Shown here piece by piece: positions 1 through 64,000 of a stretch of DNA of 64,000 nucleotides. Under the pieces are notes generated by a model. It had not been told where the DNA came from. It worked only from the letters and a program-made list of their open reading frames with translations, and searched no databases. The number at the start of each line of letters is the position of its first letter. Positions within the stretch are counted from its first letter, which is position 1. The position numbers and the translations under genes were made by a program. The DNA is from Sparassis latifolia (Eukaryota; Basidiomycota; Agaricomycetes; Polyporales; Sparassidaceae): NCBI GenBank assembly GCA_018466975.1, contig CM031563.1:2108001-2172000 (forward strand). The letters are read 5' to 3'.

Positions 1-389
1 AGGTGGGGTTATTAGATATGAACCACTTCAAAGCTGTCATGATGCTACCTGACATAAGTAAATGTATCATGCTATAAAATGTGGTCAACCATCCATCTTA
101 CTACATTTGTTATATGAAGTCAGTCACCCTGATGCACAAGCGGGGGGCAAGATCTGGAGATCTGACCCTATGTACCCCCCATAGTCACAATGATCAATTG
201 CTGGGGTCTCTAATTTAAACTTTTTGGCTAACTTTCTAGCATACTCAGAACCTTGACCCCATTATTATCTGAAGACATTCCTTTGCTACTATAAAGTGCA
301 ACTGTGTCATAATACAGGGTTAAATGGGAGGGAGGGATGATAGATGGAGACATGCATGGCTTCGAGGGGCCTTTCAGCCACTGAGATTG
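1..389. other. no gene seen
   Basis: No reading frame, RNA gene or clear repeat could be supported here. It is the approach to the satellite blocks that begin at about 390. Confidence 0.5.
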
Positions 390-660
390 CTGCATGGTGG
401 CACTTCACTTTATAAATCCCCTACTACAAGTTTCAGACAGTCCTCCAAGTTTAACAAACTTTGCCAAAGAAGGAGAGCCAGGTTGGCGACTTTTTGGCAA
501 ATTGAGTCTCGCCATCACCAGAATGTAAAGCCATGGTTTGCCATATATCAGAAACTCATAAAATGGTGGCACTGCACTATATATGACAGCTACGATAAGT
601 TTCAGACAGGACTCCATGTTGTAAAAACTCCACCAGAGATGTAGTGTCAGGTTAGTGATT
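390..660 (+). repeat. 168-bp satellite, about 1.5 units
   Basis: The segment carries the landmarks of the 168-bp family: a CTCATAAAATGGTGGCACT block, an 'agccaggttggcgacttttt' block and a 'gtaaagccatgg' block. The same sequence recurs in reverse at 2115-3020 and forward at 3025-3320 and 16106-16930. The short reading frames on both strands here are products of the repeat, not genes. Confidence 0.8.
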
Positions 661-689
661 AGATGTCTTGCTGAGTTCAAGCACTGCCA

Positions 690-1085
690 GCATTATGATG
701 GTGAACCAATCACTGACTAATAACACCATGTCAGTGGGCCCACTGCTCATTCATTGTACATTGGCAGTGAGCTCATTGCTGAGAGAAACATGTCCTGGTA
801 ATTGCCTACCCCCTGGCCTGTGGCAGTAGGCCCATCTTTTATCTGATACTCTTGGAGATGGGCCTACTGCTCAGCTATTGTACTCTGGCTATAGGCCCAT
901 TGGTGACGATAACATGCTCTGGCAATGGCCAATCCTCTGACCTTTGGTGGTGAGCCTATTCTTCATCTTACACTCGTGGTGATAGGCATACTGCTCAGCT
1001 ATTGTACTCTGGCTATGGGCCTATTGATGGAGATAATATGCTCTGGCAATGGCCAACCCTCTGACCTTTGGCAGTCAGCCCATTC
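690..1085 (+). repeat. GGGCCCA minisatellite, long-unit variant
   Basis: GGGCCCA-type blocks alternate with segments carrying CATGCTCTGGCAATGGCC and CTCTGACCTTTGG. The combined repeat is about 125 bp: a spacer of about 59 bp plus two units of about 33 bp. The same composite unit is clearest at 3600-4140 and, in reverse, at 39500-40700. Confidence 0.8.
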
Positions 1086-1180
1086 AGTCATGTTTGTGAA
1101 CTGAACTCCCATTTACTCTGACATTGTTATGAACTGGACAGCCAGCGGACGTCGGCCCATCGGTCTGTGTAAGGAGTTGT
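1086..1180 (+). repeat. conserved border block of the minisatellite arrays
   Basis: The block reads TCAGTCATGTT, then GAACTGAACTCCCATTTA, then CATTGTTATGAACTGGACAG. Related copies lie at about 4503-4557, 14196-14285, 29248-29275 and 39308-39400, and in reverse at 17585-17665. Most copies adjoin a 33-bp array, so it may be the terminal part of a mobile element that carries the array. That is inference; no transposase or target duplication was found with it. Confidence 0.6.
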
Positions 1181-2110
1181 AAGCGATCAGCTCATGGCAG
1201 AAAGAGAATGCTAGAGCGATCGGCCCACTGCCATAGGAGTATTTCTGAGCGATCAGCCCATCGTCATGGTGCTACTATTATATAGGCATGAGCCCACCAC
1301 CATGGTAATAGTTCTGAGCGATTGGCCCACTGCCATAGGTGTATTTTTGAGCGATTGGCTGAGCACCACTAGGGCTATTATACAGCCATTGGCCCACCGC
1401 CATAGGTAGTGTTCTGAGTGATGGGCCCACCGCCATAGGTACATTTCTGAGTGATGGGCTCACTGTCACTGGGGCTATTATACAGCCATCGGCTGACCAC
1501 CATAGGTAGTGTTCTGAGCGATGGGCCCCACCACCACAGGTAGTGTTCTGAGTGATGGGCCCACCACCATAGATAGTGTTCTGAGCAATGGGCCCACCGC
1601 CATAGGTATATTTCTGGGCGATGGGCCCACCACCACTGGGGCTATTATACAGCCATTGGCCGACCACCATAGGTAGTGTTCTGAGCGATGGGCCCACCGC
1701 CACTGGGGCTATTATACCGCCATCGGCCGACCACCATAGGTAGTGTTCTGAGCGATGGGCCCACCACCATAGGTATATTTCTGAGCAATGGGCCCACTGC
1801 CATGATGCCATTATACAGCCATTGGTCCACCACCACCATGGTAGTACTGAGTGATCGGCCGACTGCCAGGGGTAGATTCTGAGCCACCGGCCGACCGCCT
1901 CAGGGCTACTATACAGCCATCGGCCCACCACCATAGGTAGTGTTCTGAGCGATGGGTGTTATTCTAAGCAGTGGGCCCACCACCATAGGGGTACTTCTGA
2001 GCAGTGGGCCCATCACCATAATGCTATTACTTAGTGATGGGCTCACTGCCATAGGAGTACCTCTGAGCAGTGGGCTCACTGACATGGTGTTATTAGTCAG
2101 TGATTGATTC
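1181..2110 (-). repeat. 33-bp GGGCCCA minisatellite, reverse orientation
   Basis: There are more than 20 degenerate units of about 33 bp, each with a GGGCCCA core, a CCATAGG block and a TTCTGAG block. As 33 is a multiple of three and the unit lacks stops in several frames, long apparent proteins of period 11 residues arise on both strands, including one of 218 residues. None should be read as a gene. Confidence 0.9.
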
Positions 2111-2114
2111 ACTA

Positions 2115-3020
2115 TTATAATGCTGGCAGTGCCTGGACTCAGCAAGACACCTAATCGCTAACCTGATACTACATCTCTGGTGGAGTTTTTACAACATGGA
2201 GTCCTGCCTGAAACTTATCGTAGCTGTCATATAGAGTGCAGTGCCACCATTTTATGAGTTTCTGATATATGGCAAACCATGGCTTTACATTTTGGTGATG
2301 GCGAGACTCAAGCTGCCAAGAAGTCGCCAACCTGGCTGTCCTTCTCTGGCTAAGTATGTTAAACTTGGAGGACTGTTTGAAACTTGTAGCAGAGGATTTA
2401 TAAAGTTAAATTCCATCATTTTATGAGTTCCTAGCATATGGCGAGCCATGGCTTTACATCCTGGTAATGGTGTGACTCAACCTAGTAAAAAACTTGCCAA
2501 CCTGGCTCTCCTTCTTTGGTGAAGTTTGTTAAACTTGGAGGACTGTCTGAAACTTGTGGAAGAGGACTTATAAAGTTAAATTCCATCATTTTAGGAGTTT
2601 CTAGTATATGATGAGCCATGGCTTTACATCCTGGTAATGGTATGACTCAACTAGTAAGAAACTCGCCAACCTAGCTCTCCTTTGTTAAACTTGGAGGACT
2701 GTCTGATACTTGTAGTAGGGCATTAATAAAGTGAAGTGCCACCATTCTATGAGTTCCTGGTATATGGCGAGCCATGGCCTCACATTCTGGTGAAGGTGAG
2801 ACTCAACCAGTAAAAAACTCAGCAATTTGGCTCTTCTTCTCTGGCAAAGTTCACAAAACTTGGAGCACTATCTGGAATTCATAGTAGTTGGTATATAAAG
2901 TAAAGCACCACAATTTCATGAGTTTCTGATAGATGTTGAGCCATGGCTTCACATCCTGATGATGGCTAGACTTAATCTGGTGATTCTCCACTAACCTGGC
3001 GGTCCTTCTCTGGTAAAGTT
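2115..3020 (-). repeat. 168-bp satellite array, reverse orientation, about 5 units
   Basis: The landmark 'ttttatgagtttctgatat' or a close variant recurs at about 2255, 2422, 2590, 2745 and 2915, a spacing of about 155-170 bp. Units differ at many positions. The block is inverted relative to 390-660 and 3025-3320. Confidence 0.85.
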
Positions 3021-3024
3021 AATT

Positions 3025-3320
3025 CAACTTGAAGCACTGTTTCAAACAGTCCTCCAAGTTTAACATACTTAGCCAGAGAAGGACAGCCAGGTTGGCGACT
3101 TCTTGGCAGCTTGAGTTTCACCATCACCAAAATGTAAAGCCATGGTTTGCCATATATCAGAAACTCATAAAATGGTGGCACTGCACTCTATACGACAGCT
3201 ACGATAAGTTTCAGGCAGGACTCCATGTTGTAAAAACTCCACCAGAGATGTAGTATCAGGTTAGCGATTAGGTGTCTTGCTGAGTCCAGGCACTGCCAGT
3301 ATTATGATGGTAAACCAATT
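3025..3320 (+). repeat. 168-bp satellite, forward, partial array
   Basis: This is a near mirror image of 2115-2400 and it meets that array head-on at about 3020-3030. It leads into the forward 33-bp array just as 390-690 does. Confidence 0.8.
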
Positions 3321-4740
3321 ACTGACTAATAACACCATGTCGGTGAGCCCACTTCTCAGAGGTACCCCTATGGTGGTGAGCCCATCAGTAAATAATAGCA
3401 TCATGATGATGGGCCCACTGCTCAGAACAACTCCTATGGCAGTGGGCCCACTGCTCATTCATTGTACATTGGCAGTGAGCTCATTGCTAGGAGAAACATG
3501 TCCTGGTGATTGCCTACCCCCTGGCCTGTGGCAGTAGGCCCATCTTTCATCTGATACTCTTGGAGATGGGCCCACTGCTCAGCTATTGTACTCTGGCTAT
3601 GGGCCTATTGGTGGCGATAACATGCTCTGGTGATGGCCAACCCTCTGACCTTTGGTGGTGAGCCCAGTCTTCATCTTACACTCATGGCGATGGGCCCACT
3701 GCTCATTGATCATACTTTGGCAGTGGGCCCATTGCTCAGAGAAACATGCTGTGATGATGGCCAACACTCTGACCTTTGGCAGTGGGCCCATTCTTCATCT
3801 TACACTCATGGCAATGGGCCCACTGCTCCTTGATTATACTCTAGCGGTGGGCCCATTGATGGTGACAACATGCTTTGGTGTTGGCCAACCCTCTGACCTT
3901 TGACTACTCTGGTGGTGGGCCCATTGCTGGGAGAAACATGCCCTGGAGATGGCCAACTCTCTGGCCTTTGGCAGTGGGCTGATTGCTGGTGGAAACATAT
4001 TCTGACGATGACCTATGCCATAGGTGCTTGCAGTAAGGCCCTGACTGAGGGTACTTTGGCGATGGGCCCATTGCTGGCAGTAACATGCTCTGGCGATGGC
4101 CAACCCTCTGACCTTTGGCAGTGAGCCTATCCTTCATCTTACACTCTTGGCAGTGGGCCCACTGCTCAAAACATCACCTATGGTGGTGGCTCACTGCTCA
4201 GAAGTACCCCTATGGCGGTGGGCCCACTGCTTAGAACATCACCTATGGCAGTGGGCCCACTGCTCAGAAGTGCCTCTATGGCGGTGGGCCCATCGCTAAA
4301 TAATAGCATTATGGCGATGGGCCCACTGCTCAGAAGTACTCCTATGGCAGTGAGCCCATTACTCAGAACTACCCTCATAACAGTGGGCCCATCACTCCAG
4401 CCTTCCCTTCATCGCCATAGGCCCATCACTGACAGCTCTCTATACAAACCGATGGGCCAACGTCCACTGGCAGTCCAGTTCATGATATGATGAATAAGCC
4501 CACTGCCACACACCTTTCAGTCATGTTACCTGAACTGAACTCCCATTTACCCTGACAGTGGTGATGGGCCCACTGCTCATTGATTATACTTTGGCGGTGG
4601 GCCCATTGATGGCGATAATATGCTCTGATGATGGCCAACCCTCTGACCTTTGACTACTCTGGTGGTGAGCCCATTGCTGGAAGAAACATGCTCTGGTAAT
4701 GGCTAACCCTCTGGCCTTTGGCAGTGGGCAGATTGCTGAT
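3321..4740 (+). repeat. 33-bp and composite GGGCCCA arrays, forward
   Basis: From 3330 to 3470 and 4150 to 4400 the units are the simple 33-bp type; between them, and at 4555-4740, the composite type of about 125 bp dominates. Many units carry the perfect 16-bp palindrome GCAGTGGGCCCACTGC. A border block (about 4503-4557) interrupts the array. It ends abruptly at about 4742 against hAT coding sequence. Confidence 0.85.
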
Positions 4741-4744
4741 GGAA

Positions 4745-5689
4745 ACATGTGCATGCGACAGTGCACGAAGACCTTGTGCACATCTCGAGCCACTGTCCAC
4801 CTCGAGGGCATCCAGTATTCCGGCCGCCCAGTCTTCATCAAGGTCTGGAATTCACAGTCCTCGACAATTGTGAAGAGGCGCAGGCTTTCAGACACCCAAT
4901 GTATGATCTCTGCGCTGGCACAGGAAGATCAGCAAATCTCATCTGTATGAAGCCGTGTCAAGTTCAGCTCACCAGGACTCAGTGTGAGTGTGCTGGTGAA
5001 CACTGTAAGTCACTTTGCTTTTCCCTTTGCACTCAAACGATGTGGTTATGGAACCTGACCACGCGAATTTCTCCACAGCTGGGCACACATCATCTGCTGT
5101 CTTCATTGCATCTGCTGCCATCAGTGCTTCCTCCCCCCAGCATCTTTGGACATGCTTTCGGAGATTCCCCATGGAAGACTTATCACCTTTATCTGTCCAT
5201 CTCGATATCTTGGTCTTACACCCGCAGTTTGCACAATGGAAGACGTGCGCATGCACCAGATTTCCCATCAACTTTGATTGTTACATTGGGCTTATAGAAA
5301 GCATATGCAGGGGAGGTCCAATCTTCCTGGGCCTCTTTTGCCACTATGGGGTAAGTGATTTGAATATTGACATGTGTATGGTACTCATGGAGCTGTTCTT
5401 CAGGAGTCTTCTCTGTGGAATTCGAGCATGAGCTAGATGGTGAGTCAACATCAAGTCATCAGAGCTGACATGTCTATCAGGCACCTCGCATTCATCTTTG
5501 ACATCCTTAACATGCACATGGTGATCACATCTGAGTGGAGCAGGGGGAGGAATCGGAGGATCTTCACCTTCAATGTGCTTCTTTTTGTGAGAAGGATTGC
5601 CTGATTGAGTTGCACATCATTTCACCATGAGGTTGATGGGTCCATCTTCCTGGGCTGGTTAGCTCTTGCTAAGTACTTTTGCTTGTGAT
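4745..5689 (-). pseudogene. hAT transposase relic 1, BED finger and start of core (5' half)
   Basis: Read on the minus strand, this segment encodes the N-terminal part of a fungal hAT transposase. A BED-type zinc finger lies at about 5240-5120, with a CxxC pair after HVFH and the downstream LRKHVQRCWGEEAL. After a GT..AG intron at about 4980-4920 comes SESLRLFTIVEDCEF and LMKTGRPEYW, matching the start of the transposase core. It stops dead at about 4745 in the minisatellite. Frameshifts and stops occur at 5300-5690, where only scattered coding such as AKEAQEDWTSPAYAFYKPN is readable. An LTR element interrupts the relic at 5690; its 5' end continues at 10579-10758. A homologous plus-strand copy lies at 10759-13444. 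The family call is firm; the exon limits are approximate. Confidence 0.85.
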
Positions 5690-6525
5690 TGTTACGGGGG
5701 CCAGTCGTGCCACCGTACATCCGGTTCGTCATCTAGTGACTAGGCCTTCACAAGGGCTCAAGTCAATCGTGAGGGGTCCGACCTCCAGTCACAGCGATGA
5801 CCAGAGGTCGGCCCAGTGGAGCTGTCTTATGAATGCTTGGCCGCTGTCTGCGGACCAAGGTCGATCTGTCGCACAGATGTAGATGGTAAAACTGGTTGAT
5901 GTGTAACCAGGACAAGATGGGGACTCCAGCTTGTCCTGTCGGTCTTATATACAAGTACAGGCGTCTGTCTACCTGTAATACTAGAACTACGATTGGTCCA
6001 TCGGTATCAATACAAGGGCACAGGGTTCGTATACCTGTCCCACGGTTGTGAGAATGCTGAGTCAGTCATGACTCTGCGTGAGAGACAATCTGTCCATATG
6101 GGGAATAGGTCGTGCTGCAAAGACAAGGCAGCAGCGAGGTCGTCGTGCGTCTAGCGCATGTATCAGGGTCTAGGGCCATGCCCATGAGGTCCGGTATCTA
6201 TATCGTAAAGGTAAGGCAGAGGTGAGGTGCACATGCCTTTGTCGTGTGTGTGATAGGAAGAGGATCCAAGCCTGGATCTCGCCTATGAGGTAAACATGCC
6301 TTGAGCACAAGGCGCATATCGTCAGATGATCTTGTAGATCCGGTACAGCCCTAAGATAAGGGTTCTGGATAGATAAGGGCGATGACCATGATGACATCAT
6401 GGTCATGTGGTCAGTGACGTCATTGTCACATGGTCAATCTAGGCTCTGTGACATCATTGTCACGAGATCGGTAAAGGTAAAGGCGGAAGTCGTCCACGCG
6501 TTCCTCAGAGAGGAGCTTTGTAACA
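5690..6525. repeat. left LTR, 836 bp
   Basis: It is identical to the right LTR except for three positions I could find by eye: 5769, 5990 and 6453, each a CpG in one copy and TpG or CpA in the other. Near its right end it holds a cluster of TGACGTCA and TGACATCA palindromes (6390-6470), resembling cAMP-response/ATF-type sites. Confidence 0.95.
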
Positions 6526-9500
6526 TCAGCTCCCATTCAGGTCTTCAATTCCCTGGATTGAAGTCGTCAAGAAAGTCGGTAGGGAAATGGAATGGAGAAA
6601 TTCCATGTATCGTTGTTCGTCGTGTCATGTCATCGCATGATTCTGGGTAAATCAGAGGCGGAAAATGAAAAAATTGACCTGGGTGTTAATCCAGCTCGCA
6701 AACTTCGTTTTTTTGTCGCCGCATCCCTTTAGGACTGCTCGCTCCAACTGCAAGTCTTCTGTTCGTCTTCTTCTCATAAGCTATTCAGCTATGTTCATCG
6801 TTCATCTTCTTCTCATAAGCTGTTCAGCTATGTTCATCGTCTTCCATTAGTCTTGTTTCTTTGTGCTTTCGCACGGTGAATGGTCAACTCACATTGCCCA
6901 TTCTTCCCTACTACTACCCCGCCTAAAAATCAGGAGGGCTCATAGAGTAGCGATGTCTTCAAAAATTCGCAAGATGGAAAGAGAATGTGGTGGAAGGAGG
7001 AGGGGGGAAAAATTTGCCCTTGTGGGAGGGTTCCTCGTCCTCGACACTCTTGGTTCCTGATTCCACTCGTCACTCCTCGATTCCACTCGTTCCTCGCACC
7101 CGGGCACTCGGGCTCATTCTGGCTCGGATATATCCTCGCCTACTATCCCCTTCGCTCCCATTCAAAAAACCAGTACCCTGGATGAAACCGATAAAAACAG
7201 GTAACAAATCGTAAGGGAAAAAGAGGGTGGGACAAATATCGTCTTCTAGTTTTAAGTCATTGCGGACAAGTATCGTCTTCTAGTTTCAAGTCATTGCGGA
7301 CAAGTATCGTCTAGTTTTAAGTCGTTACGGACAAATGTCGTCTTCTAGTTTTAAGTCATTGTGGACATGTATCGTGGTTGGCTGGTCATCGTCAATGCCA
7401 GCATGGTTAATCGTCTTCTGGTGAGCGATAGCTCCCATTCAGGTTTCATGTCTTCGATGTTTCTAATCATCGGGATAATTGTGGCCTTATCTTGGGTTGA
7501 TACCGCACTTTGTCGGTTATCTTCCTTCACATTCCGTGAATGCCATAATCCTGCCTTTCGGCTTTCATCAAGGTCGTTCGTCCTTCTGATAACCTTTCTG
7601 CACCCCGGGTATCTCGCCCTACTAGGTGTTCTCAGCAAAGGTTCAGATCAAATATCCAATGGTAAGCGATAGCTCCCATTCACGTTTCATGTCCGGTTTC
7701 ATGTCTTCATCATTAAAGTACCCTAGCCTAGGTTTGAACTACCCCGGCCTAGCGTGATACTTCATCGAATATTTCATGTCGGGTCTTGTCATGTGTTGGT
7801 GTCAAATGAAATCGACTACCTCCATCCATATTCCATGGATGCCCTATTCATCGCTGTGTCGTATATCGAATTTCGTCTGTTTGTCAAGTTTATTCTTCCA
7901 GATGATGAGACAACAGTCTACATCAAATCCAAGGATCGGCCGTTGTGACCCAGTATCCTTTCTATCCATGGGGAACTACCCCGCGCATGTCATCAAAAGT
8001 GCCATATCAAAGGCTGTCATTCATAGTAGTTTCGCCCATTGAGATCTGTCTGATCGTCGAGGGTTGCTAGACCTATTTAGGCATCTAGCATCGGGTGTCG
8101 TTATCGTGGTGGTCAACAAAGGACCGTCTGGGACTTCCAGACATCATCGAATGAGTCATGTCTGTCTGATCATGCTCGAGTCGTCATCGTGGTGGTCAAC
8201 AAAGGACCATTAGGGGTTTCCTAATATCAGGTGTCGTTATCGGGGATTGGAGTGTCATGTACTGTTAACTCCAAGTCGTTCTTCGGTGATGTGATCTTTT
8301 GTTAAGTTCAATCATCAGGCTAATCGTCGCCTCGTCGAACCTTCGGCCTAGGTTCGGTATGGATCATTGGTTTATATGGAGAGCCAGGATCCGTCTTCTG
8401 TCAGAACCTTTTACTATGTCATTCAAGGTTCATCCAGGTTCAGTTTCTTTATCGTCGAGAGCTGTGATCGACGGTCGTCGTTCAGATCCTTTTGTTACAT
8501 CAGGATCTTCTTCGGATTGTCGGTTTCTTTAATGTCGAGAGCCTCTTCGACAGGGAATGGTTTTGAAGTGTCAACTCGCGGTATCTTCAAACATTCCATG
8601 GTCATCAACTCGTAATGGCATCGAGTTGTCAATCTTTCTGCACCCCAGGTAACTCGCCATGCAGAGTGTTCTCAGCCAAGATCTATCGTTTGTTTATAGT
8701 GGAGAGCGAGTGTCCACTTGCTCAGTCCGAGCTCCCATTCAGGGATCACAATCATCAAATGGTCATCAGATCGGACTCAATTAAGAGTCTACAGTTTATA
8801 CGGTTTATACGGGTTGCCATTCCCGGGATCAATCTGCACTGTGGGTATCTCGCCGCACTCGGTGTTGTCAGCCATGATCATCAAGTGTGCGACTTAAGTC
8901 CTTCATCAAAGGCTGCGCACCATCCTCAGTTCATCACGGTCCATAGAATCGGTACTAATTCTACGGTGGCCAAACCTTTCCAATTCGCAGTCACATGCGG
9001 CTCGTACATGTCTTTGATTATTACACATGTCGTAGCTTTCCTCGCATGAGGGGATTCGACCCCTGAGAGTCACCCAATGAAGGGTAAACTCTTGAGAGTT
9101 CGTCTCGGACAAGGTGCCAATCAATTGTCTTTTGAAAATCTGGTCTCACCTAGGAATGACCAAACAAGGGTCTTCTTCGTCGTTCCAATGTTGGATATCG
9201 AGAGAATGGAGTGTCAATCGCGGTATCTCCATCTCTGTCGTCACAGGTGTCCTAATGTTAATGGACAAGGTCGAGGTCAAGAGAATGGAGTGTCAAATCA
9301 CGGTATCTCCATCTCTGTTATCACAGGTGTCCTAATGTTATGCTGTCTGCGAACATGGACAAGTCAAGGTCGGGTAGTGTCGTCCTAAGGTAACCGTCGC
9401 CTTGGTCGGTCAAGGAATATATCATGACACGGTCACTGTCTGTGAACCGGTCGAGGTCGGGGTCGTCAGATCAGCTCTAAACCATAGGAGGTTGAGCAGT

Positions 9501-9742
9501 GAATAACTATCTTGTCCTAATGTCATGGGACAAGACGAGGAATCAAGTGTAAGGTAACCGTCGCCTTAGTCGGTCGGATGAGCTGTCTGCTCAGGACACA
9601 GTTGCTGTCTGCAAACTGGTCGAAGTTGTCAAGGTGAGCTGTCTGCTCATGACACAGTTGCTGTCTGCAAACTGGTCTAGTTCGTCGTAAAGTCAGCTCT
9701 AAACCATAGGAGGTTGAGCAATGAATAATGATCTTGTCCTAA
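6526..9742. other. non-coding interior of the LTR element
   Basis: No retroviral-type protein is visible in any frame. The interior has dispersed direct repeats. AGCTCCCATTCAG recurs at about 6528, 7432, 7669 and 8729. A segment reading CTGCACCCCGGGTATCTCGCC and variants recurs at about 7595, 8636 and 8829. A unit of about 96 bp is duplicated at about 9195-9345, and another is partly repeated at 9565-9690. This repeat-rich, coding-free structure fits a large retrotransposon derivative (LARD). Confidence 0.75.
7228..7375. repeat. 34-bp tandem repeat, 4 units
   Basis: Units read GACAAGTATCGTCTTCTAGT followed by TTTAAGTCATTGCG. There are four near-identical copies, the third shorter by 3 bp, inside the LTR element. 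Confidence 0.85.
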
Positions 9743-10578
9743 TGTTACGGGGGCCAGTCGTGCCACCGTACATCCGGTTCGTCATCTAGTGACTAGGCCT
9801 TCACAAGGGCTCAAGTCAATCATGAGGGGTCCGACCTCCAGTCACAGCGATGACCAGAGGTCGGCCCAGTGGAGCTGTCTTATGAATGCTTGGCCGCTGT
9901 CTGCGGACCAAGGTCGATCTGTCGCACAGATGTAGATGGTAAAACTGGTTGATGTGTAACCAGGACAAGATGGGGACTCCAGCTTGTCCTGTCGGTCTTA
10001 TATACAAGTACAGGCGTCTGTCTACCTGTAATACTAGAACTATGATTGGTCCATCGGTATCAATACAAGGGCACAGGGTTCGTATACCTGTCCCACGGTT
10101 GTGAGAATGCTGAGTCAGTCATGACTCTGCGTGAGAGACAATCTGTCCATATGGGGAATAGGTCGTGCTGCAAAGACAAGGCAGCAGCGAGGTCGTCGTG
10201 CGTCTAGCGCATGTATCAGGGTCTAGGGCCATGCCCATGAGGTCCGGTATCTATATCGTAAAGGTAAGGCAGAGGTGAGGTGCACATGCCTTTGTCGTGT
10301 GTGTGATAGGAAGAGGATCCAAGCCTGGATCTCGCCTATGAGGTAAACATGCCTTGAGCACAAGGCGCATATCGTCAGATGATCTTGTAGATCCGGTACA
10401 GCCCTAAGATAAGGGTTCTGGATAGATAAGGGCGATGACCATGATGACATCATGGTCATGTGGTCAGTGACGTCATTGTCACATGGTCAATCTAGGCTCT
10501 GTGACGTCATTGTCACGAGATCGGTAAAGGTAAAGGCGGAAGTCGTCCACGCGTTCCTCAGAGAGGAGCTTTGTAACA
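9743..10578. repeat. right LTR, 836 bp
   Basis: Same ends and length as the left LTR. At 10506 it keeps the CpG that the left copy lost, and at 9822 and 10043 it has lost the CpG that the left copy keeps. Confidence 0.95.
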
Positions 10579-10758
10579 GTGATATGTAGTTCATGAAGTA
10601 AGGTTTTGAGAAGGCTGTTGCCGAAAATCTTAAGGAGATCTCCAAGAGTCTCTCAAGCCCATGGGTGCCGCGCAGGTATAAAGGGTCAGTATGATTATAC
10701 CCATACCCGTACCCTCGACCCTCCCTCACGGATACAGGTACCCCCCTGCTCTGCACTA
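10579..10758 (-). mobile_element. 5' end of hAT relic 1 with terminal inverted repeat
   Basis: After the GTGAT duplication, the minus strand continues the hAT reading with ERLLEISLRFSATAF. The segment ends at 10743-10758 with CCCCTGCTCTGCACTA, which in the minus orientation is the outer end TAGTGCAGAGCAGGGG. The same 16 bp closes hAT relic 2 at 13594-13609, so both are termini of one family. Joined to 4745-5689, this gives a minus-strand hAT element of about 1.1 kb before the LTR element landed, with its 3' end lost. Confidence 0.75.
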
Positions 10759-13444
10759 GAGACACCTGAAGAAGAGTTAGGTAAGCTACACATGCCAACA
10801 TCCAAAAATATTTTCTTACTGTTATTGCAGAGCACATCTGCCAGGACTGGAAATCCATTACATATGCATTCTTTAAGCCCGATGTTGGGATTGAGACCGA
10901 TCCATCTGAGAAATACATGCACATCTTCCACTGCGTAAACCGAGGCTGCCATACAAGGACCACAAGATGGTTGGACAAAGATGATGCAAAATCCATCGAA
11001 AACTTGAGGAAGCATGTTAGAACATGCTGAGGAGAGGAGGCTTTGGCTGTAGCAGATGAAATGAAAATGGCAGATGATGTGCGCATAGCCATGGAGAAGT
11101 TCGCATGCTCCAGTTCTATAATCACATCATTCGAGCAAAAGGGGAAAGGGAAGGTGACGTACTCAAATTGCCAGCACATGCACACTGAGTCAAGATATGC
11201 AGCCTTGTACCTTGAGTGGTAACTTGCTGACTAATATGGGCCAGGGCAGAGATCATACACTGAGTTGCTGAGAGCTTGCGCCCATTTGCAATTGTCGAAG
11301 ACTGAGGGTTCCAGTCATTGAGGAAGACAGGGTGCCTGGAATATTGGATTCCATCCTGCTGGACCACTGTGACACATGATGTGCACAAGGTGTTTGCACA
11401 CTGTTGTGCGAGGGTGGCCAAAATGTTGCAGGTCAGCACAAATGCATCGGGCGATGACCAAATTAATTACTTATGGGCAGGAGTTTGATGGGGACTTGAA
11501 CTTTGCCATGGACATATGGACGTCCCCTAATAATAAGGCGATCGTGGCATTTACTGTGCATCTGCATCATAAGAGTGTTTGCTGTGCATGATTCTCGATG
11601 TGGTTGAAGTGGCCAAGTCTCATAGTGGTATCAATCTGGCTGTGGCATTTGCAAAAATGGTCGAGGACTTCAAGATTACTATGAAGGTAACTGTAAATGA
11701 TATATTCACTGCAGTAAATGAACGACTCACTCATTGCATCCCAGATGCTCAGCATCACCGCTGATAATGCGACATCCAATGACTTGATGATCGACAAACT
11801 TGCAGAGCTGATTGAGTCCTTCCAAGGTCAGGCAAATAGGGCATGCTGCTTTGACCACATTATCAACCTTATGGCAAAGACACTTCTCCATCAATTCAAT
11901 GTGCCCAAAAAGAAGGCTGACGACATGCTTGATGAAGCTGAGCTTATGCTCCTCAAGCTCACAGAAAACCTGGATATGGGTGGTGTAGATAAAGATGAGG
12001 AGGAAATGTCCGATAATATCGACGGATGGAAAGATGAGCAAGAAGGACTGTCTCCTGAGGAACATCAGGTGCTTGATACCAGTGTGTGCCCTGTGAAACT
12101 CGTCCTCATGAAGGTGAGTGTTTGTGTAGGTGGATAGGAACATACCATTCATGCAGGAGCATATAGCTCTGCAAGATTGCAGCCTCCATTATTTGGTCCT
12201 TCACCAAGCTGCTTCCTGCTTGGGGGAGGATTGTCGCCAGCTTGGAGCTTGCCGAAAAAATGATGCCTAGGGATGTTGCCACCAGATGGAACTCGACATT
12301 CTGAATGCTTGAGTTTGCACTTAAATACCGGAGGGCAATTAATATGTTGACTGAGGATTGGTCGATAGAGATGCGAAGGTTTGAGATGAGCGAGGAGGAC
12401 TGAGAGATCACTGGCCAGCTGTGTGATATTCTTTGGATGAGTCACTGGTCACAGGTCATCAATACTTCCTCACATGTTGACAGATCTTCAACGACGCCAC
12501 TCTGTACTTCTCTCGGGACATGCCCAACTTGCCCATGGTCATACCAGCCATGGACATTATTGATGAAAACCTCACTGACCAGTCTCTTGAAACCCGCTAC
12601 AAGCCCTACATCCGTGCCGCAATCAATTGGCCTAGCAAAGAAGACACTCAACCAATACTATAATAAGACTGACCACTCCAATGTCTACCATATCGCGATG
12701 GGTAAGTCAACAAAGCATGCTCGAATTTGTACTAACTATTTTATCTACAGTGTTACATCCCTCTGACAAACTCACCTATTTCAGACAGGCAAGATGAGAG
12801 CCAGAGTGGATCACAACAGCTGAGGCACTGGTGTGCAACGAGTACAAATGCAGGGTTGTGGCCCATCCCGCCTCTAATGCTAACAAGGCTGAGCAAGGTG
12901 AGTGCATCTAGCATTCTGAGTTCATTGCTTATTATTGGACTGACTTTGATTTGTGCCACAGCCATCTGCAAATATGTTCGACAACCTTCTCAACAAGAAG
13001 ATTTCAAAGATGCCAAAGGAGTGCGATGAGATAACATGGTATCTAGCTACTAATATTGAAGATGTCAATGACGATGCGCGTTAGCTTGGTGGTACGCATG
13101 TCGTAAGGACTTTCGGCACCTTTTGCGGATGGCCATGAGCTACTTAACTATTTCTGGTGAGTTCGTTCATTATCAACATTACTCCTCTTGCACTGACTCC
13201 TTGACAGTCACATCCATTGATGTCAAGCAGCTCTTCAGCATGGGGCGGGCTCCTTCTGCTTCTGCACATCTGCAATAGGCTCTCGGCACAGTCCATGTGT
13301 GCTCTTCTATGTCTCACAGAGTGGAGTAGGCTTGGTCTAGTACATAATAGTAATGTCCTGGCTGTTGCATCTGGTCCTGAGGGTGAAGGGCAAGATGAGG
13401 GGCTTGGGGAGGGATGGATGACATTATTATGCTTGAGTAGATAG
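10759..13444 (+). pseudogene. hAT transposase relic 2, nearly full length
   Basis: Plus-strand exons give a BED-type transposase. EHICQDWKSITYAFFKPDV is followed by a finger region (HIFHCVNRGCHTRTTRWLDK, then NLRKHVRTC and GEEAL), the hAT core (AEIIH, VAESLRPFAIVED, FAMDIWTSPNNKAIVAFTVH, VVEVAKSHSGINLAVAFAK, ITADNATSNDLMIDKL, CCFDHIINLMAKTLLHQF) and the C-terminal dimerisation region (YYNKTDHSNVYHIAM, FDNLLNKKISKMPKE, FRHLLRMAMSYLTIS, NRLSAQSMCALLCLTEWSRL). Introns of about 50 bp are visible at 10781-10830, about 12704-12751, 12898-12962 and 13156-13205. It is dead: TGA replaces the Trp of the finger motif TCWGEE, other stops lie in the core, and there are frameshifts at about 12140-12640, 13080 and 13220. 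The 5' end is replaced by the terminus of hAT relic 1, which suggests that relic 1 inserted into this copy. Confidence 0.9.
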
Positions 13445-13609
13445 CTTTGTACCACACATAATTCTGCATACTCGTGAGAATACCCATTGAGGGTATCCAA
13501 CCCTGAACCCGTGGAATACCCATACCCTTAGGTGAGGGTATCAAACCCCTGCGAGTATGGGTATGGGTACAACTCAGGACACCCATGGGTTTACCCCTGC
13601 TCTGCACTA
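13445..13609 (+). mobile_element. 3' terminus of hAT relic 2
   Basis: A subterminal stretch rich in ACCCATACCC and GGGTATGGGTA blocks leads to the terminal CCCCTGCTCTGCACTA (13594-13609), the same outer end as at 10743-10758. It directly abuts the gag remnant, so the hAT copy landed in a Gypsy element. Confidence 0.75.
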
Positions 13610-14202
13610 ATTGGTAGTGGTGACACGTCCATAGACCTCTTTCTGAATGTGTATTCCATTGGGTATTGCACCATGCAATCTGCATGGTATAATAGCCTGT
13701 CATATAGCTCAATCATGCCACCACATGATAAGCTGTACATCATCTTGTTGCACTTCTTGGATGCTATTAGCTCCATCTTTGTATAGGAATGCTGGTAAAG
13801 GTGCATCACTGCATCCTCAAAGTACCACTGTCATACTTCACAATTCGGTGACTGCACATTCAGAAAGAATCAGTTGGCAGCATCATCTTTGAGACTTTGC
13901 CCCAATATTCGCAGATGATCCACATCCATGGCGTCACCAGTGATGCAGAGAGTCTTGAGGTATTCTAGTAATTTCTGTAGCCAGACCTCAAACACATCAA
14001 GATTATCCTTTCTGTCATATTGCAGTGGTGGAGGCATCTTAGTGACTCTGAGGTATGCTGGTGGCTCATCGATGGGATCTCTTGATACCATCTCGTTCAC
14101 CATTGTACAGATCCTCTCGATTGCAGGAGACATATCCACAGGTATCGCTCCTGGACCATGTGATCGTTGTACAGTTGTGTGGCCTATGTGTGTACCTGAC
14201 AC
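13610..14202 (-). pseudogene. Gypsy-type retrotransposon gag remnant
   Basis: On the minus strand the translation runs AIERICTMVNEMVSRDP, KMPPPLQYDRKDNLDVFEVW, LQKLLEYLKTLCITG, RILGQSLKDDAANWF, then in another frame MIELYDRLLYHADCMVQYPM and EYTFRKRSMDV. This order (a 'P..Y.G.D....F..WL..LL' block, a 'AA.W' block, and a 'LYDRF....M...YP..Y..R..F' block) is the retrotransposon Gag fold of Ty3/Gypsy elements in basidiomycetes. The first part is open for 110 residues; a frameshift or stop at about 13820-13870 breaks it. The Gag is cut at 13609 by hAT relic 2 and its N-terminal side meets a minisatellite border block at about 14200. No protease or polymerase follows. Confidence 0.75.
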
Positions 14203-14605
14203 ACCTTTCAGTCATATTACCTGAACTAAACTTCCATTTACCCTGATATTGTCATGAACTGGACTGCCAGCAGACATTGGCCCATCGTTACCATGTTGAC
14301 CTTTATCAGCAGTGGGCCCATGGTGATAAAGGGAAGGCTGGAGTGATGGGCTCACTGTTATGGGGGTAGTTCTGAGCAATGGGCCCAATGCCATAGGGGT
14401 ACTTCTGAGCAGTGGGCCCACCACCATAGGTGATGTTCTGAGCAGTGGGCTCACCACCATAGGGGTACTTCTGAGCAGTGAGCTCACTGCCACAGGTCAG
14501 AGGGTGGACTGACACCAGAGCATATTATCGCCATCAATGGGCCCACTGCCAAAGTATGATTAATGAGCAGTGGGCCCATCACTAAGAGTGTAAGATGAAG
14601 AATGG
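14203..14605 (-). repeat. border block plus 33-bp minisatellite, reverse array
   Basis: A border block (TTTCAGTCATATTACCTGAA) comes first. About seven 33-bp units in reverse orientation (for example AGCAGTGGGCCCACCACCAT) and one composite unit follow. Apparent frames of period 11 residues are artefacts of the repeat. Confidence 0.85.
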
Positions 14606-14765
14606 CACTTCAGGGTACCCTTCTGACCTAGCTCTTAGCTTCAACATAATCTATATTGTGTAGTGGCTAAGAGCCTCTCAGGTGTCAGACAGACCATGGT
14701 ACCAATACATGTCCCAGGGCATTATATGGAATTACCCAGGGCAATAATAGCTAGACTCAACCAGG
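14606..14765 (+). mobile_element. left terminal fragment of a long-TIR (CACTT) element
   Basis: It begins CACTTCAGGGTACC and runs through CTAGCTCTTAGCTTCAACAT, GGCTAAGAGCCTCTCAGGTG and ATGTCCCAGGGCATTA before breaking into 168-bp satellite sequence. It matches the left end of the element at 33487-34908. No right end follows. Confidence 0.8.
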
Positions 14766-16105
14766 AAAAAAATGACCAATCTAACACTTGTTCTCTGGTG
14801 AAGGTTGTATAACTTAAAGCACAGTTTAAAAATTGAAGTAAATATTGTATCAAGTGGTGCCAGCATTTCGTGAGTTCCTTATAGATGGTGAGCCACACTG
14901 AAAATGTAACTGGCAACCTGATACTTCTTTTTTCACATACACTGATGAATTTCATATGATATAAAGTACTGGCTATATACTGTGATGTCCTTTTATATGG
15001 ACTTCTGGCTGATGTCAGGCTATGTTTGTACTTTAACAAAGTGTGGATGCACTGAGATTCAATGCTGACAATCTGCTATTTATTATAAAGTGAAGTATCT
15101 AAGCCTTTCAAAACTTAGAGCAGCAGTTGCATTACTGTTCAATGCCAGTGTTGTATGACTTCGTAGTTGGTTGTGAGCCACATCTAATCATCCTAAATAC
15201 ACTCACAAGTTAGCATGCTAATGGGCTGTGATAATCTTATATATATATAATATAGAAGAGTGACTAAATCTTACAACAGCAGTTGTATGCTCTAAATTAG
15301 AAGCCTTGCATTACTTCTTGAAGTTTAGCAAGATACACACAGCTATTCTAATGATTTGTGAACACTTTGAGAAGTTCAGCATACAACTTACCATTTCTCT
15401 GCATGATACTATGTGTAATAAAGTACAACACTTTATATGCAAAATATGATGTTGTGGTTAGTTTTGATCATAATCACTTAGTATTATGTGAAGAATTCAA
15501 TATTGTCTACCTTTAATGAACTTCACGTAACTTGCTAAACTGGTCAAGGAATCACACTTTCCTTTTTAGTCTCTGAGTGCACATCCATCTACATGAACAT
15601 AATGGCTCCTATATATGTTTTCTTCTATATATTTGAGATTCTTCTTTAATACATTTTTGTATCTATATTAAATGATGGTGATTATATAGACCTTATATCA
15701 CAGCTAGATAGATTCTTGACAAGCTTATAAGAAGTCTATAGAGCTTGGAGTAAAATATTGCTAACTCTTCTGAAAAGAACTTTGCTGTTTTTTGAGAAGT
15801 AAAGCTTGCCAATCACTTATCATTACAGTTGACTACATGTTGTCTTGAAAAAGATATATCTGTCATTTTCTAACAAATGTCTGACATTTAGTTATATGAG
15901 AAGCAAAACACACTTCATGAACTGAAGTGTAGCTCTCTCCAAAGAGTTAGACTTAATTGTTATTGAGAATTAATATCTGTTAAGTCACAATATGATATTG
16001 CTACTCCAAGTTGCAGTTCATACTCCACAGTATATAACATTGGCCATAAGTTTCAGATGATACTCCATTGCATACAGACTTCATTACAGAAGCAGTGCCA
16101 GCTGA
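14766..16105. other. AT-rich spacer, one decayed satellite unit, no gene
   Basis: Decayed 168-bp satellite sequence is recognisable at about 14780-14930. Beyond it the sequence is AT-rich with frequent stops in all frames; no element, RNA or gene could be supported. Confidence 0.5.
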
Positions 16106-16930
16106 TCGTTTAGCATTTTTATGTGTGAAACCATGGCTGGTCATCAATCAGGAACTCATAACATGGTGGCCCTTCACTTTATACAACAGTTGTTATCAAT
16201 TTCAGACAGTGCTTTAAGTTGAATTAACTTTACCAGAAAAGGACCGCCAGGTTAGTGAAGAATTACCAGATTAAGTCTAGCCATTGTTAGGATGTGAAAC
16301 CATGACTCAATGTTTTTCAGAAACTCATAAAATGGTGGTGCTTTACTTTATATACCAACTACTATGAATTTCAGATAGTGCTCTAAGTTCTATGAACTTT
16401 GCCAGGGAAGGAGAGTCAAATTGCTGAGTTTTTTGCTGGTTGAGTCTCATCTTTACCAGAATGTAAGGCCATGGCTCGCCATATACCAGAAACTCATAGA
16501 ATGGTGGCACTTCACTTTATAAATCCTCTACTACAAGTTTCAGACAGTGCTTCATGTCTAGTGAACTTTGTCAGAGGTAGAGAGGCAGGTTGGCAAGTTT
16601 TTACTAGTTGAGCCTCACCTTTACCAGAATGTGAAGTCATGGTTCACCATATATCAGGAACTCATAAAATGGTGGCTTTGCACTATATAAATCCTCTCCT
16701 ACAAGTTTCAGACTATTATCCAAGTTTAACAAACTTCTCCAGAGAAGGAGAGCCAGGTTGGCGACTTTTTGGCAAATTAAGTCTCGCCATCACCAGAATG
16801 TAAAGCCATGGTTCGCCATATATCAGGAACTCATAAAATGGTGGCACTGCACTCTATACGATAGCTACAGTAAGTTTTAGGCAGGACTCCATGTTGTAAA
16901 AACTCCACCAGAGATGTAGTGTCAGGTTAG
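16106..16930 (+). repeat. 168-bp satellite array, forward, 5 units
   Basis: The landmark 'aactcataaaatggtgg' or a one-base variant recurs at about 16154, 16324, 16493, 16661 and 16830, a spacing of 166-170 bp. Divergence is highest on the left and lowest next to the 33-bp array. The period is close to one nucleosome repeat. Confidence 0.88.
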
Positions 16931-16984
16931 CGATTAGGTGTCTTGCTGAGTTCAGGCACTGCCAGCATTATGATGGTAAACCAA

Positions 16985-17665
16985 TCACTGACTAATAACA
17001 CCATATCGGTGGGCCCACTGCTCGGAGGTACCCCTATGGTGGTGAGCCCATCTTTAAATAATGGCATCATGATAATGAGCCCACTGCTCAGACATACCCC
17101 TATGATGGTGGGCCCACTGCTCAGAAGTACCCCTATGGTGATGGGCCCACTGCTCAGAATAACATCTATGACAGTGGGCCCACTGCTCAGAAGTACCTCT
17201 ATGGTGGTGGGCCCATCGCTAAATAATAGCATTATAATGATGGGCCCACTGCCCAGAAGTACTCCTATGGTGGTGGGCCCACTGCTCAGAATAACACCTA
17301 TGGTGATGGGCCCACTGCTCAGAAGTACCCCTATGGCGATGGGCCCATCGCTAAATAATAGCATTATGGTGATGAGCTCACTGCCCAGAAGTACCCCTAT
17401 GGCAGTGGGCCCACTGCTCAGAACAACACCTATGGTGGTGGGCCCATTGCTAAATAATAGCATTATGGTGGTAGGCCCACTGCTCAGAAGTACCTCCTAT
17501 GGCAGTGAGCCCATCACTGCAGCCTTCCCTTCATCATCATGAGCCCATCGCTGACAGCTCCCTACACAAACTGATGGGCTGATGTCTGCTGACAGTCCAG
17601 TTCATGACAATGTCAGGGTAAATGAGAGTCCAGTTCACAAACATGACTGAATGGGCTGTACTCTA
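16985..17665 (+). repeat. 33-bp GGGCCCA minisatellite, forward, cleanest array
   Basis: About 16 units with consensus GGGCCCACTGCTCAGAAGTA then CCCCTATGGTGGT. Some units carry the variant CATCGCTAAATAATAGCATT. An inverted border block closes it at 17585-17665. The 178- and 199-residue frames on opposite strands are both made of an 11-residue repeat and cannot both be real; I read neither as a gene. Confidence 0.92.
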
Positions 17666-17905
17666 ACCTCTTCAGTGCCATAGACATGTTGATAGTCAGA
17701 GTGTGGCAGCAACATGCCCTGAATCAAATAAAGAATTCACTTATATTGAGAAATAATAATATAGAATGCACCTTTGCACTGGCAACATGACACTAAATGA
17801 TAATGAGTTCATTCTGCCACTGAAAATGACTCTGCAGGTCAAGCAGTGCCCTGCTGCTCATAAAACCACAGCTATCAGTCATTTTCATCTCATTGGACAC
17901 TTTAC
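17659..17905 (+). repeat. third copy of the inverted-duplication sequence
   Basis: The text CTGGCAACATGACACTAAAT through CTCATTGGACACTTTACTTG matches 23103-23235 (same strand) and the reverse of 37955-38190, including the flank CATGTTGATAGTCAGAGTGT shared with 38140-38190. Confidence 0.85.
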
Positions 17906-18812
17906 TTGTGGAGAGTAGGCCACTGCTTTGTATGGCAGGAACGATTCCTGAGGTCCTGTGTTCCTGCCTTTTTCTCATTATCCAATTGTTCCCACATGCT
18001 TTAATCATTTTGTATTACTCCTTAGTAGTTGATCACTTATGAAGAGGGGTCCATTTCATTGTATAGCACGTTGTATATTTATTCAGTGTCTTTTGAAGGT
18101 TTCACCATTTATATTCACTTATAACAGTCACTTTAGGTAAAAATCTACTAATATTTTATATTATACTAATAAGTATAAAGAACTCAAGTCTTTCTTATTA
18201 GGGTATAATTTTTTGAAGCTCTGAAACTCTGTTTTTATTTCAACTACATTTATGTAAAAATTTATTTTATACAGATATTAAAAAGAAATAGAATATTAGA
18301 ATGTCTTATATTTGGATACTCTAAGTATCATTAATAACTGCATTACAATATTTTATTCATCTAATATTTTACTTACAAATATTTGGTAATGGTACTGCAA
18401 TAGTCCAGCATGCCATCTATATGTCTATACCAAAAAGTTGTAAGAAAATGTGAGTGCTTTTTAAATGAAAGCATTATAATAGTTTGTAATGTTATTCAAT
18501 AACTGGTATATTGATTGGTATACTATAGTAAGCTTCTAATAATATTATACTCTTGACTTACTTATAAGATGTCATCTGATTGTAGTTTATAAAAATCTTA
18601 TAATAGTATATAAGAACATGCAACACACTTTACAACAATAATATGCTATGTTATCACATGAGTCTTACACATCTGCTATGTTGCCTACTAACCTTTCATA
18701 TACCATTTAATATTTGTTAACAATGTAGTATAATGTAGATAATAATTTATAGCTGCCTGATAATAGTTTAACATATTGCTGAGTATCTCACAGTAGGATT
18801 ATCTAAAACATA
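17906..18812. other. AT-rich sequence, no gene seen
   Basis: Strongly AT-rich with stops in all frames. Short motifs such as CTTATAATAGT recur, but no unit length is clear. Confidence 0.5.
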
Positions 18813-19385
18813 GCTTTAAAATGATATTACTCTGTCCTTTTATCAAAACTATATAAGAATGTTACTAAAAATTGTTAGTACACCTCTCATAAAAATCACC
18901 TTCAAAATTGCTTTAAAATGATACTACTATATTGTTTTGCAAAAAGTATACAAAAACATTACTCAAATGTGACTAGTATGCATTCTAAAATACTAGGCTT
19001 TAAAATGGCTTTAAAATGATACTACTATATTGCTCTGCAAGAAGTATATAAAAATATAACTAAAAAGCAACTAGTATGCATTCTAAAAGAATCAGCTGAA
19101 AAATGGCTTCAAAATGGTATTACTATGTCATTTATAAAGTCTATATAAAAACATAACTTAAAAGTGATTGGTATGCATTTTAAAAGAATCAGCTGAGAAA
19201 TGGCTTCAAAATGATATTACTATGTTGTTTTGCAAAAAGTATATAAAAATGTCACTAAAAAGTGACTAGTATGCATTCTAAAAGACTCAGCTGAAAAATG
19301 GCTTCAAAACGATATTACTAGGTCATTTTACAAAATTTATATTTAATATGACTAAAAAGTCATTAATATTCATTCTATAAGGATT
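18813..19385 (+). repeat. 98-bp tandem repeat, 6 units
   Basis: Units start CTTCAAAATGATATTACTAT and end CTCAGCTGAAAAATGG. Copies begin at about 18813, 18912, 19010, 19107, 19204 and 19302. The inner copies are most alike and the outer ones most diverged. Confidence 0.9.
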
Positions 19386-19700
19386 ATAATAGCCTGATAT
19401 GCCATCTAGTATTTATTTGTAAGGTCTTATAATAGTCTGAAAGGTCACCTAGTATCAGTTTCTAGGAGTCTTACAACAATCTACAATGTCATCTACTGAA
19501 TTCTAATATACCACCTAGAAACTGTCAACAAGCCTCTGATAGTCTATTTTATAGTCTATTATATTTTTTACTGACTCCTAGTATGCCATATAATAATGTC
19601 TAGTAAGCATTCTACAATATTCTACTACACTAAGTAGTATGAGTTTCTAAGAGTCTTACAGTAGTTTACAAATTTATCTACTGACTCTTAATACATAAGA
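19386..19700 (+). repeat. degenerate short-period repeat, part 1
   Basis: Decayed units combine CTTACAATAGTCTGA, TATGCCATCTAGTAT and CAGTTTGTAAGGG. The same motif set resumes at 20216 after an interruption by the 49-bp array. Confidence 0.65.
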
Positions 19701-20215
19701 TTCATTACAAAAAATGATCCTAGAAACTGTTACAAATATGCCTACAAGAATCACTACAAAAAATGTTATCAATATGCCTCTAAGCATCACTACAAAAAAT
19801 GACCATAGAAACTGTTATAAATGTGCGTACAAAAAGCACCACAAAAAATGTTACCAAGGTCCCTATACGAACTACTATGTTACCAATGTGGCTATAAGAA
19901 TTACTACCAAGAATGACCCTAGAAACTGTGACTAATGTGCCTACAAGAATCACTACAAAAATTGTTACCAATATGCCGATAAGAGTAACTACAAAAAATG
20001 ACTCTAGAAACTGTTACAAACATGCCTAGAAGAATCATCACAAAAAATGTTACCAACATGCTTATAAAAATCACTACAAAAAATGTTACCAATGTGCCTA
20101 TAAGAATCACTACAAAAAATGACCCTAGAAACTGTTATGAATGTGCCTATAAAAACTACTTCCAAAAATACTGTTACACATGTGCCTATAACAATATATT
20201 AAAGTGTATACAAGA
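19701..20215 (+). repeat. 49-bp / 36-bp tandem repeat
   Basis: The long unit (49 bp) reads AAACTGTTACAAATGTGCCT then ATAAGAATCACTACAAAAAATG. A shorter variant of about 36 bp lacks the first block. The same family occurs forward at 33055-33486 and reverse at 35070-35570. Short frames here are repeat artefacts. Confidence 0.9.
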
Positions 20216-20860
20216 AATTGTTATTACATCCTCTACTAACTCCTAGTATACCATTTAATAATGTGTAGTAAGTGTCCTACAATGTCCCACTATATATACA
20301 TTGATAATTTGTGCGAGTTAATAAAGGCCATACTATTGAATAGTCTATGAAGTCACTGACTAACTCTCAGTATATTGTCTAGTAACATTCAGCAAGTCAA
20401 CAATAGCTTATTATACTGGCTCCTAATATACTCTTTAGTATCAGTTTGTAATGAGCTTACAATAGTCTGAATATGTTACCTGATGTCACTTGTAAGGATC
20501 ACTAGTAACCTACAATAGTGTCTAGTAATCTCTAGTAAATGCCCTAATATGCGAGTTTATAAGGGCCTTACAATAGTTAGATATGTCATCTAGTGTCAGT
20601 TTATAAAATGCTTACAATAGTCTAGTATACCACCTAGTACCAGTTAATAAGGGCCTTACAGTAGCCTACAAAGTGATATATTGACTCCTAGCATGTTGTA
20701 TAGTAATGTTTAGTAAGCCTCCTACACCATCTAGTATCGGTTTGTAAGGGCCTCATAATGTTCAGATATGCCATCTAGTTTGTGTTTGTAAAGGCCTTAC
20801 AATAGTCTGAAATGCCACCTAGTATGAATTGTAAGAACCTTACAATGGCTTACAATATTG
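20216..20860 (+). repeat. degenerate short-period repeat, part 2
   Basis: It continues the motif set of 19386-19700 (AGGGCCTTACAATAGT, CCATCTAGTATC). No exact period is preserved. Confidence 0.65.
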
Positions 20861-21404
20861 TCTAGTTACTTCTACAAGTCCAGTATCATCAAAAGGCCAT
20901 GCTATAATTTTCCTGGTATTTCTGCGATTTTTTTGCATTTTATTCTACATGTTTGTCTTCAGCCACACATCACATGGCCTGCAGGTCATGTATGGCGGCC
21001 GTTACTGGACAAAAATGAAATCTCGGGTGTCAGGACCTTGTTTTGTACTTATGCATGGGTGTTCATTGAGCACGTGACCTTGCATGCACATTCACCTCAT
21101 GCATTGTGCATGCACTGTTTGTCTCTGCAACATATGTGTTGTGCATTGTCATCTGTTCGTGCATGCATTGCTGTGCATTGGTGCACAGCTTTGATCTCAT
21201 TGCCAGTAGTTGATGATGCATGCATTGTCCTGCACTCCTCTGCATAATACAATTATCTCACTTTGGTAGCTCAACTCCATCAGCAGCAGTCGGCATGTTA
21301 GACTCAACAGTGGTGGTAGAAATCAAAAGAGTCTCTGTACTCTCTTCTCTGGCACACTATGGATGCAGCACCATGCATTTGATGCCTACAGTGCCTACAG
21401 TGCA
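20861..21404. other. TGCATG-rich segment, no gene seen
   Basis: From about 21070 to 21245 the palindromic words TGCATGCA, TGTGCATGCA and GTGCAT recur many times; a similar cluster lies at 22110-22235. The block GGCGGCCGTTACTGGACAAA (about 20996) is inverted at 22253-22280. A frame of 129 residues is open here only because the repeated words lack stops. Confidence 0.55.
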
Positions 21405-21626
21405 TGTTAGAAATTGCGCTTAGTTCAATTAGGAAGGTAATAAGATGTGTCGGGTCGCATGATTATGCATCCTAAAATAGATTTCTGTTTATATACAGTT
21501 CACGCTCCACTTTATATAATCAAATTTCTTTTTTTATCTTTCTTTGTAATCATACTCTCGGCTTGTCTGCCTGGGCGCTCCCATAATTCTGGAGCTCCAG
21601 AATTATGGGTGCTCTGCTTTCCCAAT
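21405..21626 (+). repeat. TGTTAG-start dispersed repeat with a hairpin end
   Basis: The sequence starts TGTTAGAAAT, runs through AATAGATTTCTGTTTATATA and CTTTGTAATCATAC, and ends near CTGCTTTCCCA. An inverted copy lies at 26822-27058. The TG..CA ends suggest a small LTR or MITE, but no partner LTR or target duplication was found. Confidence 0.6.
21580..21609. repeat. 30-bp perfect palindrome
   Basis: Each arm is CCCATAATTCTGGAG and the second is its exact reverse complement with no spacer. The inverted copy at 26840-26865 keeps only an imperfect version. Confidence 0.9.
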
Positions 21627-22579
21627 AGTGCTCAATGTGAATGAGGATGCACATGGTGAACATGCCAATTGGCACGTCTACCAAGGTGCATCCTGATTAC
21701 TCTATGCTTCTTGATGGGGACCAGAAATGCATACTATTGATGACCCGGATATGCCATAATATGGCACTTCTGGTCCCGCAGCACGACGTCTTGCTCGATT
21801 GTCTGCGGCATCTCAGATAATGTTTCTATAGTATACAGAGTACTATACACCAATTTTTCGGATTTTTTATAGCTGTATTGGACACCTTGGAGAGATGCCG
21901 AGGTGTGGCACCAGCCAAATACAGTCTTGCAATCCCAAATTTCTTGGGATCCAAGTGTGCCATCTTTGCTTCCCAAACTTTTACAGTATTAAATTAGGGT
22001 ATGTATGACTCTCTGTCTATAATTTCGAGGGAATCGGACAGGAAGATCAAATCACAGAAAAAAATATGGCACTTCTGAGTCATATGGCATATCCGGGTCA
22101 CTGATAGTACCTGTGCATGCATGCACAATGCACAACTGTGAGCAGCAATGCATGCGTGATATATAATGCAGAGTTATGCGCACCTATGAACGCCAATGAA
22201 TGGCGATGAATAAGCGATGATGCATGGTGAATGCCGATGCAAACCCAAACATTTCATTTTTGTCCAATAATGGCCGCCATAGTCATGTTTCATATGGCGC
22301 ACACAACGTGACCCAGATGGTGCGTGACATTTTTGGCTTTACTTGTTCCCACACTTCTTGCCAAACTTGCCAGGCTTGTAGCTCACTCAATTCTGCTCGG
22401 ATTTGGATAAACCCGGTAGGCATTCTGACCGGGTTTTCAAGCTGAATCTGACGGTGTTACTCTCAGAACCTCAGGATCACTTGCTGGAGGGCTACAATCC
22501 ATTTTCTCAGTTTTATTTCACTTCTGCTTGTTTCTTCAATGTGCACTGCTTGTAAAAAATAAGGCGCCCTATCCGGCAT
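21627..22579. other. spacer with TGCATG cluster, no gene seen
   Basis: It contains the second TGCATG-rich cluster (22110-22235), two short ATATGGCA-type blocks (about 21750 and 22065) that are inverted relative to each other, and no supportable gene. Confidence 0.5.
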
Positions 22580-24440
22580 GTTTATGTGCATTTTAGAGTC
22601 ATTCTCAAATTTTCCTGGCATTTACACAATTTTTCTGCACTTCACACTGAGCATTCTAATCCAAAACTCAGATATCTCAGCCAGTTTTACTCAGATTTAC
22701 TTGGTTTAAGAGAGCATTATGCTTCATTTCCTTTACAGATTTCAATGGTACTGCTTTTGATCTGTTGGAGTTAGTATGTGCTTTTATAATTTCACTGACT
22801 ATGATGCATTGGTCCTCTGTGGCTGCTGTGGCACTTCTGTTGATTACTATTTGTGCAAATCGCGTTGGTTTTCACTACAATCAGTTTGAAAGACCGACTG
22901 TATGCACGATGTAGTAGAGTAAGCACAGGCACTACAAAGTTTGTAGTTAAACCCTAGACCTAACCCAGGACTAGGTGCATGTCGTGCATACAAAATTGTA
23001 TTGAAAAGTCGTTCCCATACATAGAGGCACTTGGACATGTCCCTCAGAATTTGGCGGAAGGTCCATCCCAAGAACAATTCCTTTGTACCTCAGGAATCGT
23101 AACACTGGCAACATGGCACTAAATGATAATGAGTTCATTCTGCCACTGAAAATGACTCTGCAGGTCAAGCAGTGCCCTGCTGCTCATAAAACCACAGCTA
23201 TCAGTCATTTTCATCTCATTGGACACTTTACATGGGCTCTTGAAGGCATCATAGACTATGTCATATTAAATAAAGATATGATTGTGATTGCACTACAGGA
23301 AGGGCAATAAACTAATTTCTGGGTCATATTTCACTTAGTGAGACCAAACATGGAGTTAGGCAGATATAGTGTGAAACAGGTAGCCCATTTTTGCCATTTC
23401 ATCATTGTCTCAATGACAATATATATTAGGCAAGGAAACACAATCAGAAATTAGCTTCAACCTGCTTTTTATTGACCTCCATTCTGTTGTGCCGTTTAAA
23501 AAAGCCAACAATGACATTCTAATTCACATTTCAGCAGTTTGCACTTTGCTGTAAGGTGGTGGTATAAAAACTTGATTCCTATCTGATGCCTTATTGATCT
23601 GGAAAAGAAAGACACTCTGTTCCTTAGCAAAGAATGCACGAAAGATTAAGTCATTGATGATGAAGGAGAAAGCCAATGAGCTCAGAAAGAAGGGAGGAGA
23701 GTATGACATAGAAGGGGAGTGGTAAGGACTGCAAAATGATGTATCAGAACTTATAGTAGTGTTACTACCAATGTATCGGTCCTGAGTTCTTACCTTCATA
23801 GTCAATATATCAGTATGTCAGGAACAGATGATGCAGCTAATGTCCAGTCACACTGGCCCTGTGATGCCTAAAGTTCATACTTTCTACCCAGGGAACTTTC
23901 TGGCACAAAATCAGTATGATTTCTCTAATGTGCTGCTTCCCTCATATTTTCATTAAATTCCTTTTACAAGTCATCATCTCATGCTGCCAGATTTTGATGG
24001 CATGCAGTCATTTTCTCAGTGCATGCCAAGTCTCCCTGCTTAATTCCAGAATTTACCAGCACAAACCTTGAACTGATGGCACTGCAGAGACTAACATTAT
24101 GCCTATATCTCCTAATGACAAAGATCTTCTATACATAGAAGCTTCATGCATGCATCAAAACTGGACAACTAGACAGTGATGTTGTAGAGATTCTGAGTGG
24201 GGTATGTTATTCTCATGCTTTATTTCTCTCTCTCAGGACACTAGCACCTAATGCATCTCTGGGCATTCTTTCAGCATTATCTTTAGTCTGCTCCTTACAG
24301 TTTCTCTTCCTTAATTCTCTAATAGTAATTTCAAAAATTGCAAATATAATGCTACTTGTGCTGTCTGGCACATTTCCACACTACTATAATCTCCAACTCC
24401 TCCAGCACTTTATCAACCTAAGTGAACAGAAAACTCTCAC
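22580..24440 (+). repeat. left arm of a large imperfect inverted duplication
   Basis: 22590-22760 mirrors about 38960-38790, 23099-24480 mirrors 38080-36700, and 22830-23098 is not mirrored. On the plus strand, 23850-24080 reads like a decayed Pro/Gln-rich coding stretch (GPVMPKVHTFYPGNFLAQNQ, then QSFSQCMPSLPA). The 91-93-residue frame on the other strand (23524-23805) is preserved in the mirror copy; I could assign neither to a family. Confidence 0.85.
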
Positions 24441-24444
24441 TTTG

Positions 24445-24747
24445 CTAATGTATATATCGATGAGAATAATAGCTTCTATATAAGATCAATTCAATGGTAC
24501 CTTCAGCAAAACCAATTGCCTTTATCTGTTGAGCGAGTGAATTGATATTGTGAACAATTATTTTTTCTCTCATATTATCAATCCACTTCAAGTGTGCAAT
24601 TTGATCTCTATACTCTATCGGAGTACCCATTATTCTGAGTTCTGTAATGACTCTATAATTGCTGCAGTTAGTAAGCATCACATAGAAGCAATGGAGTATG
24701 GAGATCAGTGTATATATCAATAAGGATAATACCTTCAGCAAGATCAA
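24445..24747 (-). CDS. repeated 100-residue open frame of unknown function, copy 1
   Basis: I do not recognise the family. The minus-strand frame begins with hydrophobic residues (MILLKVLSLLIYTLISILHC) and continues with a charged, probably helical stretch including ELRIMGTPIEYRDQIAHLKW, IDNMREKIIVHNINSLAQQI and AIGFAEGTIEL. Nearly identical frames occur at 35740-36042 and 36435-36737, and a decayed copy at about 32700-32880. Differences include K/E in HLKW/HLEW, K/E in QQIKAI/QQIEAI, and F/L before AEG. Open reading in three copies could reflect recent amplification rather than selection. The adjacent sequence is non-coding repeat. Confidence 0.3.
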   Translation of the reverse strand: MILLKVLSLLIYTLISILHCFYVMLTNCSNYRVITELRIMGTPIEYRDQIAHLKWIDNMREKIIVHNINSLAQQIKAIGFAEGTIELILYRSYYSHRYIH

Positions 24748-24823
24748 TTGCCTCTATCTGTTGAGTGAGTGAATTGGTATTGTAAATAACCTTTTTTTCT
24801 CTCATATTATTAATTGAATATTC

Positions 24824-25638
24824 TATAACTTTCATTAATAGTCAGAAGAAACACAGTAACTCAGTCTACTTATACACTAGCAAATATGAGACACTTTAGT
24901 TAAGCCTGCTACTATATAATGTACCTGAACAAAGCAAGGAACACATTTGACCTAAGATTGCAGTAAAGTTGCATTCACAAACACATTCATCCAGTGACCC
25001 AATGACTTCTTATACTCTGGGACATTATGCTATAGGATGGGATATCCCATCTAAGAACCTGTTACTCTCCAATCTTAATAATACAATGACTAGTATAGGT
25101 CTTTAGGTAATTATGGTAGTCTAACAGATATATTCAGACAAATAATAGCCTGAATAGCAGTCTGCATACAAATAAATCACATTTTAGGATGTCCTTAAAA
25201 TGGGAGGTCCTTAAAATGGGATATCCTTAAAATGGAATGTCCCATTTTTATATAAAGTGTTAATAAAGCACTGGTTTACTGTACTATGTAATTACAATTT
25301 ATATAGTATGGCAGTAGATGAAAAGATGAAACAACAAATATACAACAGCCTAAAATACATCTTCTGCTAACAGTGGGACATCCTTATGTACCCCTGACAC
25401 CATGGGACAACCAGTTATACTGGGATAAACAATTAATGTCCTAGCCTAGTAGGATATCCCATATAATAATCATCCCATATGCCCAGCCACTACCCTATCT
25501 ATGCCCTGGGCAATCTCACAAAATGCCCTGGGACATAATAGGTACCATGGTCAGTCTGACACTTAAGAAGCTCTTAGCTATGACATACTATAGAAGATCT
25601 TGTTGCTAAGAGCTAGGGATAAAGGGTACCCTGAAGTG
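24824..25638 (-). mobile_element. truncated long-TIR (CACTT) element, subfamily A, right part
   Basis: It matches 30330-31108 closely (TATTCTATAACTTTCATTAA onward) and ends GGGTACCCTGAAGTG at 25638. The left half is missing. It abuts a truncated subfamily B copy with no spacer, as if A had landed in B. Confidence 0.85.
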
Positions 25639-26825
25639 TGCCAGAGGTATATAGAGATGTCTCACTATTAGTAAAAGATGTATTTTCAGGCTATTGTATG
25701 GTAATTTTTTAACACTTTGTTTTACAATCATATTGTATAAGCTCTAATTATAAAAACAGTGACTAGAATACTGTAAATAAGTGCCTTATTTGCACTTTAT
25801 ATATGGTGAAATATTTATAGAAAGCAGGATACCCCATATCAAGTATTGTGTATACATTTGTAATGTTATAAAGACTATATTACTATTGGTAGCATGTACA
25901 ACAACTTCATTAGCTTATATAACAACTAAGACAGGTCAAACAACAACATTTATTCTCGTGTTTTAAAATCAATTTCACATTTTCTGACATAATGTTCAGA
26001 CTACCATGATATAATCTTTGGTATATAGTATGTATCATAGCTATACTACAACTTTTACTAAGTGTCTCAAGAAATAGAACAACTCAGTCTACTAATATAC
26101 TAGCAAAGGAGATATATTCTTGTCATGTCTCCTATCATATACTGTATTTGAATGAAAAAAAAAGGCATTTGACCTAAGACTTTAGTCAAGTTGCACTCAG
26201 AAATGCATTCACTGACTGACACCTTTGTATTATGGGATGTCCCTTTATGTGATGGGATATCCCATGTAAGGACCTGTCACTCTTAAACCTTACTAATTCA
26301 ACTGTTAGTATAAATCTCTAGATAGTTGTAGTAGTTTAATAGAAACTTCTGAAAAGACTAAATATCTGTGAATCTTAAAATCACATCTTAGGATGTCCTT
26401 AAAATGGGAGATCCCACCTTATATAATATGCAAATAAAGTGCTTGCTTATATCACTATAGTCACTGTTTTTATAATTATGGCTTAGATAATATGAGAGTA
26501 GAATAAAGTATAAAAAACTACACATACAATAGCCTGAAAATACATCTTTTACTAATAGTGGGACATCCCTATGTACCCCTGGCACCATGGGACAACCAGT
26601 AATACTGGGATATAAATATCAATGCCCTAGTACTATAGGACATCCCATATGATAATTGTGCCATTGGACCAGCCTTTGCCCTGCCTTTGCCCTGGGTAAT
26701 CCCATATAATGCCCTGGGACATGTATTGGTACCATGGTCTGTCTGACACCTGAGAGGCTCTTAGCCACTACACAATATAGATTATGTTGAAGCTAAGAGC
26801 TAGGTCAGAAGGGTACCCTGAAGTG
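25639..26825 (-). mobile_element. long-TIR (CACTT) element, subfamily B, left end missing
   Basis: It aligns with 33718-34908 and ends GGGTACCCTGAAGTG at 26825. About 230 bp of the left terminal repeat is missing at the junction with the A copy. The 61-residue frame at 25781-25966 is not supported as a gene. Confidence 0.85.
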
Positions 26826-27058
26826 GAAAGTAGCATCTATAAATTCTGATAGCTTCAGAATTTTAGATGCACCCAGGCAGACAAGCTGAGGTATGATTAC
26901 AAAGAAAGATAAGAAAGGAAATTTGATTATATAAAGTGGAGCATTTAGAACTGTATATAAACAGAAATCTATTTTAGAATGTGCAATCATGTGCCTTGAT
27001 ACATCTTGACCCGCCATTACTAACTTCCTATTTGGGAACCAAGAAGTGATTTCTAACA
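26826..27058 (-). repeat. TGTTAG-start dispersed repeat, inverted copy
   Basis: On the minus strand it begins TGTTAGAAAT at 27058 and matches 21405-21626. Its far end is overlapped by the right end of the subfamily B element. Confidence 0.6.
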
Positions 27059-27329
27059 CAGCTCCACTGACGTGATGACTGTTCTTCAAGCTGCAGCACT
27101 GTGAGTATTATGATGCTCTGACTACAGCCTGACGACTTATCTCATATGTACAAGCAGGGCAAGTATTGAGCATCCATCAGTTGGGCAAGTCCCAGCTGAG
27201 TGCTAAAAAGATGTGCTTATTAACAGCACACAGAATCTTGAGATAAATTTCAAAAGCATTGGAAAGGAGGATGCAATAATGATGGTGATGGTAAGAATTA
27301 TAATGATAAATCCATGAATATCACTTGCC

Positions 27330-27985
27330 TTGTAATAATGGCACAGAAGCTTACTGAAGGATTCAATGTTAAATGAAGCCTTGACAAGCCTCAAGCTCTA
27401 AAGGAGCTCCAATGTTTTGAATGAGATTGCTATGAATGGGAAAACAGGCGATGTTCATAGATAGTCATTAAGACTGAGTGTATGGGCCATAGACTTGGAG
27501 TCCTCTGCATGAGAAATAGTGGCCAATATAGTGAAAGAGTAGAAATCCATCACATTGATGGTGAAGTCATAGGAGGAAGGGTTATACATAGTTACAGGGC
27601 TGCTCAGGAGAGTATTTTTTTCCAGGTAAGATAAGCATTGCTAAGATCAAGGATGAGGGGCCACCAGTTCTCATCCATTCTATGCATACACTGGTGTCAT
27701 CTTTATATCACCGTGCCTTCCACCTGTGTACAAAATGTTAAAGGATGAATAATATTCATAATACATACTCGGAGCTGACAATGTCCCGCACAGCATGTAG
27801 AAAAATGCATCATCTTGAATGACCTTAGGTAAATCTTCTCACTTCATGTCATCCTGTGCTCTTGCAGATGAAGTGTCATGTCCTGTGTTTGATGCTTCTG
27901 CTCCTTCTGCTTCCTCAGTGTTAGTGAATAAATTATCAGAAGCACTCATATCTCCCATGGGAATGTTATCTTCTCTGATATCTGA
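27330..27985 (-). pseudogene. KDZ transposase fragment (CxC2-like), decayed
   Basis: On the minus strand the readable pieces, in order, are an acidic stretch DNLFTNTEEAEGAEASNTGH (about 27940), VIQDDAFFYMLCGTLSAP, a possible intron, then SSYDFTINVMDFYSFTILAT, FPFIAISFKTLELL and SLRLVKASFNIESFSKLLCH with YYK at about 27335. The last three match a region of basidiomycete KDZ transposases downstream of the cysteine cluster (consensus-like 'P..AIS..TLEL.R..R......SVEAF.K..C..Y'). Several stops and frameshifts are present, so this is a fossil. A Cys-rich piece, PQCFCCCNGERR, readable on the same strand at about 28460-28500 may be an upstream part. This identification is from memory of the family and is moderate. 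Confidence 0.55.
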
Positions 27986-28004
27986 TATTTGAGAGTACTT
28001 GAGG

Positions 28005-28235
28005 ACTCATCAAAAAAACCCAACTTTTACTTAAAGGTGTCCTTATATGCCTTAAATGTACTTATAAATCTCAAATAAGGTAAAAAAGGACAAAAAGTTT
28101 ATAAGTCATATTTCCTTAGAGACTTAAAAGTCGACTTTTGGGAACTTATGAGCCTTTAATAAGGCAAAAAAGGACAAAAAGTCGGAATAAGTCTCATAAG
28201 TAAAAGTTGAGTTTTCCTGATGTGACTCTAAGCAC
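28005..28235. mobile_element. MITE-like element, about 230 bp
   Basis: The left end ATCAAAAAAACCCAACTTTT (from about 28007) and the right end AAAAGTTGAGTTTTCCTGAT (to about 28220) are imperfect inverted repeats of about 25 bp. Inside, AAAAAAGGACAAAAAGT occurs twice. Both flanks carry GACTC, but not immediately next to the ends, so the target duplication is uncertain. Confidence 0.6.
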
Positions 28236-29717
28236 CTAATTCTATGAATAATATGAGCTGGATGATCCATTATATTACCTACCTGTGACCACTAACCAAT
28301 ATCACTCTCTACTTGCTGTTGTTCCTGGGCAATAGCCTTCGCACCATAAACAGCTTTATGATGGTGCTTGACATATTGAGATGATGATCGCCTAGAGACC
28401 AGAGATTACAAGAGACACTACATGCACTAATTGAGATATGCCCTGACAGTGGATGACTCACGTCTCTCACCATTACAACAACAGAAGCATTGTGGATAAG
28501 GCACCAAGCGCAGTTGTAGATGCAGAAGGTGCATATAAACTATGCACATGATCTTGTTGAACATCAGGCTTAATGCAAAAGAGAAACACTGCATTACAAT
28601 AAACTAATAGCCAGTATTATTTACATTTTACTGCAAAAAAATGAAGAAAAAGTAACAATAACTGTGAGAAGTAGGATGAAAATGGTGTTAGCATCATGCC
28701 CGATAAGAGTGGGAATAGTGCACCACATGCTGGTGGTGAAACAGGAATAGCCAATGATAAGGACTTGTGCTGGTAGGGGACAACATAGTTATTTGGTATA
28801 TTACTGGCAGTATGTCTCAAATAGAGGAAGCAAGCTAATTAGCTTGCTGTACCCATCTCATATGGCAAGCTAATTAGTTTAGTAACATGTGAGGTCCTAA
28901 TGGTAACACTGCAATTGCAGAGGCATGACACTGCTTTGAGGAACAAAAGCAGTTCGAGTACTAAGATGATCAGCAACAAGTATGCTGGGCCTAAGTAAAT
29001 GGTGTCCATATAGACCAGGAAGCTCTATGGCAGGAAGAATGTGTTGCATAATGAATGAAAGGAGATGGAGAGGCAGAAAAATGAGTCAGGAGATTTTGTG
29101 AACATAATGAAAATTATAGTTGCAATAAGTTTCAGTGAATGCTAATTTTGAGGCATGAGGGGACATACACATTTTTTGTAGCATTACATCGAAATTTTGT
29201 GACACTGTTAAATATCCCAGTAGCATGAAATGCATAAAGTGTGGCCACACCTTTCAGTCATATTACCCTATCTGACTACTCAGCGGACACTAATATTCTC
29301 ACTATCTGAGAATCCAGCAGACATGGCGAGGATGTCATATTTTTACTGAGAATGTGTAGGCACTCTGTGGCATGCATCAGCATGATAGGCACCAACATTG
29401 AGTGTCCTGAGTTCTGTGTCACAGAATGAGATCAAATCATCACTTTGAACAGGATAGAAGTATACACCAGATCATCATCATTGAGGAACTGTTGCTTGGA
29501 ATTGTATGAATGGCTCAGATCTGCATGTTAATCATTGTATGATTATTAGGAGCCTTATCTGCAATTAAGTGTAGTATGCACCAAAATGTCTTGCTAAAAG
29601 ACCAGCACGAAGATTTGACAACTACTGAACATTGCTGACAGTAAGATTAATCAGTGCTCAGCATGGCAGCTCGTGGGTGAGCAGTAAGTTGTCCAGTGTA
29701 ATTTACCTGCCTAGTTT
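28236..29717. other. AT-rich region, no confident gene
   Basis: Apart from the possible Cys-rich transposase piece (28460-28500), a 20-bp palindrome and a border-block fragment at 29248-29275, I see only short frames. It also holds the left flank into which the subfamily A element inserted. Confidence 0.45.
28829..28848. repeat. 20-bp perfect palindrome
   Basis: AGCAAGCTAATTAGCTTGCT equals its own reverse complement. A half-copy (GCAAGCTAATTAG) follows about 35 bp downstream. Confidence 0.9.
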
Positions 29718-31108
29718 CACTTTAGAGTACCCTTTTTCCCTAGCTCTTAGCAACAAGATCTTCTATAGTATGTCATAGCTAAGAGCTTCTTAAGTGTCAG
29801 ACTGACCATGGTACCTATTATGTCCCAGGACATTCTGTAAAATTGTCCAGGGCATAGATAGGGTAGTGGCTGAGCATATGGGATGATTATTATGTGGGAT
29901 ATCCTACTAGGCTAGGACATTAATTGTTTATCTTAGTATTACTGGTTGTCCCATGGTGTCAGGGGTACATAAGGATGTCCCACTGTTAGCAGAAAATGTA
30001 TTTTTAGGCTGTTGCATATTTTTTATTTTTTATTTTCATCTACTGCCATACTGTATAAACCTTAATCACATAGTACAGTAAACCAGTGCTTTACTGAAAC
30101 TTCAAATGAGATGGGAGATTTGCAAATAGTGGAATATCCCATACTAAGTTTTATATTCACCTGTAGTGTTATAATACTAATTACTGCTAGTGGTATGTAT
30201 AACATGTTTATCAGATCAAAATAACAGGCCAAACAACAGTTCTTATTCTCGTGTTTCAAAAGTAATTATACCTTTTCTGATCCAATGTTCAAATTGACGT
30301 GATGTCACCTTTAGTATATTGCATCTAACATAAATATTCTATAACTTTCCTTAATAACTAGAAGAAACACAGTAACTCAGTCTACTTATACACTAGCAAA
30401 TAAGAGACACTTTAGTCAAGTCTGCTACTATAGAATGTACCTGAACAAAGCAAGAAAGACATTTGACCTAAGATTGCAGTAAAGTTGCATTGACAAACAC
30501 ATTCACTCAATGACTTCTTATACTCTGAGATATTATGCTATAAGATGGGATATCCCATCTAAGAACCTGTTACTCTCCAATCTTAATAATATAATGACTA
30601 GTATAGGTCTTTAGGTAATTATGGTAGTCTAACAGATATATTCAGACAAATAATAGTCTGAATAGCTGTCAGCATACAAATAAATCACATTTTAGGATGT
30701 CCTTAAAATGGGATATCCTTAAAATGGAATGTCTCATTTTTATATAAAGTGTTAATAAAGCACTGATTTACTGCATTATATAATTACAATTTATATAGTA
30801 TGGCAGTAGATGAAAAAATGAAACAACAAATATACAACAGCCTAAAATACATCTTCTGCTAATAGTGGGACATCCTTATGTACCCCTGACACCATGGGAC
30901 AACCAGTAATACTGGGATAAACAATTAATGTCCTAGCCTAGCAGGATATCTCACATAATAATCATCCCATATGCCCAGTCTCTAACCTATCTACGCCCTG
31001 AGACATAATAGGTACCATGGTCAGTATGACACTTAAGAAGCTCTTAGCTATGACATACTATAGAAGATCTTGTTGCTAAGAGCTAGGGATAAAGGGTACC
31101 CTGAAGTG
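29718..31108. mobile_element. complete long-TIR (CACTT) element, subfamily A, 1,391 bp
   Basis: It begins CACTTTAGAGTACCC and ends GGGTACCCTGAAGTG. The terminal inverted repeats run for at least about 330 bp: left blocks such as TACTGGTTGTCCCATGGTGT are mirrored by ACACCATGGGACAACCAGTA near the right end. CTAGTTT lies directly outside both ends (29711-29717 and 31109-31115), a 7-bp target duplication. The centre encodes nothing recognisable, so it is non-autonomous. A 65-residue frame at 30062-30259 is not supported. Confidence 0.92.
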
Positions 31109-31329
31109 CTAGTTTGATTATCACTGATCAGCTATAATTAAAGAACACTTTTCTAAAATACACTAGTGCATAGAAAACAATCAGATTTGCCACAAAATGA
31201 AAATTCTCCTGTATCCAGTAATATTCTGTGAGGCCTTTAGGGTTGGCACAACAGGAGGATTTAGCGAAAGTAATAAATAGCTCCATCTCTTCTCCCATCT
31301 CCCTATCCAATGGCTTTTCGAGCAATCCT

Positions 31330-31690
31330 TACAATGAACCCTGATCCCAGTAAAAGACTGTCAGCACCTCCTGAATTAGAGGTGCAGCATGGAAAGCCGT
31401 ATTATCACTTAGCATCAGATGGCTATGCACTACTTACCTGTGCATATACATCCCTCAACCACAATGATATAGTGTAGATCGCATATGGACCACTCTCTCA
31501 GATCAATACAAGCTCACGCCAAATTTAACTGAACTCTTACAGAGACTCTACGAGATCTGTGGATGTGACTGGTACTCTTTTGAGGACCTTAAGCATTACT
31601 GAAAGGGACTGCAACAGAAGATGGTGCTGAAAGAGGTGTCAGCAAGCACTCATGTCATCTGTATGTCTGCATTTATTATTATTTTTCAGC
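31330..31690 (+). pseudogene. decayed unknown coding fragment
   Basis: The plus strand reads RLSAPPELEVQHGKPYYHLA and SDGYALLTCAYTSLNHNDIV, a stop, then in a shifted frame LTPNLTELLQRLYEICGCDW and YSFEDLKHY with a further stop. This looks like ordinary soluble protein rather than random AT-rich sequence. I do not recognise the family. A GT..AG intron may lie at about 31662-31741. Confidence 0.35.
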
Positions 31691-31824
31691 TGCAGTAGTA
31701 ATATATGTGCATGACTGACAGTGTATCCTTCTCTTACACCAGAGTCTATATTCAAGCTGCAAGTACTCCTCTCAGAGAACTCTTTGCCATGTGATGCAAA
31801 GGTTAGGACATGGGCACAGTGACT

Positions 31825-32094
31825 GGGTGCATTGATGTACAGACATGGATTGATCTATGGAAGTCAGACCAACTGCCATGTATCCTGCTCTCAGTGCTGG
31901 GCCGATGGCATGTCATCTGCTAACACTTTATTCATCCACCCATTCATCATGTACCCTGCTCTCAGTGCTGGGCCAATCATCATGCTATGTACCCTGCTCT
32001 TAGTGCCAGGAGTTGGTAAGTGTTTCTTATTGCTCGACTCTGATAGGTGTGACTTCCACAGGTCAATCCATGTCTGTACATTAATGTGTACACC
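31825..32094. mobile_element. MITE-like element with about 48-bp terminal inverted repeats
   Basis: The left end reads GGGTGCATTGATGTACAGAC then ATGGATTGATCTATGGAAGTCA; its near-perfect reverse complement ends at about 32094. Between them ATGTACCCTGCTCTCAGTGC recurs three times. The 105-residue plus-strand frame across it reads the repeat. No target duplication was found. Confidence 0.7.
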
Positions 32095-32278
32095 CCTACT
32101 GAACACATTCTATAGGACCATAGCGATGACTACATCATCGAGTAGATGATGCAGGTGATGACATGAGGCAAGAATTGTAAAATAGCATGATGAGGCAAAA
32201 TGATGAGCCAAAGCACCAACTGACAGCCAGAACACACAGGCAGTTTGCAGGCACACGGAGGGTACATATCATATCCTC

Positions 32279-32432
32279 CACTTCAGGGTACTCTTTCGAC
32301 CTAGCTCTTAGCTTCAACATAATCTATATTATGTAGTAGCTAAGAGCCTCTCAGATGTCAGACAGACCATGATACCAATACATGTCTCAGGGCATTACAT
32401 GGGGTTACCCAGGGCAAAGGCAGGGCAAAGGG
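32279..32432 (+). mobile_element. left terminal fragment of a subfamily B long-TIR element
   Basis: It begins CACTTCAGGGTACTC and follows the B left end to CCCAGGGCAAAGGCAGGG, then breaks into the 100-residue-frame repeat at about 32432. Confidence 0.8.
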
Positions 32433-33054
32433 TTGAGTGAGTGAATTGGTATTGTAAATAACCTTTTCTTCTCTCATATTATAAATTTACTTGAAGTTTC
32501 CAATCTAATCTCCATACTCCATTGCCTCTATCTGCTGAAGGAGTGAATCAATCTGAGAAAGATTTACTCACTTAGCAGGTAAAGGCAATAGAGCATGAAA
32601 ATTAGGAAGAAAGACACTTTGTTTCTTAGCAAAAAATGCATGAAAAACTGAGCCATTAATAATGCTTATCATAGAGTCATTACAGAACTCAGAATAATGG
32701 GTACTCGATGGAGTATGAAGATCAAATTGCACGTTTAGAGTGGATTAATAATATGAGAGAAAAATTGGTTATTAACAATACCAATTCACTCACTCAACAG
32801 ATAGAGGCAATTCATCTTGCTGAAGGTACCATTGAATTGATCTTATATAGAAGCCATCATTCTCATCGATATATACATTAGCAAAGTGAGAGTTTTCTGT
32901 TCACTTAGGTTGATAAGGTGCTGGAGGAGTTGGAGATTATAGTAGTGTGGAAATGTGCCAGACAGCACAAGTAGCATTACATCTGCAATTTTTGAAATTA
33001 CTATTAGAGAATCAAAGAAAAGGAACTGTAAGGAGCAGACTAAAGATATCACTA
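32433..33054 (+). repeat. decayed copy of the repeat carrying the 100-residue frame
   Basis: From about 32665 to 33054 it matches 36520-36905 on the same strand and 35960-35560 in reverse (landmarks ACAGAACTCAGAATAATGGG, GGTGCTGGAGGAGTTGGAGA). The open frame is broken here. Confidence 0.8.
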
Positions 33055-33486
33055 TCAAAAATGACACTAAAAACTGTTACAAATGTGCCTATAAGAATCA
33101 CTACAAAAAATGACCCTAGCAACTGTTACAAACATGCTTATAAGAATCACTGCAAAAAATAACACTAGAAACTATTACAAATGTACACATAAGAATTACT
33201 ACAAAAAATGAGACTAGAAACTGTTATAAATGTGTCTATAAGAATTACCACAAAAAATGAATCTAGAAACCATTACTAATGGGCCTATAAGAATCACTAC
33301 AAAGAATGACACCAGAAACTGTTACAAATGTGCCTATAAGAATCACTACAAAAAATAACAATAGAAACTGTTATAAACATGCCTATAAGAATCACTACAA
33401 AAATGACCCTAGCAACTGTTATAAATATGCATATAAGAATTACTACAAAAAATGACACTAGAAAGTGTTACATATGTGACTATAAG
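33055..33486 (+). repeat. 49-bp tandem repeat, forward, about 9 units
   Basis: Same unit as 19701-20215. It directly follows the repeat copy at 32665-33054 and is cut by the left end of a long-TIR element at 33487. Confidence 0.9.
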
Positions 33487-34908
33487 CACTTGAGGGTATC
33501 ATTTCGACCTAGCTCTTAGCTTCAACATAATCTATATTATGTAGTAGCTAAGAGCCTCTCAGATGTCAGACAGACCATGATACTAATACATGTCCCAGGG
33601 CATTACATGGGATTACCCAGGGCAAAGGCAGGTCCAATGGCACAATTATCATATGGGATGTCCTATAGTACTAGGGCATTGATATTGACATCCCAGTATT
33701 ACTGGTTGTCCCATGATGCCAGAGGTACATAGAGATGTCCCACTATTAGTAAAAGATGTATTTTTAGTCTATTGTAAAGTAGTTTTTTAATACTTTGTTC
33801 TACAATCATATTGTATAAGCCTTAATTATAAAAACAGTGACTATAGTGATATAAACAAGCATTTTATTCGCATATTATATAAGGTGAAATATTTATAGAA
33901 AGCAGGATATCTCATATCAAGTTCTGCATATGCATTTGTAATGTTATAAAGACTATATTACTATTGGTAGCATATACAACAACTTCATTAGCTCATATAA
34001 CAACTAAGACAGGTCAAACAATAATGTTTATTCTCATGTTTTAAAATCAATTTTACATTTTCTGACATAATGTTCAGACTAACATGATATAATCTTTGAC
34101 ATATAGTATATATCATAGCTATACTATAACTTTTACAAAGTGTTTTAAGAAATAGAACAACTCAGTCTACTAATATACTAGCAAAGGAGATATATTCTTG
34201 TCATGTCTCCTATCATATACTGTATCTGAACGAAAAAAAGAAAGGCATTTGACCTAAGACTTCAGTCAAGTGACACTCAGAAATGCATTCACTGAATGAC
34301 ATCTTTGTATTATGAGATGTCCCTTTATATGATGGGATATCCCATGTAAGGACCTGTCACTCTTAAACCTTAGTAATTTAACTGTTAGTAAATCTCTAGA
34401 TAATTATATAGTTTAATAGAAACTTTAGGCTAAAGAAGAGACGAAATATCTGTGGATTTTAAAATCACATCTTAGAATGTCCTTAAAATGGAAGATCCCA
34501 CCTTATATAATATGCAAATAAAGTGCTTGCTTATATCACTATAGTCACTGTTTTTATAATTAAGGCTTATACAATATGATTGTAGAACAAAGTATTAAAA
34601 AACTACCTTACAATAGACTAAAAATACATCTTTACTAATAGTAAGACATCTCTATGTACCTCTGGCACCATGGGACAACCAGTAATACTGAGATATAAAT
34701 ATCAATGCCCTAGTACTATAGGACATCCCATATGATAATTGTGCTATTGAACCAGCCTTTGCCCTGCCTTTGCCCTGGGTAATCCCATATAGTGCCCTGG
34801 GACATGTATTGGTACCATAGTCTGTCTGACACCTAAGAGGCTCTTAGCCACTACACAATATAGATTATGTTGAAGCTAAGAGCTAGGTCAGAAGGGTACC
34901 CCGAAGTG
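33487..34908. mobile_element. complete long-TIR (CACTT) element, subfamily B, 1,422 bp
   Basis: It begins CACTTGAGGGTATC and ends GGGTACCCCGAAGTG. The terminal inverted repeats exceed 400 bp: the left TATAAAAACAGTGACTATAG region is mirrored near 34545, about 350 bp in from each end. No coding capacity was seen. Unlike the A copy, the 7 bp outside the ends do not match (CTATAAG versus CTGGCAT). The element also lies between inverted copies of the 49-bp array, so one flank may have been inverted or exchanged after insertion. Confidence 0.9.
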
Positions 34909-35069
34909 CTGGCATAATAGGTTATTGTTGACTTACTGAATATTACCTACACAATATACTCGGAGTCAGTAGACAGCTTTGTAAACTATTATAAGGTTCT
35001 TCTAAACTTACACTATGGAGTATCACAGAATATTGTAGGACACTTACTAGACACAATTAGATAGCATAC

Positions 35070-35570
35070 TATTTTTTGTAGTGATTCTTATAGGCATCTT
35101 TGCAACAGTTTCTAGTGCCATTTTTTGTAGTCATTCTTATAGGACATTTGTAATAGTTTCTAGTCCCATTTTTTGTAGCGATTCTTATAGTACATTTGTA
35201 ACAGTTGCTAGGGTCATTTTTTGTAGTAATTCTTATAGGCACATTTGTAACAGTTTCTGGTGTCATTTTTTGTAGTAATTCTTATAGGCCCATTAGTAAT
35301 GGTTTTTAGATTCATTTTTGGTAGTAATTCTTATAGACACATTTGTAACAGTTTCTAGTCTCATTTTTTGTAGTAATTCTTATAGACATATTTTTAATAG
35401 TTTCTCGGGTTAATTTCTGTAGTGATTCTTATGTGTACATTTGTAATAGTTTCTAGTGTTATTGTTTGCAGTGATTCTTATAAGCATGTTTGTAACAGTT
35501 GCTAGGGTCATTCTTTGTAGTAATTCTTATAGGCACGTTTGTAAAAGTTTTTAGTGTCATTTTTGATAGT
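35070..35570 (-). repeat. 49-bp tandem repeat, reverse, about 10 units
   Basis: This is the reverse complement of the array at 33055-33486. With the adjoining repeat (35575-35970) it forms the right arm of an inverted repeat whose spacer is the subfamily B element. Confidence 0.9.
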
Positions 35571-35739
35571 GATATCTTTAGTCTGCTCCTTACAGTTCCT
35601 CTTCCTTAATTCTTTAATAGTAATTTCAAAAATTGCAGATATAATGCTACTTATGCTGTCTGGCACATTTCCACACTACTATAATCTCCAACTCCTCCAG
35701 CACTTTATCAACCTAAGTGAACAGAAAACTCTCACTTTG

Positions 35740-36042
35740 CTAATGTATATATCGATGAGAATAATAGCTTCTATATAAGATCAATTCAACGATACCTTCA
35801 GCAAGACCAATTGCCTCTATCTGTTGAGCCAGTGAATTGATATTGTGAACAATTATTTTTTCTCTCATATTATCAATCCACTTCAAGTGTGCAATTTGAT
35901 CTCTATACTCTATCGGAGTACCCATTATTCTGAGTTCTGTAATGACTCTATAATTGCTGCAGTTAGTAAGCATCACATAGAAGCAATGGAGTATGGAGAT
36001 CAGTGTATATATCAATAAGGATAATACCTTCAGCAAGATCAA
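35740..36042 (-). CDS. repeated 100-residue open frame, copy 2
   Basis: Nearly identical to the frame at 24445-24747, differing at several residues near the end (QQIEAIGLAEGIVEL in place of QQIKAIGFAEGTIEL). It forms one side of a palindrome with copy 3. Function unknown; it may be only a remnant carried by the repeat. Confidence 0.3.
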   Translation of the reverse strand: MILLKVLSLLIYTLISILHCFYVMLTNCSNYRVITELRIMGTPIEYRDQIAHLKWIDNMREKIIVHNINSLAQQIEAIGLAEGIVELILYRSYYSHRYIH

Positions 36043-36434
36043 TTGCCTCTATCTGTTGAGTGAGTGAATTGGTATTGTAAATAATCTTTTTTTCTCTCAT
36101 ATTATTAATCCACTCGAAGTTTCTAATCTAATCTTCATACTCCATTGCCTCTATCTGCCAAAGGAGTGAATCAATCTGAGAAAGATTTACTCACTCAGCA
36201 GATAAAGGCAATGAAGCATGAAAATTAGGAAAAAAAACACTTTATTCCTTTGCAAAAAATGCGTAAAAGACTGAGCCATTAATGATGCTTATCATAGAGT
36301 CATTACAGAACTCAGAATAATGGGTACTCTGATGGAGTATGAAGATCACATTACACACTTGGAGTGAATTAATAATATGTGAGAAAAAAAGGTTATTTAT
36401 AATACCAATTCACTCACTCAACAGATAGAGGCAA

Positions 36435-36737
36435 TTGATCTTGCTGAAGGTATTATCCTTATTGATATATACACTGATCTCCATACTCCATTGCTTCTAT
36501 GTGATGCTTACTAACTGCAGCAATTATAGAGTCATTACAGAACTCAGAATAATGGGTACTCCGATAGAGTATAGAGATCAAATTGCACACTTGGAGTGGA
36601 TTGATAATATGAGAGAAAAAATAATTATTCACAATATCAATTCACTCGCTCAACAGATAAAGGCAATTGGTTTTGCTGAAGGTACCATTGAATTGATCTT
36701 ATATAGAAGCTATTATTCTCATCGATATATACATTAG
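36435..36737 (+). CDS. repeated 100-residue open frame, copy 3
   Basis: Same frame as copy 1 with HLEW in place of HLKW and KIIIHNI in place of KIIVHNI. It lies head to head with copy 2 across a spacer of about 390 bp that also contains inverted pieces (TTGAGTGAGTGAATTGGTAT at 36055 against its reverse complement at about 36400). Confidence 0.3.
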   Translation: MILLKVLSLLIYTLISILHCFYVMLTNCSNYRVITELRIMGTPIEYRDQIAHLEWIDNMREKIIIHNINSLAQQIKAIGFAEGTIELILYRSYYSHRYIH

Positions 36738-38960
36738 CAAAGTGAGAGTTTTCTGTTCACTTAGGTTGATAAAGTGCTGGAGGAGTTGGAGATTATAGTA
36801 GTGTGGAAATGTGCCAGACAGCACAAGTAGCATTATATTTGCAATTTTTGAAATTACTATTAGAGAATTAAGGAAGAGAAACTGTAAGGAGCAGACTAAA
36901 GATAATGCTGAAAGAATGCCCAGAGATGCATTAGGTGCTAGTGTCCTGAGAGAGAGAAATAAAGCATGAGAATAACATACCCCACTCAGAATCTCTACAA
37001 CATCACTGTCTAGTTGTCCAGTTTTGATGCATGCATGAAGCTTCTATGTATAGAAGATCTTTGTCATTAGGAGATATAGGCATAATGTTAGTCTCTGCAG
37101 TGCCATCAGTTCAAGGTTTGTGCTGGTAAATTCTGGAATTGAGCAGGGAGACTTGGCATGCACTGAGAAAATGACTGCATGCCATCAAAATCTGGCAGCA
37201 TGAGATGATGACTTGTAAAAGGAATTTAATGAAAATATGAGGGAAGCAGCACATTAGAGAAATCATACTGATTTTGTGCCAGAAAGTTCCCTGGGTAGAA
37301 AGTATGAACTTTAGGCATCACAGGGCCAGTGTGACTGGACATTAGCTGCATCATCTGTTCCTGGCATACTGATATATTAACTATGAAGGTAAGAACTCAG
37401 GACCGATACATTGGTAGTAACACTACTATAAGTTCTGATACATCATTTTGCAGTCCTTACCACTCCCCTTCTATGTCATACTCTCCTCCCTTCTTTCTGA
37501 GCTCATTGGCTTTCTCCTTCATCATCAATGACTTAATCTTTCGTGCATTCTTTGCTAAGGAACAGAGTGTCTTTCTTTTCCAGATCAATAAGGCATCAGA
37601 TAGGAATCAAGTTTTTATACCACCACCTTACAGCAAAGTGCAAACTGCTGAAATGTGAATTAGAATGTCATTGTTGGCTTTTTTAAATGGCACAACAGAA
37701 TGGAGGTCAATAAAAAGCAGGTTGAAGCTAATTTCTGATTGTGTTTCCTTGCCTAATATATATTGTCATTGAGACAATGATGAAATGGCAAAAATGGGCT
37801 ACCTGTTTCACACTATATCTGCCTAACTCCATGTTTGGTCTCACTAAGTGAAATATGACCCAGAAATTAGTTTATTGCCCTTCCTGTAGTGCAATCACAA
37901 TCATATCTTTATTTAATATGACATAGTCTATGATGCCTTCAAGAGCCCATGTAAAGTGTCCAATGAGATGAAAATGACTGATAGCTGTGGTTTTATGAGC
38001 AGCAGGGCACTGCTTGACCTGCAGAGTCATTTTCAGTGGCAGAATGAACTCATTATCATTTAGTGCCATGTTGCCAGTGCAAAGGTCCATTCTATATTAT
38101 TATTTCTCAATATAAGTGAATTCTTTATTTGATTCAGGGCATGTTGCTGCCACACTCTGACTATCAACATGTCTATGGCACTGAAGAGGTTAGAGTATGG
38201 CTACAATCATCTCAGATCAAAATCATGCACCTCGAAGATTCTCTGAATAATTGAGATCTTTTTGCTAACACTAATAAATTGTTATTGGCAATTGATGTGC
38301 CGTGATCCAGCTGACTCTTCACACCAGCATACCTGTTTATCCAGTGAGATGAAAATGATTGTCTGCAAGGATGGATGTCAGTACCCAGGTGAAAGTAGAT
38401 AGTATAAAACTATCTGTAAAAGTAAGTGCCGATAATGAGCTATTATATAATGCTACATTACCTGGAGTATTGACCAATGGATGCTCTAGATAGCAAGCTG
38501 AACATATGTAAACAGCAATGGCAATCAGCCAAAGAAAAAACAACATATTGAAGTGTGCTTAATGTAATGGCCAGAGTTGATGGTGGTGGTTTTGTAGCAA
38601 GAAGCAAAATGGGTCATGTTAACAGGATTTTTGAATTTAGCACTTTGGGTTAGGTTTAACTAGAGTCAAACTAATGCAACTTGCATAAATAGGGCTCAAC
38701 AAAAGTCATACAGCAGCCATAAGAGGCTGGTGCATTATAGGGAAGCAAATAGTAATTCTAAGATGTATATCCCAGTAGTAATAAAATCTATGTGTAAAAT
38801 AGTGCAGAATACTCTCTTAAATCAAGTAAATCTGAGTAAAGCTGGCTGAGATATCTCAGTTTTAGATTAGAATGCTCAGCCTAAAGTGTAGAAAATTGTA
38901 AAAATGCCAGTAAAATTGTGAAATGACCCTATAATGCACATAAACATATTAGATAGTGTG
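36738..38960 (-). repeat. right arm of the large inverted duplication
   Basis: It mirrors 22590-24480 as described for the left arm. 37383-37658 repeats the 91-residue frame of 23524-23805 and 37872-38090 repeats that of 23083-23310. About 38190-38780 is unmatched. The arm identity looks high by eye, so the duplication is not very old. Confidence 0.85.
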
Positions 38961-39304
38961 GCCTTATTTATTACAACCAGTGCACATTCTTGAAGAAATA
39001 AGTAGAAGCAAGAGAAATCTAAGAAAATGGATCGTAGCACTGCAGGAAGTGATTCTGTTTTGAGGATAACACCATTCATGATGCCTATTTGGTTCATCAA
39101 AATCTGAGTACATGGGCTGAGTTTGAAAATCTTGTCCAAATGTGGTAGGCTAACTTTCAACACATGGCTGAGTTTAGAAATCTTGTCAATAAATGTTACA
39201 GTGCCTATACTTAGCATTGACCTTGGTACAAACTCTTGGTGCTTTTTATCTACTTGCTAGTTTAAAAAGTCAACATATCACTTTGTCGGCTACTGTAGGA
39301 CCCT
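38961..39304. other. AT-rich spacer, no gene seen
   Basis: A 113-residue minus-strand frame (38876-39217) is open but has no recognisable motif, and its right part lies in the mirrored repeat. I do not support it as a gene. Confidence 0.45.
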
Positions 39305-40795
39305 TGGTACACACCTTTCAGTCATGTTACCTGAACTGAACTCCCATTTACCCTGACATTGTCATGAACTGGACAGCCAGCGAACATCAGCCCATCGTCA
39401 CCGTGTTGACCTCTACCAGCAGTGGGCCCATATCTTTCATGTGTGGGATACTAGCAGTGGGCCCACCACTAGTGTTCTTCTCCCAGTGCTCGGCCCACTA
39501 GTAGGGCATATTACAGTGTTGTAACTGTGAAGCAATGGGCCCACCGCCACAGGTCAGAGGGTGGGCCGACACCAGAGCATGTTATCATGTTATCACCATC
39601 AATGGGCCCATCGCCACCATGAGTGTAAGATGATGGATGGGCTCACCGCCAAAGGTCAGAGTGTTGGCCATGGCCAGAGCATGTTTGTTTAAGCAATGGG
39701 CCCACCGCCAGAGTATGACGAATGAGCAGTGGGCCGATTGCCAAGAGTGTAACCTGAAGGATGGGCCCACCGCCAAAGGTTAAAGGGTTGACAATTGCCA
39801 GAGCATGTTATCACCAGCAATCGGCCCATTGCCAAAGCACCCTCAGTGAGGGCCTTACTGCAAGCACCCATGGGATAGATCATCGCCAGGACATGTTTCC
39901 ACCAGCAATCAGCCCATCGCCAAAGGTCAGAGAGTTGGCCAACACCAGAGCATGTTATCGTCAGCAATTGGCCCACCGCCAAAGGTTAGAGGGTTGGCCA
40001 TCACCAGAGCATGTTACCACCATCAATAAGCCCACTGCCAGTGTGATCAATGAGCAGTGGGCCCATCGCCACGAGTGTAAGGTGAAGTGTTGGCCAACAC
40101 CAGAGCATGTTTCTCTGAGCAATGGGCCCACCACCAGAGTATGATAAATGAGCAGTGGGCCCATCACCAAGAGTGTAAGATGACCGATGGGCCCACCACC
40201 AAAGGTTAGAGGGTTGACGATTGCCAGAGCATGTTATTGCCAGCAATTGGCCCATTGCCAAAGCACCCTCAGTGAGGGCCTTACTGCAAGCACCCATGGG
40301 ATAGGTCATCGCCAGGACATGTTTCCGCCAGCAATCAGCCCACCACCAAAAGCCAGTGGGTTGACGATCACCAGGATATGTCATTGCCACCAATGGGCCC
40401 ATTGTTACATATAGCCCTGTAGTTTCCGGGTGCATTGGTGGTGATGATGTGCACTGGTGATCGCCAACCCTATGACCTTTGGCGGTGGGCCCATTACTTA
40501 CCAGCACTCATGGTGGAGGGCCAATTTATGGTGAAAACATGGCTTGGTGATGGCCAACCCTCTGACCCTTGGCAGTGGGCTTTTTGCTGGTGGAGCGATA
40601 TTCCCATGCAGTGAAGCTCTCACTCAGGTCCTTTGGTGATGGGCCAATTGCTGGCAACAACATGTCTTGGTGATGGTGAGCGCAGTCCACCCATCTCAAA
40701 AGTACACTGGAGGAGCGATGGGCTTTAGAGCTTTGTGATGCAGAAGTGAATGTATCCATTTTATACTGGTATATAAGCTGTTACATAGTGGTCAT
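39305..40795 (-). repeat. border block plus composite GGGCCCA array, reverse
   Basis: It opens with the border block (CCTTTCAGTCATGTTACCTG) and continues with about 12 composite units in reverse. Landmarks are CCAGAGCATGTTATC, CCAAAGGTCAGAG and CAGTGGGCCCA. One unit of about 360 bp is duplicated (39740-39960 and 40180-40380; shared AAGCACCCTCAGTGAGGGCC). It marks the edge between the AT-rich left side and the GC-richer right side. Its frames are artefacts. Confidence 0.85.
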
Positions 40796-40830
40796 ATATT
40801 GCTAACACCAGAACGCTCAAAGACACTAGT

Positions 40831-42263
40831 TCAGTTGCTGCGATACGCCTCGCCACGAATGTCCCTCAGAATGTACCCCATTTGGAACACGTTCGAGCTG
40901 GCATTGAGGTTTGCAATGTGCATATCCTCAGTGAGGTTGAGCTCACACTGAAGACATACAATGCACTCCCGCAACATGGCGCGATGACGACTAACTGCAA
41001 AGCTATCACCTTCGTCATCGTCCACTATGAATAAGGTCAACATCAGACTGAAGGTTGCCAGGGATGTACTCACTGGAACTGTCTGCCTCTGCTGCGATCT
41101 GCACAAACGATCTACCGAGGCGGGCCACTTGTGAGCCAGAAGCGGCATTCGTCTCTCCAGGGACTGCCATTGGCAGCAGCTGTGTGGTATCTGGGAATAA
41201 GCCTGGAACCTGTTCCCAATAGGTGGGACGATGGATCGGCAGCTCATCTGGAAGTGCTGCCAGACTTGGCATTCTGGAAGTAATAGTGACTGGCTCGATG
41301 CTGCCTTTCATATAGTGAATGACAGGTGCATCGTGGTGGAAATTGCTGTCATCGAAAGAGCTGGCGAGTGAGAGGGCGCCGATGGCCGATGGCGGAGGCA
41401 GTGGACTTAAAACATCGTCCAACAAAGGTCACCTCTTTGAAGGCGAAGCACTGGGACTATTTAGCCACCGGACCTGGCTATGCACAGGCATCACGCCAGG
41501 GCTGTCTATCACCAGAGCTCGCCGTCATCCTGGCATGGCGGGAGGACTATTGTCAAAGTCCAACAGTTTTGACACTGGTTCCACATCAAGTATCTCATCC
41601 ACCAGCATGCACCTCACCATCCATCGGCGTACTTGCTTGACTATCGAAGTGGATGGACGTACGTGGTGTAGCGTCAAGGTGCTCAGCGACGAGCAATCAT
41701 TGAGGGAGTTAGGTGGTATCAGGAGTGCAAAAGTCGAAAGTGTGAGCTGGTGGAGGAAGGGGAGTAGCTTCCAACAGGGCATATCGAGGGATTGGCAAGA
41801 TGTCAGGAGTGTCGAAGTCGAACATTCCACTGAGCACAGTGGGGGTGGAATCTGAGATGAGTGCACACCTATGGATTGGTGAACTGCCATGACTTTCATC
41901 CCAAGCTGGCACCAGAGGGTCAGGAATAAGTGCGTGACTTCCCTCCACAGGCACCACAGATCCAGATGACGTCTGTACCTTTGGCAAGGCATGGCGGTGG
42001 AGATGCTCATGTGGTGAGTTGGATGGCGCAAATGGAGCTGCCAGGGACGGAGTAGTGTGGTGGGGCACGAGGGGTGTCTGAGAAGCAGAGTGGAGAGGCA
42101 AGGAGATCTGGGCAGATCCAGGAGAGTCAAGGAGATCCGAAAAGAGTGGACGATGGGGCTCAACGATACTATCCTCCTCATCCAACTCGCCCATTGTAAT
42201 GTCCAGCATGTCAGGATGTTCCGTGTCACTGGCTATGGCAGGTAGATTGTGGTGAGCAGACAA
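40831..42263 (-). pseudogene. unknown gene, Ser/Pro-rich, broken by stops
   Basis: I do not recognise the family. The minus-strand reading starts MSAHHNLPAIASDTEHPDML followed by an acidic stretch, and has an internal near-repeat (FDFDTPDILPI, FDFCTPDTT). A second frame carries DEILDVEPVSKLLDFDNSPP to a TGA at 41527-41525, ALVIDSPGVMPVHSQV to a TGA at 41434-41432, then LLDDVLSPLPPPSAIGALSL and ATITSR-like text. A 49-bp GT..AG intron at about 41073-41025 joins AAEADSSS to VDDDEGDSFAVSRHR. The C-terminal exon is intact and ends HRAMLRECIVCLQCELNL, then SNVFQMGYILRDIRGEAY at 40831. Both internal TGAs sit where CGA is the easy ancestor. It is divergent to the Zn2Cys6 gene at 42606, with about 340 bp between. 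Confidence 0.6.
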
Positions 42264-42605
42264 GTCTTCGATCAGTCCTGGATCGCAGGAGATCAGTTGT
42301 AGAAAGGGGATTGATATGACATAGAAAGGTCAGATAACGTCACAAAGGAGTCAGATTCCACAAGGAGAGCAATAGAACTTACTGTTGGGAGCCATGAGAA
42401 CTTGCGGCAGGTCACACTGACCTTGAGAGACTTGAGAAATTGCTCAAGTCCAGCGATCACATGCAAAGTATGTGGTCACGTGGCATGTGAAGTTGAACTT
42501 GGTGCAGATCGCGTCTGCCAGCTCATAGCATTGTCTGCTCCACCTCTGCTGTACTGCAACCTCTGCTTTTGAAACACCCTCATGCTTTCTTCTGCCAAGC
42601 TCACC

Positions 42606-45600
42606 ATGCCTTTGGATATCGACCTCAACTATGTTCTGCAGGCCGCATGACTGACGGCCATTGTTGCAGCGGCACCTCACCAGGACGACCCTCACTATTT
42701 GCACTGGGAGACGAGGATTTACCTCGAAGTGGTAAGTCATTGGTCAAAGGTCTGGCATGCACTCACTGAATATGCCACACAGAGTCGGCTTGAAAAGACT
42801 TTCCCGCAGCCCTTGAAGTCATTGAGGATGCCTGGGATCGTCATCAGCGCATTGCTGAAATTCACCCAGGCATACCAGCAGAAGGCCCTGGTGTGGCTGG
42901 ACCACATATTGAACGACGACGAGAGGATATACAAGAGGTACCCCCTGGCTGTGCACGAGTATGGGAAGTGTGAGGACCTGGGAAGGCAGTGGTGGACTGA
43001 AGGTGAGTAACAAGCATTGTGAGGCATCGAGTAACACACTGACTGCACCAGATCCATATTGCAAGCTGCTGCCACTGGTGAAGAGTATGCCAGCGGAGGG
43101 CTCAGGCAATGTGCCAGCCGATGATGACACCCAGGGATATGGCGCAGAGGACCTGGCGATCGGGGACCTCATCATTAAGGGGAAAGGCAAGGAGAGAGCT
43201 GACAACGAGGTCGGGACAGGCATGGTGGGTGAGCGTATCATCCACGTGGAGGCGGGGGAGGACAAGGGAAAGGGAAAGAGCAAGGAGAAGGCACAGGGGA
43301 AGGCGGCGCATGCGATGAGCGAGGAAGAGGATGGGGGAGAGGGAGAGGGAGAGGGAGAGGAGCAGGAGGGCGAGGACGATGACGATGCCAACAAAGATGA
43401 CGATAATGAGATGGCAGAAGACATGCCAGGTGCAATCCAGCCCGAATCCATTGAGATCGATGCAGCATTGCCTGCTCTGCCAACTGCCAGACTAATATTG
43501 ATCTCGCCAGCTGCCCCACCACTTCGAAAGTGCAAGGCCATCATCACGAAGTCGAGTGAGGAGAGTGAGAATGAGGAGGCGATTCTGAAGCAAAGCGGAT
43601 GAAGCCAATCGAGGTCGCAAAGGAGAAAGGCAAGGCCCCGACCACCTCTGGTCGAGTGCAGCATGTGCAGAAGAGGATGGCGCAGACCGAGGTGGAGGGC
43701 TCAAAGGTGAGCATGAAGAAGAGCGGGAAGAAGAAGAAGGCGAAGGAGTCAAGCGATGAAGAGGAAGTACCGACCATCAAGCTGCCAAAGAAGAAGCATG
43801 ATGAAGGAATACAAGAGCAAGGAGTTCATCGAAAGCAAAGATGAGACTCTGGCGCCACCTTCCAATCTACCCACCAAGACCGCAGGGGACTCTAATGCCA
43901 GTGTTGCGAAGATGAATGCCCCTGCCAAACCTGTCAAACAGACAATGAGGATCACAGCGTCACCTCATGTCACACCGAAGGGGAAGGGGAAGGGGAAGGC
44001 AAAGGTGACAGCGAAGGGGAAGGCGATGGTGAAGGCGAAGGTGATGGCATCGCAGAAGGACATGTGGAAAAAGATGTCCACCCGCATGTCTGACTTCATG
44101 TGGCACATGTAACAGATTTGGTGAGTAATGATCTTGTCAGACATTGACTTGTGCTAATGTTCCTGCAGCTCATCCCTTGTGTCAGCTGCAAGGAGAAAGA
44201 GTGGCCATGCAAGCTCAACACTGCCAACTTCGGTTGCTGCCTCGAATGTACAGCATGAGGCGTCAGTTGCAGCATTGCACCAAGGAACACGGATGGCATG
44301 TCTCTGCGAGAAAACTCACACACCGCACAGCGTGAGTTCCAAGAGATGTGTGCAGTGCTGGTGGTAGAGGGCAAGCCACTGCCAATGTCACCACCTCCAT
44401 ATGATGTCAAGGTCGACTCCAATGAGCCCGACAGTGCAGAACCCATGGTCATGGGAGTGTCAAAGCACAAGCCACCGAAGAAGACCAAGACATGCAATGC
44501 TGCAGCATCCAGCTCCAAGGTCAAGGGTGGCGAGGAGGTCGAGGTGACAAAGCAGAAGGTGACCGTCACGCCCAATGAAGCCAATGCTGAAGGCGAGGCC
44601 TCAGTGGAGAAATCATCGAAGTCCAAGCGTGCCACCAAGTTTGCCACCGCCACTGGAGCTGTGGCTCCGTCAAACTCTGGCGAGGTCGCCAACTCTGGTG
44701 AGGTCTCCAAGTCTGGCATGCCTGCCAAGTCTGGTGCGGTCGCCAAACCTGGTGAAGGTAAGAAGTCAGGACCCAAGCCAAAGCCGGTGAGGAGCCAAAA
44801 CTCAGGTGCACAAGATGGTAGCGAGGTCATCAGGACCTCAGTACGTGAGGCAGATGAGGTCCCACCTGCCAAGTCTGTTGCGAAGGAGGGCGAGCAGATG
44901 ACAAGGGTGGCGATGGGAGGTCGCTCGGGCCCAATGGTGCCCGTGATCACCAGGAAGGCCAAGGTGAATGCTCGGAAGGCAGCAGCCAAGGTGCCTCTGG
45001 CAGAAGGTGATGGTATGGAGGAAGCCGCCAGGCTGTCAATGGAGGTGGTGCAGGCTATGGCCTTCCAAACAGGGCCAGCTGCTCCACTGCAAGCTAGCAG
45101 CAGCAAGCACATGCTGACACCAGTCGCCAACGAACCAGAGGATGCGCCAGAGTATCAGGCAGAGGTGGCAGAGGATGAGGTAAGCAGGACATCTTGTCGC
45201 AGCTGGAGTCGATGTAACTATGAAACAGCATGTGTCCTTCAAGCAGCCACACAATGATCAGCGGCGTTCACTGCTGACTCCCCATGAGATGAGCGCAGGA
45301 GCTGCCGAGGTGGCACAGGAGGTGACACCCTCCCTGGAGATATCCAAGGCATCAAAGGGAGCGAAGTCCTCCACATTGGCGAAGGCAGGACATCTCGATG
45401 AAGGGTGAAGGCCAGCTAAGAGGGGCGCCCCACTGGACCGCAAGGCAGTGAAGAAGGAGGCGGAGGCGAAAAGGGATGCGAAGGTGAACCGCCTCAGAGC
45501 AGTGCCTCCGACCAGCAAGGGTAAGTGCGCCCGCCACAGCTTTGAATCCATGCAGCGCTGACCAGGGATACAGCACCCCACTTGTGCGACGTCCAGCAAG

Positions 45601-46295
45601 TGTCTACAGGAAGTCCTGCTCCAGTGAACAAAGGCGACACCCCCAGTGGCGAAGAAACCTCGCAGTCATCCAACGATGACTGCGCGAATTGTGCCGAGTT
45701 GCGACAGGAGTTCCTGGCACACAAGGATGGGATGGAAGTCCAATTTTAGGAGAGGATGGCAGACCTCAACACCGTCAAGGCAGAGATCACAGCAGCACTC
45801 CAGTGAATCAACCCGCCATTCGCACTTCAAGAAAATGCCCGGAGCATTCATGAAGAGGTCAAGTTGGCCATGGAGGAGTTTTGCAGGCCGGTCACCATTG
45901 AGCTTCAGGAGAGCATGAAGTTGGCAGTGGCGGACCTCGTTGCCAAGCAACATTGCCTGCCAGAGCTCAAGGAGAAGGTTAACAGGTTGGAGCAAGGTGC
46001 GAACCAGACGGTGAGTCAGGCGGACGTTGAGAAGCTGCAGAGTGAATTGGCCAACCTCCGTCATTCAATGGAGCTCCAGGCAGTGTGGTCAGACAGCATG
46101 GAGAAGGAGCTCAGGTCTTCAGCGGCAGAGGCGATCGCTCAAGCGAGCAAGCTGGAGATGGAATTGGCGCTTGTCAAAGAGGATTCGATGGTGGTGATGA
46201 TGTCCGCTTTGGATGAAGTGAAGAAGGTGGGGAAGGAGGTAGGGATGGTGAGAGAGGAAACCTCACTGGTGGCTAAGTCTTTGGATGCATTCTGA
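42606..46295 (+). pseudogene. large Zn2Cys6-cluster protein with C-terminal coiled coil, broken by stops
   Basis: A multi-exon gene starting MPLDIDLNYVLQAA. The first exon (to 43002) is helical (WSKVWHALTEYATQSRLEKT, LLKFTQAYQQKALVWLDHIL). A 49-bp intron (43003-43051) leads to a long Lys/Glu/Asp-rich linker (43052-44110) over a purine-rich DNA tract, with frameshifts near 43590 and 43795. After the intron ending at 44168 comes LIPCVSCKEKEWPCKL, then FGCCLECTA and GVSCSIAPR. The cysteine spacing CX2CX6CX9CX2CX6C fits a fungal Zn2Cys6 DNA-binding cluster. A Ser/Ala/Lys-rich region with SGEVANSGEVSKSG-type repeats follows. An intron lies at 45180-45228, then a coiled coil ends the protein (LKEKVNRLEQGANQTVSQAD, VEKLQSELANLRHSMELQ). 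Stops: TGA 42648, 44256 (inside the zinc cluster) and 45406; TAG 45747; TGA near 45807. A nuclear DNA-binding role is inferred from the cluster only. Confidence 0.75.
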
Positions 46296-46731
46296 GAGAA
46301 GGTCGACTCTGCCATGGTCTTCACCGCCTTTTGCCCAGATAGCCACAATGTGTAGTCATTAAAGTATTGATATACATGCTTTTTAACCTAGCATGGAATC
46401 TCCATGCACTCGATTCACCACCGCCACTCCAAGTCAACTGAATGCCTGCTGAAGTTCTTGCCCACTCCCCTCGCCATCGCCACCATCTCCATGGCTTTAC
46501 CTATGTAGATCTATGGGTCACATTATAGAAGGTGAAACAATGTGAAAGCCTATGAGTCTACTTTGAACTGGAGTTATATTGTCAAGGTCTGGTGCCGCCA
46601 CTGCGGATCTTGCAACCTGTGCCAACTTTGCCACTCTCTTTTACTTTGGCGGCTGCTTTCCCCAGATGCACCGGCTTCAGCTTGGTTTCTCCCTTGTCCT
46701 TGACCTCTGGGGTCTGAGGCAGAGCTTGTCT
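46296..46731. other. spacer between convergent genes
   Basis: Nothing beyond the two gene ends could be supported. An AATGTGTAG..ATTAAAG stretch just after 46340 could be 3' untranslated sequence. Confidence 0.4.
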
Positions 46732-49700
46732 TCACTTTGCGGGAGGCTTGCCACCATCATCCAAGTCCTCGGCCCTCGCATTCTTCTTCCTCGGTGAGGC
46801 CACTACCAACTCGTCCCGAGTACCACGTCCACGCTTCCGAGGTGGCGGATTGTCTTCGCCAGAGCTGTCTTCACCATCGGGCTCGAGATGTGCTGGTTGA
46901 CGTTTCTGCTTTGGATCAGGAAGCTTCTTCAAATCTTTAACAGCTCCTAGTGGATGCTGACTGCGGGTATTCTTGGCGGGCGACTCATCCATCGCTTGAC
47001 ACTGACTGCGAGTGATCCTGCCGAAGATATTACTCTGAAGGGCATCGGTGATTGACCTTCCCTGGAGTGCTTTGGCTTGACCTGATGGATGGTCTTTCAT
47101 GGCTGCCGCCTTCCTCATCTTAGGTATAAACGGAGGCGGTGGTGGCGGCGGTCATTCAGCACCACTGCTAGGTACGGACAAGTGTGCATCGTCCTCTTCG
47201 GCCATCATCAGAGGCCCCACCACCGGTCTCCTAACTCGGCCCTTCATCTCCTCCACTTGGAATGATTGGGTTGTCGACTGTGGCAGCAGGCTGGCGAGCC
47301 TTGTGAACTTTGGCAGCTGTAGCAGTGCCATCATGAGTTCTTGCAGAGGCATCACCTTCCTGCTCCTCCTGGCCCCCAAGGCCATCGCCACCTTGAGGGG
47401 CACTGCGTATGGCAGGCTTGCTCACTGGCTTCACCATGGCATGGGTGACATTCCCTTCCACCATGTCCAAGGTAATGATCTCACAACAGCGAAGCAGCTG
47501 CTCTACTGCATCAAATGAGATCACCGAGTTCACCACTAGTCAGGAAGGTTGGTCGGTTCACCCTCCTCAATAAACTGAGATCGTGTGAGGTCCCTTAGTG
47601 CTATATCAATCACGAGTGCAGATTGTTGTACACCCTGTGGATGTAAGAACTGATATTTTGTCAGCCATGGTTTGTCGCACAACCAGTTCTTGATGATGTC
47701 AAAGTTGTCCATGCATGGAATGACGGCGGGAGGTAGTGCTGGCCATATGACCATTCACTCCAGGGAATCGGATCATATCTGGCGAAATGATACACCTGGG
47801 GCTATATGACAGATGATCAATGGTGGCTATGAATCCCCATGAAAGGAGCTCATCACAGTTGCAATCTTGACTTGCTTCAGCATATCCTGGTATCGCGGTT
47901 TGATGGAAAGGGTGGTGAGAAACATGTCTCTCCTTTTGACGAGGTGGGGCACAGTACTCCCCACAGTACTCCTGCCAGTGAGATGCGGGGCTCGGCCTTG
48001 AAGCTCAAGCCTCAGCTCCTTTGTACTGGGCTCCAGTTCACTGGATGCTTCATCAGTCTTCTCTGTGTCAAATCTGTGCAGTGCACCCAGAGGAAGGTCT
48101 TGGAGACCTCACTTTTCCTTCGTCTTGACACCGCCGCTACCACTCGCTTGAGGTGCACCGCCATTGTTAGCCTTACTCCATTGGTGGTGGCGACCGCCTT
48201 GCCCTTCGCTTTATTCACAATCATGCTCTCGCCATCCCCTGAATCTTTATCGCTGGCCGTATCTTCTTCAGAAGCCATGCTGGGTATATCTGGTAAACTC
48301 CAATCAGAGTCTTGGCTGCTTCTGGCATCATCTTCCGAGTCGTATACATCTTTCATCTTGCGTTTACACCCACTGCCTTTGGCTCCACCAGGGGCAGCTT
48401 TGCCCTTTGTCGCCTTCGATACCACCTTTTCTGTGACCTTGCGCACAGGTTTACCCTTCTTCTTCGCCTTCCCTGCCTTCTTCGGTGTGAGTGCTTCTTG
48501 GACCTCATGTTCAGATCCTTCTTCTAATGCCTGTGCTGATCCGTCAAGTGGTGGAAGAGGATCATACTTGGCAGGAGCAGCTTCGTCATCCTTGTTGAAG
48601 TACTGGGTGAATCGCATGGTCTGCTCAGGTCCATGTTCCTCTTGGTGTGCCCGCCAGTGGTCAAGGAGGACACGAACGGGAACACTTATCAACTTTGAGG
48701 GATCGATCCACTGGAAGTTCTCAGGTAGCACCTCCGCTGGAATAAACTCATTGATGTTGTCTATGCTGTTTAGCTTTGTCCATGGTGACTTGCAGTTTTG
48801 AACACCCTTCGCCAATGCTGTAAACTGGTCAGCATCTCTCAACACCCAGTGGGAGTGTCATACCGTAGTGATGATTCATGAAGTCTCAAACTTGTACCTT
48901 CATCACCTTGAGAGGTGCTTCCATCATACCTTCGGGCACCGATGGGAGCAGAGGAAAACTGTTGGCCATCAACCGAATCTTGTCCATGGCCCGCATGCAA
49001 TCGGCAGGTGTCTTCTTCACCATCACCGTAGTCTCAGTCACACCTAAGGAATCAGATCAGTGTGCCAGCGACAATGCAACTGAGGTCTTCTTACCATATT
49101 GGCCTTTGGCCCACTCAGAGAACACCTTTGCTAGAGGCTGGTAAGCATGCAGCCACCCAGGATAGGCCCCGAATGGAGTTCCATTGGTGATGGCATGGTT
49201 GACCTCCACCCTTCACTTGGGGGTTAGCAGATGGCGACAGTCGGACGGTCTACGCTCACATCTCTACCTTCAGACTCCCCGCTTCCTTCGAATATGCTAG
49301 CATGAATGCCATGCGAATGCCCATGGTGTCCCACATAGTCTTGGCAAATTTCTTCAGATATTGCATCATTCGCTGCTCCCTCAGCCTGTCTTAGGTCAGG
49401 ATTTGCCTTATGCTACATGACAGGAGGTACGCACTTCATTTTTGTCTTATCATCCAGAGCGTCATTGCACCAACTCTCTGCCTTTTCCTCTTTTGCTCCT
49501 CCTTGGACAGTTTTGCCCATTTGGCACTCCGTGTGACTCTCCACACCTTGGAGACATTGCAACCCTTTTCTGCCATGAGTGCTCTCGCTGCCTCAGTCAC
49601 CTTGTCCCTCTCCAGCGCATCCCACACCTTGAAGGAATTGGGCTTGCCCGAAACATGCATACACTTTTTCGTCACTTTCTCCTGCACATGGCGGGCGTGG

Positions 49701-50035
49701 TTATTGAGCCACTCTCAGATTTTCTATGATGAGAGTTAGTGGGGACCTCACAGACATGAAACACTGCTCACAGTTTCCACAATGATGTCATCATAATTTG
49801 ACATGTCAACAAACTGTGTCTTCAGCTTCTGGCGCAAGCTCTGAACCAGAGTCTTGCGTCCCTTGGCATCTGCCATGTCATAAGACCACAGCTTCTCAGA
49901 GAGTATGGGCTGATGCTCCATCAAAATTACAAATCTTGCCGGCATGCTTTCCGATGTCGAGGATGAGATTTTTGTGTTGGGGCAGTGAAGGGGGTCGATA
50001 GTTCAATGGGCAGCACTCTGTCCATTTCCTTGTCA
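46732..50035 (-). pseudogene. unknown Lys-rich nuclear-type protein gene, broken
   Basis: I do not recognise the family. The minus-strand reading starts MADKEMDRVLPIELSTPFTA (50035), continues RFVILMEHQPILSEKLWSYD and TQFVDMSNYDDIIVE, then KVTKKCMHVSGKPNSFKVWD, RVTRSAKWAKLSKEEQKRKR (49690-49440), and MVKKTPADCMRAMDKIRLMA. Then comes a 277-residue open block (48845-48012) with FQWIDPSKLISVPVRVLLDH, WRAHQEEHGPEQTMRFTQYF and a basic region (KKAGKAKKKGKPVRKVTEKV), then IIKNWLCDKPWLTKYQFLHP (47650), and a tail rich in R/K/D/P ending RKKNARAEDLDDGGKPPAK at 46735. Frameshifts are evident at about 49940, 49430, 47990 and 47230; a TGA at about 47147 precedes a run of prolines. The 320-residue plus-strand frame at 47839-48801 is a shadow of the intact block. 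It converges on the Zn2Cys6 gene and lies near the TET/JBP-KDZ pair. Confidence 0.6.
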
Positions 50036-50558
50036 GCCATCCACAACTCAACATGCACGTGCTGATGGCCCATTTGGGCTTACACTAATTACTCTCATTG
50101 CCATGGTGTGTGGTGACTGCTGAAGCATTGTATGTGTATTTTTCGCAGTGGCGGGAGGTGGTAGTAGGTATGCACTAGCATTCATGCCTGGTGAAAGGCA
50201 ATGTTGAATGCCACTTCTATGGCAGAGCACACCACACCAACTCTATCTCGCGAATGCTGGGCGGAGGCAATCTGGTGATCATCTGCATACCAATCTGTGA
50301 GATAAAGGGCTTCCTCGGAGTTAGGCTTGGCCAATTAGATGGCAGTGATGAAGGGCCCAGACATGGCGGACCACCCGGCCTGTGATCTGGCATGGCAGCA
50401 TCAAGTCCAGCTCGGCGGCATGATAAACATGTGAGATGTGCAAGGGATGTGCTTGCAAGCAACATGCAGGCAGATGAATGCACACTGTGCTTTGCCATTG
50501 TGGCCCCTCCTACATTCTCCCCTGCATCTGCAAGCCAACTGCCTGTCCATCCGCCCTC

Positions 50559-51125
50559 CTATTGGAGTGCAATGGCATTGCGGATGCTCTTGTGAAGGCC
50601 ATCCGTAATCCTGGTAGTCATTAGTCTTGCCGCAGGTCTGATCACACTAATCATGCCATTGTAATAGTAAGGCTGCAGTGGGACATTGATAGATATTGCG
50701 ACAGCCTTTCGATTCACCCCACGGGGCAGAATGAAGTCCTCGAGGCAGAACTGGAATGGAAGTGGCCTCCTCCATTTGGTGAGAGCAAAATATGCATAGA
50801 CTAGCCTGCCACCCTCGTGGACATGCACGGACGCATCTTGGCTTGGATACTTCCAAGAGTGTTGATACCAGACTGCCAGGTGAGTGGCTTGCCCAGCCTT
50901 GCGCTGTGATCTGACAAATTTGTCAGATGAAGATGCTCCAAGCGACCAGGGCCCTACACCCAGTAATAGCAGCCAGTAAGCCTTCCAGCACCACCGCCAG
51001 TTGGCGATACAACCCCTTGTACTTCTTGCCTCCTGAGGAGTGTGCCCAATTCCCAGCGGGCTCCTTGTGTCTCTCACCAGGTTAGTTCCAACAAGTAAGA
51101 GAGGTGGGTCTCCTCGCCATGCCAT
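50559..51125 (-). CDS. possible unknown gene, 188 residues
   Basis: The minus-strand frame is open for 188 residues. Its second half looks like real protein ([60 protein letters not shown]). I know no matching family. The plus strand, which should hold the N-terminal region of the TET/JBP remnant, also has readable text near 51000 ([20 protein letters not shown]), so strand choice is open here. If real, this gene would be divergent to the dioxygenase and overlap its upstream part. Confidence 0.3.
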
Positions 51126-51159
51126 TTGCCTTGCGTCTGGACAGGCTTTGCAGCATATG

Positions 51160-51680
51160 GAGTCTGGGAGGCTGGAGACCTCTGCAAGCCTGAAGCTTGA
51201 GGGCAGAAGAAGTTGGCTCTGTGATATTCATGACTCCTTCATATTGCTGGGCGCCATCCTGGCCGTCGTTCACCCAACGCTATATGCCGCAGGACGCCAG
51301 TGCTTGGGTTTGATCCAGCAAGACCCAGAATTGTGAGAGATGGCACTGAACTGGTCATCACCATTCAATGCACTCCAGGTGATCGCCAACCAGGAAACTC
51401 CTTTCCACCGAGATAGCAAGACAAGATACATGTTCTACGACCTGTTGGCGACATTGGGCAACTACACTTGTGTATGGTTGAACTTCCCCGCCATGCGTGT
51501 CACCATCAATTATAGTCCTGGAACCGTCATAGCCTTCTGCAGAAAGGCAATTCGTCATGGCGTCACTCGAGCAGATGGCAAAAGGCTCATTTATGCATAC
51601 TTCATGTGAGAGGGTGTCCAGAACAGGCTGGGCATTCCGGCGCCCCACTGGATGCAAGCTTCATATTATGCCTCACACAT
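51160..51680 (+). pseudogene. TET/JBP-like 2-oxoglutarate/Fe(II) dioxygenase remnant
   Basis: The plus strand reads DIHDSFILLGAILAVVHPTL, then WSSPFNALQVIANQETPFHR, DSKTRYMFYDLLATLGNY, FPAMRVTINYSPGTVIAFCR, KAIRHGVTRADGKRLIYAYF and LGIPAPHWM. This is the double-stranded beta-helix core of the Tet_JBP family, which oxidises 5-methylcytosine or thymine in DNA. Candidate metal ligands are all present: His and Asp of HRD (51406-51414) and the His of RHG (51556-51558); a following basic residue (KRLIYAY) fits the 2-oxoglutarate site. Two stops break it, TGA at 51334 just before the core and TGA at 51607 just after, both where CGA (Arg) is expected. The N-terminal part is not readable with confidence. 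The KDZ transposase starts 0.7 kb downstream on the same strand, an association known in basidiomycetes. Confidence 0.8.
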
Positions 51681-52384
51681 TGGCATGTGCACAGTTCATC
51701 ACCGAGTCTGCATTCCTAACTCAGAACAGGTCCTAACTGGCTCGCTTATTAGAGGGACATCATGCCAAAGACTGATGGAGATAAGAACACTATGCAGGGG
51801 ATGGAGACTGTCGATGGCAGCTTCATTGGTGGGACAAAGTTGGCAAAGGTGATGGCAAAATGTATGGAGTCACAAATTTCCGAATCCTAGCTGAAGGTTG
51901 GCAAGCGCGTGGTACGAGTGTGCATTTCAGATCTCAACAATGTTCAGCTCAAGGTATATTTATCACTGATGGCAGTATATGGTTGGCAGACCTCGAAGTT
52001 GGCAGAGGTGGTCACAAAATGTATTCAGTCAAGAAGTTGTGAGTGCTTGTGGGGCAGATGGCAGCAGTGTTGGTGAGCGCGTGGTGCAAGTGCAAGTTTC
52101 CCTTTTGAAAATTATGCTACTCCGAGTCAACACAAAGTTAGCACTGAGGGCAACATATGATTGGCAGACCTCTCACCAACATGGCATCCTTATCTCCATA
52201 ACACCAATATGGTGCCTAAAGAGACCACAAGGTGATAGGGCCCAGGCATTGCAGCCATTCGTAACCACCTTCTTGATGGGTAGTCTGGTGGGCAGCAAGG
52301 TCATGTGTGATTTGCATGTGTTGTGCGATAGGGACACAATGCTCATCGATGGGTTTGGAATACGGCTCCCCACTGACCTGAACC
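51681..52384. other. spacer between dioxygenase remnant and KDZ transposase
   Basis: It holds two diverged copies of a block with GTTGGCAAAGGTGATGGCAA (about 51839) and GTTGGCAGAGGTGGTCACAA (about 51999), roughly 160 bp apart, each followed by a GCGCGTGG block. No gene could be supported; it may contain the transposase promoter. Confidence 0.45.
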
Positions 52385-53505
52385 ATGAGCAGATGCAACA
52401 AAAGCAGGCTTGTTGTAGACCTGGATGACGAGGTTGAGTTTGTGACCAAGGTAGCTAAGCAGACCACTAGGGGAGTGCACTATGTGGATGTACCTTTGCC
52501 CATGCTCATGGGTTCAAATGCCCCATTGCTTTCCAAAAGTCCATCGAAGGCTCCTGCTTCAGGCTCCTTGTTTAACTTGGATGATGGTGACATCCTGGGC
52601 AACATAGGTGTACCGATTCAGCTGGATCCAGCGGCTCGGAAAACAAAGGTGGGCACTCTCGCTATGATCATCTGATGGTCTGACCATGCCCGATAGACCC
52701 AGAATGACTTCATGAGGGACTGGATACCCCACCATGATGACTATCTTCATGCCATTATCGAGATGGAAGCCCCACCTGAGCCCAGAAACTGTGCAGAATG
52801 CAAGGTTGGCAAGGGATGGTGACGATGCCTGGACTGTATGGGCAGACCGCTCACCTGTACCGACTGCTGTCGTAATGGCCATTAGCATACTTTTTTCCAT
52901 CAGATAGAGCATTGGCAGGGTCAGTATTTTGAGCCGGCATCACTGTATCGGGTCGGCATCTGCATCCATTTGGGGCATGGCAGAGATCCCTGCCCTCTGG
53001 GTGCCTTCACAGCACATAAAAACCCTGTGCTGGTGGTGGCCCCGGGGTCCAATTTCTGGAATGCCTCCAATGAAGACCTAAATGCACATGATGGTGAGGT
53101 CCCAGATAATGGCGAGGTTCCATTCGACTTTGCACCTCTGGCAGGCACCCTTGACAGTGAAGCAAGGCAAACTGACAATGCTCCCGATCCCACTTGGGAG
53201 GAAGATGTGCCACCAGTGCTCTCCCGGCCACCTCACCATAATAGTTATGGGAATCGGATCATGGTCATTGTCGACATCTCTGGTGTTCACCATATCGGCG
53301 TTGACTGATGCCAGTGTGAGATGGCGGTGGAGCGTGACATGCAGCTTCTTCAAATGGGACTTTACCCTGGTACCATCAAGGATCCCCATACCACCTTCAC
53401 ATTCACCGTCCTCGACGATTTCCTTCTGGAGAACAAGGAGCGCAAGATGGTGACATTGAACTACTACAGCAAGCTCAAACGGGTCACGAGCAATGCCTTC
53501 CCTGG
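52385..53505 (+). pseudogene. CxC2-type KDZ transposase, 5' part
   Basis: KDZ (Kyakuja-Dileera-Zisupton) transposases mobilise large fungal DNA transposons. The frame starts MSRCNKSRLVVDLDDEVEFV; a 48-bp intron at 52649-52696 joins DPAARKTK to TQNDFMRDWIPHHDDYLHAI. The cysteine cluster follows: RNCAECKVGKGW, RCLDCMGRPLTCTDCC, then HQIEHWQGQYFEPASLYRVG, LGHGRDPCPLG, VIVDISGVHHIGVD and CQCEMAVERDMQLLQMGLYP, then FTFTVLDDFLLENKERKMVT and LNYYSKLKRVTSNAFPG. This order is the CxC2 module that precedes the KDZ catalytic domain. The frame is intact except for three stops: TGA 52820 and TGA 53306 (both at expected Trp) and TAG 52883. It is cut at 53506 by a CACTT-type terminus, so the catalytic RNase H-like domain is absent. 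Confidence 0.9.
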
Positions 53506-53959
53506 CACTTTAGGGTACCTCCTATCCCTAGCTCTTAGCCTCAATATAATCTACTGTTTGTTGTGGCTAAGAGCCTCCCAGGGGGTGGTCTGCCCATGGG
53601 ATTAGTGCATGGCCCACTGGTCCTGTGGGACATCTCACAGCTGAGAAGGTCCTGAAGTGGGAGCTACTTGAGGGTACTATCTGAAAGGGCCCATGGGCTC
53701 TATATCTTTCCTGTTGTCTAGGTTCTCCCATGGACCTCCCTTGCATTATTACTGGTTAAAGAGTATCAGGGGGGATTCTGGACCTCCTGTAGTCTGGTAT
53801 TTTTCAATTCCTAGCTTATATCTTATTGTACTGTAGGTCTTATGCTACTTGCCCTCTTCTTACTGTGCATTCTAGAACTATATGTGTGCAGCTGTAAATG
53901 CAAATTCAGAATTTCACAGATATATATTTGCATCTAATCATGGTATATAGGTCTCTTCT
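53506..53959 (+). mobile_element. diverged CACTT-ended element, left end
   Basis: It begins CACTTTAGGGTACC inside the KDZ gene and follows the family text CCCTAGCTCTTAGCCTCAAT and GTGGCTAAGAGCCTCCCAGG. At 53641-53655 a possible right-end-like word (GGTCCTGAAGTG) appears, which would make a mini-element of about 150 bp. Further family-like text (ATTACTGGTTAAAGAGTATC) continues past it, so the element probably extends into the tandem arrays. The KDZ sequence does not resume. Confidence 0.65.
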
Positions 53960-54330
53960 CACATCTGCATGACTTGTTGGAGTAGGTGTCATTGCAGGCC
54001 TCCTTGAATGACTTGTTAGAGTAGGTGTCATCACAGGTCTGCTAGAATGACTTGTTGGAGTAGGTGTCATCACAGGCCTACATGAACGACTTGTTGGAGT
54101 AGGTGTCATCACAGGCATCTTTGAACAACTTGCTGGAGTAGGTGTCATCGCAGGCCTCATTGAACAACTTGTTGGAGTAGGTGTCATTACACACCTCCTT
54201 GAATGACTTATTGGAGTAGGTGTCATGAATGACTTGTTGGAGTAGGTGTCATTGCAGGTCTGCTAGAATGATTTGTTGGAGTACATGTTGTCACATGTCT
54301 GCTTGAACACATTGTTTGTCAATGCAGGAA
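53960..54330 (-). repeat. 39-bp tandem repeat, about 9 units
   Basis: Units read GACTTGTTGGAGTAGGTGTC then ATCACAGGCCTNCTTGAAT. Since 39 is a multiple of three, the minus strand shows an open 13-residue repeat (MTPTPTSHSSRPV type); I regard it as an artefact. Confidence 0.9.
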
Positions 54331-54595
54331 CAAAGCATTAATATCTGTATTTTTGCTTATCTTATGATTAACTAGGTTTCAGTGCAAAAGTAAATCATGC
54401 AACACCATTTTACGCTATATCATACAGAAGTTGCCCTCATCGCCTACTATTAATTTTACATTATACTACATTGAAATCTATTTGTATGTATAGTGCTCAC
54501 CATTTACTAATTATCACTGACACATCTCTTATTAATGTGATGCATCTCCTGCGTTACCCGCAATGAAGCTATGGTCATATATCAGATCAACCTTC

Positions 54596-55800
54596 TACAT
54601 CATATATATTGGACTTCCTGTCTGACAGTGAATAGTCTTCCCAAGGCTCTATTTAGTATGGTGGACCTCCTGTCTGACAGAGCATGGACTTCCTAAGGTC
54701 TGTAGTGGGTGAGATGGACCTTCTGCCTCATATAGAATGGACATCCCAAGGTCCCTACTGGGTGAGATGGACCTCCCGCCTCATATCAAATCGACATCCC
54801 AAGGTCTGTACAGAGTGAGACCGACCTCCCGCCTCATATCAAATGGACATTCCAAGGTCTCTGCTGGGTGAGACGGACCTCCCGCCTCATATCAAATGGA
54901 TATCCCAAGGTCTGTACAGAGTGAGACGGACCTCTCGCCTCATATAGAATGGACTTCCCAAGGTCTGTACTAGATAAGATGGACCTCCGCCTCATATCAA
55001 ATCGACATCCCAAGGTGTGTACAGAGTGAGACGGACCTCCCGCCTCATATGGAATGGACATCCCAAGGTCCCTACTGGGTGAGACGGACCTCCCGCCTCA
55101 TATCAAATGGATATCCCAAGGTCTGTACAGAGTGAGACGGACCTCTCGCCTCATATAGAATGGACTTCCCAAGGTCTGTACTAGATAAGATGGACCTCCC
55201 GCCTCATATCAAATCGACATCCCAAGGTGTGTACAGAGTGAGACGGACCTCCCGCCTCATATGGAATGGACATCCCAAGGTCCCTACTGGGTGAGACGGA
55301 CCTCCCGCCTCATATCAAATGGATATCCCAAGGTCTGTACAGAGTGAGACGGACCTCTCGCCTCATATAGAATGGACTTCCCAAGGTCTGTACTAGATAA
55401 GATGGACCTCCCGCCTCATATCAAATCGACATCCCAAGGTGTGTACAGAGTGAGACGGACCTCCCGCCTCATATGGAATGGACTTCCCAAGGTCCCTACT
55501 GGGTGAGACGGACCTCCCCCCTCATATCAAATGGACTTCTCAAGGTCCATACTGGGTGAGATGGACCTCTCGCCTCATATAGAATGAACTTCCCAAGGTC
55601 CCTACTAGGTGAGACGGACCTCCCGCCTCATGTCAAATGGACTTCTCAAGGTCGGTACTAGGTAAGACAGACCTCCCACCTCATATCAAATGGACATCCC
55701 AAGGTCTGTACAGAGTGAGACGGACCTCCCATCTGATATCAAATGGACATCCCAAGGTATCTACTGGGTGAGACGGACCTCCTGCCTCATATTAAATGGC
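54596..55800 (+). repeat. 53-bp satellite with 212-bp higher-order repeat
   Basis: About 22 monomers of 53 bp: GAGACGGACCTCCCGCCTCA, TATCAAATGGACATCCCAAG, GTCTGTACAGAGT. Four monomer types in fixed order form a higher-order unit of about 212 bp, starting at about 54764, 54973, 55184 and 55396. The later units are almost identical to each other, while the outer monomers are diverged. Confidence 0.93.
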
Positions 55801-56008
55801 CTTTTCAAGCTCGGGATTTTTCATGCACCTCCCATCCTATGGTGATAGGACATCCCAAGGCCTTTATTTTGTACTGTGAACCTCCCATGTCCCACAAAGT
55901 GCCCACATATATTGTAAACACAATCTCGCAGATAAATCTCATGATATATTGACAAGTCCCAAACTGGGTCATAGTATCGGAGATAATCCAAATTTAACTA
56001 CCTAAGTC

Positions 56009-59000
56009 TTATTCGTCATAGTACACCGGATCGTCGAAAAGTGCACCGACGTCATCAGGTGCATAGTCAATATAGCTTGGCCCCACCTCCGCATGACAAT
56101 GAGAGTACTTGCCACTTGGCCCAGCAACAGCATTAGTGAAAGTTCTGCCCGGTGTCGCTCGACCTGCATGCATCGACTGCTGAGGCATCCTACCTTCATC
56201 AACAAACTCATCCTCCTCCTCAATAACATTATCTGCCCGTCACACGAAGTCTTGCTGTCCCGCCCCTCGGGTGTGAGCTTGGTAGTGATAACGGTGGTTC
56301 TTGTCCTCTTGGATGCTAAGGTCTTGATTGGAGGGCACCACTAAAGGTTGAGGATGACCTGCGCGTTGCAACTGTGACCGATGCGCATGAGACGCCAGAC
56401 GAGGAGGAAATCCAGCAGCAGGGGAGTAGCCGCATGCATGCCCGCCAATAGAATTGCTCACCCGTGGGACATATGCAATGGTCGGGGAGTAGCCGCGTGA
56501 ATATCCAGTGCTCGGCGCGTTGCCCGATGGAAGCCGCGAAGGAGGGATAACAGAGGGCAGCCTGATACCTCGAGTATGAGAGTCAGATCGGTGCGCCTCT
56601 CACTTTGGCAAGGGCGCGGCATGGCGCTTGGGCAACTGGCCTTGATAACGAGTGGCAGCTCTATTGTCAATGCCAGCATGCATGCTGTCAGCACTGCTGT
56701 ATCCTTCGAGCTCATCCTCGTACTGCCTTCTACTGCGAGGGGCAACGTGACCATGGGGAGATGCAGCATGCTGTAAAGGGAGGCATGTTGTGGCCCCGCG
56801 GATGTCCCTGATGACAGGAATAACTTCTTGGACCTCATCTAATTGAACATCTTTGTTGATGTCTAGTTCCCGGCGATGCTTGCGAACTTGATTTGTACCG
56901 CCGACCTTTGTTGCAGAAGGAGCCTTGGTACCGGCTGACTTGGACTTGGAACGCTTGCTCCGCAGCAGCGGCGGCGGCGATGGCAGCAGTGCCTCCTGGT
57001 CCTCCTCCTCCTCCTCACTCTCGGAGTTCGAATCAAGCTCAGGCTTGGTCGCTAAACATCCAGGCACCTTCAGTGAATCCTTTGCGTCGCGCACGAGCCG
57101 GAGCCTGGTGCCCTCAGCATTAATGACAAGTGGGATGAGTGCATGGCATGGATCGAGCACCAACAACTCCATGTCATCTAGAAGAGACCTGTTAGACTAA
57201 CATCACAACATGGCGAGCATCAACTCACCCTCGTGCCATTTAACGATCCGCGGAATCTTGAGATTTGTGTGCCCATGCAGAATAGCCCTCCGTAAGCATT
57301 TTCAGTTCATTAGTCTTCAAGTTCTTATAGTTGAAATCGGGTCCCGGCGCCGGTATGCGTGCAGGCCAGTCTACGATGCAGAGACTATGTCATGATGCGA
57401 TTTTCAACCAATTCATCCAGTGGACGCATACAACGGTGGGATTGTATTGTTCTGCGAGCATGTAATGTCAGCATGAGGCAGGTACACGAGTGAAAAGAAT
57501 ACATACGCAGAGTCTCTTGCATCATGCCAGTGAAGATACGCTGATAGCGATCACGAGGATTCTCCTTAACCTTCGCCTCGACAACGATGCTATGGCCAAA
57601 CTTCGTTGGCAAGTTGAAGCCCTCCAAGCTAAAGTGAGATGACCTGGGTTGATCGTGAGCGATGAATGACAATGACACTAAACAAAAACTTACTTCAAGC
57701 TCGTAGTGAGGAAGTCGAGGAACGTGCGAACATCAAGTCCATTATCTTTGACGAGCTTCTTCACGGCCGGCGAACCACTGAAGATCTCGCAGACATTTGG
57801 CATCCCGCGGTATCAGTTCTGACATAGAGGATGGCCCGATGACTTCCATGTCAGCAAGATTCTGATATGAAGCTGCCTGTTACTTGACCATCAGATGCAG
57901 AACAAAATAACGTCAGAATTCACATACCAAATCCGTGAACTGGTCCTTCGCACTCATCATCCGTGCCGTGATAGACTTCATAGAGGTCGGCCCGACATTC
58001 GCATCGTCGAACTCGCGATCATCGCACATGACATGGATCGACTTAATGACTGCCTCCCGTCCATCCTCATCGTCAGGGTCAACATTCTTGAACAGCTTTC
58101 GACATTGTCAGCACGACGTCTGAGGCTCTTGCTGCACCGAAGCATCTCCTGATCCCTAGTCTTAGCGTAGTCACTCTCTGAAGGTTCCGACTCGTCGTGC
58201 TCTACAATCTGAGTCAGCGAACATCACCAGCATATCAAAATGAACTTACCCTCATTACAACTTTCTGAACGTCGCTCCTGTCCAATGTTGTTGCCCTCCC
58301 GATCGAGCACCTGGCGAACATCGCCATCAGTGGAAGTGTCGATGCCCATGACATCAGTAATGGCAGCCGCATCTTCATGCATGATGACATTGAACTCTAC
58401 GCCTAGCTCGTCGTCACTGGGTGCATCTTCCTCATTATCATCACTGAGAATGGCTGGCATGTCAATGCCTGGGTTCACACTACCAACGGGTACGTCACTG
58501 TCAGCATGCTCCTCCATTCCCTCAGACGGTGGCGGCATGAGTGGCGGCACCATATCTGTCACCGGATCACGTTGAGTCCTCTTCGACCGAGGCAGTGCGA
58601 CATCCTGAAAAATTAACAGGCCATTCAATAGCTGTCAGTACAATAGAATGAAATATACGCTGGACCGACGTACCTCCGGATCGTCACTGTTGACCTCTTC
58701 TACTGTTGAATGTGTCGTTTGGACGGTGCTCTTCCTCAGAGGTTGCTTCCGATTATTCGACACATCCGCGGGAATGTCCTGCAGGATAGCGGAGAGTGGA
58801 GTGTTAGTTGAAGTACCAAAAAAAACATTTTGAAGTACCTCGTCAGTGGCGTCATGCTCATCAGCAGCATCATGCTCATCAGCAGCGTCATGCTTGTCAG
58901 CATCAACATTGCCAGCTGGTGCCTTGCGCCGGGCACACGCTTCTTCCCCTTCCCCTTCGGTTTTGGCTTAGGCCTCGGTTTGGGTGGAACCTGCAAATTA

Positions 59001-59227
59001 AATGTTAGAAACTGATCCTATTGAGAATAGGCATGACTAATCTGACTCTCATCCTCGTCATGAGATACATGGATATCACCGACTGCCAGGGAAGCACGCT
59101 TCTTTGCGCTCGCCCTGCGAGGTAGAGGAGGGAGAGCTTCTAAAGCGACCTTATCGGGCTTTGACCGAGACCTCAGAGTGCGAGGTTCAATGACATCTGG
59201 AGGACCGGTGTCTTTCCTCCGAGCCAT
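56009..59227 (-). pseudogene. unknown multi-exon gene, broken by TGA codons
   Basis: I do not recognise the family. It starts MARRKDTGPPDVIEPRTLRS at 59227 and ends DDVGALFDDPVYYDE with TAA at 56011-56009. Readable exons in order: SKPDKVALEALPPLPRRASA; PPKPRPKPKPKGKGKK followed by a HDAADE repeat (about 58930-58850, frame uncertain); KQPLRKSTVQTTHSTVEEVN; DVALPRSKRTQRDPVTDMVP and an acidic stretch (58620-58260); KLFKNVDPDDEDGREAVIKS and ITARMMSAKDQFTDL (58110-57940); VKKLVKDNGLDVRTFLDFLT (57740); HFSLEGFNLPTKFGHSIVVE, NPRDRYQRIFTGMMQETL (57640-57515); PARIPAPGPDFNYKNLKTNE (57350); LLVLDPCHALIPLVINAEGT, a Ser/Glu-rich stretch, EVIPVIRDIRG, and a Pro/Ser/His-rich tail. Introns of about 50 bp separate them. 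TGA at 56602-56600 and 56242-56240 interrupt the last exon at probable CGA codons. The rest is well kept, so the loss may be recent. Confidence 0.6.
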
Positions 59228-59934
59228 ATTGCAGGTTGTCTGCGAGGGAAGGTGATTAGACAGACATGCGCGAACATGCCGAGGACGGGATAGTACAGAG
59301 GATGCGAGCGAAGGTAACTTACCAGACAATGCTCACGTTTTGAGGATGTCGGACGACGACAATACAGTTGCTGAGAGATCTGTCTGTTCAGATTACTGAA
59401 AAAAGATCAGACTCATCAGAAAACAAAGTGCGGAAGTAGTACTCACGAATCGCCATGATGCTTTGTTGTCCTCTTGATATTCACGGGCCGTGGTGGGCTG
59501 CCAACAAGTGTATCACATATTCTACTACTCAGCAAAGTGGACCAAGCCTGGGGCCTGACCATGCACCTTATGCAGAGAAATGCACAGGCATCCCGAGCAC
59601 AGGCCATGCCTTCGCAGAGGAAAACTGTCTGCGAAGGCCGAGACTCATCGGGATCGGGGGTGCACATCTGCGAAGTGACGTTAGCAATGCGGGTGCTGTA
59701 AAAGTGCGTAGACTATCCGCTCGTAGCGCGGAAACTGATGGATGGTCACATCCACTGCGAGCAGGTTGGGTTGGATACGGTGCACGAGGCGCGATCCAGG
59801 TGCACACGAATAAACTCAGCATCATGACCACTCACCGGGACGTGGAATAGCGTCGCCGAGCTTGCTGCATGTGTGAGCCAGCACACATCACCCAGGTGAA
59901 TGACGCATTTCGAAAGGCCGCAAAGGTTTAGCGG
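59228..59934. other. no confident gene
   Basis: Several short overlapping frames exist on both strands (for example 59443-59667 minus and 59455-59850 plus), but none shows a recognisable motif or convincing splice pattern. It probably contains the promoter side of the gene ending at 59227. Confidence 0.4.
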
Positions 59935-60560
59935 CACAAGGCTCTGCATCCAGCACATCGCTGGGTCAGTGTCTGCAGGAGGACGTCCTTGTCGTGTTCT
60001 GGCCCACATCGATGCATGCGAATCGGACGATGCGGCTGTTAAATGAGCAAAGAGAACCGTGAGGTGCACGCAAGATATGGGAAATAAATATAAGTACATA
60101 CGTAGTGACGGTGGAGTGTCAAGGAGAGCATGGACAGGGATAGAAACCTGGATAGAAATAATTGTAGATCAGACGAATCGGCTGGTAGACAAGCAAGGAG
60201 AACTGTAAGATGCATGCACGATATGGGATATAAAGAGAAATACGTACGTAGTGATGGTGGAGCGACAAGGAGAACACGGAGAGGGATAGACACTTGGATA
60301 AAGATGATTGCAGACTGAACGAGATGGACAAAATGATATGCACAGCAGGAAGACAGTAGATCGATGAGAGAAACTTGAAGTGGGAAGTCCTAAGTCCGAA
60401 AATGGGAAGTCCTGGTGGCAGGCTCTCAAATGTCATACAGCCTTCAAGTTCGTAGTATGTATGAGTCCTCCGTTTGCGCGTACTCTAGTACTCTATCATC
60501 TGGCTACCTGTCATCCACTATGCAATCTCTATCACATACTGATTCCCTCAACAACGTCTC
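59935..60560. repeat. duplicated flank, copy 1 (with an internal extra copy)
   Basis: The segment with TGTCTGCAGGAGGACGTCC, GCATGCGAATCGGACGATGC and ACGCAAGATATGG matches 61360-61560. A partial extra copy lies at 60165-60300. The following segment GGGAAGTCCTAAGTCCGAAA with GGCAGGCTCTCAAA (60375-60440) matches 61670-61725. A Rho-like fragment follows directly on the right. Confidence 0.8.
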
Positions 60561-60621
60561 AGTCAAGGTGCAACTCGGCCTTCTCCTTGCTTTCTGACTA
60601 TCCCGCCCTGGTTGGTTGACT

Positions 60622-61045
60622 CGTGCAGTGGATAGAAGAAGTGTGCTCCATCCATCCCTGTCATCCTCGTCGGCTGCAAATCCTACTTCCACCAACCAGA
60701 AAGTATGTCCATCTCCTCTTCATCAACCTCACTCTCACACTCCCTCTCATCCCCACCCATCTACCCTCCACTTGCCACTCATTACCTCCCACCCTACTAA
60801 TGCCGAACCCACCCAGACTTCCCCCAAGCTTCCTCCCCTGCCTTCATCTGGTGCGCCGATGCCGAGCGCATCGCCCCGGATATCCACGTGCCCGCCTACA
60901 AAGAATGCAGTGCGCTGCAGGTCGAGTCGAGGGCGTCAATGACATGTTCAATGCTATGACGTGTGCGAGCATGCTCATGCGCGAGGGTGTCCCTGTGCAC
61001 ATCCCCGCCGCCCACCACGAGCGCAGCTGCCGCATGGTGTGCTAG
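60622..61045 (+). pseudogene. Rho-family small GTPase, C-terminal fragment
   Basis: The plus strand reads WIEEV then, in a shifted frame, IPVILVGCKSYFHQPES, which is the Rho-type 'W..EV....P..LVG.K.DL' region including the G4-like position. A possible intron runs from the GTATGT at about 60701 to before 60845. Then DAERIAPDIHVPAYKECSAL matches the 'YKECSAL' G5 region, and after another frameshift EGVNDMFNAMTCASMLMREG and SCRMVC close the protein. The usual 'GE.V..VF..A.RA.L' helix and a cysteine close to the end (a CAAX-like position) are recognisable. The G1-G3 half is absent and at least two frameshifts are present, so it is not functional. It sits right after a segment that is duplicated in front of the eIF5-like fragment. 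Confidence 0.65.
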
Positions 61046-61359
61046 CCGCGGTGCCTGGTTCTGGCGGTGTAGATTTACGGAGTGATAGTTTTTGTTGATT
61101 GAGTGTGTGTACATGGATGGACGCTCGAGTATGATGAGTACGACATGTACGTATGGTATCTTGCATGGTTTCAGCTACTATTCTACATCCCCGGCAGACT
61201 CACACTTCTGTCTCGTCTTGTACCGTCTCCTCTGGATCCCTCCATGTATACTAAATAACGTGCAGTACTGACCGCAACTATGCATCATATCGTTCGCTTT
61301 CTCAGCAGTTTGGTGGTGTGGCTGGATGGGTGAATGATGAGTTTCGAGAGGTTGACCTC

Positions 61360-61800
61360 GCAAGGCTTTGTGTCCGGCACATCGCTTGGCCCGTGTCTGC
61401 AGGAGGACGTCCTCGATGTGCTCTGGCCCACATTGTTGCATGCGAATCGGACGATGCGGCTGGTAGAGGAGCAAACAGAACCATGAGGCGCACGCAAGAT
61501 ATGGAAAATGAAGATAAGTACATACGTCGTGACGCCGTGATGCGATGGAGCGATGAACACAACACAGAGAGGTATAGAAATGATTGCAGCCTGAACGAGA
61601 TGGACGAGACGATACGCACTGCAGCAGGAGGATAGTAGATCGATGGGGTATTGTGGAAAGAAATTTGTAGTGGGAAGTCCTAAGTCCGAAAATGGGAAGT
61701 CCTGTTGGCAGGCTCTCAAACGTCGTACAGCCTTCAAAGCTTCAAGTTCGTATGTACGAGTACTCCTCTGTTTGCTAGCACTCCACCATCCACCGGTTAT
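61360..61800. repeat. duplicated flank, copy 2
   Basis: It matches 59935-60110 and 60300-60480 in the same order, with the extra internal copy missing. An eIF5-like fragment follows on the right, in the position the Rho fragment takes after copy 1. Confidence 0.8.
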
Positions 61801-61917
61801 CCACGGTGCAGTCTCCGTCAAATAGCTGCGCTCAGTCTCATTTCGCCGGTGCATGGCCCAGTGCGCAGACACCTTTCTGCCTTGTGTTACTTTGCCTGAC
61901 CTTTCTCCTTCCGCAGC

Positions 61918-62433
61918 ATGTCTCTTCTGTTGACCAAGATAGAAGGCACTGGCAACGGCATCAAGACTGTTGTACCCAACATGTCTGATGTCACCCGCGC
62001 GCTAAGCTGACCGCCCATGTACCCTACCAAGTTCTTCGCCTGTGAAGTTGGCGTGCAGACGTCGTTCGACGAGAAGAACGATGGCTACATTGTTAACGGC
62101 GCGCATGATGTAACCAAGCTGCACGAGCTTCTGGATGGGTTCATCGACAAGTTCGTGCTGTGCAAGTCATGCAAGACCCCCCAGATAGATCTCATCATCA
62201 CCAAGAATGATGAGATCATCCGTGACTGCAAGGCGTGTGGCGAGCGCACTGGCATCGACATACGCTATAAGCTGATGATGTTCATTCTCAAAAACCCGCC
62301 CAAGGCCAGCTCAAAGAAGAGCAAGGGAACAAAACAGGCCAGCGGCGATGGCAGCCCGAGCCTTAGCGCTAATGGCGATGGCCATAAGAACGGCGACGCT
62401 GCAGATGAGGCAGACGTTGCTCCTTTGCTATGA
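61918..62433 (+). pseudogene. TIF5-like: eIF5 N-terminal domain, truncated, one in-frame stop
   Basis: eIF5 is the GTPase-activating protein of eIF2 in translation initiation. The frame reads LLTKIEGTGNGIKTVVPNMS, DVTRALS, a TGA at 62008-62010, then PPMYPTKFFACEVGVQTSFD, DGYIVNGAHDVTKLHELLDG, FIDKFVLCKSCKTPQIDL, DCKACGERTGIDIRYKLMMF and ILKNPP. The two CX2C pairs of the zinc ribbon are intact. The family has Arg-Pro-Pro at the stop, so TGA is a CGA change. The first about 20 residues are missing, although CCGCAG just before 61917 resembles an acceptor site. The protein ends after a Lys/Ser/Gly/Asp-rich linker at residue 172, whereas eIF5 is about 400 residues; the C-terminal HEAT/W2 domain is absent. 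It is a captured or duplicated fragment, not the housekeeping gene. Confidence 0.88.
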
Positions 62434-63049
62434 ACTCAGGATGTCCTGCTTGAGGGCATCATACAGATCGCATATGCTGCCCGTGAAATCTTCCAGTATG
62501 TCACAATACATAGTTCTGACGTTCGTGTTCTGACCGCACTGAAACACCTTGTACAATCCATCTCATTTCCAGGGCACATGCCGTTCTAACTCTAACTCGG
62601 CGTATGCTAGCCCGCACTTACAGGCACCGAACGGCTTGCTTCGACTAGTGTAGTCACTTGCCGCGATTGGCTATTCCGAGCGTGAAGACTTAGCAAGGTA
62701 ATCCCCTCTGTTTTCGAGCCCACAGACACTCGCTGAATTGTTCGCATTCACAGCTCATCGCCCAATCCATCCCTATGTCTTTCGCCGGCCAACTGCTCAT
62801 TATTGATGGTTGAGCTCGTCGGCAGATCGGCCTTCCTCTCGTTCGATATTCCCTCAGAAAACACCCCCCTCGCACGTCCACCTGATTCAACCTTCCGATG
62901 TTCCCCGCAAGTGGCGACCTCACAGCACAAAACATCTCCATCTGCCTGGGCCAGAGTGATTGGTGACACTTCCTGGATGCCTCAACTTCACGCAGTCAGA
63001 TCCATCCCGGGGGTCGCGCAGAAGGTCCTGAAATTCGATCTTCACGCCC
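62434..63049. other. spacer before the KDZ CxC1 gene
   Basis: A plus-strand frame begins at about 62803 (MVELVGRSAFLSFDIPSENT) and runs into the transposase region, but this part has no recognisable domain. The true start of the transposase may lie here. Confidence 0.4.
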
Positions 63050-64000
63050 TCTACAATGAGCACCCCGCTCTGACGACCCATTCGCACTCCCCACCGACTT
63101 TGCATCCATCCCTGACCCTCCCAAGGCTGCCACTTTTGATGGGCTGTATACCTCTTACGTCGAAGAGGATCCAGGTGTTCGATCCGGGTGAGAGGGCGAG
63201 ATCGGCAGAAGAAGGCATGGCAGTGGAAGAGGTGGGCAACAGAGGTCATCCCATCATTACTGCACCCCCATATGGAGCTCCTTCAATGATCGGACTATTT
63301 GCGTGAATCTGTTAACCAGGAGAAGACATGCACTTGCCGTGGCGAGCATGTGCGAACTCTTCAAGTCATCTGTGTATACTTTGAACGTAAGTAGCAATTT
63401 TTTTTCTTCTGTTTCGTCGCAACCCTCAGGCACTCACATGGCCTCCTCGTTTTAGGTCTATGACATATCACCATCCACGTTTGCCAGTGCTCGCCCACTG
63501 CCCTTCAACTTCTATCTCGCGGCCTTTTCCCATGTGCCCCTCAAGCTCCGACTTTGGCGGTTGACCTCTCCCTGCTCAAGTTTGTTCAAGAACTTTTTGT
63601 GTGGCTGCCGCCTAACACAAAATCCTTCTGCGCCACGCTGGAGTACTTCCTTGGTGAACGCGGATACAAACTGACTACACGGGTATGTATTTTGCCCTAC
63701 GTGAACATTCATGCACTCATTCAGACATTTTAGGACTCATTACATCGGCGCTTTGGCAATGCCCTCCTCTGGTATTCGAATCTCGTCAACGCCACTGATC
63801 GGCATGTTCAAAGCATTCTGGAATGAGCACGGCCTCCCTCGCTGCGTGACGCTTCAACTCCCTCTGCTGCCGAGCAGGCCGAACGTGAGTATCTGCTAGA
63901 CCTCCCCATCTGCGGGGTAAAACTGACTTGAAACCCAGCAGGGCTCCCTGCTTTCCAAGCGTCTAATGATGCAGAAGAGGGGATCGAACCTGATCCCGAA
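63050..64000 (+). pseudogene. CxC1-type KDZ transposase, 5' part, running off the edge
   Basis: Plus-strand pieces in order: DPFALPTDFASIPDPPKAAT and FDGLYTSYVEEDPGVR (63070-63185); after a frameshift RQKKAWQWKRWATEVIPSLL and HPHMELLQ, TGA 63287, SDYLRESVNQEKTCTCRGEH and VRTLQVICVYFE; intron 63387-63455; TGA 63461; VCQCSPTALQLLSRGLFPCA, PTLAVDLSLLKFVQELFVWL, PPNTKSFCATLEYFLGERGY, KLTTR; intron 63683-63733; DSLHRRFGNALLWYSNLVNA; a TGA at about 63824; intron 63885-63941; ASNDAEEGIEPDPE to the edge. The C.C pairs, the 'F..AP..P..AVDL..L.F...LF...PPN' block and the 'GY.L.T.DSL.RRF.NAL.WY..L' block are the CxC1 cysteine-cluster module of KDZ transposases. Three TGA codons and a frameshift mark it as decayed. 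It is a different subfamily from the CxC2 copy at 52385. Confidence 0.85.

Follow-up and report, generated by a model that had tools for sequence, protein, structure and literature searches.

The window, that is, the whole analysed stretch of 64,000 nucleotides (C12:2108001-2172000 in a 41.4-Mb genome of 22 contigs), very probably contains a dead copy, reaching beyond its right edge, of a roughly 20-kb KDZ DNA transposon (family A) that is Kyakuja-like, bears a CxC2 cluster and carries a TET-type 5-methylcytosine dioxygenase as internal cargo. TET genes are numerous in basidiomycetes. A sequence-only reading had claimed a Tet_JBP-type core followed on the same strand by a CxC2 cluster, and both were recovered when the whole genome was searched with profiles. 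The core retains its H, D, second H and R, and the counterparts of these residues in the family A copy on contig C16 were aligned with CcTet of Coprinopsis cinerea:

51226-51597, plus strand: Tet_JBP domain (PF12851; 63.8 bits, E 2.6e-16, cut-off 34.9; profile positions 37-159 of 164), with one in-frame TGA
51406-51414, plus strand: HxD iron-binding motif (HRD), read from the sequence, with the C16-copy counterpart aligned with CcTet
51556-51558 and 51583-51585, plus strand: second iron-binding His and 2-oxoglutarate-binding Arg, read and aligned in the same way
53249-53494, plus strand: CxC2 cysteine cluster (PF18803; 84.9 bits, cut-off 27) of a KDZ transposase gene, here a pseudogene with one TGA inside

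The roles of the second His and of the Arg in binding iron and 2-oxoglutarate are those generally known for the dioxygenase superfamily. A lack of any profile hit for the 51340-51606 translation had been named as grounds for giving up the claim; the open reading frame that contains it (51337-51609) by itself scored 48.6 bits against Tet_JBP (E 7e-13).

The genome-wide search gave at least 44 Tet_JBP and at least 86 CxC2 matches. Among the 44 Tet_JBP matches listed, 30, including that of the window, are followed on the same strand by a CxC2 match at a distance of 1.50-1.82 kb, and the suspicion that the two genes might never be neighbours in other copies did not hold. A chance neighbourhood of TET and KDZ was rejected on the basis of this conserved spacing and strand. 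We compared 10 kb around the best 20 of the at least 44 Tet_JBP matches. One of these stretches, L009, aligned in the same order with the other 19 best-scoring copies at 95-99% identity; most alignments span all 10 kb, the shortest is that of L028 (6.2 kb), and L017 and L023 carry insertions. The window copy matched the 20 best copies piecewise (92-96% identity, up to 6 kb), with the match ending at about 53508, and the C16 copy is collinear with it up to 53508 and again after a nested insert.

On tracing the matches outwards, we reached a sharply defined left boundary (window 39310) and, for the C16 copy, which measures 20,002 bp, a right end at C16:86182. The remainder of the window copy (C12:2176160-2181803) lies beyond the window, and its right end is at C12:2181803. 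For comparison of the ends, the left ends of the window and of 20 other places were set against the right ends of the C16 copy and 20 others, plus that of the window copy. The family A ends are inverted over about 75 bp, starting with CACACC and CAGCCC, and are accompanied by long subterminal repeat arrays:

39310-53505, plus strand: left 14.2 kb of the family A TET-KDZ transposon, with a sharp start common to many copies and collinear with the C16 copy
39310-39385, plus strand: left terminal inverted repeat CACACCTTTCAGTCATGTT... of the CA..TG type, from the comparison of left with right ends
39535-40401, plus strand: left subterminal repeat array, which matches the left end of the C16 copy in several overlapping alignments and has tandem repeats at 39903-40202

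Joining nearest ends gave ten end pairs (C5 twice, C2, C10 twice, C7, C6 twice, C16 and the window); a pair on C17 was left out of the count because its right end was off pattern. An exact 7-bp target duplication flanks four of the ten, three of which enclose a Tet match, and the other six, window and C16 included, have no matching 7-bp duplication; as nearest ends were paired, some pairs may be recombined elements. All 462 left-right combinations contained five 7-bp matches, compared to about 0.03 expected by chance, and the fifth joins two oppositely oriented neighbours on C10. There, at C10:495691-560016, a minus-strand left end (515388) and a plus-strand right end (560016) have the same 7-bp flank, which is what an inversion between two opposite copies would leave. 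Tet, CxC2 and KDZ matches are all enclosed by seven of the ten end pairs, three of these seven with the exact 7-bp duplication. The pair C10:3640156-3660780, which has the duplication, encloses CxC2 and KDZ, with no Tet_JBP match among those listed, and the pairs C10:1232116-1242724 and C6:1522514-1530835, both without duplication, enclose no Tet, CxC2 or KDZ among the matches listed. Family A thus belongs to the KDZ transposons by its domains (CxC2 95.3 bits and KDZ, PF18758, 113.5 bits in the C16 copy) as well as by its inverted termini of about 75 bp and its target duplications in four of ten end pairs.

In principle, a KDZ element might have inserted by chance downstream of a host TET gene, as some Tet_JBP matches have no nearby CxC2 among the matches listed, for example C7:3173839. 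However, this is highly improbable, given that 30 of the 44 Tet matches listed agree in their distance to CxC2 and in strand, that at least 6.2 kb of surrounding element is common to L009 and the other 19 best copies, and that Tet, CxC2 and KDZ are enclosed by seven of the ten end pairs. For the window copy, a host TET gene beside a KDZ element is refuted by its position between termini that are shared with other copies.

Two further stretches of the window, 1076-4544 and 14197-17658, have family-A-like termini and subterminal arrays and no matches to the element interior. They may be truncated or non-autonomous derivatives, or else belong to another family that shares these ends. Directly left of the element, window 18001-39309 is AT-rich (GC 0.36) with a CpG observed/expected ratio of 0.18, and it contains oppositely oriented 49-bp tandem arrays (33043-33486 and 35071-35564).

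From left to right, the C16 copy contains an opposite-strand ORF of 435 aa, sense ORFs including a Cys-rich one, opposite-strand ORFs with an HMG-like motif, the TET gene, and the CxC2-KDZ transposase gene. One piece of the presumed cargo was also recognized in the window:

49436-49714, minus strand: ORF, part of a presumed cargo gene, without a Pfam match in the window piece

Its C16 counterpart matched HMG_box_2 below the cut-off (E 0.011). A genome search with HMG_box gave 12 matches, none of them at known element positions, and a Pfam scan of the remaining cargo ORFs gave none above the cut-off. Among named proteins, those of Sparassis crispa and S. latifolia (Polyporales) come nearest to the TET and KDZ genes, so a Sparassis is the probable source of the genome. 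In S. crispa, SCP_0211750 (KDZ) and SCP_0211810 (TET) have locus tags six steps apart and lie on equally long contigs.

Alignment of 21 copies (the best 20 and the window) and S. crispa proteins showed that the TET is a six-exon gene of 460 codons. Projection of this exon map onto the window gave the following:

50464-51890, plus strand: TET/JBP dioxygenase pseudogene
50464-50545 and 50546-50613, plus strand: exons 1 and 2, both cut by a 208-bp deletion
50668-50879, 50927-51103, 51154-51705 and 51753-51890, plus strand: exons 3, 4, 5 and 6
50545-50546: junction of the 208-bp deletion, which took out intron 1 with the adjoining parts of exons 1 and 2; the C16 copy has 208 extra bp here

A like step at this junction is also seen against most others of the best 20 copies. 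With the present exon model, the TET is fully open in one of the 21 copies, that on C1 (460 codons); many defects among the copies are indels of 1-2 bp and may be assembly errors. Of the 21 copies, 17 retain the complete set of five GT..AG introns (not so L014, L021, the truncated L028 and the window), and H, D, H and R are retained in all 19 copies of the 21 that were scored. The best solved relative of the cargo is CcTet (E 7e-26), with which the exon 5 stretch of the C16 copy was aligned. The C16 copy retains the equivalent of CcTet Asp337, which 5mC activity is described as requiring, and has Thr in place of Gly331, to which 6mA recognition is ascribed (PMC12730594). HxD instead of HxE, the second His, the Arg and the Asp337-equivalent Asp identify the cargo as a TET/JBP of the AG type.

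Counting distinct variants in 20 copies, we obtained pN/pS values of 0.54 (0.36-0.79) for TET exons 1-4 and 0.58 (0.42-0.84) for exons 5-6. The transposase gave 0.63 for CxC2, 0.65 for KDZ, and 0.75 (0.53-1.00) for a third ORF in 18 copies. Shifted frames gave 0.90-1.47 for TET and values as low as 0.75 for CxC2 and 0.77 for the third ORF, so that the contrast is modest (0.75 vs 0.63 and 0.77 vs 0.75, respectively). These ratios, into which decay after insertion is mixed, suggest that selection maintained the TET and the transposase to a similar degree.

The window copy is dead. Its TET has four in-frame stops and the 208-bp deletion, and its transposase gene is split by a second KDZ transposon (family D), for which the uninterrupted site is present in the C16 copy:

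53506-64000 and on to C12:2176159: nested KDZ transposon of 14,654 bp, delimited by breakpoints and termini
53499-53505: 7-bp target duplication TCCCTGG of the nested transposon, with the second copy at C12:2176160-2176166, outside the window
63452-63643, plus strand: CxC2 of the nested transposon (27.4 bits), with one TGA inside

The nested transposon has inverted termini beginning CACTT(T/C)AGGGTACCTCC..., a KDZ core just past the window at C12:2172187-2172929 (77.7 and 99.8 bits), and no Tet_JBP match at E up to 0.001. Within it, window 53969-55803 contains two minisatellite groups with 39-bp and 53/212-bp units. The family A element resumes at C12:2176160, and because of the 14.65-kb insertion from 53506, its own KDZ core lies beyond the window. 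The dead TET-KDZ module proposed earlier was borne out, and as seven of ten end pairs enclose Tet, CxC2 and KDZ, a placement on or beside the mobile element narrows to on it. The interval 51160-53505 had been drawn too small: it does hold TET and CxC2, but the TET gene is larger and the unit is about 20 kb instead of 2.3 kb. Likewise, the CxC2 part of the supposed transposase is in this interval, but the KDZ catalytic core is absent, having been displaced to C12:2176828-2177199 (89.5 bits). Of the intact paralogues envisaged, less-decayed copies with the same order do exist, including the one with a fully open TET, which is, however, only one of 21. The CpG observed/expected ratio is 0.47 in the window copy (39310-53505) and 0.78 in the C16 copy, a difference that is consistent with a greater age of the window copy.

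Strong C-to-T decay at CpG was found in the TET-bearing copies. In 17 of the best 20 copies (L017, L023 and L028 were dropped because of insertions or truncation, and the window was left out), singleton C-to-T or G-to-A changes affected 353 of 1188 CpG bases as opposed to 222 of 4320 other C/G bases. Per copy, the change frequency was 0.105 at ACG, 0.064 at CCG, 0.061 at GCG, 0.037 at TCG, and 0.011 or less elsewhere. This decay is of the CpG type and differs from the TCG pattern described for Pucciniomycotina in PMC12730594, and the TET-bearing copies were therefore probably once methylated.

In the mechanism that we propose, the transposase would recognize the inverted termini and subterminal arrays and move the whole unit of about 20 kb, and the TET would oxidize 5mC, perhaps also 6mA, on silenced element DNA. 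This oxidation could last long enough for expression or transposition of the element. An inserted copy would then be methylated by the host and undergo C-to-T decay at CpG; the window copy would have decayed in this way and was, earlier or later, also split by the second KDZ transposon. The TET would serve the element. It is possible, though in our view rather doubtful, that the cargo has a function different from demethylating the element so that it escapes, in that oxidized bases or an action on 6mA might mark the ends for transposition, or host chromatin might be changed genome-wide. Such a function would suit the CpG hypermutation of TET-bearing copies, which suggests that they once carried 5mC, and also the oxidized 5mC on retrotransposons in Coprinopsis and Laccaria, for which untargeted action has been speculated (PMC12730594), but it is at odds with the Asp that the C16 copy keeps at the position reported in PMC12730594 as essential for 5mC (CcTet Asp337), and with the Thr at the Gly331 position of 6mA recognition.

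As a role of TET in protecting its own element could leave a trace in CpG decay, we compared families. In the same 1-kb KDZ stretch, CpG transitions and other changes stood at 56:13 in family D (five of nine stretches) and at 77:94 in family A (20 copies), where random sets of five averaged 36:33, which points to less CpG decay in family A (p about 5e-4 on rounded means). Four family D stretches were omitted, three being near-identical and one having no passing pair. Among the matches listed, the nested family D copy has no Tet match, and the other four of the five stretches used are more than 200 kb from one or share no contig with one. In another KDZ group, family C, the CpG shares of 0.32, 0.38 and 0.57 were at the low end of or below the range of family A (0.38-1.00; 28 pairs, 8 copies). 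Family C comprised seven stretches at least 60 kb from the nearest Tet match, and three of its 21 pairs passed the filter for length and divergence. The two comparisons are mixed, and as the family ages are unequal, they permit no conclusion on protection by TET in cis.

Not all Tet matches belong to the family A layout. Five of them (C10:4950538, C9:283737, C14:688115, C11:2344673 and C8:489342) lie 10.8-12.2 kb from a CxC2 in divergent orientation, and the CxC2 partners are of another profile class (24-106); the pairing of C14:688115 (11.2 kb) was read off the match tables, and its nearest CxC2 is a different one. At the one of these five loci that was read, the TET has 30% and the KDZ pieces have 40-59% identity to the Sparassis family A proteins. 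The simplest reading of these sequences is that the divergent arrangement probably represents a separate TET-carrying KDZ family (family B). Tentatively, one may imagine that transposon-borne TET does not protect its element from long-term methylation but is active only briefly, about the time of transposition, and that families A (same strand, 1.6 kb) and B (divergent, about 11 kb) keep TET independently for that purpose.

Altogether, 14 of the 44 Tet matches are outside the family A layout, and the four that were read are one of family A, one of family B, C7:3173839, and one that is not TET-like. The locus of C7:3173839 (L075, C7:3173600-3174500) contains a divergent TET-like frame with 30% identity to the S. 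crispa TET and with H, D, H and R kept. Contig C7 ends about 4 kb from this frame, and the matches listed include no CxC2 within 1.2 Mb of it. The frame could be a host gene. Together with the many TET genes of basidiomycetes (PMC12730594) and the one fully open TET copy found here, it would agree with a TET that is kept as a domesticated demethylase for the benefit of the host, the transposon being the vehicle. We consider this improbable, since 30 of the 44 Tet matches listed are in the element layout; with four of the other 14 read, an element-free TET is still conceivable.

Resistance to host silencing is the role ascribed to TET-carrying transposons, and this genome offers a natural test set for that, with 30 same-layout Tet matches, a probable second TET-positive family, and KDZ groups without a Tet match of their own in the sampled copies. 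As all these groups are in one genome, the host background is constant for comparisons of their methylation, decay and mobility.

Iyer et al. 2014 reportedly found KDZ transposons linked with a divergent HMG domain and with an expansion of TET/JBP genes. Our data resemble this in the association of TET with KDZ and perhaps in an HMG-like cargo, with the HMG match here below the cut-off, and differ in that we defined the element ends, for one family in one genome. CcTet (PDB 7vpn and 7w5p, with 8jkk as a near-equal match) aligns with the family A TET at HxD, H and R and differs in having Gly for 6mA recognition where family A has Thr, as compared over the exon 5 stretch. KDZ1-KDZ3 of Cryptococcus neoformans are 9-11 kb long with CxC1 and with duplications of 8 bp (KDZ1) or 4-8 bp (KDZ2, KDZ3) (PMC12810828). 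They share with family A a KDZ transposase with a Cys cluster and inverted repeats, and insertion into a reporter gene was reported for them; unlike for family A, the available part of PMC12810828 names no TET cargo and mentions JBP once.

The closest counterparts are the TET-positive Kyakuja DNA transposons of Agaricomycotina, Polyporales included, which combine a KDZ transposase and an AG-type TET in one element (Kojima 2025; PMC12730594). They have 7-bp target duplications and 5'-CA..TG-3' termini, and escape from methylation was proposed for them, an anti-silencing function that according to PMC12730594 is not experimentally validated. Sparassis has no mention in the main text of PMC12730594, although the family may already be listed in its Table S1, and our literature search found no paper with both Sparassis and Kyakuja. 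Two TET-positive Kyakuja families of Laccaria are described there as lacking inverted repeats, in contrast to the inverted sequence of about 75 bp of family A. With KDZ and AG-type TET in one element, 7-bp duplications and CA..TG termini, family A nevertheless fits the description in PMC12730594 as a probable further member of the TET-positive Kyakuja, to which our analysis adds a probable second TET-KDZ arrangement and the strong CpG C-to-T decay of the TET-bearing copies.
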